Positions 1 through 64,000 of a stretch of DNA of 64,000 nucleotides are shown here, in pieces. Made by a program: the position numbers and the translations under genes. The number at the start of each line of letters is the position of its first letter. Within the stretch, counting starts at the first letter, position 1. Under the pieces are notes generated by a model that made no database searches, was not told where the DNA came from, and saw only the letters and a program-made list of their open reading frames with translations. The DNA comes from Liquidambar formosana (lineage: Eukaryota; Streptophyta; Magnoliopsida; Saxifragales; Altingiaceae): the NCBI GenBank assembly GCA_039720395.1, contig CM077821.1, positions 40,360,792-40,424,791 of the forward strand, written 5' to 3'.

Positions 1-108
1 AAAGAAGTGTCAGGGGATGGGTTCTTCCAGGTCAAAGCATATGCAAGGTGGTAAAATAAATAAATAAGAAACCTTCAAATATCAAATCTTGGATAACGTA
101 GTCATCAC

Positions 109-2295
109 CTTTTCTGTACTTCTCCTAAAAGTTTCGATTGATATATAAGATCCAATAGAGTGCCCAACCTTTAGAGAGAAACTACAAGTCAGCTACTAAG
201 AAGCTTATATGAGAATCTAGAAATCAACTCTTCAACAATTTTCAGAGAAGTGTTTCAAGGATAATATGAATCACCCAAAAGATTTAAATATGATTTACAT
301 AAGCTAAATAAGCTACAACACTGATTTCCTGCAATAAAAGTAGATCAAATACAAGTGTACTAAAAACAATTTGCAAGCACAAGCAGCAATAGTATGACAG
401 AAGCTCTAGTTCAGAGCTGGAAATCATTGATTCATTTCCCATTACCCAATCAGTCAACAAAGATGACAAGCAATAACAACTGACACTGAGCAGTTTTTCT
501 CAGTACTCAGTAACACCAGAGTGTGGAGATCACCTAAAATATCTACCCTTGTCACAAAGAAAGAGCATTCAATTTTAAGATAATATTCTTGTTATGGGAA
601 ACATCAAACCATAAAATTAATATTCTCTAAAACATGCTCGATAAAGAACAATATTTTTTGTAAGTCAAAACCAGTTTACAACCTATATACATGATTCCAA
701 TCTTCCAAATTAGCAAAATTGTATTCCTTGATTATGCTTATCCACCAAAGGACCTAAAATCATTCAAGGAAGGCAACCAAGCTTTCACTTCTTCATGGGT
801 GGCAAAAGAACAAACATTTAAATAATAGGGTAGAAACAAATTCCAATAAACATGAAAATATGGATTTCTGAAACATCTCCTTAAAACTCATGTACAAAAG
901 ATTACAATCAAATACAAGGTCCCTAATTAGAGTCAGCAAACTTTTCATTTTTGGCCCCCTCTATTTCAAACAGCAATTCCAAGATATTGGTATCATATTA
1001 ACCATAATTAACATAATATAATTGACTGTGAATAGAAAATGATCCTACCAATATAATTGGAATTTTGATACTTTGAAGTTCGTATTTGATGAAGTCTATC
1101 TGCAAACAATTGAAATTAAATGGACATTATAATTTTATCTAAATACCAATAAAGTAAATTGGTTCTAATTATAAAAACTGATGTTGAAAGAGTAAAGAGT
1201 ACAAAAAGTAAAAAGAATTCATTAGTAAAACAACAGAGGTCGACAGATGTTAATATTGACTTCCTAAAGGGGAACTGAACTTGTGGTGTAACGAACTTAA
1301 CAGACTTTTTGCAGGGGAAGAATTCATTAACATGAAATTTGGGGCCTTGGTTTTGTTCACATCAAGTGGATTGTCTAAATTCAAGGAGATCAATATAATA
1401 GTTGCCACTGTCAGCACTTCGTAAGACGCTAATCATAATTATTCTTAACCCAATTTCAGTTTCTGGGCATCTAGATTTCCAACCAAGCATCTAATGCAAA
1501 TTTAAACAGATTGCTAATAACTTTTGCCACGAACCAATTTGCTTACAACCCATAAAGCAAACAAAAAAATAAAGCAAACAAAAGATTACCTTATGTTCAA
1601 TTTGTTCTTGTAATGAGAACAACCTTCCATGCTCCCAGTTCTAACAAGAAAAGAAAACTTCACATAAGGATGATACTGATATAAATTAAAATGTCAAAGT
1701 GAGTTGTATTACATAGGATGCCTCTTATATAGACAAAAAGAAAGCCATATCATTTATCAAACTCAACAACCATGAATTCTATTTAATACATTAAGTAAAA
1801 GTTTAAAACTAATACAAGATTTTCAAAGACAAAATATAAAAAGAATAAAACACTATTTACAAAAATGATGGACATCCATTGCCACACATATCTAGTACTT
1901 TACATCTAAAACAGGAGTCAAAAGGCTGAGACGCGTGCTCAATTCAATCCTTTGTCCCTTTCAATCTTTCTAGACAAACTCCAATGTTGCATAGATTCAT
2001 TAATACAAATCTTTAAGAACTTCAAAGTGAAAAGCATATAAAAACTCACACTTGGGAGGTTTTGGGTTTGGGCAGGCTTAATTTATGATCCTGAAGACAC
2101 AATGGAGGCCTTTGGTCAAAGTGTCGCTCCCAAATTTACTACCCATCACAAGTTGAAGGAATTCAAAAAGTCCTAAAATTGGTTGACTCTACACTCCAAT
2201 AAACATCCATTGCTTTGTATTGTTTAAAAGAGAGAAATGCATCTATATAACATGTACATACTAGGATATGCATATGGATACATATATGAATCTAT

Positions 2296-2329
<34 letters not shown>

Positions 2330-5287
2330 TATGAAGGATCGGTAAGACTAAAAAACCGACAGAGTTACTCGAGCTCTACTTGGGGTTGGCTAGTTTCTAG
2401 CTCATTCGAGCTAGTTTATAAGCTAAATGGGCCGAGCCCAAGCCAGCCTTGAGCCCTTGAGGCTACTTGAGAGCTTGTTTAGTTTTCAAGCTGAGCCAAA
2501 GTAGCATTCAACTCAGCTTGATACAGCTCATGAGAATAAGCTCGACTGTTGATGAAAGCATTTCAACAAACAGATCAGTTAGATTAAACTGCAAATTTAG
2601 GATTTTCCATGGCTTCATTTATCATTGAATTTTTTATTTGTTTGTTCTGAAAAAGACATCAATTTCATGATAAGTTTTATCGGTCCTCCAAGAAAAGCAA
2701 TGACTCCAATTCTATATTATTAAAAGGTTTTAGACAGTCCTTCATTGTTAGGTGCCTGTCCAATCAAACTATGACAACAAATCCTCACAAATTTTACAAC
2801 AAATCCTCACAAATTTTTGGTTGTTCAAGACCACCAAAGAAACTGGTTTGAGTGTGTCTTCAATAATGGAAAATTACAACCCAAATACAATGGGAAATGA
2901 AAGATAATTGTATTGGCGTGATTATTAATCAAAAATAAAAAGAAAAAGGAGAAGAAAAAAATGACAACTATATTAGATTTAAAAATGGAAAATGACAACC
3001 CAAATACAATGGTAGGAAACGTCACTTAAGGAAACACTCATCCAAGGATTGGGACTCACTCACCCACCAGAGGACCACAAAACTCTATATGAGACCATAA
3101 GCTCTCCCAATTATAAAAGTAATTCCACTCCAATATTATACACTAATCTTCTAAATACAAGAATATATAGGAGCCCAAAAGCTAGCCGTTAGAGATGGAA
3201 AGAAGAACAAGAAAAACAAATAAAGGTGGAAAGAGAAGAAGAAGAAAAGTCAAAAAGTTGTTGGATGTCTTGAAGTGATTCTTTTAACGATTTGTCCACT
3301 CCTTGTCTAGGCTTCTCCCATGTGACAGTTGGAGAGCATTGGGATGCTTCTCATATCGCTATATGGGGCTACACCACATGGTTAATCTACTTGGCATGAA
3401 CTCATGAAGTCAAACCGATCTTCTGAAATCATTCTAAAATTTTACTATTTTCTCAATTATTACCACCCAAACTTTTATGATGTAGCTTAGAAGTTTTGTA
3501 ACAAATATTTGGAGCAACAAATGATTTTTCTCCATTCATATAGCATTTTCTTCATAATTACAATCTAACTAAACTACTTCAGTAACAAGTCTACACCATA
3601 ATCTGTCATACACTTCCAAACCTCAATGGGAATACCAATAGGTCCTAAATACTAGATTGTCCTCTTCTTTTTTAAAAGGGTAAATTGCACTTAAGGGTCC
3701 AAAGTTTGGGTCAAGTTTCACTTTAGGTTCCAAAGTTTAAATCGCGTCAATTCAGTACCCGAATTATTAGTTGAGTTGCAATCTGGGGTCTACCATCAGA
3801 ATTTTTAGTATTATCCCTATTTTGCCCTTTTTATGTGAAAACCCTATTTTACTCCTATCAACATTTAATAAACATTTATATTTTAATCAAATCTGAATCA
3901 CTCTAGCGTCAGATTTTTGTTTTGTAAATGGAAAATATAAAGCGTTTAAATAGAGGTAATATAGAGAGAGAAAGAAGATAAAACTGATTTAGATTTGGTT
4001 AAAATATAAAAATTTATTAGTTGTTGATAGGGGTAAAATAGGGTTCTCAAACCCATAAAAAGGGCAAAGTAGGGATAATATAGAAAATTTTGACAGTAGG
4101 CCCCAAATTGCAACTCAATTAATAATTCGGGTACTGAATTGATGCGATTTAAACTTTGGACTTTAAAGTGAAACTGGACCCAAACGTTGGACCCTTAAGT
4201 GCAACTTACCCTTTTTAAAACAATGTTATCAGTTCACTTGGTTCACTACGAAAACTAAGAAGACGAAAAAAATAAAGATAAGAAAAGAATAGAATAGGAA
4301 AAAAAATTATAGCATTTCCATTTGTTTTTTATGTAGAGGAAGTGGAGAAAATGGTCAAGAGGAGAATAATGTTCTCTCCAAATCACACCTCTTGTGAGGT
4401 GAAATTTTTTTATGGGCCTAGAGAGAGTATTTCCTCGCTAATCATCCCACTTTTGTTCTATTCTATCCTCACGAAACCAACCAAAGGAAAGGAAGAGTCA
4501 TATATTGTTTTTTTTTAATAAGGAAGAGTCATATATAGTTTTCCCTTCTCTTCTCTTATATTCTCCCCTTTCAAATGGACTATAACTCTATAAGTTCAAG
4601 AAACCCGTATTTCTGACCTCATAAGAATTATTAAGATGTCCTAAACAAAAGTTACTTCAGTACTTTAGTTTATGAAATTTGTGAAAGTGTACCACAAATG
4701 CTTAAAATAAAACCAGTAAATGATATCTTAGTTTAAACACAATAGTATTTACAAAAGATGAATCAACTTTCAACTTTTAAAAATGTTATGTGAAATGGTG
4801 CTAACAATGGGTTTGGTTCAACTTTGGTTAGAAACCACCCAGCATCATAACTAATTATCTATGAAGCACCAACACTCCTTTGAAGGCGCAGTGGCGGTGT
4901 CCAACATGCTTCGGACGTGTATCGAATATGGCTGGGATATATCAGATTTTTTTTTTTTTTTTTTTAATCCAACACACCGGGGACACAGTTAGGACACTCT
5001 TCCAACACACTTGAGACATTTTTGCAACACAGCAGGGTCTAGATTTTAAATCTTTTAATAAAAATCGAATATCGTTCTGTTACTTTGAAATGTTATGGGG
5101 GCCTTTTTGCAAAATGGAAAACAAGATGATGGATGAGGGATTCCACAGTGGGTATACTGTTATAATAGTGCTTATTGAAGAGAGTTTGGGTATATTGTTG
5201 GAATTGATATAATAGTAGGTATCCTGCTGTAATAGTGTATATTGCTGAAATCACAGTAGGTATATAGTTGTAATAGTGTATATTGCA

Positions 5288-5331
<44 letters not shown>

Positions 5332-7760
5332 TGTGGGTATGCTTATATCCTTTTCCTTTTTCTTATCAGCATAGATTTTACATTCCTTTTTGATAATTTT
5401 ACTGTCGTATCCCCGCAATGTCATATACTCATATCCTAATTTTTCTAGGATCTGTTGTGTTGATGCAGCCGTGTTGTATCATGACCATGTCACATGTTGG
5501 TGGTTGTGCTTCTTAACTGATAATTAAAATAATTTTAATATAGAAAAACAAACTACTTAGCTTGACATGACCCACAAACATGACTGAAATCATGACAAAG
5601 TTAGTGGCTTTGGGTTGACCACAATTGTGTTATGTCAGCCTGCCTGACCCACGCATTAAACATATTGTGTTCAGGTTAGGGGCCCAAGTCACCTGACCAT
5701 TTCTTAAATCATGTTGACACGAAAACAACCTGATGCCCATTTAGACGCATATGACCTGTGTATATAGTTTGGAGTCAATTAGACTTCCCTTTAATAGAGA
5801 TGCAGTAAGACAAGGATAACTTAAATGTTCAAATTTGATCCCCCACTCTTTTTTCCCTTTTTTTCTGATAGGAAACAAATATGTATTAATCAAAAGATCG
5901 GAAGAACAGCAAAGAAGGAAGAAATTTCCTCCTTACAAGAAAAAAAAAAAAACAAAACAAAACAAATACATAAACCCACCACCTGTAATAGAAACTATAC
6001 CATATACTCTTTCCAAAGCTAAAATCAAAGCCATACCATATCTATACATCAAAAGATCAGAAGAACAGCAAAGAGGGAAGAAATTTCCTCCCTACAAGAA
6101 AAAAAAACATAAACATAAACCCACCACCTGTAGTAGAAACTATACCATAAGCTATGTCCAAAGCTAAAATCAAAGCTATACCATATCTATACAAGCCCAC
6201 CCGCTATACAAAAACAAAACTCAAAACACTATCACCCCCTCTTATCGCTCTTCAAAGAACAAATCTCAATTTGATCAAAAAGAGTGGAATGCCTTCGAAA
6301 GATTTATCCACTAAAGCCCATAAGGAAGCAAAAAACAAACTCAGTCCCAACACTCATCCCTCTCTTCAATCCCGTCACTGGATATCCTAGCATTCCTTTT
6401 GAGCCAAATGACCCACAAATCCCTCAAATTTCTTTGAACTAGAATTGCCTAGTTAAATTTTAAAATTAATCTATAAATGCTTAAGCACGAGTAAATAAAA
6501 GAAAAGGTTAAACAGGTTAGTTTCAATTATAATCAGGTCATACATATCAGTTGACCAATTAGTCATGTCGACCCAAAGAGGACTTGCTTATTAAACAGGT
6601 TACACATGTCATGCTATGTTACCCATTTACTAATCAACCTATGTTCAAGTTCGAAATTCGGCATGATTGTTGACTAGTAAACCCAAAATTCTAGGGTCTT
6701 GACGTGACACAAACCCAACACGACAACACGGATTGGCACCCCTAATAATAGTAAACTCAAATCAATCCAATGAAGCCCTAATCCCAATTACTTGAGCCAA
6801 CTATATGAATCTTTTTATTCCATTCAGTATGATCTATAGTTGAAACATTGGCCATCATGTCTTTTCTCACCATCTTGAATCACATTATTTTTTGGCTCTC
6901 CCCTTGTCCTTTTGGTGCCTCCAACTTAAATCAGGTCCTCCAAATTGGCAATCATAAGATTCCTCAATTTGCCAACTGAACTTGACAAACCCTTTTTCCA
7001 ACTATTTGGGATCAATTCATCAATTAGACAAATGTTGTTTTGCTTTTTCATATCCAAGCTCCTATAGGTTTTACAAAGGATTTTATGCTGGATGTCTACC
7101 CAACTAAAGCAACTTTATTTCTCCCAGCTTCAGACCAGTTGTGTAAAAAGATAAGATTCAAAGCATAGCAAATGAAGAGTCAAGAAGTAATAATAGTGAA
7201 AACGTTTATACTGCTCCATTTAAACCATATATTGACAAAATGTACGCACCTTTTTCGTGTGGGATATGTGGCCAATAGCTGATGATCAACACAAGGATTC
7301 AACCAGTTAGTGTACAACTAAATCAAGGCTCCCAATTGAAAACTCAGGACACACAAAAATACACACATATTAAAAGAATATGAACAAGGAGCATCCATGA
7401 CTTGCCTGTTACAGATGCACTTCCTCCAAACAAATCATACAATGACTCCAAAAAATCCTTGTAAAATGTAACAACACCTGTGATACCCACCACCCCAAGT
7501 GTCAATTCCCACAGTGGAAATAATAAGAGTCTAACAGACACCCACCCTCAAACCCACTCACATACCTGGATTTCCAGGGATGAGCAAGACATATAATGTA
7601 GGATTTTTGGAGCGAATCTCTAGTAACTCGGTTGTATGACTGACCCAAAACAATTGAGAAGCAAAACCTATGAAATAATCATTATATATCTAAAACTGCA
7701 GAGACCATAGAGAGAGAAGTTAAACATACCTGGACACCTTGCACAATCGAAAACTGACAT
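109..7760 (-). CDS. Lipid-droplet-associated hydrolase (LDAH)-like alpha/beta hydrolase, 5' part
   Basis: Seven coding exons on the minus strand keep one frame: 7738-7760, 7566-7639, 7406-7477, 7250-7278, 1590-1640, 1049-1099 and 109-168, giving 120 residues before the left window edge. Seen: LLIPGNPG at the exon 2/3 junction followed by FYKDFLESLY, then AIGHISHTKKNWEHGRLFSLQEQI across exons 4-5 (paraphrased in parts), and GHSIG in the last exon, the nucleophile elbow with Ser104 as probable catalytic serine. This motif set is that of the LDAH family, serine hydrolases associated with lipid droplets; the substrate in plants is not evident here. Intron 3 has a GC donor (AG|GCAAGT). Intron 4 is 5.6 kb and full of repeats. 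The start at 7760 is my choice; the exon stays open upstream to an acceptor near 7835, so a longer N terminus is possible. The C-terminal exons lie left of the window. Confidence 0.85.
2298..2326. repeat. (AT)n microsatellite
   Basis: Uninterrupted AT dinucleotides inside intron 4 of the LDAH-like gene. Confidence 0.9.
3678..4211. mobile_element. Palindromic Mutator-type MITE
   Basis: A 534-bp element whose two halves are imperfect inverted copies of each other over about 250 bp. The termini read GGGTAAATTGCACTTAAGGG on the left and, reversed, GGGTAAGTTGCACTTAAGGG on the right. It is flanked on both sides by TTTTTAAAA (3669-3677 and 4212-4220), a 9-bp direct repeat as expected for Mutator-like elements. 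It has no coding capacity and lies in intron 4 of the LDAH-like gene. The flanking repeat is low-complexity, so the 9-bp assignment is good but not certain. Confidence 0.75.
5291..5329. repeat. (TG)n microsatellite
   Basis: About 19 TG units in intron 4 of the LDAH-like gene. Confidence 0.95.
5891..6193. repeat. Two-copy tandem duplication, about 150 bp
   Basis: Copies at 5891-6049 and 6050-6193 begin CAAAAGATC(G/A)GAAGAACAGC and end at CCATATCTATACA. They differ by scattered substitutions and by the length of an A-rich tract. Short open frames here are products of the repeat, not genes. Confidence 0.8.
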
Positions 7761-8233
7761 GGGTTTTGCCTTGTGAAATCGAATTCTCAAGACCCATTTC
7801 TCTATTTGTGCACTTTGGCCTATATCTGTTCCTAAAAGATTAAAAAAGGAAAAGTGCAAGGAATGAGACCATCAGATGACGTGATGAAAACAAGGAAAAT
7901 TCAATTCTGAGCAACCAAACGCGGCCTAAATAAATATTAAATTAACACGCACCGTTGTTCCATTAATGAAACGCAATTATACACGGAGTAGCCAAGAAGT
8001 TTGGGGCAGAAGATGGGGACCCGTATGGGTTTTAATTACCTGTGACGAAAGCAGAGTGGGAGAAAGAGGGTGTGAGCAACAGGAGAAGGAAGGCCACGAA
8101 ACATTATGTGATTTTTTGGGTGGCGATATTGCCAAAGCAAAAATGTTTGCTTCCAATCAACAAAAATTTTCATGTACTGAACAAACCAAATTGCCCTTTA
8201 AAGTCAAAATGGAACCAAAATGAACGTGTTTGA

Positions 8234-10435
8234 CAATCCAATACTTTCTCAGTTTCTCTCTCTTTTCCCTCCCATCAAAAACACCTTTCTTCCTTTCTCT
8301 TCTTTCTGATGCAACCCTTTCCTCCTCAGTCCTCACTCTCTTTCTAAAGACATTATTTGAGGGAAAATGTTATTTCACCCATCTTTTGTTACCCACCTTT
8401 ACCACCCACCTCATATGTCGAAAGTGTATAAGTGAAAACAAACATGTGAAGACCATCATAAAATAAGGAAAAGCTGCCACATATGGATGGGTAGAAAAAT
8501 GTAGGTGAAATAGATGGGTGAAATAGCATAATCCTTATTTGAGATCCCATACGGCGTCGCACATGCTCTCTCTCTCTCTCTTTCTGAATATGAGGAGTGA
8601 GGAGTTTTACGGAAGGTGTACTGTAATGGGCGGTTTTGCAATCTGCTCTTTGCCCACAAAATAAGACTTCACTGGGCCAACATATGTTACAAATAAGCCC
8701 CATACTCAAAAATGGGCCTCAAAGTTCGGCCTAACCTCCTCGGTCCTCACCCATTAACAGGCAGATAGGCCTCATGCTGGCGTAGCCCATAGTGCTAGTA
8801 TGCTGTATGCTACTACTAGTGCTTTTTGAAAATGTACATAGCCCTCCACTTTCCTATCCATTGTCCAATTTTCTGTCAATTTGATTAGGCTCCTGGTTTG
8901 ATTGCAAAGTCTATTGACAAATTCTTTAATATAAGAGTTCCTACATTTCTTAATTGACAAATTTTTTAAGTTATCCTCACCTTCATCCTTACAAATAATG
9001 AATGTTATGTTTTAATATTTAAAAAATAAATAAAAATAAAAAACATGCATGGTTATGGCTTAATTAGGACAATGCGCTTTTGAAAAATCTATACTACTAA
9101 TATTTGCCAAGGCACCTCTCTTTTCTTCCCTTCTATCCCATTTTTTAGAAAAATGGGTTCCATACTTCCATTTCCCTTTCTTCTATTTTCTATTTTTGAA
9201 ACAATAAATCCACCTGTCTTCCTCCCTTTCTCTCTCTATATATAACATTTTAAACCTTTTTCACATGTTAAAATACAGGCCTCACCTCCATAGATTTGAT
9301 TGAAATTGAACGGCTAACACATCATTCAATAAAATAAAAAAGGGAGTATAATTAAGATTGATTAACTTATTAGGTGAGATCTCATATGATAGTTAATTCT
9401 CATGCATCATGCACGGTCTATGCTAACTTAGAAGACAATTTAGAGAAAAATAGATCAATCATACCCACAAGAAAAAAAAAAAGGATCTTGGCATGCTACA
9501 AACATTGATGTCGCTTGTGCACATTGTTTATGTGTAGCCTACATGTGGATTAGACATGCCCAAATTGTTCCAATATTACCATGTCGCGCGAATCAATGTT
9601 TAATTGCAGCATGCCAAGATCTATTTTTTCTCCAAATTGTCTTCTAAGTGAGCATAAACCTTTTTTTATTTTCCAGGGAGTTATCGACTTATCGGCGCAT
9701 GCATGAATCATGATTGGATGCTTCCCGGCCAGTTCCCATTTCAACTCCAACACCTAGTCATGCACATTTTTTATATATAGCCTACACATGGATTAGGATT
9801 AGACGTGAAGAAAAAGATTAGAAAGGGAGATGAAGGGACCAGACTTTTGGCGTGCTATACATGTGTTGACATACATTGCATGTTTATTTATATAGAACCG
9901 TCAATATCCCTAGAGATGATGCGATGGAATCAAGGGGATGAACCCAACTGCCCTTTTTAGCCATAAACTAACCCCCAACTAAACATGAAACTTCCTCATA
10001 TTTTGACCCTTTCTAGTTCTAGGGTATACTTTAGTGTGCTGCTTCATTTTTTTTAAGGCACATGCATCGCCAATTATGCTGACCAACTAAACTTTATTCA
10101 GAAGTAATCAGAACATAATATTTATGCACACACATGTTGACCAACTAAACTATATATATAATCGAATATTCTAATCAATCATCGGCATGGGTTGGTTAAA
10201 GGTTGACCTAACATAACAACTCCTTTGTTCCAATATTAACCAACCCCCAGCACTAAATCAGTGCTGGTCGAGGAGTGCAACCACAAAAAACAAAAAACAA
10301 AATTTTGCCAATCTATTTATTGACTCTCCATTTCACGCCAACGTGAAATGGACAATGGGCGGCTAGATTCGACTAGAAACATTTTGGGGTGGAGAGAAGG
10401 CATCTTACTTTTTCGGTTTTTTTTGCTTGTCCAAG
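8234..10435. other. Intergenic, no gene seen
   Basis: This is upstream of the LDAH-like gene. It contains CT-rich runs near 8570 and several A/T tracts. The short open frames have no recognisable motif and no splice continuity. Confidence 0.6.
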
Positions 10436-10673
10436 AGGTCGTTTGGCAAACCTAAAAACCTGCTCAGCTGATAAAAAGTTTGGTCAGTTTTGTTTCCATA
10501 CTGTTTTGGTAAGTCTCTTTTTCCTGTTAAACAATTCAGTTTTGTTCTGAAAATAAAGCATAAACATAACTTTTTTTCAAACCAACTGTAAGTTGGTTTA
10601 TATAAAAACCAGATAACAGTTATGGACTGGATCTACTCTGATCCAGTTTTTGAAATTCCCAAATAGGTCCTAA
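10436..10673. mobile_element. MITE-like element, copy 1 of 3
   Basis: About 240 bp, related over its full length to sequences at 39363-39597 and 40734-40972. Shared blocks include TTTGGCAAACCT near the left end, TCTCTTTTTCCTGTTAA in the middle and GATCCAGTTTTTGAA near the right end. The ends of copy 3 form a short inverted repeat (TAGGGGCTT). No convincing target duplication was found. Confidence 0.65.
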
Positions 10674-11180
10674 ACTACGTAAATATGTCTACGTTTTAAG
10701 TATCGGTAGATGGCTGTTGCATATAGTTCGTTTCTTTGTCCTTCTTGGAAGATGTTTTGGGACGTATATCTTTGATTTTTGGTCTGGTTTGTGGTACGGC
10801 TAAAATTCTTTTTCTTATCGAGAAATAAATAAAAATAAAGGAGAGAATAAAAGGGAGAACAAAAAATAAGCAGATTAAGGCCAACTAATTTGATGCCGAT
10901 TAAAAATGCAATTGCCTACAAGAAAATGCAACGTTCCTTGCTAAAAGTTGGGATTAAAAACAAAAATAAAAATAAAAATAAAAAGCAACTTCATGATGTA
11001 GGCATATTTTTGGTCAAAAGTGATCATAATTAATATAGGCAGATTTTTGAATAATCTGCCTAACAAATCAAAGGCACATGATGTAGGGCCAGTCGAATTT
11101 TTTTCTTTAAATGTGGTTTCTTGTGAAGGCATGCAGCAGTCAATGTGATTAAAAATAAAAAGAAAAGAGATATGCTTTAA

Positions 11181-11475
11181 TCACAATTGAAATTTGGACC
11201 GTTGCAGGTTGCATAATGGCATCATAGTTCAACAAGTAGTTCAATAATTAACGAGTTAGGTTATAATTAAACGAACTAAACTAATATGATTTATTGGGTT
11301 CAATCACATTTGAGATGTGGTTAACCACATTTGAAAGAAGGGGATTGAAATTTAGACGATTGCATGTTACCGGCCATATGGCATCATTTAGTTCAACCAG
11401 TAGCTTCAATAATTGACGAATTAGGTTATAATCAAACGAATTAAACCAGTGATTTATTGGTTCAATCACATCAGA
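11181..11475. repeat. Tandem duplication, about 150-bp unit
   Basis: The block starting ATTGAAATTT near 11185 and ending GGTTCAATCACAT near 11310 is repeated with divergence at about 11344-11475. Both copies contain GGTTATAAT and the word GGCATCAT. Confidence 0.65.
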
Positions 11476-11554
11476 TCGAGGAGGGATGGATGTTGACTTG
11501 CTGGGAAGAATGGTAATAATAGTGACCACAGCTCTATCTCTTCCTTCACCTTGT

Positions 11555-12912
11555 GGAAAGAGGAAAGAGGGTTAGTCCAAAACGCGGAAATGAATACGGC
11601 CATTTTTTTTTTTTTTTTTTTGGTCTCATGCAGCTAAGTCAAGATTCAATCTCAAGGTCTCTAAATAGAGATTTGAATTTTCTTTTTGTTTCGTGAAGCT
11701 AGGTCAAGACTCGATCTCAAGGTCTCCAAATAGAGATTTGAAATCCTGAGCCAACAAGGTTGGTTGTACAGTGGCAAAATTGGGCTAATTTTCAATGCAC
11801 ATTTTTTTCTAATGTAGCACTGCTTGAAAACAACCTTCTCTCCCTTTAAAGTAAAGAGAGGTGCCACCATTAGTTGACGTTGGGATTACTTCCACCATGA
11901 TAGTATATTTGAAATGAAACCTTTCTATACTTCTAAATGAAAGATTAAGCCATCCTTACTCAATACAATACCTAAAAATCAACGAGAATTTCATATACCC
12001 AAGGAAAGAGGAAAGAGGGTTGGTCCATAACGCGGAAATGAATACGGCTAATTTTCTTTTTGTTTCATGCAACTAGGTCAAGATTCGATCTCAAGGTCTC
12101 CAAATAGATATTTGAATTTTCTTTTTATTTTGTGCAGCTAGGTCAAGACTCGATCTCAATGTCTCCAAATAGAGATTTGAAATCCTAAGCCAGCAAGGTT
12201 GGTTGTACAGTGGAAAAATTGGGCTAATTTTCAATGCACACTTTTTTCTACTATAGCACTACTTGAAAACAACCTCTTCTCCCTCTAAAGTAAAGAGAGG
12301 TGCCATTAAGCCAAGAGACCATTAGTTGACATATTGGGATTACTTCCACCGTAATAGTATATTTGAAATGAAACCTTTCTATACTTTTAAATGAAAGATT
12401 AAGCCATCCTTACTCAGTACAATACCTTAAAAATCAACGAGAATTTCATGTACCCAAGGAAGAGGAAAGAGGGTTGGTCTATAACGCGGAAATGAATATG
12501 GCTGATTTTCTTTTTGTTTCATGCAGTTAAGTCAAGATTCGATCTCAAGGTATCCAAATAGAGATTTGAATTTTCTTTTTGTTTCGTGTAGCTAGGTCAA
12601 GACTCGATCTCAAGGTTTCCAAATAGAGATTTGAAATCCTGAGCCAGCAAGGTTGGTCGTATAGTGGCAAAATTGGGCAAATTTTCAATGCACATTTCTT
12701 TCTACTATAGCACTACTCTGAAAACAACCTCCTCTCCCTTTAAAGTAAAGAGAGGTGCCATTGAATCAGGAGACCATTAGTTGACATTGGGATTACTTCC
12801 ACCATGATAGTATATTTGAAACGAAACCTTTCTATATTTTTAAATGAAAGATTAAGCTATCTTTACTCAGTGCAATACCTAAAAATCAACAAGAATTTCA
12901 TGTACCCAAGGA
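11555..12912. repeat. Three-unit tandem repeat, about 450 bp each
   Basis: Units at about 11555-12002, 12003-12457 and 12458-12912. Each begins GGAAAGAGGAAAGAGGGTT (unit 3 lacks one A), continues with ACGCGGAAATGAATA and ends ATTTCAT(A/G)TACCCAAG. Inside each unit a shorter segment (GATCTCAAGG ... CAAATAGAGATTTGAA) is itself doubled. The periods are 448 and 455 bp. No conserved open frame runs through all three, so I see no gene. Confidence 0.85.
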
Positions 12913-13549
12913 AAAATCCTAAAAGGAGCATTCCCATACCCATGGAGGAAGCAAAATTATGTTTCTTAAAATGGAATTTTCATATAAAAAATCTCGTGCA
13001 AGAAAAACAATTTTTTTTTTTCCTAACTTCTTTATTGGGCTAGCCCAACTCACACGTTCAAAACAGTTGTTGTCAAATCAGCTTTGCTTGCTTCCACATT
13101 CAAATTTTTGAATAGTCTCCATTGCTGCCTTACGTATGGCATGAAGTTGTAATTTAGACCTAATATAAATTGACGTATTCAATGTCTATCATAGAGCATG
13201 TCACCACCGAGGGGAACCTGGTTAGAACCCTGGTCAACGGGATACGTAAATGACAGTTTTACCCTTTTTCTTACTTAAGGCTTAATATTACTTAATACAA
13301 TGCTTGTAACTAAGGTTCCCTGCAGAACAAAAAGGTCAAGTAACAAAAGTGGTTGTCCCTACGCAACTTTCAATGATTTACCCATTGATGCTCCTATCCG
13401 ATTCTTTCGGTCTTCCTTCAAACCAACCAATTTGTTTGTTCCATGTGGGTTAATTAGTGAAATTTCTTAATTAACAAGTTTATTAAAATAATATAAGCTT
13501 ACATTAGGCTTGGTCTAATGATACCTTGTGCTCAATATCAAAGCAAATA

Positions 13550-13730
13550 TTCGTCGTGAAGGAAATACGGTTGCTCATGGCCTAGCTAGACATACCCGTA
13601 ATATTGATGAGATATGCGTTTGGATGGAGGAAGTCCCAGATTTTATTCTGGAACAATTTCTTGTTGATTTGAATCAGGTTAATGTTTCTTCATTTATAGT
13701 CTTTGATCGTTCATCAAAAAAAAAAAAATA
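13550..13730 (+). mobile_element. 5'-truncated LINE, 3' end with RNase H tail
   Basis: The plus strand encodes a short piece of the RNase H domain typical of plant non-LTR retrotransposons (REGNTVAHGLARH followed by WMEEVPDFI), a stop, a short 3' region and a poly(A) run ending at about 13728. The exact 13-bp repeat ATCAAAGCAAATA flanks it at 13537-13549 and 13731-13743. This is a heavily 5'-truncated insertion made by target-primed reverse transcription. It is dead. Confidence 0.85.
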
Positions 13731-14514
13731 ATCAAAGCAAATAATGTGGGGTTATGTGGGGTTCAAATTCATCAAATATCAAAATTAATTTTATAAGAGA
13801 AGTAGACCGGTGATTCCCAATACTTATGCCTTAAGAATTGAAAATTCGAATCCCCCCAAGGGTGGACAGCTAATTAGTTACTAATTGGATTTACCTTAAA
13901 CATTAATTAATGTAGAGTGAATGATAACCTTATCTGTATGTGTAGTCATATCCTACTTGGCAAAAAACCAACCATATTATATCTTGATTTAATTTCTCAA
14001 AAAATAAATTACCCCCTATAGGTAATGAAAATAAAATTTTAATTAAAATATTCTCCAATAATTTGAAATTAATAATTTTTTTTCCTATTCATTTAGCTAA
14101 ATATTCAAACAGACAAGTCCAAAAAGGTTGATAATAATAAAGTTTATTTGATTCTTTGGAAGTAAATAACCGGAAATAAAAGAAAATTGTTTGACAAATC
14201 AAAACCCATAAGAGTATGAATTATGAACGACTTTGAAATTTCTTTTATTCTCAGGAATAGTAATTTTCCTCCAGTTTATAGCTTTTCAAATGCAACCGAA
14301 ATGACGAAAATACCCATAAATACCAGACCATATAACCGCCAAACGGTAAACTCGTCGAAAAGAATCCCGAGAAATCCCTCCCCCTGAAAACTACATGTAA
14401 AATAAAAAAGGGAAGCGTCCGTGGCAAGAAATCCCCTCCAATCTCTCCCCTTTTATCCAATCCTCACTCCCCATTCTTTAATTTTCCCACCATTTCTCTC
14501 TCTCTCTTTCTCTC

Positions 14515-14526
14515 TATATATATATA
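14515..14526 (+). promoter_or_regulatory. Possible TATA region of the HVA22-like gene
   Basis: A TATATATATATA run follows a CT-rich stretch about 500 bp upstream of the ATG at 15025. The interval in between contains plausible 5'-UTR introns. Position and composition only; a plain microsatellite is the alternative. Confidence 0.35.
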
Positions 14527-15024
14527 GAGATACAGAGATATAGAGAGAGAGAGAGATAAATTTGTTGGGAAAACGACTTTGATCTCAAGTTTCTGCGATT
14601 TTGACTCTTTCTCTCAGCCGAGAGAGAGAAGTTTCACAGAACCAAAGAGATCCTTCCTTCCTTCTTCTCAAGGTTTATAGCATCTCTCACGCCATTGATT
14701 CTTCGTAAACTCTTTTTTTTTTTATTTTTAAATCTTTGCTTTGACTGTTTCTAATTAATTTTTTCTATTTCAACGCAGGCTTTGGGTTCTCGAGTGTACG
14801 TTTCCTCATTTTTGCCTGCTTCTTCTTATTCTTCATTTCTGCTTTCGTTTTACGCAGTCTACAGGTTCGATTCTACCAGTTTTAAAATTTCTGCATATGT
14901 GATTTCAGATTCAGATTTCTGTTCTGTTTTGGATGAATTTGTTGTCCGTTGATTGTCGCGTCGTCAAATGATCTAACAATGAGAAGTTCTTCTTTTTTTC
15001 TGGTTTGATTTGAAGGGATTAACC

Positions 15025-17942
15025 ATGTTGGGAGATTTCATCACCAGAGCTCTTGTGTATGTCTTCAATCAATTCTTCTTCTTCTTCTTCATTTTTTTTG
15101 TTTTTTTTTTGTTTTTTGTTTTTTGCTTCTTTCGATTTATGTTATATGGTTACATTTGATTATGGCAGATTGCTTCTTGGATATGCATATCCTGCATTTG
15201 AGTGCTTTAAAACTGTGGAAAAGAACAAAGTTGAGAACGATGAACTCCGGTTTTGGTGTCAATACTGGTAAGAATCCTTATTCTCAATTTTAGGTGCTTC
15301 GGTGTAATGGCTGAATTTGAAAGTAGTATTGTTTAAATATTTGTTTTATTTGTTTTTTATTTTTCATAGAATTTTTTTGGAGCGCTTTTGGGCCTTTTTT
15401 TTTTTTTTGGATATGCTTTGATATTAGCCTCAGCAACCAATATATATTAATCAATCAATAATATGTTTTTGAGGCTAGGGAAAGTAATTATGGTAAGCTT
15501 GCGGATGGTGTTAACCATTAATGAAACAGAATTACCAATAATGGCACCGACCGGAGTAGGATCAAGGGAAAGGAAAAAATTATGGTAAGCTTGCGAACGG
15601 TGTCAACCATAAGCCCAAGGTAGGGGCAAGGTTATTTGGTTGGCCAACAAAAGAAAGGGAAAGGGGAAGAAAAAAAGGAAAAAGGAGAGAAGAATTTACG
15701 ACCTTCAATATTAGACTGACACAGGCTTAGCCACATGGTTAGGACTTGATTTGGGACTTACAGTGTTGTGGGCGTAACATATTATCCGAGGTTTATCCTT
15801 TTTATTTGAACATTACCCGAGAAAAAATTCGACCTCAATTCATGTTGTTAGTTATCGAATTCATCACATTCTAGCACATGGGCATGTGATAGAAAAGATG
15901 AATTTATGATTAAGATCATGTGTTTGTTATCAGATGTCTCTGAAGAGATGAATTAAAATCATGTGATCAATATTGATTTGGCATGGTTGGTCATGGAAAT
16001 TAACCGATGGGTCACCAGTCTATTGAATAAGCGCATAGTTTACCATCACCCAATTCATCGCATGATCACTGTCTAATTAATTGTGTGCCGTCATCTTCAT
16101 TTAACATGTGTATTATCCGTTTTTCTTTTTTCTTATTTCTTATTTTCAGTCATGGTTTTTGTAATTTATATTCTGTAGCACATGAATTAAATCCCAATTT
16201 TGTCATAATTTTGTAGGATAATTGTTGCAATGCTGACAGTCATTGAGAGACTTGGGGATACATTCGTATCATGGTATGCAGATCAGTCTAAATCTTTGTA
16301 GAAGCTTGAGGTTAAGGGTAAACCATTCTCCTAACATATTCACTATTGCTGACATTGATGATTTGATGAAGGTTGCCTATGTACGGTGAGTTGAAGCTGG
16401 CACTCTTTATCTACATGTGGTCTCCGAAAACAAGGGTAAAAACACACTACCAGAAAGGATTGGGTTCATGTTCACCAAATTTGTTCATTGATTTTATAGT
16501 GAAAGAAACCCTTTTTTTTCTTAATGCAGGGTACTCGCTATATCTACGAATCCTTATTGCGGCCTTATGTAACAAGGCATGAGACCGATATCGACCGGAA
16601 GATGCGGGAGTGGAGGACAAGGGCCTGGGACTTGGCCATTTTCTATTGGCAAAACTGCACAGAATTGGGGCAGGAGAAATTCTTCGACATCCTTCACTTC
16701 TTATCTGCTCAGTCTGGAAGGGGTACCAGCAATAGGACTAAGGTAGAATTTCTTTTCATCTTCGCTTCTGGTCCAACCCAGTTTTGTCTATGCAGATAAG
16801 ACAATTAGGCAGTTTAGGCTAGCTCATATATGGTTGCTAGTTTGCTACACCGTCCTGCAAAATGTAGCTACCACACCCACACGCACCTAACTGGAGGCCC
16901 GGTCTTAGAATCATCGGTTTCATGAGTAGAGGACAAATGACCACTAAGCATTAGTGCATTACACACACAAGTAGTCGCAATCTCTATAATTATTGTGCCT
17001 ACAACAATAATGCTGAAGCAAACAGCACATGTAAAGTCAAGAATTATGTGCTGATACTTTGACACGAGCAACACTCTAAACCCTTGGTTATGTCCAATAT
17101 GCGAAATGTATTGCAACTCGGTATTCTTAGACAAGCCTTCATAAATCATGCTCTTTGGTCCTTTGTGGGTAACATGAATCATAAATTCATTACATAAACA
17201 TAAAATTATACTAGGATTTGAACCTAAGGGAGCTAATAGGTGTTTGGATTTCTTACTGTGCACAACACTATGATGTGCATATCCAACGGATGGGATGTAC
17301 ACATCTATAGCTCGTACAATAAACAGCACTAAATCCAGACGCGAGTCAGTAAACCATAAAGCCATTGACCACTTTTGCCCTTAGAACAAACGTTTTTTTA
17401 CATCTATATATTTATGTACAATAGAAGATTTGGCATTGGTGCTAATGTTCACAGGGTAACGCACATGCTACAATAATATGGATTGGAATCAACCTACTAA
17501 TGTACAAAAATGCAAAACTTGTTGGCATTTACCATATTCAGTCATAGACACAACCATACAGACAAAAATGCACATTTTGTTGTTTCTTTTTGGTAGTAAA
17601 ATCACCAGTTTCATCAGCGTCACTTCACTTACTCAATTTTGTGCTCAACCAATTTTGCAGAAGGCTGATCACCATCATCCAAATTCACCACCGCCCAACA
17701 AGCATCAGAGGGGAAAGCAGTGGACTCCACCGCCGCCGTCGGCACCACCCATGTTTGATCGCGCCGTCTCCCCAACACCAAAGTCCAATTTCGCACAAGT
17801 TCACGCTGATAGCCAAACAGAATATATTCACACTGAGGACGCATGGGTGCCATACCCGGTTATCGACCCCGGCCCAACCGCCACCCCCAAAACCAGCTTC
17901 GCCGACAGGCTATGGTTTAGGCGCTCCGGCCAACACCAATGA
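15025..17942 (+). CDS. HVA22-like protein (TB2/DP1/REEP family)
   Basis: Six coding exons: 15025-15056, 15169-15267, 16217-16273, 16372-16435, 16530-16742 and 17661-17942. They total 747 bp with consistent phases and encode 248 aa. The N-terminal half is the TB2/DP1 domain: LGYAYPAFECFKTVEKN, then FWCQYWIIVAML, SWLPMYGELKLALFIYMW and GTRYIYESLLRPYV. Members are ER-shaping hairpin membrane proteins related to yeast Yop1 and animal REEPs; in plants several respond to ABA or stress (family knowledge). Residues from about 157 on are Pro/Ser/His-rich and probably disordered, as in the longer HVA22 h/i-type members. All introns read as GT-AG. Intron 5 is 918 bp. The gene is convergent with the minus-strand gene ending at 18244, about 300 bp away. 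Confidence 0.9.
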
Positions 17943-18243
17943 GAATTTCCAAAATAGAAAATTGTAAATTGTAAATTGAAATATATATAGATATATATAT
18001 ATATATATATCTAAGACTCAAAAATTCTTCCCATTATCTTAAAAATTCAATTTCTTTTTTTTTTCTTTTTTTCTTTTTTTCCGTGTAATATCTTTCTTTT
18101 TTCTTTAAACTTTTGCTTGCAAATTTTTGCAAATTTTCCATTCCAGACCACCTGAAAAACGTGTGCACAAACATACAAATAGAAACGGAATATATCCCAT
18201 CAATTACACATTAGCCGTAACGCCGTTAAGGTGGCCGTTACTG

Positions 18244-18858
18244 TTACCGTGTATGGTGTATCCCGACCCGAATGGCCCGGAGCAACCGGTCAATGGCTCG
18301 GGCAATAGTGCTGATGACGTGGCGATTGATGAACTCAAGACAGGCGCTTACCGGATTCCTGATATACTCGCCGGAGGAGAATCTGACCCACAGGGTGCGG
18401 AAAAAGTGGCGGCCGGAGGATGCGGGGGAGGCGGACATGGGCTGGAGGTAGGCCCATGCGGCCTGCTTGACGAGGCGGTTGCGGATGGAGATCTCGTAGC
18501 CGGAGTTGAGTAAGCCGGCGGAGGCGGCCGTGGGAGAGTTGACGGCGGCGGGGGAGGAAGGGAGGAGGTCTTTGAGGGAGGTGTAGGACTGGGATTTGAG
18601 TGAGATGAGCTCGAAATCGACGGAGGGGGTTGAGTTGTTTGGGAAGGGAAGCTGGAGCTTTGGGTTTTTGTTGGGAGTTTGAGCTTTGTGGGGACTACTG
18701 TTGTGGCGATGGAGTTTCTTCGCCGGAGAGTCGATGACGGAGCATTCATCTCTGAACCCATATACATATATAGCGAAAGAGAAGGATGTATAGCGAGAGA
18801 GAAAGATGGTTAGGGTTTTTGGGTCTTCTGGGAGAGGAAATGCCCACCGATCATTCAC
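18244..18858 (-). CDS. Unrecognised plant protein, 204 aa, single exon
   Basis: An open frame of 204 aa ends at 18244, convergent with the HVA22-like gene. The N-terminal 70 residues are variable-looking and Ser/Pro/Lys-rich. From about residue 85 it looks like a conserved domain: SYTSLKDLLPSSP, then ISIRNRLVKQAAWAYLQPMS, a Phe/Trp pair (HFFRTLW) and a C-terminal amphipathic Arg-rich stretch (ARAIDRLLRAIRVG). There is no clear signal peptide or membrane segment. GC content is much higher than in the surroundings, typical of a real coding exon. I remember similar small plant-only proteins but cannot name a family or function. The start at 18858 is the only in-frame Met upstream of the conserved part, so it is likely but not proven. 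A high-GC 139-aa frame on the same strand overlaps it and is a shadow. Confidence 0.75.
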   Translation of the reverse strand: MNDRWAFPLPEDPKTLTIFLSRYTSFSFAIYVYGFRDECSVIDSPAKKLHRHNSSPHKAQTPNKNPKLQLPFPNNSTPSVDFELISLKSQSYTSLKDLLPSSPAAVNSPTAASAGLLNSGYEISIRNRLVKQAAWAYLQPMSASPASSGRHFFRTLWVRFSSGEYIRNPVSACLEFINRHVISTIARAIDRLLRAIRVGIHHTR

Positions 18859-19014
18859 CGTTGCTGTGTCGGGTCCTGTCTCTGTGATTCTCTCTCTCTC
18901 TCTCCCTCGCTCGTGTTTATGAGGCTGCTATGTTTCGTTTTATTATTTATTTATTTAATGGCTTTATGGATGGCTGGCTGCGATAGTGCTATCTTTTGTT
19001 GGTTTGTGTTACAA

Positions 19015-19047
<33 letters not shown>

Positions 19048-19205
19048 GTGAAAGAGGACAGAAGGTAAACAAACCATTAATATTCACGCTCTCTCGCTAT
19101 TTGCATGTTGTTATAATGTATCCTTGAGTATTCAATTACAATTTACAACTAGTTTGCGTTGCACAGGTGAAGTTTATAAAAATAAATATTGTGAAAAATA
19201 AAAAT

Positions 19206-19227
19206 TATATATATATATATATATATA
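19206..19227. repeat. (AT)n microsatellite
   Basis: A short uninterrupted AT run between the 204-aa gene and the caulimovirid fragments. Confidence 0.85.
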
Positions 19228-19449
19228 AAATATTGATTAAGTCAATACGTGTTGATATAAGTTATATCAGTATCATGCATTAGGGGTTGTACCCTTTATA
19301 TTGGTGCAATATATCCCTTAACCCATTAATGCATGAGGTACAACCCCCAATACAGGTGTTGATATAATTTATATCAACACATGCTTACTAGATCATCATC
19401 TTATATAGCAAAAAAGAAATCAAAAAACCGCTTGCAAAAAACTTGATAA

Positions 19450-19715
19450 GGGAAAGCCGCTCGCCATGAAGTTGTGTAGTCTTTTATGTTTTTAAAGCCA
19501 CAGAAATTGAACGTGGGGTCCCACGTTTAGTCATCAATTATAAACCACTTAATGATGCCTTACAATGGATAAGGTATCCCCTTCCTAACAAAAAAGACTT
19601 ATTAGGAAGACTAAGCAAGGCAACAATATTTTTGAAATTTGACATGAAGTCGGTTTATGGCAAATTCAAATTGTTAAAGATGACAGATATAAGACTGCTT
19701 TTACAAACCCCTAGT
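19450..19715 (+). pseudogene. Decayed pararetroviral reverse transcriptase fragment
   Basis: The plus strand carries about 85 codons resembling the N-terminal part of a caulimovirid reverse transcriptase (LVINYKPLND, then YPLPNKKDLL and KFDMKS). An in-frame TGA lies near 19464 and the frame is lost after about 19652, so it is not functional. It differs clearly from the polymerase of the 48.6-63.7 kb element at the same motif, so it comes from another viral lineage. No catalytic YxDD motif is retained. A Ty3/Gypsy source is less likely given the wording of the motifs. Confidence 0.65.
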
Positions 19716-19989
19716 TATGTTGGGCAGTAGGATAGACTAAGAGTAAGTCCCAAAGTAAGACCTTGGATACCTCTGATTAGGGTTAGATTTCAATGGCAAT
19801 TAAGTTTTCTAAGCAATGTCTATGTTTTCTAGGATTATGTCTATGAAATCGACAACATCTTCGAATCAGGACATAGTAAGTTCTGAAGAAACAGAATATG
19901 ATGTAGACAATAGAAGTCTTAGCAATTGGAAATTACCCAAAGTACTAATACATGAAATATATGAAGGCAATAGACTTTTTGTAAAAATG

Positions 19990-20270
19990 AATATCTTTTA
20001 ATTTCGAAGGGTCTCCAATAAAATGTTTGGACATAGTGAAGAGTAAGGTTGCTACAGCATCCTATATTTCTTCATCATCTTCAGTTTTGATAATATTGCC
20101 TTCTTGGTCTATTTTAATTGCATATAAAATTGTTTGTCTATTATCATATGTTAAGGTATGATCCCACCATCCTTTTAGCTGACCGATAAAACCAGTTACT
20201 AAAGATTGTGCAATAGCGTGATCAGATATTGTAGGATTTTTAGTTTTGATAAGCCGAGCTTACCATTGTC
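19990..20270 (-). pseudogene. Decayed pararetroviral capsid/Gag-like fragment
   Basis: The minus strand encodes HAIAQSLVTGFIGQLKGWWD, then ILYAIK and, after an in-frame stop, FTMSKHFIGDP. This is the pattern of the capsid-like region of many endogenous caulimovirids. It abuts plus-strand sequence at about 19,990, so fragments in opposite orientation are joined here. It is probably from the same element family as the polymerase fragment at 19450. Confidence 0.6.
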
Positions 20271-20639
20271 ATTTCATGAAGTATATTGATTATTTGGTAT
20301 TGTGTCATTCCATCAATATTCTGTATATATATATTATATATATATAATACACACTCGCAATGGTAGCTTAGATGGCAAAGAACAATGGCTCAGGAATCAA
20401 GTCTCGAGTTCGTGTCTTCACTCCCTCATTATCAAATGCATAGACTTGCGGATAGTTTGTGCATCATGAAGAATAGTTTGGGCCTAACAGTTTAAGATAC
20501 CCTTTGTTTGGTAAAAATATATTTGCACAATTTTTTAAGCATTTTTATAGTTTTGTAAGTAATTTGTACCATTTTCTATGCATTTTCACCATTTCCATAT
20601 AATGATTCTCTCCTTAATTGCAACTTAAGGGCACATGTT

Positions 20640-23600
20640 AAGGATATTATCAATCAACTTGCTACAAATTGATTGTATACATGTTTTAAAATGACTACCA
20701 ATTTTCTTTGTTTGCTATTAAGTTGGGAAGTGAGAGAAGGGAGAAAAAAAAGTTTAGAGAGAGAGAGAATGGGTGGAGCAAAGAGGGAAGGAGAAGAAGA
20801 TAAGAGAACATATAGATTTTTTCAATTTTTGGTAATAAACCATTTGAAAATTTTTGATTAAAATAATATTTTTACCGTTGAAGACAGATCTGGAGAATTT
20901 GAAGATTTCGACGTGTCTTTTTTTTTTTAATCATTTTTTCCTCTATCTATCTCTCTTTCTTATTATGACTATTTATAATTTTATACGTTCAATTTTTGGG
21001 AAAGAAGACGAATAGGTATAAAGAAAACGAATAAATATGATAGTTTACAAAGTTTGGGATGAACATTGTATAGTGTGAGTTTTTCGATTCTCTCACATGA
21101 AAACAAAGAGATATGTGGTGAATACCAAGCGACAATTTACTTGCATGAAAAAAAGCAGTAAACACTAAAAAGAAGTTGGGGAAATTACTTGTTGATGACC
21201 ACTTCATAACTTAATACCAGACAAAGTAAGGTGGTAATCATTTTGAAACACGTATACAGTCAATTTATAGCAAATTGACAGAGAACAACTTCTGTTTGGT
21301 ATTAAAATGGAAAGTGGTCACTAAAAAAGCAATTTCCTCAAAAGTCACTCAATGTAACTTTTTGGAAAAATTACGTTTTAGTGATCAACTTTCAATGTAA
21401 TACAAAATAAAAGAAATTAGTAGTCATTTCACGCATGTATGTAGTTAAATTGTAGCAAGTTGACAGCTTACATCCCTTATTGGTATTAAGTTATAAAAAG
21501 ATCACCAAAAGGTAATTTTGTGAAAAAAGTTCACTTTTAAGCATGTGATTTATAAAAAAAAAGGACAAAAAAGACGACGTGTGGCAGCTACAGGTAATGG
21601 TTTCTGCCATGGTTTCCAATCATTCATTGAAAGAAGAAAGAGAGGGAGAGAAGAGGAAAGTAACACGTGGCATGAAATGGTTTCAAATCCTCGTTATATA
21701 TATCTATTATAGAAAAAAGTTCACTGCTAAGCATGTGATTTAAAAAAAAAAAAAGACGATGTGTGGCAGCTATAAGTAATGGTTTCTGCCATGGTTTCCA
21801 ATCATTCATTGAAAGATGAAAGAGAGGGAGAGAAGAGGAAAGTAACACGTGGCATGAAATGGTTTCAAATCCTCCGTTATATATATATTAATATTACTAG
21901 CTTCAAATCCCGTGCGAATGCACGGATTAATTTATAAAAAAATAATATTATTAGCAAATTAGAATTTTAACAAAAAAATAATATTATTAGCAAATTAGAA
22001 TATTAACAGAATACTTATTCTCTAAAATAATAAAATATATTTGTTAAAATAATATGTCAATTAAATTTAAAAGATATAGACAAAAATAATCTTTGATGTT
22101 CAATCAAAATTATTTTTGCCATCAAAGATTATTTTTGGTGTGATGTTAGCGTAATGTATCACACAAAATTTAATTATACTCCCGAAAAAGATAAATTATT
22201 TTGAAAAACAATTAATTTAATGGTAGAAACTTGTAAAAACTGAAAGAACTGACACGTTATAATATTTGGTGCAAAAATATTAAAATTCTCTAGAGTTTAA
22301 CTCAACTCACAATCATGGTTTTAACATGTTGGTATATACCAAAGCAAGTATAGCCGTTGAAAATATCTCAAAATCCAACAGTGCAGATTTTAAAATGCAT
22401 GACAACAATGAATCTTAACCTTCCATGAGGTTTCGAGTGGGTTTCATAAAGAGTGAAAAACCATGGAGAAAATTATTAAAAATTTGTTTGAGATTAGAGC
22501 ATAAAAGATGAAAGAAAAATTTAGACTGAGAGAGAGAATAAGAGAAAAAGTCAGAGGGAGAAAAAAATAAGAGAAAGTATAAATCTTTTCAACTTTATGT
22601 AATTAACCATGAGGAAGAATTTTGATTAAAATAGATTTTTTGTTACTTTTTTTTTTTTTTTTTTGGTGTCAAAAGCAAATTGGAAGAGTTTGAAGATTTC
22701 GACGGATCGCGTTTTTTTTTTTAATCCTCATTTTCTTTATTTGTCTCTCTTTTTAATTATGACTATTTATAATTTTATATGTTCAATTTTTAGAAGAGGA
22801 AATGAATAAACATAAAGAAAATAGAAAAATATAGTACAGTCTATTAAGTTTGGGTTGAACATTGTATAGTATGGGTTTTTTAATCTTCACACATAAAAAC
22901 AAAAGAGATATGCAGTGAATACCAAATGTCAACTTACCTCTACCGCATGAGAAAGAGTAAGTAATACCAACAAAAAGAAAAAAGGAAAAAAAAAGGTGTA
23001 AAATTTATCTTTTGGGGAATTTATCTTTTGGTGACCATTTCCACCTTGATATCAAACAAAGAAAGTTAATAGTCCTTTTAAAGCACCTATCAAATCAATT
23101 TGTGGTTAGTTGACAAACAATATCCTTTGTTTGGTATTAAGTTAAAATGTGATAACTAAAAGTAGTTTTCCCAAAAGTTACTAAAAGTAACTTTTTGGCA
23201 AAATTACATTTTAGTGACTACTTCCCAAATTAATATAAAACAATGAAAATTAGTTGTCATTTTAGCACACATTTGTAGTCAATTTGTAGCAAGTTGATAG
23301 AAAATATCCTTTTTTGGTATTAGATTAGAAAATGGTTACTACAATGTAATTTACCAAAAAGGCAATTGTGTCCCTGTTTTAGCATGTGAAAATAAAAAAA
23401 TGAAAAAATGAAAAATGAAAAAAAATTCTGATTTTGACACTCAGCACACAAAGGGGTGCCAATCCTCCGTTTTAGATATATATAATAGATTAATATGAAA
23501 CAATGGAAATTAGTTGTCATTTTAGCACACATTTGTAGTCAATTGTAGCAAGTTAATAGAAAATATCTTTTTTTGGTATTAGATTAAAAAACGGTTACTC

Positions 23601-23760
23601 AAATGTAATTTTACCAAAAAGGCAATTGTGTCCCTGTTTCAGCATGTGAAAGGAAAAAAAGAAAAAAGGAAAAAAATATCATTTTGACACTTGGCACACA
23701 AAAGGGTGCCAATCCTCCGTTTTAGGTATATATAATAGATATAGATAAGGTGTATCACTA
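20640..23760. repeat. Helitron-like repeat array with internal duplications
   Basis: Blocks are reused: 20,905-21,085 recurs at about 22,700-22,885 (shared TTATGACTATTTATAATTTT and GAACATTGTATAGT). A unit of about 190 bp is tandem at 21,525-21,710 and 21,713-21,890 (CCATGGTTTCCAATCATTC). A unit of about 255 bp is tandem at 23,235-23,490 and 23,500-23,745 (GGCAATTGTGTCCCTGTTT). Several blocks end in CCTCCGTT followed by AT-rich sequence and ATAGAT, which reversed is a Helitron-like 5' end. No gene is present. Confidence 0.6.
21897..23489 (-). mobile_element. Candidate non-autonomous Helitron
   Basis: Read on the minus strand, the 3' end has the hairpin CCGTGC-ATTC-GCACGG, nine bases, then CTAG (plus 21897-21900) followed by T, as at Helitron 3' ends. 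A matching 5' end, A|TCTATTATATATATC, lies at 23489. A second, near-identical 5' end is at 23739, so an alternative element ends 250 bp further right. No Rep/helicase coding sequence. Pairing of these ends is inference. Confidence 0.5.
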
Positions 23761-24849
23761 AATGGGTCCAGAAAAGGAAAATCTATTCCCTCCTTTCTTA
23801 TTTAATTGCATATTTTTTATTTTGAATGTTTTAAAATTATTGTCACATATGAAAAATTAATGACTTTTTTTGTTTGATATCCTAAGCTACTCTTAAAAAT
23901 ATCTCTTCTCTCTTTCTAATGTTTTGTATACATGAGGGTAAAATTGAAATTTAAAAACATAAGTGTTGATTTAAAAACATTTAATAGAATTACCTAAAAA
24001 AGCATGTTTTTTTTAAAGTGGACAGCCAAATAGGAGCAGAGGAATATAAGTTTTTTTATAACTTGACATCACCCACCAAAAATTTGCCACTAGGAGAGAC
24101 CTTTAGTTTGAATATCCTATATTTTTTATTTTGGGTAAACATCTCTCTCTTTCCCCCCACACTAGTGGTGGGGCGCGGTCCCCCTCCCTCTTCAAGCGAT
24201 GTATTTTGTGCTTGGAGCAAAATACTGAAATAACTTTTAAACATGTCCATAGATATTGCTTTGTATGTTTTTGGCTTTTGGCATAGTGAAAGTGATATTG
24301 CAGATTGAGGCACAATCAAGCGCACCAAACTCAAACTTTCTATTTATTTGAAAAGACAAGGACTAAAAAACGATTTGCATTTTTGTGAATAGGTTAGAGG
24401 TGTGACTTCATTTTGTGCAAGACAAAACAAGATTCTCTACTAATAAAAATAATTAAGACATGAATTACAATCCAATAATTATAGGACTTAATAAATTGTA
24501 TATTATTCATAGCTTCTTTTTTTTCTTTTTTCTTTTTGCTAGGGGTAAGATGGGGGAATGGGACCGACGGCATATTAGTTTAATGGTATTCTTCTCACTT
24601 GTTAAGTTAAAGATTTTTGGTTCAAATTTATAGAGAAATATTGATACTCATTTGTTGATATTAGAAGGTTAAAGATATAAGTTAATTCTATTAATTATCA
24701 ACAAAAATAAAAAAATAAAAATGAGAGGAATAAAAAAAGTTATAAGACCACATATCGGCATGACTAAATAAAAATATTTAGAGTTCACAAAATTAATATA
24801 GACTTTATCGTGCAATCAAGTAGTTGAATGTGATAAAGGCACTTATAAG

Positions 24850-25071
24850 TAGGGGTGCAAAATGGTTATATATATTATACTTCATATATAACTATTATTA
24901 AATAAATAATAACACTTTCAATAAAGTTATTACCTTTTTTTTAGAAAAAACAAGAACTGGTCCTTTTTTGTCAGTCCGGTCCAATACAATTTTCGGTTCG
25001 ATTCTGATCTAATTTTTTAAGGTTCCGAATTAATTCAGTCCGGTCCAGGCCCAGACCGATTTGCACCCCTA
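24850..25071. mobile_element. hAT-type MITE with 8-bp target duplication
   Basis: A 222-bp element with ends TAGGGGTGCAAA and TTTGCACCCCTA, flanked on both sides by CTTATAAG (24842-24849 and 25072-25079). The 8-bp duplication and TAGGG-type termini identify a hAT non-autonomous element. The interior is AT-rich, with a GGTCCGGT-like subterminal stretch and no coding capacity. Confidence 0.9.
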
Positions 25072-25079
25072 CTTATAAG

Positions 25080-27279
25080 CATGCCATCCGAACGTCTATA
25101 TATAAAAAAGGGAGTAGGGAGGTTGTAGAAATACAATCAAAGACGAGAATTATGGAAATGGAAACAAGAGAAGGCATAAACTCATGAGAGAAAGAAAAAT
25201 ATTAATGTATTTCTACTGTATAGCACAGGGAGGAAACGTTCTTTTCCTATTCGGACACAGCTTCCAGTCAAATGGTAAGTGATGGAAGTGTCTAATATTT
25301 GAATGGGGCTAGTGTTTGTCACTTTATTAAAATCGGTGATTAGAAAAATCATTAAAAATTTTATATATATATATATATATAATTTTTTTGGTTCTTTGAT
25401 AAAATTGGATCCATATCTTCCCCTTCATAGTAGTCACAAGTGACAAATACAGTACTAAATATTATAAATTTGAAGCTTTAGTAAATTTTTGCCCAAAAAT
25501 TGAGTACGGTCCATAATGGCCGTTTAGGATTAGTCTTGTGTGATAAAATTTCTCGTACTGCTCTTTTTTCATATTTTCTCATAGATTCAAGGGCCTCAGG
25601 TAAATTCGGTTTTTTTTTTTTTTAAAAATAAATTTTTACTTTAATAGAAAAGTTACCTTTCTTTTATTTATTTAATACTTACTGGAGCATTAGGATTCCC
25701 ACAAATTGGTTTGGTGCTTAATTTTGGTCATTCCATCGTGGCCAAAAGCTTGCATATCTGCAAATCATCACAAAATTAGGACATATGACATAAAAATGTA
25801 GGAAATGATATATAGTTAGTTACAAAGCTATGCATTTTTTTAATCGGAGAAATGGACGACGTAATGGTGAACAGATCATTATTTGGCATTGATTAAAACA
25901 CCAGTACTATGTAGGGTATTTTAGTTTTAATTTCTGTCAAAGTTTTGGTGGTTGATAGTTGGTGCTCAAAATTTTAGTTTTGGCTCATCAACATATATTG
26001 TTATGGAAAAAGTCATTAATATTGTTATCGATATTAATGTCTTATTTTGATAAACTAAAAAGGGTAGAAATAAAATAAACACTCGTGAAACTTTACTTGT
26101 TTGTAATTATAATAGTATTTTATCTGTTGATGAACTAATGACAAGAAAGACCTAAACGGATTCATTAAGAGGAGAATTGCAAATGCTCTCTCAAATCGGT
26201 TGAATCATAATATGACCATGGTCCCAACGAAGTTTAGTAATTTTAGCGTACGAATATGACCATTAAAGGACTAATACACATCATACCACTGCCAGCAAAA
26301 CTTGAACCCTTAATTATAGACATGATTTATTAACACTATACTACTAAACCATCACCCTCAGCGGTTGAAGGTTTCAAAGAGAAATTGTTGGCCACTCTCT
26401 CGATCATAAACCTCCCATACTTTCACACGGCAAGACCAAATACAGATCAAACCTCTAGAATGTATTGACTCTTGAGTCATGGCCGCCAGAGCCCGGGTTC
26501 ATTTATTTAAATTAAAATAAATTGTTAGCCCTAGAACAATATATAATCGAGCGAATGAGTGGGCACTACGTAGAGAGAGAAAGAGCCTGATTGGCCAACT
26601 CCTGCTCCTTCGATACCATATTTTTTGTTTTAATTAATAATTTTTTTTTTTTTTAAAAAAAAAGAGAAAAGAAAAAGGAGGGCAGGAAAGGGCAAAAAAC
26701 GCTGGTCGTCAGCCCAACTGTTTCTATGTGTATGAACGACTGGTCAAAATTTGTAGGTTCCTAGCTCTTTCCTTGCTTTGTTTTCTTTCTGCAGCTCACG
26801 CTGAGGCCTTCAGTCCATACTGTCTTGAAAATATGCCTGGATCATATTATTGGATGGAAACATGATATATCTTGATCTGATGAGGTAAGGAAAAACTCCA
26901 ATCCCTCCCGATCCAATTTGATCTGATAATTTGGCGAGTCAATTATATATATAATATTAATTTATATTCACATCTATTTAGTCTTGGATATTACGTTTGA
27001 TAATCCTTACCAAATGCAAAGCTTGCAAAAGAGAGAAAACATTTTCATTTGATTTAAATTCTAAATTGAGATCAAATATCAATTCAAACCCAACTGAGAG
27101 TTGCACTTCCAATACTGAACCGCACGACTGAACCCTAAATAATTTTAGAAGGACAATCCTACATACTCCTTTTACCACCACTTTTTATTGTGGGACGAAA
27201 GATGCTAACAGTGGTATTTTCCATTATTTTGTAGATAAGAGTGTTCTTTGATGACCTGGAGCTTTCCAACCTAAAGAAT
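25080..27279. other. Intergenic, no gene seen
   Basis: AT-rich with an (AT)n run near 25,361-25,381 and poly(A/T) tracts. No conserved open frame, RNA gene or clear transposon terminus recognised. Confidence 0.6.
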
Positions 27280-28136
27280 GACTCACAGATTAGTGGTAAT
27301 AATGGCCTAGGGTAAGACAACAAGTGGGGCCCTTATGAAAACCCTCTATGGTCTTATCTATTGCTGCTTTGCAGCTATGGACCCTTTTTAGTGTCTGAAA
27401 TTGCCATCTCCTTCCTAGTTCCTGACTAATCACTGATTGTTGATATTATAGGGGGACATAAGGTGGCGAGTGGGACTTGACTATCCAACTTGTAACCATA
27501 GTTAGTAAAATAGAGTATGGGAGAATACGGGACTACATGCGTGAAATATAATTCGTTTTTTCTTAACAAAAACATGATGAAAAATTTGGCATAAAAACAC
27601 GGAAATGGAAATAATATAAATACATGCATATACGGGCATAATACGAATTTTAATTAAAAATTCGGGATAAATAATTCGCGAGTATGTTATGTTATTTCAT
27701 TTAATTCATTACTATTAATCATTATTTTTTATTTTTTTATTTAAATATTGATAAAATAATAATCACATATAAAATAATAATCTATTTTATTATTTTATTT
27801 TTTATACATTTACTTAAAAATAAATAAAAATTTATTTAAGAAAACGACTAAAAATTAATAAATATATAAGTCTTGATATATATATATTTTTACATTTCCA
27901 ATTTGAAGAAGTGTGAACTCACAGATTAATGGTAATCATGATTATTTTGTTATAGATTGGCCTAGGGTAAGACAACATGTGGGGCCCTTATGAAAACCCT
28001 CTACGATCTTATCTATTGGACATTTTTAGCGTCTGAAATTGCCATCCCCTTCCTAGTTCCTGACTAATCACTGATTGTTGATATTATAGGGGGAACATCA
28101 GGTGGCGAGTGGGACTTGACTATCCAACGTGTAACA
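27280..28136. repeat. Direct segmental duplication, about 215 bp, copies 640 bp apart
   Basis: Copies at about 27,282-27,496 and 27,914-28,136 share GGCCTAGGGTAAGACAACA, CTGAAATTGCCATC and GACTAATCACTGATTGTTG. A very AT-rich stretch separates them. Neither copy encodes anything recognisable. Confidence 0.75.
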
Positions 28137-28570
28137 TTCTTTTTTTATTTATGGAGTATATGACAATTCTTCATTACAAGAACAATAATTTACATTTAAC
28201 ACATTGACATATAATCATTAAAAATGCATGGAGTTCACATGGCATGGTATAATACAAATACCTTTTGATCCACACTTGTATTGAGAGCGCGCATCTCTCT
28301 TGGCTCTCTGGCTAGTATATTAAGATAAGAGTGCTTTTAATGGCAAATTTAACCTAAGAAAGCAAAATATGTACGAATGAATGCTTCTATAAAAAGAAAA
28401 AAAAAATCAATTTTATAAATGCCTTGGACATCACTTTGCTTCTTCCTTTCATATTTAACCATCAATTTTCCCACTATTTTAACAAAAATAATTGCCACAT
28501 CAAATCTGTTGAAGTTGTTAGATTTAATTTTTGGGGGCAGCTATTATCTTGAAAACAATAGAATTCAACA

Positions 28571-28598
28571 TAAATAATAATAATAATAATAATAATAA
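28571..28598. repeat. (TAA)n microsatellite
   Basis: A run of TAA trinucleotides downstream of the E2F gene. Confidence 0.9.
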
Positions 28599-29263
28599 CT
28601 CAAATATGTCAGAACATAACTGTAAAACTGTGGATTAAACTATGAACCCAAAAAATAAAAATAAAAAAAAACCTGTGGATTAAACTTCCATAGAATTCTA
28701 TAAAATTATTTCCACTTCCGACACAACCATCGTACAACAAATTTACCCAGTTAAACCCAACAACAATGTTTACAAGGTAGTACGAGTCATGGTTAGTAGT
28801 TGTATGCGCAGATGCCTTCAAAGTGCTATCAATGGAATCCATGGCACGCCCACAACACATCTCTATATCACACAGGAGACGTGCATGCATATAATGAAAT
28901 TACTCAAGTAATTTCAACCTATATAAAAGCCTACTTTATGTGTTGTGTATGTGCGCATGCACCTACGTGCGGCAATTCATACATCTTAAACATCCACCGT
29001 GTACTTGTAATACCAAAATTAACCTTTATTCGTTTCCTAACATATCACTCAACTGTACAGTATAGCAGTTACCTGCAGCTTACCAACCATCAGGCCCTTC
29101 CATAGCCTTCCCCAGGAGGTACATTCATCAGGCAAGCCCAGTAGCATCTTTCAATCATAACTCTAGGGTTGAATCAGTGACATCAGAGGATAATCAATAG
29201 ACATGGAGGGCTGCTGGTACAAACCTTTGCTTTGTCTCAATTTAGCTCACTAGGCAAGTAAAA

Positions 29264-32200
29264 TCATCTCTGAGTAGAGTTAACAGCTGCAGGTGGCACC
29301 TCAGTAACACCAGATGGTGGAGTTTGCGGCCGTGGGGTACTGACATCAGCCATTCCAAAGTCTGCATGAAGCATGTCCACCCCATTCCATTCAACACCAG
29401 CTATAGTTGGGGTCAAAGAATTGACTATAGTTAGAGTCAAAGAATTGAGCAATCTCACCCAGTACAGAATCAGTACAAAATAACAAGAACAAGGAAAAGA
29501 AGATGAAAAGAAAAAGGTGTTGGAGCACATCTAAAAGGATACACTCTGTCTTCCACATATCTGTGATGCTAACATCGGCATCTGATAAAAGCCAGTAATC
29601 TGCATCACTCTGCAGCATTGAAAAGACATAAATAGTGTTTATATGGAATGCACACAAGTATTTAAAAAATGAACTTGCAGCTAAATTGTTGCAACCAATT
29701 AACTCATAACTTCCATATAAGATATCCACATACAAAAGCACCAGGATGATCAAATGAGTTTAAATATTTTAAAACATTGTGGTATTCAAAGAAATTATTT
29801 GGAAAAAAACAAAAACAAAACAAAAACAAAGGAAGTCTTCAAGATGGATTGTGTCCATCTGGTCATTTTTGCTGACCAAGTCAAAATTCTAATGAGGGCC
29901 CATCTCATAGTGGGTCTTCGCATCACCCAACATCCAAGAAGCATGGACACATCCCTGAAAATACCATGGCAGAGTCGGACACTACACTCCTCCAACACAT
30001 CTCTCCCTTCACCTTTTCCTTCTTATTCTTCATTTTCCTTCTTGACAGTAACTTCTTTGCGAAATATGTATAAAAATATAAATTATAATGTTATATCCTT
30101 GCCACGTCATATCCTAGATTTTGAGGATTTGTTGCGTTGGCATGTCCATGATGTGTTGTAACCGTGTCGCGTGTCTGTATCCATAGTTCTTAGCTTAAAA
30201 TTAGCCAGGTGACCTAATACTGTGCTTGAGAACAGGTTTGGCTCAGATACAATGCCATATGAGGGGTGTGTGATTTTTTTTTTTTTTTTTTTTTAATACT
30301 TGTTCAAAATTTAAACTCGCAGTTATGCATTTACATAATCAACTTATGCTTAACGAATCTTGGTATCTTCCTATATTATCTGAATAAAAAATTAACTCAG
30401 AATAATAACACTTACATCGACATCTGGAACAATCTTCATGATTCCCCCAACAAATTCCTGTGAAGCATTAAGATCAGAACACATTCTATGATCATCTTGT
30501 GCCTGATGTTCAATTGCCTTCCCACTGCTCTCCACAGTCACCAAATCTATTGCTGGGTTCTCATTAGACCCTGAACTAGAAGCAAGAGGAAAGCTCGTAG
30601 GTGGCTCAACACCATTCATCTCGTCAAACTTCTCCTCAAATTGACTAGGCATCAAAAAGTGAAGGGAAACAGAAGAGCAGAGAAAAGAATATCAGGACCT
30701 GAAAGGATCTCAAATGGTCTGTCATCTGACTTAACAAGGAGAATATCCAGGGGTAATTGTGGAAGGAAGATGAATATTGCCCCAAAGGAATATGGCGAAT
30801 ACCTGACAAGGTAGACATCAATGGGACCCATCGTGCTTCTAAGGACTATTCTGTATCTCCTTTGTGTATAGTCAACAGCCTGACATAAAAGGAGCAACTC
30901 CTTCATGCATCAATAACATGAAATGTAGAAAATAACATGAGATTTTCTTCTAACTTTTCTGCTCTCAACTTACTTCATCAGGATCTGGTACTTCCAATGT
31001 GGTTCCATGTGGAGCTTTAATTGCTATCAGGGTCTCATTCTGTTAAATGCAATGCACAAAAGTTTAAATTACTAATTAGCAAAAACATGATAAAGAAGTC
31101 AGTGTTGAAAGTGAGAGATGATAATACCAGTAGTACAATGCATAGTAAACTGACCTGAAAGCAGGGTATGCCCTTGATGTCTTCTTCAGTAACAAAAAGC
31201 CACCTAAAATAGTTAAAACATCAACAAAGGCATCATACTGTGAGTAAAATTACTGTTTCAATTTAAATAACTGATATCTGGGAAGGGGGAGTTGGGAAAG
31301 ATTTTACTTTTGATTGTTTTCATCTTCACTTAAATCCCTCAATCTTTCCTGCATTACTCTGCAACAGTTTGGAAGCATCAACATTATCCATCAATTTCAA
31401 CATAGCAACATCGACTGCTTTAATAAGGCAATAAACCATAAAAACCTTATTCGATCATCTAATCTTCGCTCTTCCATGGAAAGGTTTTCAACATCTGCCT
31501 GCAGGAAGAAACCACAAGATTAAATTCCATCTGTCTTGTTAAACCACTAGATTTTTATCTCTTCCCCGTATGTTTGGATTCATTTCATACTTAATATAGC
31601 ATGATAAACAAAAAGGTTTTGGATGATCAAGCAATTACTATAAAAATACTATATAACGTTCAATAATTGAAATAAAAGATCTCAAGATAAGTCAAAAACT
31701 TTATTAGTCCCCTGGTGTTTGCAAGCCAAGAAATCAATATCAACCATTGCTTACCTGTAAACTAGTAACATCATCATCAATCTCCCCTGGCCGTGAAACA
31801 TCCAGTCCCCTAGTCAATCAATCATCCAATCCTTACATGAGTTCCCCATGCGCTTCAAAAGCTTGCTAAAATTGTGAATCAAATACAAGTAAAAGAAAAA
31901 TGACATAAATTCTTAGAAATGTAATATACTATCAAGATTACTTCCAGCGGATTCTGTTCTTGAGCTTCTTTTCAATGAGACCAATTCCTTCTAAGACATT
32001 TGTTATGTCATATATCCGCCTCTTCTGCACCTGTATAAGTAAAAATCCTTTAATTAGAATATTACGGGATACAAAATACTTGCACTCAAATAGGAAAACA
32101 ATAACCTCCAAAGTTTCTGCTGCTTTGTTTAGATCAAGAATACCATCTTCTGCACGTTTGATCAAGTTGATGAACTTTTTTGTCAGGAGACCTAAAATTT

Positions 32201-35104
32201 GTGGCACACTATTGTCATTCTTTATGCAAAGACAATGTTAAGTGCTACGTAAAACAATCAATTTCTAAACATGAACTCAACTAGATGCAACCAATTTCAA
32301 AATTACCTAGGGAACTGTCATAGCGACAGTTGCCTGCTGGAGTAAGAGAGGAAGGGGAACCTGCAAGTTAACACAGAAACTATGTCATCATTTCCATATT
32401 TCTTCTCTTGGTGGTGCTGGGTAGAAGGCAGACTTTACAGTGTGTAAAACCATTCATGCTGGGTAAACATTTCCGACAACTTCGTTTCAGATGGGAAACC
32501 CACTTTCCCTAAATTTTGTGTCTAAATATGGGACAAAACTTCCGGAAAATTTGAGGGAAGCTTCAATTTGATGTATACCCTCTGAAATAGTCTCTTACAG
32601 GGACTACGCTTTTACAGATGTTCATATCACTATCAGAGGATTGAGATCACATATGAGAGAGGTCAACATAAAAGATACTGAACAAGATTTCTCACCAACA
32701 TTTGACATGGGTGTCTGAGGTGCAGATCTATTGCCCTTTGAGACCTTCGACCTGTTGTATATCCTTCCCCCTTTTCCCGATAGAGGTGTCTTGAGGGGAC
32801 TGCTCACTAAATCAGTAAATCCAGGACTGGCAGTCCACTCGCTAGATTCAACTTCATTATCATCTGTTACACTCTTCCGCTTCAATTGCTGAGAAAGACC
32901 AACAGGTTTGTGAGGTTTTAATTAACAACATCACACACACACAAAGTTAACTACAATACTTTAATAAATGTATAGTTATTAACTTATAAGTGCATTTCCG
33001 TGACAAAACATTCTTGAGAAAGTGTTACACCAAATATGTTCCATAAAAAGCAATATTCAAAAGCCCTATATATCTCAAAGCCCCTCAAAATAGATACTCA
33101 TTTAATGAATGAACACCCAATGAAGATTGTTGCAGTTGAAAAAAGAGCAAATTATGTTATCAAAGATTCTTCCCTACCACAACACTAAAAATTTCACTAA
33201 AGAATCTTTTGAAGAATTTATCATTCCATCGGTATTCTTTTTTTCTTTCTTTTTTTAATAACGAGGAAACCTTTGGGCCAACCCCAGGCCCATGTCAGAC
33301 CCCACAACCAAGTAAGACCAAGGCCCATGAGAACCATGGAAACCTTTTTTGGGTGGCCCCAAGGGGTTAGCAAGAGTCAAACTCAGGACTTCCACTTCCC
33401 GAGGCCAATATAATTTAGAAAGAGAAAGGGGAAAAAAAAAACATGAATAGACAGAGAAATAGATAGAAACAATCGCAAACATCAAGAGGCTGCAGATTAT
33501 TCATAAGCAGTTAAGCACATACACATTCAAGTCCAGCACACAATGATGCAGTAAAAATCAAATGTTAATTTAAATCTGGTGATTTAATTAATAAGCACAA
33601 AAATAAAGTCAATAGAAGTAACTCCTCCTGAAGAGCAAAATAATCAATTTTACAAGGATTCATTTCTGATACCACCCATGTGATTTCCTATAGGCCAAAT
33701 ATAAAAACTTTGAACTTATATGACACAATCAGAAATGAAGTAATAAACCATCCAGCCAAGTCTTGTGCAAATCAATACTACAAGATACAATCTTCTTGAT
33801 CTCTCCCTCATTTTGTATATTCAATACAATTCATGCCCTACTTTACAGGATGCAACTATCTTACTAAATGTTAAATCAAATAAGTCAATAACATTTAACT
33901 GAGTAAGAGAAGCAACCATTAACAACAAGCCAGCAAGCTTTGCCAGCTTGACAAGAACTTCCATTGTGATGAAGAAGCTAGATACCATATCCTTGAACAG
34001 TACAATCAATGGCATAAGTTCTCTAACAATGAAAATTTACACCGACCATACTCAAGGAAGCCTTAAATCTCAAGTACTTGGCATTGGCTACACCAATCCT
34101 TTTATTACAATTGGGCTCTTTATAGGGCCAATTGAACCTTATAGCTAGAAAATGGAGCGTGTATGAACTGAAAAAATGACTTAAAAACTGATCCAAAATA
34201 ATGAACCCACTTCATAAACAACAAGTAGCACTGAAATTAAAATCTCCACTACCCTTTTCAAGCACTTCCGAACCACCATATCAAATTCATTCACCTGAGA
34301 CCACTACAAACCCCCTAGTTTCATGTGGGCAATGCAACAACATACCCGCCTCTTCTTGCACATAGTGAAGAAGTTATTGCTCTATCAACCAATAATCCTC
34401 ACATAAAATTGCAAAGAAAAACAAAAATCTGCCAATTGTGCAAGCAAAAAGACGTAAAATGAAAGTCAATAGAAAGTCTAAACAACTCCTTACAGAGTAA
34501 AGAACACATCATCTAAGCCCAGATTAATTCCCCATAAAGTTTCATATGTGCGTGTGTGTATTCTAGACGTGATTGGACAGTCCAAATATGATACATGGGA
34601 CCTTAATTGAGTTAAATTTTCCAAAAAGAAGCTAAATCTTGAAGGGAAAACAAGGATGGACCACAATTTGGCGCAAAGAACCTAGAACACACACACACAC
34701 ACACATATATAAATGTACATACATGTATAGTCATCCACTATCATAAAATCCAAGACTAGACAATTCAAGCAGGCAAAAGGCCTAATGCATTCAGAGCCAT
34801 TTCACTACCAATCTCGTCAAATTACCCTCAATTCCCCAAAACACCAATCAAACACACTCAAAAACCAAAATCAATATAAACAACAGAAACGCACAGGAGA
34901 TCGAACAACAATAGCTTCGGCTTCCTGATCAGCGATCCTACTAGCATCGCCGAGGGAGGAGAAGCGGTGATAATCGGCCGGAGGAAGGAACGGCGGCTTC
35001 GTCGACGAGAACGGCAGGTGCCGCTTCATCGGCTGAAGGATCTGCCCGCCGGAAGCCGCCGTCTGCGGCGGCGCCGAGCGGTTGGGAGCTCGAGCACCAG
35101 ACAT
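29264..35104 (-). CDS. E2F transcription factor (typical, DP-dependent type)
   Basis: Fourteen exons on the minus strand: 34895-35104, 32696-32888, 32307-32360, 32106-32191, 31942-32030, 31755-31809, 31446-31498, 31308-31358, 31155-31203, 30974-31039, 30803-30879, 30416-30644, 29543-29609 and 29264-29400. They total 1416 bp in one frame and give 471 aa. Domains: a variable N terminus with SP/TP sites; a winged-helix DNA-binding domain about residues 153-211 ([24 protein letters not shown]); a dimerisation and marked-box region about 225-330 ([18 protein letters not shown]); and a C-terminal transactivation/retinoblastoma-binding motif near 408-423 ([16 protein letters not shown]). One DNA-binding domain plus dimer and RB motifs means it should bind DNA with a DP partner and control S-phase genes under retinoblastoma-related repression (family knowledge). 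The length fits Arabidopsis E2FA/E2FB. Intron 1 is 2.0 kb and holds a SINE-like repeat. Confidence 0.93.
33244..33430 (-). mobile_element. Possible tRNA-derived SINE
   Basis: Within E2F intron 1. On the minus strand it starts with a promoter-like part (GGCCTCGGGAAGTGG; GAGTTTGACTC resembles a B box), then a body (CTTGGGGCCACCC ... GGTTTCCATGG ... GGTTTCCTCGTTA) ending in a short A run. The overall design is that of plant SINEs. The target duplication was not resolved. Confidence 0.5.
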
Positions 35105-35214
35105 GGCAAATGGAAACTGAGAAGTTTTATGGCGATCTGTGAGAGATTGTATTTTTGAGGGTTTGTGAGAATTGGGGAGGATCGGAGAGAGGAGATAGAG
35201 TGAGGGGGTTAGGC

Positions 35215-35225
35215 TAGGGTTTATA
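35215..35225 (-). promoter_or_regulatory. TATA box and overlapping telo-box of the E2F gene
   Basis: The minus strand reads TATAAACCCTA, about 115 bp upstream of the E2F ATG. It combines a TATA element with a telo-box (AAACCCTA), often found in promoters of growth and cell-cycle genes. Confidence 0.5.
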
Positions 35226-35359
35226 GAGAGAGAATGGGATCTGAAGTTTTAGAGAGAGAGGGAGGGAGGGTTTGAGGGTTAGGGGAAAGTTGGGAGAGAG
35301 CAGAAAACGAGGGAAGGAGGGAATTTTAGTTCGGATATAGATGTGGAGGGAAGCACTGA

Positions 35360-38300
35360 GAAAAAGTAAAATACAATGGTTGTTTTGTACACTTGCCCTT
35401 ATATATCAGTATATTCTGTTTTAGACCCTCAATTTTTTCTTTCTTTTTATATTTTCCTGCCATCCAGGGCTAACTAGTAGCAATGGTTCTTTTTTTCATT
35501 TCCCTTTATTTTTTTTCTTTTTTTTTTTTTCAAATCACAACATTGTTCCATGTTTTAAAGTCATAACTTTTGACACACCTGCCTCACTCAACTAAGCTAA
35601 GCTTGTTGATTTAGAGATAACCAAATCCACTTAATTGGAACATAATCCACCAACCCCCTCATGCGAAAATTAATACATAGAGTTAAGATTAAATTATGAT
35701 ATGCGGAAACAATACACTAAATATATTTGAGAAATAAATAATTGGATACAGGTAAGTTTAAATTATAAACTAAACAAAATCCAAATAAATTGGGCGCCCA
35801 CTTGAGTGGATTTGGATCAATTCTTACCAATTGTTTTGTGTTCAGTATTAGACATGTTCTCTATCATAGACACTAACACTCTAAGTAAAGAAACATAAAG
35901 TGGAATATATATAAAGATGCACAATCTTATTGATCAAATTGTTAAGACTTTATTAGAATGTTTAAACAAATAAATAAATCATGTATCAAATTGCATTTCA
36001 AAATGATGGGTTAATTAGATTAGGTTAATCAATTTTAAGTGGTCATGTGTGCAACTTCATTTCAATAGTGTGTTCTATAATCCACATACCTTTTCCAATT
36101 GTTCGTCTATTTTGCAAAAGGTTTTTACAACAGTTACAAGAAAAGTACATTAACAAACTTTGTGAAATATTAGCCAATTATTCATCATGCCACGTGTAAG
36201 CTGTAACGGTTACATAAAATAATTTATCATTCGACTAGCCATATAAGGCAAAATTATAAAACCTTATTGACAGTGTGAACGAAGATGGCTTGATTCTTTG
36301 AACTTCAATTAGCAAACAATTTGATAATATTGAAGAAATAGAATATATGCCACGTTTTTTCCTTGTGTCCTCCAATTATTTCATCTTCCAACCAATCTTA
36401 GCCATTGAAAACACCTATAAAAAAAATTTAAAAAAAAAACACATAAGAATGTGTTTTTGCCATAAATATGACAAAAAGTTAGAACTAGTCTCTTAGGAGT
36501 GATTCAGAATGGGGCGTATTAAATTTTATCCAGAAATTTGCATTACAAGCACAATTTATTGCTTGATCGGGAGGGTTATGAGTGAAGAAAGGTGGAATAA
36601 TATGGGAAGGTAACAAGAAAAGAAAAGAGTGTAAGGGGTAATATAAAATTAGCCAAAATATAGGGGTTAGTAGGCTAGTTAGTACTTAGTAGCTCCACAA
36701 CGATAAAAATGAAAAGTAGAAAAGACAAAAAAATATAAATAATTAAAATGGAAATTGAAGGGAGATAAAATAAACGGTTCGAATCGGCGATACGCGCCTT
36801 CTCTTTGTCTTCAACACCTGCCGATTATATGGCACTCACTCCTCACGTCTCATCAAACCCTAAATATTCCCGTGGCCCCTTGCATCACAAAATCTGGTGC
36901 TACTGCTTTTGCCTGCATGACACGTGGTAAAAGACTCTTGATCATGTGTCCCTATATGAGAGTGACCATTATTGCCACGTCAGTGGATGACGGGAGAGAG
37001 TGCCCATCCCCTCTTGGATTAGATTTCATGGTGCTTGTACAAATTAAAATAAGTGTGCCTCATTCTCACATGAGAATTAAAGTAAATGGAATATCCTAAA
37101 ATCGGTACACATGGCATTTTCTGGTTGGATTACAGTGGGATTTGGCCAATATATGATGTAGCATGTAATTAAGGATTCCTATAGCTGGTTGATGATAGGG
37201 CATTCAAATCATCACGAAAATAATGTACATTATAATTTTTGGAAGAAAATGCTTATACACAACGATGTCTCTCCATGTGTAACACAAGTTAATAAAAATA
37301 AAATCAAGAGAAAATGTCAAGTCATTAAAAACTCTAAAAATATATATGGAGTATATCACATCTAGCATATCTATTGATGTCGCGTTAACCTTACATAAAA
37401 GTTCTTTTATTTGGGGTATGATAAATTTGCTTTTGTTGTAACAATTAAAAGAATATTTGCGTATGCATTGAAGGATGGAATTAGAGAGTTTTTTCTTCTT
37501 TTGTTTGGATTAATGATGAAGCGTATTTTAGACCTTACTATATATATATATATATATATATTTTGATAATGGTGGAACCATCCTACAGTAGGGTCCTTTG
37601 AATTCACCAATGGAACTTAAACCTATGGGAAGACTAACGCAACAACCTACTGTCATAGCTTCCCACTTAAATCTTGAGTTGTCCTAACTGGGAAATTAAC
37701 CCTATGATTGCGCGCCTAACCACATAATCATAAGTTCGCTCTTACTAACTGGGCTACCTAAAGGTGAGTAAACATTGGCTATAGTAACATAGATGATAGT
37801 AAGGTTTATCACCAATGTTTCAGTCCATACTAATCTCTTAACAGTCTGTATGAGAAACCTCATATCCATACAAGTATAACTGCAATGAGTTGAAACCTAG
37901 GGTTTAACCGCTCAACTAACCCTGCAAACTCTACCTACCAATTTTCAATTAGGAAAAATGTACCAAAAACTGACACCCCAAATAACAAGGAAAAATAATG
38001 TTGGAATACATATAATTTCATGGAAGTAAGTTTATTTGTAAATGAGAATAACAGGTTTTAAAAGCAGCAAAATATTCATATATAGCCATATAGGCTTTGT
38101 CAAATTTTATTTTATATTTATTTTTTTCCTTTGTCAATAAATTATGTAAACGTTCATTTTGACTAATCTCGAAATTTAGATAACTTTGTTGTACACTTCA
38201 TATTTTAAAAATACCCAAGGTAAAACTTGATTGGTTTTCATTACAAGATAAGGGAAAAGTTTAACTCAAAACTAGTCATTTATTGGTGAATATTCATAAA

Positions 38301-38811
38301 AATTGCTTAAAATTTATTGAATTTAGTTAGACATTTGATACTATGTCAAAATTTGAATAAAAGAATGTTTCATAATCCATATATAAATCACTAAATTTAG
38401 ACAATGCTCAAATAAAGAATATGGAAAACTCAGCCATTTTAATATTTTATTTTATCAAATAATTTGAAAATTTTGGATAATTTATTTGAAAATAAATCAA
38501 ATTAAACTTGATATAAAAATAAAAATAAAAACTTATTTAAATTGTCTACAAAAAAAAAAAAAAAAAGAAAGTCAAGATGAAAATCATCACCAGTATTTTT
38601 CACCATTTTTATTTTATTTTCCCCGGGGTGGAGGTGTTTAGCTAGCTATTAATATTTTTTTTTCCATCAAGGCTAGAGAAAAGTTAAAAAATATCATTAT
38701 CAATTGCCAATGATAACTCTTCTCAATGTAAAGACGACACGTATTTACTTTAAAAGATTTTTATTTATTTATTTATTTAATCCTACACTCGCATTCTTAT
38801 AAAGGCAGCAT
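35360..38811. other. Intergenic, no gene seen
   Basis: AT-rich. It contains an (AT)n run at 37,541-37,560 and a GC-richer patch around 36,770-37,020 with CACGTGG- and CACGTCA-like words and a 114-aa open frame. That frame has no recognisable motif, so I do not call a gene. Confidence 0.55.
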
Positions 38812-39034
38812 GCCCGGGGATGGCGTCCTCGTTGAAGATTGTAGAGCCTCGCTTACCCGTCCTTGGCGATGGCATCTCCAGCATACCCTCAGGGAGGGCA
38901 ACCAATGCGCTGATTTTTTAGCTGCAGAGGGGCATCAAGCTCCGAGTAATTTTGTTATCTGGGACCATCCCCCTAATGGGCTTTGTAATCTCTTATTAGC
39001 TGACCTAGTGGGTGTCTGTACCCCTACGATGTAG
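38812..39034 (+). pseudogene. LINE RNase H domain remnant
   Basis: About 70 codons match the C-terminal RNase H of plant LINEs: EDCRASLTRPWRWHLQHTLREGNQ(paraphrased end) then CADFLA and VIWDHPP, with a natural-looking stop at 39034. It is GC-rich against an AT-rich background. It has no upstream polymerase and is 5'-truncated. The A-rich end near 39,060-39,075 may be the tail. A different LINE family from the one at 13,550. Confidence 0.7.
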
Positions 39035-39362
39035 TTTTCTTTCTTACCTCCTCCTGACCGAAAATAAAAACACAAAAGGCATGTAGAAAAAAGAAAACAC
39101 TTGTCCTGTCCATACAAAAAGGGCCCGAAAAAGCGCCACTCCCCACTAACCCAAGGTTTATGTGGCTTCTTAGGAAACAAAGTATTGGAAGACGTAACAA
39201 CATAAAAATTTTACGTTAAAAGGAAAAAACGAAAGTCAATTACTACTTTAATTAATTTATAATAAATAAAGTGCTAAAACTGCTTTTTGACAGGTTTATA
39301 AAATTTTAGTAGCTACTCGTGAAGAGGTCAGGCTTAGAAGTTAGAACACTATGACCCTTGTT

Positions 39363-39597
39363 TAGGGGTTATTTGGTAAACCTAAAAATTTAGTCAACTG
39401 AGGATAAATTTGATAAATTTTGATTTCATATCGTTTGATAAGTCTCTTTTTCTTGTTAAACAGTTCAGTTTTATTTTGAAAATAAAACACAAACACAATT
39501 TTTTTCAAAACAACTGTAAGCTGGTTTATTTAAAAACTAGATAAAAGTTATGAATTAGATCTAGTTTGATCTAGTTTTTTAAGATGCCAACCCTTAG
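39363..39597. mobile_element. MITE-like element, copy 2 of 3
   Basis: Diverged copy of the family at 10436 and 40734 (TTTGGTAAACCTAAAAATT, then TCTCTTTTTCTTGTTAA). No coding capacity. Confidence 0.6.
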
Positions 39598-40733
39598 GTG
39601 CGTAAATTAATCAATGAAGTGATCGATTATTAGTTTTAGTCAGCTTCTAAATGAAAATTAATCAGTTTTAATGTATTTTATATAACATTGAAGGCACAAA
39701 ATAATTTTACCAAAAAAAAAAAAAAAGCACAGAATAATCAAGGAGAGAGAAAGAGATGGAAAGGAATCCATTCAAAACAATTCTATGGAATCAGGTGTTC
39801 AACAGCCGGGGCAAACCGTATGAGAAATCAGAGGTTATACGTGGGAACGAGCCGGGTGACCCGAACCCATGTTCATGTGAAGTTGGGAATTTGAATAAGC
39901 CTGTGCTTCATGCACGCCTCTATTCGCCTTAATACATTGCAAATCTTTGCTTCTTTTCAATTAATGCCATTTGCTAATATTTCCATTTTAATGGCCAAAC
40001 CCAGATTACTGCAACAGAAAATATGCTTTTTAGGGCTTCAAAATCATGACACCAAGGCAGATTCCACATTACATGACCAAATCAAAGAGAGATGGCATTC
40101 TAAATCAAAATTTTGCAATTCAATCTCTTCAAAATTTCAGAAATATGTTCTTTGCTATTTCCTCCTCGGTATTTTGACATACCTGGGCATGGGTAGCAGC
40201 TTTGCCTTCAACTCGAAATTTCATAAACAAAGCACAGCATCAGCTAGCACTACATGCTGATCCTAGGTGTATGTTAAAGGTGGGGGTGGCCATGTTTTCC
40301 CAACTTAATTTCTCACATCCAAAACTCCATTCAGCCCGCAAATTCAACAACCCTTCTCTGGGGGAAAATGACAATTCAAGGAACAAAGGCGGGCAGAGAA
40401 ACTCCGTCATGTACTAACCACAGCAGTCAGCCCTACATATTTTACTCAGGCATTGGCCATGCAAATCTTCTTTATACAATGATATACCAATGCAGTTGAG
40501 CATAACGACACCAATCAAGTCTCTAAGTCTATGTTTTTTTTTAGGGTTTGAACTATTTCTGTCGATAGAAATTTAGATGAGCAACGGTAAAAAGGAATAA
40601 GGATACGAGATGAGAGAAAACAAGAACAGCAAAACGTGGAAGGGAGAAAATATTCTATTTATTTCCCAACAGCTGCGATCACTTTATAGAAACAACAATT
40701 CCCTCGTATAGAAACCAAACAAAGATAACATCC

Positions 40734-40972
40734 TAGGGGCTTTTTGGCAAACCTGAAAACCTGACCAACTGAGGATAAGTCTGACTAGTATTGGTTTCAC
40801 ACTATTTGGTAAATCTCTTTTTCCTGCTAAGTAGTTTAACTTTGTTCTGAAAACAAGGCATAAATATAGTTTTTTTCAAACCAACTGTGACTCGGTTTAT
40901 TTAAAAACCATATAACAGTTATGAACCAGACCCAGTCTGATCCAGTTTTTGAAGTTCCCAAACAAGCCCCTA
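40734..40972. mobile_element. MITE-like element, copy 3 of 3
   Basis: The best preserved copy, 239 bp. Ends read TAGGGGCTTTTTGG and, reversed, TAGGGGCTTGTTTGG. The flanking bases do not give a clear target duplication (partial ATCC match), so the superfamily is uncertain; hAT is possible from the TAGGG ends. Confidence 0.65.
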
Positions 40973-42460
40973 ACTTATCCTTTAATAAAGAAACCACAAC
41001 AGAGACATTAATAAAATATATATTTTATACATATTATTATATTATATCATGTAATATCACATATATCATTCAAAATGTATCCCCTTGTATCATTTTTGGA
41101 AATCCTAGTTGAATTATATTACTCGTAGATAAGATACGAGAAAAAAGAAAAGGGAGAATAAAAAGAAGTAAAAGGCAAAGAGAGAGGTGTCTTGTAGAAG
41201 GCATGTCATGTAAGATATGTGTCCGACATTGCCAGAGCACATCCAGGCAAGTGTAGTTGCTTCTAAGCCCACAGATGACAAAATATAAAAAAAAAAAAAA
41301 TCAAGTAAAGCTACCCTTAATATGCATTATTTTCCCAGAGCTGAGAAGAACTAGACTTCAGTGTTGTGATTGAGTAGTGGTAAAATAGTCCCAAGCGATT
41401 TTCTCTAACTATTCTTCTGATATTTATAATTTCTAACTTCTGAAGTGTAGCCTCGACACTTGGTATTGCTTCGTATTTTCAATTCTTCAGTGCAACATGC
41501 ATCTTTCTTATAATAATCCAACAAAACAGCAGGCTTTCACAATGGACCTGGTTATCTTCCGCGACTCCATATCATTGTCTCTAATATTGTGGGCCTCGTA
41601 ACATGAGTTTGTGTGCTGGTGTCAGTGCCGGGTGTAATTACATTTCCAGGAGTTCATCGTATTTAAATCCTAGGGCATAGCTGAAGGATCTTGTATGGAT
41701 CTGACCTATGAAGCAGTGTAGATACAGGCTTACAACATAGCTTTCACTTTCAAATCCAACAACATACAATCAGAAATCAGTTCCGAGCCTGCAAAAGAAC
41801 TATCCTCCTTAAATTATAATTGCTTCAAAGTTAAGTGCAAATATATTGGTTAGTTTAGGAGTACAGGCAATTTAGTAATGTGAAAGAAGTTACCTAGTGT
41901 AGAGCCAAACATGGTACTTACACTTGATTTAAAGTGTCCATAACACTGTTTGCATGTTACGAACCTGTTTTCCTTGAAGAATTGCTTCTGAATCACATCC
42001 AAAACATTAATCCTCATCCAACTATCAAGGATCCATGTCATGTCCACCCATTCAAGGTTCCTCATTGGCCCAATTTTCCTTAATGAATTGACCTTTGGTT
42101 GCCCCATTGGGTCCTATTTGCTATCACACAACTAACAAACTATCGCACACTAGTTGCTCTGTATGTTGTTCTATAGCCCCCAACCTACAAATTGTGTTGC
42201 TTGAATACACCAAGCTCAACGAATAGTAATAGATTGAATACAAGACATCTAACATCCTCCAAAATCTACACCTTTTAAGAACACAGAAAAATTACCCCAA
42301 AGGGAAGTATAAGTTGCAATGTAAGCTCGTGTTCGTGCTCGCCTCCATGTATGTATTTATGCGGGTAAGTATGAACCAACAACAACATTCCATGGGCATT
42401 CAGTGCTTACTAGAACCATTTGTTGATATCACAATAAGATATATAGAAAACAAATATGCT
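40973..42460. other. mTERF downstream region, no separate gene recognised
   Basis: AT-rich; it may contain the mTERF 3' UTR. An 85-aa minus-strand frame at 41850-42107 has no recognised motif and is left uncalled. Confidence 0.5.
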
Positions 42461-43231
42461 CTATATTGATTTAATATCACAATTTGTACACCATAAAGGA
42501 GAAGTTCTCAATGGTATTGAAGAGTTACAACATACCTCCAATCGATCATGAAACTCGGCTTCATTAGTCTTTAACATTACAGGCAGAGGAAAACACACCC
42601 CTTTCTCCACACAACACTGGTGCCTAGGCTTTATCCTATTCTCTAAACTAAACGAGAAGTATTGAGGGAACTCCTTCAACTCCTTCAATTCCCTCCCCAT
42701 TTCCACCACAAAGTAATCGAATTTCGGCTCGAAATTGCCCTTTATACTGTAACAAAACAGCTGAGGAAACCTCCTCACCATCGACACCGCGTCTCGCCGC
42801 GAAAACCCAATCTTTTCCAGGTATTCGATTCTGGGTATTAGCTTTTCTTCGACGCTGCACGATAGAAGAGAGGTGTGCCGGTTCACCTCCGATATGCCGA
42901 TGCTTTGGAGGAAGTAAAGGGTGGGGCGGAGGCGGCGGTCGACGCTGGAGGCGAGCAACCGCGGCCGCCGGTTGATCACGCGGCGGATGTCGGAGCCCTC
43001 GACGCGGGCCTCGCGGAGGAGGAAGGTGAAGACGGGGACGATGTCGGATACCTTGGAAGCGAGGAGCTGGGGGCACATGCCGCAGATGCGTCGGAGCTCG
43101 GGGGCGGTGAAGCCCATGGAGGTGACGAACTCGACGGTGGATTTGACATCGGCAGAGGAGGCGGAGACGACGGGAGGGTGGGCGGAGATGAGGGAGAGGA
43201 AGTCGATGCCGACGGATTCGAGGTAGAGCAT
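42461..43231 (-). CDS. mTERF-family organelle gene-expression protein
   Basis: A single-exon open frame of 256 aa, GC-rich at its 5' end. It carries repeated mTERF helical motifs of about 30 residues: SMGFTAPELRRICGMCPQLL, VINRRPRLLASSVDRRL, LQSIGISEV, LEKIGFSRRDAVSMVRRFPQ and ELKEFPQYFSFSLENRI, ending CVEKGVCFPLP. Plant mTERFs act in chloroplast or mitochondrial transcription, splicing or termination. The short intronless form is like the mTERF10/11 group (resemblance from memory). Oddity: the frame stays open upstream of Met at 43231 to about 43393 with transit-peptide-like sequence (rich in S, T, P) but no Met, while a plausible start (43455) lies in another frame. An organelle-targeted product would need that frame offset resolved. 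Confidence 0.85.
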   Translation of the reverse strand: MLYLESVGIDFLSLISAHPPVVSASSADVKSTVEFVTSMGFTAPELRRICGMCPQLLASKVSDIVPVFTFLLREARVEGSDIRRVINRRPRLLASSVDRRLRPTLYFLQSIGISEVNRHTSLLSCSVEEKLIPRIEYLEKIGFSRRDAVSMVRRFPQLFCYSIKGNFEPKFDYFVVEMGRELKELKEFPQYFSFSLENRIKPRHQCCVEKGVCFPLPVMLKTNEAEFHDRLEVCCNSSIPLRTSPLWCTNCDIKSI

Positions 43232-43752
43232 TTTCTCTTGGAATAGGGAGTGGGGAGGAGGGGGAGGGAGGTGGTGGGACGGTGGAGGAATGGAGGGGAT
43301 ATCGGGCGTTTTGAGGGGTTTGGTGGGAGGGAGGGGGATGGTTGTTTTGGAAGAAAATGTGGGAAAGAGGAGGTTTCTGGACGAGAAAGTGAGGGAAAAT
43401 TAGGTTTAGGGAAGGGATTGTTTGGGTGGGAGGAAAAATGGATGGTTTCTTGCATTGTGTTTTTGTGATTGGTTTATGGGTTAGATCTACATGGTTGGAT
43501 TGCGAGGGAATGTTATTGTTCAGGTTGGGACACAGGGAGTGGGGCGTGTGTGAGCAACGGATAAGGCTTGGAAAATTATGATTTGATGAGTGTGAGCGTG
43601 CTATCTGGAAATCCGAGGCTTCCACGAGTGGGGATAAAGAGTCACAGTAACGCGATGGGGAGAAGACAGCGAAGTGGCCCAAAGGCCGAGAGTCCAACCC
43701 TCTGGCCTACAAGCTTTCCATAGGCCATTGTGATCAACTCATTTTTGGATGT

Positions 43753-46063
43753 GGGAGCGGCTATTGCAACCCAGGTGTTTGGTTCGGGGAATGGGAATGT
43801 GAGTCCTGAAAATGACCTATTATTTAGGAATGAGAATACTTGGTAATGATATCTATTCCCACATTTGGTTCGCAGTAATGGAAAATAGGATTCCTTCTTA
43901 ACATTCCCATTCCCACGTTTGCTTAAGTCGGGAAACGGATTTCCAAATGGATGAAATTCCAACACTGCCCTCGCACTATCCTTTCTCAAATCATATCAAA
44001 TTGACGAGTTGGGCTGTAAACCCTCGATCTACAAATTCAGTTCAGTTGCTTAGGCACTTAAATAACTATACCTCATTTGATTTAGTCGACTATTATATGA
44101 TACAGTTGACTAAATCAATCAAAGCGGCTATTTCAATGGACCCAAAAAAAAAAAGGGATCGTGGCTATCTCAATCCCAGATGGCACTTAATAGTGCTACT
44201 ACTACAACTTAAGGAAGAGACAATCCTATATAGCATCCCAAAAAAATCTAATAGTGCTATCTCAATCACAATGGCTATCTCAATCCCAACTGAATCTGAG
44301 GTTGGCATTGGAATTTCTTGTTTGATTTGTCAATGACAAAGCAGCAGCATTAGCCATGGCTACCATGGTTGGAAACAAAAGTCAGATCTGCAAATTTTAA
44401 GGCTAATTTTGGATGCAAATTTTAATTCAGATCACCACCGTCGTCGAACTTTGGATGCGATCTAGGTTGTTGTGAATCGATTGAGGCTAGGGTCCAACTA
44501 AAACCCTTTTTGGTTCGAGGTTAGGGACGAGTTGTTGTTGCTTCCGCCGCCAGCAAGCCGAGGGATGGCAACACCATTGGCCGCTGATCCGCTCTCCCTC
44601 ACCGGTGATGTTGCTGGATTGTGGGCGAGAAGAGAGCAACGATGAAGGTCGTTGTTAACTGGAGATGTGATGGAGGTCCGTTCACTGCTACGATTTGAGG
44701 AAGAGAGAAGTGGATAGTCGTATTTTTAGGGTTTGATAAGGGACACAGTTGGAATAATGAATTTGTTGTTACTAAAACACAAGGACACGCTTGTCATTTT
44801 ATTTTATTATAAAAGCCATTCCCAGCAATCATTTTACAAACCTATGTTGGATGTGGGATTAGGATGCCCTTCTTTTGTGGGAATCCTAGTACACCGGTAA
44901 TGCTACTTTCCCATCCATTTGGTCATGCCAAACACGATAATGGGGAATTAAACCCCTTTCCAGGAAATGATTCCCCCCAACTAAACACTGCCCCAAAGTT
45001 ATCACTTGCTCCCCTTGATTTCCCCACCCCTCAAATTTACATACCCACCCCACGTAAATACTAAAATATCCCTTCTTCTAAATAACCTCTAACCCTTCTT
45101 ACCCACCCCCCTCCCCCACACAACACCCCATGATTTAGAAGAACCCACCCCATCCCCTCATAGCGGTGACGATCAGCGAGGAAAGGCGACAGCGACGATG
45201 ACGGTGACGGCAAGCATGAGAATACCTCTAAACCTTCTCACCCACCTCCTTCTCCCACACAACACCCTACGACTAGAAGAACCCACTCCACCCCTTATAG
45301 TAGTGATGAAGCCTGAAACAAGAATAAGACCTGCTAAAAAAAAAAGTAATAATCCAATGTTGAAAAAAAAAAAAAAACAAACAAACAAACTATTCTGGAA
45401 CTGTTCGGTTAATTAAGACCAAACACTTTCCACATGTTCGATTTCTTGAAACTGAACATATTTATCTTAAACGGTCAGATGAAACTGAACAGCATTACTG
45501 AATAATTTGTGTAATATTCGGTTTTATAAAATCAAACAAAAGATTTATGATTGGTTGTATAAAACCGAACATTACTATAATGTTCGGATAACTACAGACG
45601 AACATGCGCAACTGTATTAAAAAAAATTACCATTTTTGTATACTTTGAAGCCAAAATACATATCTCATTGCTGCCAACACCATCCCAACTGACTTCTTTC
45701 TCCTCCATTGCTTATAGAAAACGTAAAAACTACTACAAATGGGTTATAGATTTTTGCTTAAGGGTTGTTGTGAGAGAGTAATGGATGAAGATGATACATT
45801 GGTTAGGGGTAGTTATGAAAGAATGAGAGAAGAGGATGAGTGTTGCCGGAGAAAGTTGATGGAAGCGCTGGAGAGAGTTGCCGGAGGGGGTGTGGGAGAA
45901 GGTTCAAACGTGAAGGATGAAGGGGTAGGGTGGGGTGTGTTCAACACTTTGTTTAACAGACTTAATACCTTTTTTAGTCATTTTGTATCATAATTGTCCT
46001 AATTAAAAAATTAGGGGAGAGGGTGGCAACTGATAACTTTGGGGGGTTGCAATAGCAGTTCCC
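43753..46063. mobile_element. Mutator-like element with 9-bp target duplication
   Basis: The ends GGGAGCGGCTATTGCAAC and GTTGCAATAGCAGTTCCC are inverted repeats. Both sides carry TTTGGATGT (43744-43752 and 46064-46072), an exact 9-bp direct repeat, which fits a MULE. The left terminal repeat is interrupted by a second element (about 43772-44990); its continuation, CCCCAAAGTTATCACTTGC at 44991, matches the inner part of the right end. The interior, 45.1-46.0 kb, includes an 84-aa open frame (45739-45993) without recognisable domains. No MURA-like transposase, so the element is non-autonomous. Confidence 0.85.
43772..44990. mobile_element. Element nested in the Mutator-like element
   Basis: The left end CAGGTGTTTGGTTCGGGGAA pairs with the right end read in reverse, CAGTGTTTAGTTGGGGGGAA. 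It sits inside the terminal repeat of the MULE, so it is the younger insertion. The interior includes ATTCCCATTCCC-type sequence and a GC-rich patch near 44,520-44,660. Target duplication is unclear because of a C run. Superfamily not assigned. Confidence 0.65.
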
Positions 46064-46811
46064 TTTGGATGTTTGGTCATTTAAATTCTTGGACTGGACC
46101 CAACTCATAAAAATTCCAACTCGTGTCTCCAATTGATTAGAGGATGTAGCACGTGCTATGTAAAAATGAATTATGCATTGCGTGAGATTAGTTTGAACTT
46201 AAATTTCGACCATAATAATTATGAGATATCCACATTTGACAAAATATATATAGATATAGGATGATGATCAGGTAAGCGCGTGCTAATATAATTTATATCA
46301 ACACCCGCATTAGGAGTTATACTTTGTGCACTAACGGGATTTGAGGTATATTGAACTAATTTAAGGGGTACAACTCTCAATGTATGGTATTGATATGACT
46401 TATATCAACACGTACTAATAGGAACATAATTATATATATATACTACCTATAAAAAGATGAATGTAAAAAAAACTTTTGATTGACTAATATACCCTTATTT
46501 TAATTTTTAAATACACAACTACCCACCCTTCTGCATATATAAGAAATACAGCAATATGAAAACTATAATTCTAAAACACATACCTTAATATATTTTAAAA
46601 CACATACCTTAATATATAAAACACAAATAGGAATTCAAAAGAAACAGAAATTATAATTCCTATATAAGAAATAAACAGCTGGATTGTAAATTCTACTTTC
46701 TCCATCAAGATTAGTTTCAACCTTCTCTCCACCTTCTCCATTAACGGCGACTTCTCTCTTCTATGGTTAACGGCGACTTCTCAATTCTTTGGTAAGTTTT
46801 GCTCTGCAAAT

Positions 46812-47240
46812 CTATACTACCTATAAAAGGTTGAATCTCAGAAAAACTTTTGAACGACCAATATACCCTTATTTTAAAAAAAAAATACATATCTACCATT
46901 CCTTTAATTGAAACACATAATAAACATTTTTATCATTTGGTAACAAAGGAAAGTTAGATTTTAATTCAAACTCTTAACAAATTAAAGTTAGATTTTTATT
47001 CAAATTCTTTTTTTAGAGCAACTATCAAGTTGCATGATAATATATATGATTATAAGCTCTTTAAATATTCAGTTTTATGAAGAAAAAAAAATCTAAATAT
47101 ATATCAAAAGAGTTTTTAATCTTTCGTTGTACTTTCGAATTTTAAACTTTATCTTTTATGAAAAAATATAAAATCTTTATATATTTATTATTTTGTACAA
47201 CTAATATTATTTAAAAATATTTACATGCAACGCACGTGTG

Positions 47241-47245
<5 letters not shown>
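46812..47245 (+). mobile_element. Candidate Helitron-like fragment
   Basis: It starts A|TCTATACTACCTATAAAAGG, a Helitron-type 5' end. Another copy of this start, TATACTACCTATAAAAAG, lies at about 46,439. Near 47,228 is the small palindrome GCACGTGTGC that could be a 3' hairpin, but an (AT)n run replaces the expected CTRR end. No coding capacity. Confidence 0.4.

Positions 47246-47279
<34 letters not shown>
47242..47279. repeat. (AT)n microsatellite
   Basis: About 19 AT units right of the Helitron-like fragment. Confidence 0.95.
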
Positions 47280-47282
<3 letters not shown>

Positions 47283-48549
47283 GATCAAGTGCAGACCATT
47301 TGAGTTGAGATCGTGTGGCTCAAAGTCGTCCATGTTAACACATGAAAGCCACAGTGTATGTGTTGAATTTTTATTTTTTTTGGGTTACGCCTTTCACTTA
47401 TGATGAAGACAACTCAACTTAAATTGGAAAATAAATTTTTTAAGGGTAATACTGCTTAGAAATTATTGTTATACCAAACTCAAAATGTTGCCCTGCTACA
47501 CACTATAATTTTGTTAAAAGAGAAATGGGTCTTTTTTTTCCTTTTGGGGGACGCTAAGGAGGGAAATGGGTCATTTATTTCTCTATGTTTCCTAGGTTGC
47601 GTTCATCCTCTGCGGAATATAGAAGTCTCGGGAACTTAACAATTTAAAATTTTGGAAATCTCGAGAATTCATAATATTCCATAATTTGTGATTTTGTGTA
47701 TTTTCTTCTTCTTTGAATCTGGATATTTTATATAGTAGAGCCTTATTGTTTACTAACTTCGTGTCATTTTTATGGTTAAAGAGTGTTTTATATCATCTAA
47801 ATATGGGGCTTAATGACTTTAAATACTTTTTATTTGACACAAAAAAAAAGGCCTTTTTAAAGAAATTATGGGACTTTTTTTTTGAGGGGGTGTTTGCATA
47901 CTTACATATGTTTTTAGACGTAAATGATTGCGGCGATGACAATGTGACGACAAGACCACTATGACCCTATGCCTAGAATGTTTAAAATCATTTCGTGACA
48001 TGGAAGTCCAACCATGCTACTGTGGCCATGAATTTAGGTTGATTAGCTAAAAATTGGTTTTTATGTTCTCCTTAGAGTGGTGGTTGGTGACTTCGTGGGA
48101 TGGAAGGCCATGTGTTAGGTAGCACACAGATTAATTTAATTTGGATACTTATAGCCATTTGATTCCAATCAACCTCGTTAAATTACATAAGATTCCAATT
48201 AACTGGGATAAAATTATATGATTAGAAATTATTTTATCAAAATTGAATGTAATTTGATGATCTCTTTATTTGATTAGGTAGGATTTAATTGATAGAAAAT
48301 GCGTGTAAAAAGTCTAACTCTTATCCAACATTTTTGTTTTAATTAATGCAATAGTTAACATGATATGTCCTGTCAACGCATGGTAAAAGTGCAACCAAAA
48401 AAAAAAAAAACTTCTAGCAAAGTTTAAAATTTAAAATTCAAAATACGCACTCTTTTATTATATTTGTGGGTGGTTTTTTAGGCTATGTCAATTATCACGC
48501 GAGGTCGTGAGTTAAAACAAACATAGATGGACAAAAGATGGGCAAAGGA
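47280..48549. other. Intergenic, left flank of the viral unit, no gene seen
   Basis: AT-rich; the short open frames show no recognisable motif. Confidence 0.6.
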
Positions 48550-48557
48550 GTTGAAAT
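48550..48557. repeat. Left 8-bp target-site duplication of the viral unit
   Basis: GTTGAAAT lies immediately before TAGGGATGGC and is repeated at 63719-63726 immediately after GCCATCCCTA. Confidence 0.85.
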
Positions 48558-48675
48558 TAGGGATGGCAATATACGACCCGATCTACGGAAAATAGACTGT
48601 ATTTACCCTTCAGAATTTGGGATTTGCCTTCCTAGTATTGCTCTGTTCTGTTCTGATAGTAGGAATAACTTATGC

Positions 48676-48681
48676 AATAAA
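48676..48681 (+). promoter_or_regulatory. Possible poly(A) signal in the left arm
   Basis: AATAAA between the outer end and the primer site. If the viral circle was opened between promoter and primer site, it would lie about 350 nt downstream of the RNA start. The right arm has the mirror copy. A chance match is possible in this AT-rich sequence. Confidence 0.35.
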
Positions 48682-48964
48682 ATATGTAGTGTAATCATTA
48701 GTGGTTGTTGTAGAATTAAATAGCTTTGGAAAATTGCCGGTAGGAATGAAGTTCTTCCTTGGTTAGAATCTTTTTCTAATATAATAGTTATAATAATATT
48801 TTGTTGAAAATTATATAATAGCATGTTTTAAATGGTTTATGTATTTCGCATGATTTAAGTTGTGTGTGTTTGTAGCATCCATCCGTAGTTTATGTTGTAT
48901 ATGAATGTAAATTATTAGCTGAAGTTCCTGCAGCTTCCTGTTCTGTGTGTGTGTTGCTTTTTAC

Positions 48965-48976
48965 TGGTATCAGAGC
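48965..48976 (+). promoter_or_regulatory. tRNA-Met primer-binding site, left arm
   Basis: TGGTATCAGAGC, complementary to the 3' end of plant initiator tRNA-Met, 214 bp before the polyprotein ATG. It is the minus-strand DNA start site of Caulimoviridae. Confidence 0.9.
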
Positions 48977-49189
48977 ATCTAGGTTAGCTGTTAGCAGAAC
49001 CTTAAATTAGCAAAATTATCTTGTTTATTTGTTAATCGTTTAGAAAACTAGTTAAGATATTTTAGTTTATCTGTAAACCTTAAAACAACCTTGAATAGGG
49101 AGTACCGAGGCCTTGACTTTGTTGAGAGGTAGTTGGGAGAACATAAATCCTTCTCAGTTGAGTCGGCAACTTTGTAGGAAAACCTAGTC

Positions 49190-52100
49190 ATGGAAGAATT
49201 AAGGTGCATAGGTGAATTAAATAATCAAACTAGTGACTATAAACATTTAGCACATGTGCAAGATGAAGATGCTAATATAGGTAATGTTAGCCGTACATTA
49301 AACTATGTAGTTGATAGTTTATCAGGAGTATTTAGTAAATTAGTAAAAATTGAAAAAACCCAAAAAAAAATTAGTGATAAAATTAATATGATAAGTGAAA
49401 TACAAAATATAGACTTAAAGGATGAGACAAAAGGTCTAATCCAAAATTTAGAAAATAGTCTGAAAAACAATTCAGAAACTACACTTATGATAAAAGAAAA
49501 CTATAGGGAAGAAATTCCTAGACTATATTTTGGAACAGAAATTATGATGTTTAAAACAAATAAACATCGTAAAGATTTTGAAGCAATTAAAGAAATATTA
49601 GAATATTGGAAAACCCGATATATAAAAGAAGATGATTATGAAGAACGTAATAAGCTACTTAAACAAATGCAAGAATTATATTCAGCCAATGAAGAACTTA
49701 TGACTGAGTATAATTATGAACTAGCTCTTCAAATAGAAGATTCTAGTGAATCAGATAATGAGTCAGAAATTTCTTTTATGCCAAACAGCGTAAAAGAAGA
49801 AAGCTCAGAAGATGAGCAAGAAGGTAAAAAATTTGGTTTATCATCAAGTGAAAACAACTCTGAAGGTACAAGTAGTACTTCGGTAGATGAAGAAATAATC
49901 ATTGATTCTGATAAAGAGAACAATGATGACACTAAAGGCAATAATGACCCTCAAGACTCTAAAAAAAGAAAAGAGATTGAGACGGATGAGGAAGAAAAAA
50001 TACTTCCTAGAGGTCAAAGGATTAATTTTGAATCACCTATATATGATGACCCTTATGATGATGATCCGGTCCCGATGCAAATTGAAGATTTAAAACCTTT
50101 AAAAGATGAAGGTTCTACTTCTACATCAGAACCAAAACCTTCAACGACCATACGCTCAGATTTAAACAAAATCAATGTTACTGCAGGAGGAGTCTATTTA
50201 GACTTAAAAAATGTTGATTTTAAAAATTATGATCAAGCATTAAGAGAATGGGCACAATCAATGTCCATTGTCATAAATACATATAAAAGCAGTTGGTCTA
50301 AAGAAAAATTTTTAGACTACATCTGTGCAACTCTCCAAGGAGATTGCTTAAACTTCCTTAGAAGATGGGAAGTCTCTGATGAAGGTAAACATGAAAAAGC
50401 TAGTTTACTTAATGAATTTAATTCATTTGATAAGATATTAAATGATTTTGCACAAATTCTAAGGAGAGAATTTTGTGGAATTAAATTTGAAGAACAAGAA
50501 GAAATTCACAATGAATATATGCTAACAAAGGCAAGAATATGTAATATATGTGAATTTAAACCTTTTGCAAAATTTTATCAGGAATATTACCATAAACTTA
50601 ACCCTCCAAAAACAGAGTTTTGGTTAGGTCAATTTTTCTACAAATTACCCTCACCATGGGATGAAATTTGTAGCGATGGATATCAAGAATTCTTAAAAAG
50701 TTCTAACGGTGGAAAAGACACCCTAGGAGCAAGAATTCAATTTGTTGAAAGAACTATTACTAAACATTGCATGACACAAAAGGCTGCCAAGCAAGTGAAA
50801 GGTCAACTTAGTGAAAAATGCTGTACTAAAATTATGCAAGAACAGTGGGAATTTGGTTGTAAAAAATCAACCCCTTATAAGAAAAGAAGTAAATTTAGGA
50901 AATATAAATTTGTGAAATGGAAAGGTAAAAAACCTAAGCCTCAGAAAAAATATGTACGAAAAAGAAAACAAACATTTAAAAGAAAATCTAAATGTAAATG
51001 TTTTATATGTAATGAAGAAGGCCATATAGCTCCACAATGTCCTAAAAAAGGGAAAAGTGGTAAACAAATGATAAAATTTCTAGAAGAAAAACAATTAGAA
51101 ATTTTAGTTGGGGAAGAAGTCTCCGACACAGATTCAATAATCTATGAGGTTCAATCAGAATCCGAAAGTGAAAGTGAAGATAATTCAGACATGATTTTTA
51201 TGATGTCTGAAAAAAGCGAAAATAAAGAAATTTTTGAAGCCATTCCAAACAAGGAATTTAATCTCATAAAATTAGGAGATGTTTTAGGTGAAGAAACATC
51301 TATGGACGAAATAAATTTTGAAAAATTTGATAAAATTAAAGCTATCAAAAAAGAAGAACTCTATCAAATTTCAAAATTTAATATCTGGCAAGGAAGAATG
51401 TTTGAGCAATTTAGTGGAAATGCAACCGCTAAAGCCACTGAAGATGAAATGATAGAAATCCCTCTATTTGATAAAGATAAAATTAAAAGGCTTAAACAAA
51501 AGCATCCAAAAATTCGATATATACATATAGGAATTATTCAAATAGAAATAACAGCACTATTCAGAATAGGATTAGATACTCCTATTCTAATAGTCGTCTT
51601 AGATAAAAGATTTGAAGACCCTGTTAAAGCACTAATAGGTGGAATACAATCAAATCTAGTATCTGGACAAGTTTGGTTTAAAGTTAAACCAAATTATTTT
51701 ATATCAATTGAGGATCCAAATATTTGTGACACGATAAAAATTCGTATCCAAACTAGAGGAATAGATATGAAAAGAAATAGCTATAATTTATCAGTTCAAT
51801 GGAAAGCAATCCATGAACTAACAAATTTTACAAAAACATCAATAAAAGAAATTGATAAAAATATGATCGAATTATTTGAACCACGAGCATTCGACACTGA
51901 AATTCAACCAAGATTAATAAATTGGAAAGATTTGGAAATACCAAGCTCTTGGTTAGTAAAAGAATTTACCGATAACACTAAAGAAAAATTCTATAAAACA
52001 ATAGAATTCCAATCATCAGGAAATAATCTTTATTTCACTGATAAACGTAGAAATAGTATAGAAATACTAGACAGAGAATCAATGTGGTCAACATCAACAT

Positions 52101-54161
52101 CTAAAAAAGACGATGAAAATAAGAAAAATGAAAAAGGCAAGGCCATTGCAATAAAAAATGTGCAAATGCCTATACTTCCAGGTACGAATTACCTTGAAGA
52201 ACAAAAATCTGTAGCATTTCAACAGATTAAAATTGAAAGTAAATATCCAGAACAAATAATCTTTAGTTACCAACAAGGTAAGAAAAGATACATGTATGTT
52301 CTTGGAAAATTTAATTTCAAAAACTATAAACCATATGTTTTGTCTATTTTACTAGACACTGGTGCCACAACCAGTGCTGCTAGGTATAATGCCTTACCCG
52401 AACATCTATGGGTAAAAATGAAAAATCCCATAGCTGCTAGAGGCATTGATGGTAACGAAACCTTTATTACTTTTAAAGCAAAAATATTCCCATTTGGTTA
52501 GGAAACACAAAGTTTTTTATACCAAAAATACTTTGTTTTCCGCAAATGCATGGTGACATAATATTGGGAAATAATTTTATTGAAAATTATATGCCCTTTA
52601 TTGTCAACCGTGATCATGTGATTCTAACTTTTAAACAAGAGTCCGTTAGAATTCCTATCTTACCACAACATAAACATGTTTGTGAAAAAGGATTTGCGCC
52701 AGTCAAGCGTGGTGAAATGACACCAATAATTAAATCTCTAGATGAAACTCATTGGATTTATAAAAAATTACATCCAAATTTTTCAGAAGATCCATTAAAA
52801 CTTTGGAAAAAATCTCCAAGGTTCTGTGAATTAAAACTAATTGATTCTAATAAAATAATTAGAGTTAAACCAATGGTCTATACTAAAAAAGATATAGACG
52901 AATTTGAAATTCAACTTGAAGAATTATTAAAGAAAGGGTTAATTGAAGAAACAACAAGTCCACATTCTAGCCCCGCCTTTATGGTAATGAACCATAATGA
53001 GATGAAACGAGGAAAAGCTAGAATGGTCATCAATTATAAAAGATTAAATCAAAATCTTGAATTCGATGGATATTTTATTCCTAGAAAAGATGTTTTAGTT
53101 AAACAAACTATGAACTCTAAATGGTTCAGTAAATTTGATTGTAAATCAGGCTTTTGGCAAGTAAAGCTAACTGATGAGTCAAAACCATTGACTGCTTTTA
53201 GTGCACCATATGGACATTATCAATGGACTGTTATGCCATTTGGAATTTGTAACGCACCACAAATATTTCAAAGATGGATGGACAATATGTTCAAACATCT
53301 TCATAAATTCTGTTTGGTATATATAGATGATGTTTTAGTATTCTCTAAAACGAGAGAAGAACACAAAAAACATCTTGAAATAGTATCAGATATTTTCCTA
53401 AAACATGGAATAATTCTGAGTCCTAAGAAAATAGAAGTAGAAAAGGAAGAAATTGAATATTTAGGAGTAATATTAAACCAATCAGGTATTCAACTCCAAA
53501 ATCATATTATTATGAAAATAAAAGATTTTCCAAATAATATTACAACTCTCAAAGAACTACAGAGCTTTTTAGGTCTACTAAATTATGGAAGAAATTTTGT
53601 AAAAAATTTATCCAAAAAGGAAAAACCATTAATAGAAAAACTCAAGAATATTCCTAAAAGAGGAAATTCAGACGTAAAAATAGAATGGACTAAAGAAGAT
53701 TCAAAATTAGTTCAGGAAATCAAAGATATGTTTAAAGATACCCCAAAAGTTTATTTTCCAAAAGAAAATGAACAATTAATTCTAGAAACCGATGCTAGTG
53801 ATGAATTTTGGGGAGCAGTATTAAAAGCGATTCCAGAAAATTCTAAAAAAGAAGAAATCTGTGGATATGCTTCAGGAAAATTTAAACCAAATGAAATTAA
53901 GTATATAACTTATGAAAAAGAATTATTAGCCATTAAGAATGGAATAAAAAGATTTCACATTTATTTGGCTACCTGTTAAATTTTTAATTCGCACCGATAA
54001 TAAGTCAGTTCGTGATTTTATTAAATCCAAAAAAGGAGAAGAAAATGCAAGACGGGTTAGATGGTATAATTTTATTTGTCAATATACTTTTGATATAATG
54101 CATATTAAAGGAACTAACAATTTTCTTGCAGATTATTTGTCCTAGAAATTTCAATGAGTAA
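49190..54161 (+). pseudogene. Pararetrovirus polyprotein ORF, frameshifted copy (left arm)
   Basis: Same polyprotein as the open copy at 58116-63086, but broken. The first 1103 codons (to the TAG at 52499-52501) run through capsid-like region, CCHC knuckle (Cys604, Cys607, His612, Cys617), movement-like region and protease motif DTGAT at 1056. A one-base loss in the A run near 52480-52484 ends the frame. The next open piece, 52546-53979, carries the protease tail, reverse transcriptase (YIDDVLVF at 53320) and most of RNase H, and stops after an extra T at 53970. A further extra T is at 54143, shortly before the natural stop at 54159-54161. All breaks are relative to the other arm. It cannot yield a full-length product; sequencing error is an alternative to true decay. 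Confidence 0.9.
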
Positions 54162-55523
54162 TCAAAATCCCGATAGAGGGAAGAAGCCCTTAAATTTCCA
54201 AGCAGGAAAAGGCCGTGGGAAACCATCTCAATTTTATAAAGGAGAAGGCAGCTCAAACCAAAGCAGCTTTCTAAAAATCCCGCAGATCATGGGTAATCCA
54301 CCTAATGTTCCTATCTATGTTATGCCTGTCAGCTATAAACAAATGGCTGAAATGTCCCAAAACTTTAACCAGCAAGTAAATTTTCAACCCCGTCCTGAAA
54401 CGAATCAGGAAATAAAAGACTTTCTATAATCCAGGTTTAAACCCAAAAACCTATCACCTACTTAATAATATTTGGAAGACTCATTGCCTAAACCAAAAGG
54501 CTGAGTTTAGAAGAAGCATGTCTCAGCTTGCTGAATATTTAAAAACACATGAAGAAAAGCAAACATATCTTCAAAATGAATTTGCCAAATTCATTAAACA
54601 AGTGGATTGGCTTGAAGAATTTTCTGAAGAAAAAATTAACACTCTTGTTAATTTAATGAATTTTACTGAACAACAGGAAAATTCATATTTTAACAAAGCT
54701 TTAAGAATATGTTTTTTCAATAAAGCTAAAGCAGCTTTGCCTAAAGAAATTTTCTCTGATATTCAAAATCGTGTGGAATACAATGAGATTAAACCACTTC
54801 TCATTGAATTCGCTGAAAATATTTATCTCGAAGAAGATATTCCAAAATTGAATTTTGCCATTAATCATGAACTTTGGAATATTGAAGCAATCGAATGGGG
54901 AGCCGTTGGAACAATTGTTTTCGACCCCCTGTGTTCTACCTCCTTTGTTAATTTTCCTGCAATGATCAAAACAATGATCTACTGCGTTGTGAAAAATTAC
55001 AAATGGAGTAGATACTTAAAATTTAAAATAGTCAGTAATGCAGGTTGGCGACAAAGAGAATTATTCTTTCAACCTTACCAAATCTGGAGTTTGGAACTTG
55101 CATCTGAAGAAGATCTTATAAGAAATGAAGATCTTAAATATTTGGACAAAGCAGAAAATCTAGATTTGTCCACTTATTATATTCAAAACTATGTTGCACT
55201 CAAAAGAGAGGCACAAAGAATTTGCAATGCTCATCCCTTATACAGTTATGATTAGTGACGGAAGAAGATTATTTTGTACAAACTTAATAACTTCTTACGT
55301 GGAATCTGTTGCTCAAAGAATAGCAGCAGTGGATTTCATTGATAATATTTGCCATGGAAAAACCATTGGTCCAATAGAGCTAACAATGGATGCGGAAGAG
55401 ATGGTGGGCCAACAAGACCTCTTGGAAAACACACTCAATTCAGAAGAAGACACTGAAGCTACCTTTTGGAATTCTCTTGATGAGGTGGAACTTCACAACA
55501 TCGAGAATATGATGGAAGGATAA
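54154..55523 (+). pseudogene. Pararetrovirus ORF2, frameshifted copy (left arm)
   Basis: It starts at ATG 54154, overlapping the end of the polyprotein region, as in the open copy. An extra T near 54421-54423 ends the first frame at 54429. A second extra T at 55234 separates the middle piece (from about 54430) from the C-terminal piece ending at 55523. Otherwise the sequence follows the 455-aa ORF of the right arm. Function unknown. Confidence 0.85.
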
Positions 55524-55671
55524 AACGCCAAACAGGCTTAATCCATTCGGACACGTATGGATAGTGCGTGGCAGTTGATAACACTGGGAACGGAGCTATT
55601 TCAGAGAAGATATAAAAAATATTTTCTGAAAGGCGTCAAAGAAGCGGCAAAGCACTAAAGCAAGAAAGCAT

Positions 55672-55882
55672 CACGTGAGCAAGGAAGGAATTCCATCCTT
55701 GGAACTTGGAAGATGAAGAATCATTTCTCTACGACATGTGAAAGACATGTGAAAAGCTTAACATGTGATCATGAAAAACATGTGAACACCATGTGAATAT
55801 TTGAATATTGTTTTTTGACTTTTCCTTGTAAATTTTTTATCCATCTAAGTCGGTTCTTGTAGTCCAGAGTCTGTCTATATAT
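55672..55882 (+). promoter_or_regulatory. Viral promoter region, left arm
   Basis: After ORF2 there is a G-box CACGTG (55672-55677), then five CATGTG words between about 55734 and 55797, four of them ACATGTG, and a TATA box TATATAT (55876-55882). This is the expected place for the pregenomic RNA promoter of a caulimovirid. It points right, toward the centre of the inverted repeat. Transcription start would be about 55,905-55,910. Confidence 0.7.
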
Positions 55883-56130
55883 GGGGAAGCTTTTCTTTTG
55901 TTCGGCAGAGTTTTTGAGAGTTAGAGTTGGAGAAGAAAAGTTTTTCAGAGAGAATTAGTAAGTTTCTTGGTTTCAGAGTCTGTACAGAGAGTGAGTGAGC
56001 CTTCACTGTCCGGTGAAGAAGAGGAGTTTTATGTAAGTTTTCTTTTATCTTGTGTAAATTATATAATTATTAATAATATATGAGGTTGCTTTTGTAAATA
56101 TGGTATTTTGTTTTTATACGTATTTTCGTA

Positions 56131-56148
56131 ACTTATCAGTCGATAAGT
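56131..56148. repeat. Centre of the 7.6-kb inverted repeat
   Basis: ACTTATC-AGTC-GATAAGT. The four central bases are the only unpaired ones; position x on the left pairs with 112279 minus x at the centre, drifting to 112276 at the outer ends because the left arm has three net extra bases. Confidence 0.95.
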
Positions 56149-56396
56149 TACGAAAATACGTATAAAAACAAAATACCATATTTACAAAAGCAACCTCATA
56201 TATTATTAATAATTATATAATTTACACAAGATAAAAGAAAACTTACATAAAACTCCTCTTCTTCACCGGACAGTGAAGGCTCACTCACTCTCTGTACAGA
56301 CTCTGAAACCAAGAAACTTACTAATTCTCTCTGAAAAACTTTTCTTCTCCAACTCTAACTCTCAAAAACTCTGCCGAACAAAAGAAAAGCTTCCCC

Positions 56397-56607
56397 ATAT
56401 ATAGACAGACTCTGGACTACAAGAACCGACTTAGATGGATAAAAAATTTACAAGGAAAAGTCAAAAAACAATATTCAAATATTCACATGGTGTTCACATG
56501 TTTTTCATGATCACATGTTAAGCTTTTCACATGTCTTTCACATGTCGTAGAGAAATGATTCTTCATCTTCCAAGTTCCAAGGATGGAATTCCTTCCTTGC
56601 TCACGTG
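56397..56607 (-). promoter_or_regulatory. Viral promoter region, right arm
   Basis: Mirror image of 55672-55882: TATA box at 56397-56403, CATGTG cluster at about 56,482-56,545, G-box at 56,602-56,607. It points left, toward the centre and toward the other copy's promoter. Confidence 0.7.
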
Positions 56608-56755
56608 ATGCTTTCTTGCTTTAGTGCTTTGCCGCTTCTTTGACGCCTTTCAGAAAATATTTTTTATATCTTCTCTGAAATAGCTCCGTTCCCAGTGTTA
56701 TCAACTGCCACGCACTATCCATACGTGTCCGAATGGATTAAGCCTGTTTGGCGTT

Positions 56756-58123
56756 TTATCCTTCCATCATATTCTCGATGTTGTGAAGTTCCACCTCATC
56801 AAGAGAATTCCAAAAGGTAGCTTCAGTGTCTTCTTCTGAATTGAGTGTGTTTTCCAAGAGGTCTTGTTGGCCCACCATCTCTTCCGCATCCATTGTTAGC
56901 TCTATTGGACCAATGGTTTTTCCATGGCAAATATTATCAATGAAATCCACTGCTGCTATTCTTTGAGCAACAGATTCCACGTAAGAAGTTATTAAGTTTG
57001 TACAAAATAATCTTCTTCCGTCACTAATCATAACTGTATAAGGGTGAGCATTGCAAATTCTTTGTGCCTCTCTTTTGAGTGCAACATAGTTTTGAATATA
57101 ATAAGTGGACAAATCTAGATTTTCTGCTTTGTCCAAATATTTAAGATCTTCATTTCTTATAAGATCTTCTTCAGATGCAAGTTCCAAACTCCAGATTTGG
57201 TAAGGTTGAAAGAATAATTCTCTTTGTCGCCAACCTGCATTACTGACTATTTTAAATTTTAAGTATCTACTCCATTTGTAATTTTTCACAACGCAGTAGA
57301 TCATTGTTTTGATCATTGCAGGAAAATTAACAAAGGAGGTAGAACACAGGGGGTCGAAAACAATTGTTCCAACGGCTCCCCATTCGATTGCTTCAATATT
57401 CCAAAGTTCATGATTAATGGCAAAATTCAATTTTGGAATATCTTCTTCGAGATAAATATTTTCAGCGAATTCAATGAGAAGTGGTTTAATCTCATTGTAT
57501 TCCACACGATTTTGAATATCAGAGAAAATTTCTTTAGGCAAAGCTGCTTTAGCTTTATTGAAAAAACATATTCTTAAAGCTTTGTTAAAATATGAATTTT
57601 CCTGTTGTTCAGTAAAATTCATTAAATTAACAAGAGTGTTAATTTTTTCTTCAGAAAATTCTTCAAGCCAATCCACTTGTTTAATGAATTTGGCAAATTC
57701 ATTTTGAAGATATGTTTGCTTTTCTTCATGTGTTTTTAAATATTCAGCAAGCTGAGACATGCTTCTTCTAAACTCAGCCTTTTGGTTTAGGCAATGAGTC
57801 TTCCAAATATTATTAAGTAGGTGATAGGTTTTTGGGTTTAAACCTGGATTATAGAAGTCTTTTATTTCCTGATTCGTTTCAGGACGGGGTTGAAAATTTA
57901 CTTGCTGGTTAAAGTTTTGGGACATTTCAGCCATTTGTTTATAGCTGACAGGCATAACATAGATAGGAACATTAGGTGGATTACCCATGATCTGCGGGAT
58001 TTTTAGAAAGCTGCTTTGGTTTGAGCTGCCTTCTCCTTTATAAAATTGAGATGGTTTCCCACGGCCTTTTCCTGCTTGGAAATTTAAGGGCTTCTTCCCT
58101 CTATCGGGATTTTGATTACTCAT
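56756..58123 (-). CDS. Pararetrovirus ORF2, unknown function, open copy (right arm)
   Basis: 455 aa starting at Met 58123; the frame is open nine codons further upstream to another Met at 58150, but the start at 58123 overlaps the polyprotein stop by 8 bp (ATGAGTAA), a typical reinitiation arrangement. The N-terminal 90 residues are Gly/Lys/Asn/Gln-rich and probably disordered (GKGRGKPSQFYKGEG). The middle is helical and Glu/Lys-rich; the C terminus is acidic (NSEEDTEATFWNSLDEVEL). I see no zinc finger, polymerase or membrane segment. I do not recognise a transactivator-type (TAV) signature. A second ORF of unknown function is known from florendoviruses (knowledge of the genus), which is my best guess for affiliation. 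Confidence 0.8.
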   Translation of the reverse strand: MSNQNPDRGKKPLNFQAGKGRGKPSQFYKGEGSSNQSSFLKIPQIMGNPPNVPIYVMPVSYKQMAEMSQNFNQQVNFQPRPETNQEIKDFYNPGLNPKTYHLLNNIWKTHCLNQKAEFRRSMSQLAEYLKTHEEKQTYLQNEFAKFIKQVDWLEEFSEEKINTLVNLMNFTEQQENSYFNKALRICFFNKAKAALPKEIFSDIQNRVEYNEIKPLLIEFAENIYLEEDIPKLNFAINHELWNIEAIEWGAVGTIVFDPLCSTSFVNFPAMIKTMIYCVVKNYKWSRYLKFKIVSNAGWRQRELFFQPYQIWSLELASEEDLIRNEDLKYLDKAENLDLSTYYIQNYVALKREAQRICNAHPYTVMISDGRRLFCTNLITSYVESVAQRIAAVDFIDNICHGKTIGPIELTMDAEEMVGQQDLLENTLNSEEDTEATFWNSLDEVELHNIENMMEG

Positions 58124-61100
58124 TGAAATTTCTGGACAAATAATCTGCAAGAAAATTGTTAGTTCCTTTAATATGCATTATATCAAAAGTATATTGACAA
58201 ATAAAATTATACCATCTAACCCGTCTTGCATTTTCTTCTCCTTTTTTGGATTTAATAAAATCACGAACTGACTTATTATCGGTGCGAATTAAAAATTTAA
58301 CAGGTGCCAAATAAATGTGAAATCTTTTTATTCCATTCTTAATGGCTAATAATTCTTTTTCATAAGTTATATACTTAATTTCATTTGGTTTAAATTTTCC
58401 TGAAGCATATCCACAGATTTCTTCTTTTTTAGAATTTTCTGGAATTGCTTTTAATACTGCTCCCCAAAATTCATCACTAGCATCGGTTTCTAGAATTAAT
58501 TGTTCATTTTCTTTTGGAAAATAAACTTTTGGGGTATCTTTAAACATATCTTTGATTTCCTGAACTAATTTTGAATCTTCTTTAGTCCATTCTATTTTTA
58601 CGTCTGAATTTCCTCTTTTAGGAATATTCTTGAGTTTTTCTATTAATGGTTTTTCCTTTTTGGATAAATTTTTTACAAAATTTCTTCCATAATTTAGTAG
58701 ACCTAAAAAGCTCTGTAGTTCTTTGAGAGTTGTAATATTATTTGGAAAATCTTTTATTTTCATAATAATATGATTTTGGAGTTGAATACCTGATTGGTTT
58801 AATATTACTCCTAAATATTCAATTTCTTCCTTTTCTACTTCTATTTTCTTAGGACTCAGAATTATTCCATGTTTTAGGAAAATATCTGATACTATTTCAA
58901 GATGTTTTTTGTGTTCTTCTCTCGTTTTAGAGAATACTAAAACATCATCTATATATACCAAACAGAATTTATGAAGATGTTTGAACATATTGTCCATCCA
59001 TCTTTGAAATATTTGTGGTGCGTTACAAATTCCAAATGGCATAACAGTCCATTGATAATGTCCATATGGTGCACTAAAAGCAGTCAATGGTTTTGACTCA
59101 TCAGTTAGCTTTACTTGCCAAAAGCCTGATTTACAATCAAATTTACTGAACCATTTAGAGTTCATAGTTTGTTTAACTAAAACATCTTTTCTAGGAATAA
59201 AATATCCATCAAATTCAAGATTTTGATTTAATCTTTTATAATTGATGACCATTCTAGCTTTTCCTCGTTTCATCTCATTATGGTTCATTACCATAAAGGC
59301 GGGGCTAGAATGTGGACTTGTTGTTTCTTCAATTAATCCTTTCTTTAATAATTCTTCAAGTTGAATTTCAAATTCGTCTATATCTTTTTTAGTATAGACC
59401 ATTGGTTTAACTCTAATTATTTTATTAGAATCAATTAGTTTTAATTCACAGAACCTTGGAGATTTTTTCCAAAGTTTTAATGGATCTTCTGAAAAATTTG
59501 GATGTAATTTTTTATAAATCCAATGAGTTTCATCTAGAGATTTAATTATTGGTGTCATTTCACCACGCTTGACTGGCGCAAATCCTTTTTCACAAACATG
59601 TTTATGTTGTGGTAAGATAGGAATTCTAACGGACTCTTGTTTAAAAGTTAGAATCACATGATCACGGTTGACAATAAAGGGCATATAATTTTCAATAAAA
59701 TTATTTCCCAATATTATGTCACCATGCATTTGCGGAAAACAAAGTATTTTTGGTATAAAAAACTTTGTGTTCCCTAACCAAATGGGAATATTTTTTGCTT
59801 TAAAAGTAATAAAGGTTTCGTTACCATCAATGCCTCTAGCAGCTATGGGATTTTTCATTTTTACCCATAGATGTTCGGGTAAGGCATTATACCTAGCAGC
59901 ACTGGTTGTGGCACCAGTGTCTAGTAAAATAGACAAAACATATGGTTTATAGTTTTTGAAATTAAATTTTCCAAGAACATACATGTATCTTTTCTTACCT
60001 TGTTGGTAACTAAAGATTATTTGTTCTGGATATTTACTTTCAATTTTAATCTGTTGAAATGCTACAGATTTTTGTTCTTCAAGGTAATTCGTACCTGGAA
60101 GTATAGGCATTTGCACATTTTTTATTGCAATGGCCTTGCCTTTTTCATTTTTCTTATTTTCATCGTCTTTTTTAGATGTTGATGTTGACCACATTGATTC
60201 TCTGTCTAGTATTTCTATACTATTTCTACGTTTATCAGTGAAATAAAGATTATTTCCTGATGATTGGAATTCTATTGTTTTATAGAATTTTTCTTTAGTG
60301 TTATCGGTAAATTCTTTTACTAACCAAGAGCTTGGTATTTCCAAATCTTTCCAATTTATTAATCTTGGTTGAATTTCAGTGTCGAATGCTCGTGGTTCAA
60401 ATAATTCGATCATATTTTTATCAATTTCTTTTATTGATGTTTTTGTAAAATTTGTTAGTTCATGGATTGCTTTCCATTGAACTGATAAATTATAGCTATT
60501 TCTTTTCATATCTATTCCTCTAGTTTGGATACGAATTTTTATCGTGTCACAAATATTTGGATCCTCAATTGATATAAAATAATTTGGTTTAACTTTAAAC
60601 CAAACTTGTCCAGATACTAGATTTGATTGTATTCCACCTATTAGTGCTTTAACAGGGTCTTCAAATCTTTTATCTAAGACGACTATTAGAATAGGAGTAT
60701 CTAATCCTATTCTGAATAGTGCTGTTATTTCTATTTGAATAATTCCTATATGTATATATCGAATTTTTGGATGCTTTTGTTTAAGCCTTTTAATTTTATC
60801 TTTATCAAATAGAGGGATTTCTATCATTTCATCTTCAGTGGCTTTAGCGGTTGCATTTCCACTAAATTGCTCAAACATTCTTCCTTGCCAGATATTAAAT
60901 TTTGAAATTTGATAGAGTTCTTCTTTTTTGATAGCTTTAATTTTATCAAATTTTTCAAAATTTATTTCGTCTATAGATGTTTCTTCACCTAAAACATCTC
61001 CTAATTTTATGAGATTAAATTCCTTGTTTGGAATGGCTTCAAAAATTTCTTTATTTTCGCTTTTTTCAGACATCATAAAAATCATGTCTGAATTATCTTC

Positions 61101-63086
61101 ACTTTCACTTTCGGATTCTGATTGAACCTCATAGATTATTGAATCTGTGTCGGAGACTTCTTCCCCAACTAAAATTTCTAATTGTTTTTCTTCTAGAAAT
61201 TTTATCATTTGTTTACCACTTTTCCCTTTTTTAGGACATTGTGGAGCTATATGGCCTTCTTCATTACATATAAAACATTTACATTTAGATTTTCTTTTAA
61301 ATGTTTGTTTTCTTTTTCGTACATATTTTTTCTGAGGCTTAGGTTTTTTACCTTTCCATTTCACAAATTTATATTTCCTAAATTTACTTCTTTTCTTATA
61401 AGGGGTTGATTTTTTACAACCGAATTCCCACTGTTCTTGCATAATTTTAGTACAGCATTTTTCACTAAGTTGACCTTTCACTTGCTTGGCAGCCTTTTGT
61501 GTCATGCAATGTTTAGTAATAGTTCTTTCAACAAATTGAATTCTTGCTCCTAGGGTGTCTTTTCCACCGTTAGAACTTTTTAAGAATTCTTGATATCCAT
61601 CGCTACAAATTTCATCCCATGGTGAGGGTAATTTGTAGAAAAATTGACCTAACCAAAACTCTGTTTTTGGAGGGTTAAGTTTATGGTAATATTCCTGATA
61701 AAATTTTGCAAAAGGTTTAAATTCACATATATTACATATTCTTGCCTTTGTTAGCATATATTCATTGTGAATTTCTTCTTGTTCTTCAAATTTAATTCCA
61801 CAAAATTCTCTTCTTAGAATTTGTGCAAAATCATTTAATATCTTATCAAATGAATTAAATTCATTAAGTAAACTAGCTTTTTCATGTTTACCTTCATCAG
61901 AGACTTCCCATCTTCTAAGGAAGTTTAAGCAATCTCCTTGGAGAGTTGCACAGATGTAGTCTAAAAATTTTTCTTTAGACCAACTGCTTTTATATGTATT
62001 TATGACAATGGACATTGATTGTGCCCATTCTCTTAATGCTTGATCATAATTTTTAAAATCAACATTTTTTAAGTCTAAATAGACTCCTCCTGCAGTAACA
62101 TTGATTTTGTTTAAATCTGAGCGTATGGTCGTTGAAGGTTTTGGTTCTGATGTAGAAGTAGAACCTTCATCTTTTAAAGGTTTTAAATCTTCAATTTGCA
62201 TCGGGACCGGATCATCATCATAAGGGTCATCATATATAGGTGATTCAAAATTAATCCTTTGACCTCTAGGAAGTATTTTTTCTTCCTCATCCGTCTCAAT
62301 CTCTTTTCTTTTTTTAGAGTCTTGAGGGTCATTATTGCCTTTAGTGTCATCATTGTTCTCTTTATCAGAATCAATGATTATTTCTTCATCTACCGAAGTA
62401 CTACTTGTACCTTCAGAGTTGTTTTCACTTGATGATAAACCAAATTTTTTACCTTCTTGCTCATCTTCTGAGCTTTCTTCTTTTACGCTGTTTGGCATAA
62501 AAGAAATTTCTGACTCATTATCTGATTCACTAGAATCTTCTATTTGAAGAGCTAGTTCATAATTATACTCAGTCATAAGTTCTTCATTGGCTGAATATAA
62601 TTCTTGCATTTGTTTAAGTAGCTTATTACGTTCTTCATAATCATCTTCTTTTATATATCGGGTTTTCCAATATTCTAATATTTCTTTAATTGCTTCAAAA
62701 TCTTTACGATGTTTATTTGTTTTAAACATCATAATTTCTGTTCCAAAATATAGTCTAGGAATTTCTTCCCTATAATTTTCTTTTATCATAAGTGTAGTTT
62801 CTGAATTGTTTTTCAGACTATTTTCTAAATTTTGGATTAGACCTTTTGTCTCATCCTTTAAGTCTATATTTTGTATTTCACTTATCATATTAATTTTATC
62901 ACTAATTTTTTTTTGGGTTTTTTCAATTTTTACTAATTTACTAAATACTCCTGATAAACTATCAACTACATAGTTTAATGTACGGCTAACATTACCTATA
63001 TTAGCATCTTCATCTTGTACATGTGCTAAATGTTTATAGTCACTAGTTTGATTATTTAATTCACCTATGCACCTTAATTCTTCCAT
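58116..63086 (-). CDS. Pararetrovirus polyprotein ORF, open copy (right arm)
   Basis: 1656 aa without interruption. Order seen: N-terminal coiled-coil-like region (about 40-110), Ser/Glu/Asp-rich stretch (184-290), capsid-like core (about 346-570), basic region, CCHC zinc knuckle (Cys604, Cys607, His612, Cys617), 30K movement-protein-like region (about 745-925, with LDKRFEDP around Asp805), retropepsin-type protease (DTGATT at 1056), reverse transcriptase with YIDD at 1378-1381, and RNase H (Asp1535 in ETDASDEFWG) to the C terminus. This is the domain content of Caulimoviridae; no integrase is present. The two-ORF layout resembles Florendovirus. Capsid upstream of movement protein should be compared with named genera. 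No promoter lies upstream of it in this arm, so expression would depend on host sequence to the right. Confidence 0.9.
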   Translation of the reverse strand: MEELRCIGELNNQTSDYKHLAHVQDEDANIGNVSRTLNYVVDSLSGVFSKLVKIEKTQKKISDKINMISEIQNIDLKDETKGLIQNLENSLKNNSETTLMIKENYREEIPRLYFGTEIMMFKTNKHRKDFEAIKEILEYWKTRYIKEDDYEERNKLLKQMQELYSANEELMTEYNYELALQIEDSSESDNESEISFMPNSVKEESSEDEQEGKKFGLSSSENNSEGTSSTSVDEEIIIDSDKENNDDTKGNNDPQDSKKRKEIETDEEEKILPRGQRINFESPIYDDPYDDDPVPMQIEDLKPLKDEGSTSTSEPKPSTTIRSDLNKINVTAGGVYLDLKNVDFKNYDQALREWAQSMSIVINTYKSSWSKEKFLDYICATLQGDCLNFLRRWEVSDEGKHEKASLLNEFNSFDKILNDFAQILRREFCGIKFEEQEEIHNEYMLTKARICNICEFKPFAKFYQEYYHKLNPPKTEFWLGQFFYKLPSPWDEICSDGYQEFLKSSNGGKDTLGARIQFVERTITKHCMTQKAAKQVKGQLSEKCCTKIMQEQWEFGCKKSTPYKKRSKFRKYKFVKWKGKKPKPQKKYVRKRKQTFKRKSKCKCFICNEEGHIAPQCPKKGKSGKQMIKFLEEKQLEILVGEEVSDTDSIIYEVQSESESESEDNSDMIFMMSEKSENKEIFEAIPNKEFNLIKLGDVLGEETSIDEINFEKFDKIKAIKKEELYQISKFNIWQGRMFEQFSGNATAKATEDEMIEIPLFDKDKIKRLKQKHPKIRYIHIGIIQIEITALFRIGLDTPILIVVLDKRFEDPVKALIGGIQSNLVSGQVWFKVKPNYFISIEDPNICDTIKIRIQTRGIDMKRNSYNLSVQWKAIHELTNFTKTSIKEIDKNMIELFEPRAFDTEIQPRLINWKDLEIPSSWLVKEFTDNTKEKFYKTIEFQSSGNNLYFTDKRRNSIEILDRESMWSTSTSKKDDENKKNEKGKAIAIKNVQMPILPGTNYLEEQKSVAFQQIKIESKYPEQIIFSYQQGKKRYMYVLGKFNFKNYKPYVLSILLDTGATTSAARYNALPEHLWVKMKNPIAARGIDGNETFITFKAKNIPIWLGNTKFFIPKILCFPQMHGDIILGNNFIENYMPFIVNRDHVILTFKQESVRIPILPQHKHVCEKGFAPVKRGEMTPIIKSLDETHWIYKKLHPNFSEDPLKLWKKSPRFCELKLIDSNKIIRVKPMVYTKKDIDEFEIQLEELLKKGLIEETTSPHSSPAFMVMNHNEMKRGKARMVINYKRLNQNLEFDGYFIPRKDVLVKQTMNSKWFSKFDCKSGFWQVKLTDESKPLTAFSAPYGHYQWTVMPFGICNAPQIFQRWMDNMFKHLHKFCLVYIDDVLVFSKTREEHKKHLEIVSDIFLKHGIILSPKKIEVEKEEIEYLGVILNQSGIQLQNHIIMKIKDFPNNITTLKELQSFLGLLNYGRNFVKNLSKKEKPLIEKLKNIPKRGNSDVKIEWTKEDSKLVQEIKDMFKDTPKVYFPKENEQLILETDASDEFWGAVLKAIPENSKKEEICGYASGKFKPNEIKYITYEKELLAIKNGIKRFHIYLAPVKFLIRTDNKSVRDFIKSKKGEENARRVRWYNFICQYTFDIMHIKGTNNFLADYLSRNFNE

Positions 63087-63299
63087 GACTAGGTTTTCCT
63101 ACAAAGTTGCCGACTCAAATGAGAAGGATTTATGTTCTCCCAACTACCTCTCAACAAAGTCAAGGCCTCGGTACTTCCTATTCAAGGTTGTTTTAAGGTT
63201 TACAGATAAACTAAAATAACTTAACTAGTTTTCTAAACGATTAACAAATAAACAAGATAATTTTGCTAATTTAAGGTTCTGTTAACAGCTAACCTAGAT

Positions 63300-63311
63300 G
63301 CTCTGATACCA
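63300..63311 (-). promoter_or_regulatory. tRNA-Met primer-binding site, right arm
   Basis: TGGTATCAGAGC on the minus strand, 214 nt from the polyprotein ATG; mirror of 48965-48976. Confidence 0.9.
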
Positions 63312-63718
63312 GTAAAAAGCAACACACACACAGAACAGGAAGCTGCAGGAACTTCAGTTAATAATTTACATTCATATACAACATAAACTACGGATGGATG
63401 CTACAAACACACACAACTTAAATCATGCGAAATACATAAACCATTTAAAACATGCTATTATATAATTTTCAACAAAATATTATTATAACTATTATATTAG
63501 AAAAAGATTCTAACCAAGGAAGAACTTCATTCCTACCGGCAATTTTCCAAAGCTATTTAATTCTACAACAACCACTAATGATTACACTACATATTTTATT
63601 GCATAAGTTATTCCTACTATCAGAACAGAACAGAGCAATACTAGGAAGGCAAATCCCAAATTCTGAAGGGTAAATACAGTCTATTTTCCGTAGATCGGGT
63701 CGTATATTGCCATCCCTA

Positions 63719-63726
63719 GTTGAAAT
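63719..63726. repeat. Right 8-bp target-site duplication of the viral unit
   Basis: GTTGAAAT directly after GCCATCCCTA; same orientation as the copy at 48550-48557. Confidence 0.85.
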
Positions 63727-64000
63727 TTTGCATTGCATAACATCGGGGAAGAAAAAATCATAAAAGTAAAATATAAAAAATAAAAAACGCACACATATTA
63801 ACTAATAAACCACAAGAAATATAAATGGTTTGTAGATTTGTGTCTTAAAAAACAAAAGGTTTTAGATTTGACATTTCATTATCTCTTAAGGCCATGCTTT
63901 TTTTGTTAGAATGAAATGGGTAGGAATGGAATCTGATTCCATACTCAAAATAGTCTGGAATGGAATGAGATTGAAATAAACATTATAAAATGAATATCAT
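63727..64000. other. Right flank of the viral unit, no gene seen
   Basis: AT-rich. From about 63,892 the GAATGAAATGGG and GGAATGGAATC sequence resembles the end of another small transposon cut by the window edge. Confidence 0.4.

What the first reader, a model, noticed from the sequence alone, without database searches (positions are those of the whole stretch)
48558..63718. A tail-to-tail pair of pararetrovirus genomes packaged between hAT-transposon-like ends
The 15.16-kb unit has terminal inverted repeats beginning TAGGGATGGC and an exact 8-bp direct repeat (GTTGAAAT) touching both ends. That combination is the hAT hallmark, not what is expected from end-joining of viral DNA. Since the duplication flanks the complete pair, the already inverted dimer must have inserted here in one step. 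This suggests a composite element in which a DNA-transposon pathway moved two endogenous viral genomes, a route of endogenous-virus spread I have not seen described. The alternative is a viral circle whose leader sequence fortuitously ends in TAGGG.
Basis: partly seen in the sequence, partly recalled or inferred. Interest (0 to 1): 0.93.

Follow-up and report, generated by a model that had tools for sequence, protein, structure and literature searches.

The report
Plant virus pairs inserted as transposons
In the sweetgum genome a reverse-transcribing plant virus sits in many places as a mirror-image pair whose outer ends and 8-base target duplications are those of a hAT 'jumping gene', which suggests that a virus with no integrase of its own borrowed a DNA-transposon route into chromosomes.

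Summary
Confirmed, and larger than reported. Window 48558-63718 is a 15.16-kb palindrome of two caulimovirid genomes, tail to tail, with TAGGGATGGC ends and an exact 8-bp duplication. It belongs to a family. The host matches Liquidambar formosana; its assembly holds the 18-bp end exactly 85 times, reversed control 0, with 29 facing pairs within 30 kb. Of 35 pairs compared, 23 have exact, mutually different 8-bp duplications and 4 have 7/8; 306 mismatched combinations reach 5/8 at most. Between two subfamilies the end is 23/24 conserved in an otherwise diverged leader. The DNA-only reading needs changing: variants shared among elements fall 47 of 54 on third codon positions, arm-to-arm differences 28 of 88, so copies come from a source whose reverse transcriptase was under selection and then decay. 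Best model: viral DNA with one hAT-like end is cut by a host hAT transposase, the hairpin left on the flank is copied into a mirror dimer, and this is inserted hAT-fashion. Ends, duplications and the selection contrast are shown; transposase, hairpin step and episome are inferred.

The parts
48550..48557 (.). left target-site duplication GTTGAAAT
   Evidence: read directly
48558..48581 (+). left hAT-like end TAGGGATGGCAATATACGACCCGA
   Evidence: 23 of 24 bases the same in an element of the second subfamily; its first 18 bases 85 times in the genome; first 8 bases equal those of the Ac/Ds end C/TAGGGATGAAA given in PMC3260210
48558..56137 (+). left caulimovirid unit, head outward; its polyprotein and second frame are interrupted by frameshifts
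48965..48976 (+). tRNA-Met primer-binding site TGGTATCAGAGC (motif recalled), 407 bases inside the end
   Evidence: the same 12 bases in the second subfamily
55876..55884 (+). TATA-like box of the presumed pregenomic promoter, near the tail and reading towards the centre
   Evidence: motif; transcription not tested
56119..56160 (.). mirror centre CGTATTTTCGTAACTTATC-AGTC-GATAAGTTACGAAAATACG
   Evidence: same place as the centre of the second subfamily
56142..63718 (-). right caulimovirid unit, head outward
56756..58177 (-). second frame (473 aa), no Pfam match above cut-off; sits where the transactivator gene lies in caulimoviruses (recalled)
58116..63098 (-). single polyprotein frame in the order coat protein, zinc knuckle, movement protein, aspartic protease, reverse transcriptase, RNase H
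   Evidence: searched in four pieces
63300..63311 (-). primer-binding site of the right unit
   Evidence: read directly
63695..63718 (-). right hAT-like end
63719..63726 (.). right target-site duplication GTTGAAAT

Best explanation
This is one copy of a family of mirror-image caulimovirid pairs in Liquidambar formosana that enter the chromosome by a hAT-type reaction. Shown here, for the copies examined: the outer boundary is the same TAGGGATGGCAATATACG end, insertion duplicates 8 bp of target, the two genomes face tail to tail, and the family descends from a source whose reverse transcriptase was under purifying selection while inserted copies drift. Inferred mechanism: (1) the virus carries one hAT-like end in its leader, between promoter and primer-binding site; (2) a host hAT transposase, supplied in trans, cuts viral DNA there, leaving a free 3' end on the TAGGG side and, as hAT transposases do, a closed hairpin on the flanking side, which here is the viral tail; (3) copying round the hairpin makes a mirror dimer with TAGGG at both outer ends and a tiny centre, which turns a single end into a complete transposon; (4) the transposase inserts the dimer with an 8-bp duplication. 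Inside the chromosome the promoters face each other across the centre, so their transcripts should be self-complementary; I expect the locus to feed small-RNA silencing rather than make virus.
For: Ends: a 461-bp end piece matched 40 scored places of 59 candidates; 32 begin within 5 bases of TAGGG, 7 begin further inside, 1 is the window's own left end with its flank. 18-mer: 85 exact, control 0; 29 of the 33 neighbours within 30 kb are plus-then-minus, heads outward. Duplications: 23 of 35 pairs exact, all 23 different (one, CTCTCTCT, lies in a simple repeat), 4 with 7/8; mismatched control at most 5/8 in 306. End conserved 23/24 and primer site 12/12 between one element of each subfamily, the leader between them aligning at roughly half, although the RT piece is 93% identical. 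RT piece: 14 converging pairs among 40 scored of 288 candidates. Selection: shared variants among 15 subfamily-2 elements by codon position 5/2/47; between arms of 14 elements 35/25/28; Fisher p about 5e-11; pN/pS 0.08 between subfamily-2 elements. Arms closer to each other than to any other element in 12 of 14 elements. Centre at the same place in both subfamilies, with a one-base spacer in 3 of 12 centres fetched and, after an 11-base duplication, in a fourth. hAT transposases (Hermes, Kat1) leave hairpin-capped flanking DNA (PMC4763223, passages); that Hermes nicks one base outside the end, which would give a one-base centre, is recalled. Ac/Ds ends and 8-bp duplications: PMC3260210 (passages).
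Against: No transposase match in the frames searched, and host hAT transposases could not be surveyed (the PF05699 search did not complete). No tail-to-head junction of a viral circle within 30 bases exists in the genome, so that the tail tip adjoins TAGGG in the virus is unproven, and no episome was seen. The window's own centre has a 4-base spacer, and most of the 12 centres fetched are one-sided, shifted or deleted; three more found later differ too. Eight of 35 pairs lack a duplication of 7/8 or better: one has 6/8 and one 5/8, two are explained by one inversion, two are over 90 kb apart and may not be true pairs, and C10 and C15 are unexplained. Five pairs of a more distant subfamily were left out of the count: 8/8, 7/8, 3/8, 3/8, 1/8. 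In C6 21.2 the arms differ more from each other than from another element and the window ties; in the end region only 11 of 17 elements have arms closer to each other than to others. Arm-to-arm pN/pS is 0.52, not 1 (25 synonymous, 54 nonsynonymous), although codon positions are flat. Subfamily-1 elements show little selection between them (pN/pS 0.53; shared variants 2/3/12).
Confidence: 0.7

Rival explanations
1. DNA-only composite transposon: one palindromic pair arose once inside hAT ends and spread by cut-and-paste; gene conversion between arms keeps them alike.
For: Same ends, same centre position and 8-bp duplications at many loci; large palindromes can convert between arms (general knowledge); one element has an arm with a run of variants of another lineage.
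Against: A passenger would not show shared variants 47 of 54 at third codon positions. Some subfamily-1 elements have not homogenised arms (28 and 16 differences in about 1,455 for two; 12-16 in about 400 at the ends of five).
Confidence: 0.15
2. As in the best explanation, but the mirror dimer comes from snap-back self-priming during viral DNA synthesis at a small inverted repeat in the tail; a hAT transposase only does the insertion.
For: The centre is a short inverted repeat (TTATC/GATAA; CCACGA/TCGTGG) at one place. Self-primed hairpin DNAs of cauliflower mosaic virus are recalled; the 10 of 24 papers listed show none by title. The 15-kb cotton locus of two inverted copies shows that mirror pairs can occur; its sections read do not mention transposon ends (PMC10458927).
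Against: Does not by itself explain the one-base centres, and needs the hAT end and the dimer to arise by separate causes.
Confidence: 0.25
3. Fortuitous: inverted viral DNA joined by end-joining at a staggered break, with a leader that happens to end in TAGGG, or a misassembly.
For: Break repair is one of two widely held hypotheses for caulimovirid integration (PMC10377300 section 3.1).
Against: The same boundary at dozens of loci and 23 of 35 exact 8-bp duplications of different sequence; arms and flanks differ in ways a fold-back assembly error would not give.
Confidence: 0.02

Closest known systems
hAT superfamily DNA transposons (Ac/Ds of maize, Hermes, Kat1)
   Same: 8-bp target duplications; ends beginning C/TAGGGATG as in Ac/Ds (PMC3260210, passages); a hairpin on flanking DNA would explain the mirror centre (PMC4763223, passages)
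   Different: No transposase match; interior is a caulimovirid in mirror duplicate; the source was copied under selection for reverse transcriptase
Endogenous caulimovirids (tentatively near the cotton 'Xendovirus' group of PMC5766536, passages; suggested only by a Gossypium australe RT hit of 74% over 52%)
   Same: Coat, movement, protease, RT and RNase H domains, tRNA-Met primer site, no integrase match
   Different: Known ones are explained by break repair or recombination with LTR elements (PMC10377300 section 3.1); no hAT-bounded one appeared in the listings
eCPRVE locus of upland cotton, about 15 kb, two inverted caulimovirid copies 98.98% alike (PMC10458927)
   Same: Same size, inverted pair, delimited at both outer sides by primer-site motifs (sections 13 and 14)
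   Different: One such 15-kb locus, shared by two cotton species, besides smaller fragments; no target duplication or transposon ends mentioned in the sections read
Teratorn of medaka (piggyBac-like transposon fused to a virus; start of abstract seen; that the virus is a herpesvirus is recalled)
   Same: Virus fused to a DNA transposon
   Different: Large DNA virus with its own transposase (recalled); not a reverse-transcribing genome and not a mirror dimer

Membership tests
hAT superfamily (non-autonomous) | 8-bp target-site duplication | tested here: met
   23 of 35 pairs exact, 27 of 35 at least 7/8; 0 of 306 mismatched combinations above 5/8
hAT superfamily (non-autonomous) | short terminal inverted repeats of YAGGG type | tested here: met
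   TAGGGATGGCAATATACG at both outer ends; Ac/Ds end is C/TAGGGATGAAA
hAT superfamily (non-autonomous) | moved by a hAT transposase | not tested
   no transposase match in the element; host search PF05699 did not complete
hAT superfamily (autonomous) | encodes a hAT transposase | tested here: not met
   no Pfam transposase match in the pieces of the right unit searched
Caulimoviridae (endogenous) | coat, 30K movement protein, A3 protease, RT, RNase H | tested here: met
Caulimoviridae (endogenous) | tRNA-Met primer-binding site | tested here: met
   (motif recalled)
Caulimoviridae (endogenous) | no integrase | tested here: met
   no integrase match in the pieces covering the two frames of the right unit
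Caulimoviridae (endogenous) | circular dsDNA episome | not testable with these tools
   no reads; no tail-to-head junction within 30 bases in the assembly
A named caulimovirid genus | groups with a recognised genus in the RT tree | tested here: inconclusive
   outside the caulimo-, cavemo- and solendovirus rows used; nearest rows Cornus florida and an unnamed contig; Xendovirus, Florendovirus and Petuvirus references not in the tree
LTR retrotransposon | long terminal direct repeats | tested here: not met
   no direct repeats of 40 bp or more in 47500-64000

The most novel reading that the evidence does not exclude
A pararetrovirus lineage acquired a single hAT end in its leader and uses the host's hAT transposase as a stand-in integrase; the hairpin that this enzyme leaves on the flanking side is what makes the genome a mirror dimer with two ends. 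It is thus a retro-copied, hAT-integrated element: neither a retrotransposon nor a DNA transposon in the usual sense.
Probability: 0.45. Interest if true: 0.95.

Novelty: categorically new. Interest (0 to 1): 0.92.

Why it matters
[quoted passage not shown] Here is a family with precise ends, target duplications, a recurring dimer centre and a selection signal, so the question can be tested locus by locus. It would join two classes of mobile DNA (copied by reverse transcription, inserted hAT-fashion), show how one transposon end can be made into two by hairpin copying, and predict strong hairpin-RNA silencing loci. Each palindrome also carries its own clock in the divergence of its two arms.

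Tried and rejected
Leader folding as a test of whether TAGGG lies in a natural viral leader: tail and head, kept as separate strands, pair less well than shuffles (197 of 200 shuffles at least as strong); the head alone folds about one standard deviation better than 100 shuffles and the tail alone no better; uninformative. Relatives in viral contigs: 3 stretches matched, none confirmed. A text search for the end sequence hit 52 papers; none of the 20 listed is on transposons by its title. An autonomous hAT with the same 18-bp end: two short elements read whole proved to be internally deleted viral pairs, and nine lone ends fetched carry the head of the second subfamily for at least 29 of 30 bases; the interiors of the other copies were not all examined, so such an element is not excluded. 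Chance, LTR-type integration and misassembly were rejected on the boundary and duplication counts. The age of the window copy (14 substitutions in about 7.58 kb between arms) would be of the order of 100,000 years at a plant rate recalled from memory; not used as evidence. That hAT-bounded caulimovirids are not in print rests on listings in one open library; the papers listed there were mostly not opened.
Full report
What is there. Window 48558-63718 is a palindrome: two caulimovirid genomes of 7.58 kb, tail to tail, 99.75% alike, round a 4-base spacer. GTTGAAAT abuts both outer ends (48550-48557, 63719-63726). The right unit has one long frame which, searched in four pieces, gives coat protein, zinc knuckle, movement protein, A3 protease, reverse transcriptase and RNase H, and a second frame of 473 aa without Pfam match above cut-off. 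The left unit's frames are interrupted. No integrase or transposase was matched in the frames searched, and there are no direct repeats of 40 bp or more. A tRNA-Met primer site lies 407 bases inside the end. In an RT tree of 29 rows the sequence groups with Cornus florida and two unnamed rows, outside the caulimo-, cavemo- and solendovirus rows used.

Where it is. A host mTERF protein of the window is 99% identical over 75% of its length to one from Liquidambar formosana on a contig of 50,164,200 bases, the very length of contig C2 that holds the window.

It is a family. The left 461 bases found 40 scored places of 59 candidates; 32 begin within 5 bases of TAGGG, 7 further inside, and 1 is the window's own left end with its flank. 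The 18-mer TAGGGATGGCAATATACG occurs exactly 85 times, 0 for the reversed control. Of 33 neighbours within 30 kb, 29 are a plus end followed by a minus end, 5.8 to 29 kb long. A piece of the RT gene gave 40 scored places of 288 candidates, 28 of them forming 14 converging pairs. Two subfamilies stand out: one like the window, one about 93% identical in that piece with a different leader.

Target duplications. I paired neighbouring facing ends and compared the 8 bases outside them. First 18 pairs: ten 8/8, four 7/8, one 6/8, three lower; 306 mismatched combinations reached 5/8 at most (ends; at C1 51.92 the outer of two tandem right ends was used). Next 13 pairs: eleven 8/8, one 4/8, one 2/8. 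Last 4: two 8/8, one 5/8, one 1/8. Together 23 of 35 exact, all 23 different though one (CTCTCTCT) lies in a simple repeat, and 27 of 35 at least 7/8 (tally repeated). Left out beforehand were five pairs of a more distant subfamily on C3 and C14 (8/8, 7/8, 3/8, 3/8, 1/8); the C3 pairs share flanks and look like duplicates of one insertion (by eye). Of the low ones, two on C4 have exchanged partners, as reverse complements, exactly as one inversion between two elements would give (by eye); two span over 90 kb and may not be pairs; C10 has the same host flank on both sides in inverted orientation; C15 is unexplained.

The end is kept by selection. Between one element of each subfamily the first 24 bases agree in 23 and the primer site in 12 of 12, while the leader between aligns only at about half, with many gaps. 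A viral leader that fortuitously ends in TAGGG would not be expected to do this. The first eight bases equal those of the Ac/Ds end, given as C/TAGGGATGAAA (PMC3260210, passages).

How copies arise. In a 1,461-base piece of protease and RT, the arms of 12 of 14 elements are closer to each other (0-17 differences) than to any arm of another element; the window ties and C6 21.2 is reversed. In the end region, for 17 of the first 18 pairs, the same holds for 11 of 17; five of the six exceptions are subfamily-1 elements, whose tree is star-like and whose arms have drifted apart, so strong gene conversion is not needed. Two distant rows were dropped from that tree. Codon positions decide more: variants shared by at least two of 15 subfamily-2 elements (one arm each) fall 5/2/47 on positions 1/2/3, variants seen in one element 32/21/48; arm-to-arm differences within 14 elements fall 35/25/28 (31/23/19 without C9 30.2); Fisher on third against other positions, shared against arms, p about 5e-11. 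pN/pS is 0.08 between subfamily-2 elements, 0.53 between subfamily-1 elements and 0.52 between arms; the last is not 1, which transition bias may explain, untested. So the source replicated through a working reverse transcriptase, and inserted copies drift. Whether that source was an infectious virus or a retro-element confined to the host cannot be told here.

The mirror centre. In the window and in three subfamily-2 elements the centre lies at the same place, right after CGTATTTTCGTAAC. In those three it is CCCACGA-C-TCGTGGG, a one-base spacer; a fourth has it after an 11-base duplication; the window has TTATC-AGTC-GATAA. The other eight of the 12 centres fetched are one-sided, shifted or deleted, and three tips found later differ. 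hAT transposases cut so that the flanking DNA is hairpin-capped and the transposon end keeps a free 3' end (Hermes, Kat1; PMC4763223, passages). If viral DNA carries one such end, cutting would cap the tail side, and copying round the cap gives exactly a tail-to-tail dimer with TAGGG outside; the one-base offset of Hermes (recalled) predicts a one-base centre. This is inference: host transposases could not be searched, and no tail-head junction exists in the assembly within 30 bases.

Consequence. By its TATA-like box each unit's promoter lies near the tail and reads through the centre into the other unit's antisense strand, so neither unit has this viral promoter upstream of its primer site. 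Transcripts would fold on themselves. Rearranged inverted caulimovirid loci in tomato are reported to give 22-nt small RNAs (PMC10377300, passages). I expect the same here; untested.

Known and new. The upland-cotton locus of two inverted caulimovirid copies (15 kb, 98.98% alike, primer-site motifs at both outer sides; PMC10458927, sections 13 and 14 read) is the closest precedent for the mirror pair; the sections read mention no transposon ends or target duplication. Teratorn (start of abstract) is the precedent for a virus fused with a DNA transposon. [quoted passage not shown] The listings showed no hAT-bounded caulimovirid by title or start of abstract; most subscription papers are outside that library.

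Noticed in passing
G000 C4:40219819-40225648 and C4:40292862-40307674 (L156, L071, L072): Two elements with swapped, reverse-complemented 8-bp flanks: a chromosomal inversion of roughly 75-80 kb apparently produced by recombination between two palindromic elements.
   Followed up: partly
G000 C10:19391161-19399418 (L014, L017): Both outer flanks are nearly the same host sequence in inverted orientation, so this palindrome includes host DNA; either a later inverted duplication or an assembly fault.
   Followed up: no
G000 C9:30179682-30194687 (L092, L093): Most of the 17 differences between the two arms cluster where one arm carries variants of another lineage: template switching, or conversion from another element.
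   Followed up: partly
L155 (C14:21808775-21814657) and L156 (C4:40219819-40225648): Internally deleted derivatives with 2.6-kb mirror arms and viral sequence between them; L155 has a perfect 8-bp duplication AGCGCATG.
   Followed up: yes
G000 C3:44.89-44.96 Mb and C3:46.62-46.64 Mb: A more distant subfamily (about 80-84% at the ends) of 1.1- and 2.1-kb pairs with shared flanks, apparently multiplied by segmental duplication.
   Followed up: no
window 24850-25071: A 222-bp hAT-like miniature element, TAGGGGTGCAAA ends with an exact CTTATAAG duplication.
   Followed up: no
L084 (C1:51928918-51928966): The right end is present twice in tandem, 48 bases apart, with the target duplication outside the outer one.
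   Followed up: no
P0121 (relative of the second frame, window 56756-58177): 80% identical protein on an unnamed 1,570-base ENA contig, perhaps a transcript of a related element or virus in a relative.
   Followed up: no
window 42461-43399: Host gene frame of the mTERF family (chloroplast transcription termination factor relatives), which named the host.
   Followed up: partly
window 11560-12914 and 3669-4220: Three tandem copies of a roughly 450-base repeat, and an inverted repeat with 167-base arms, 89% complementary.
   Followed up: no
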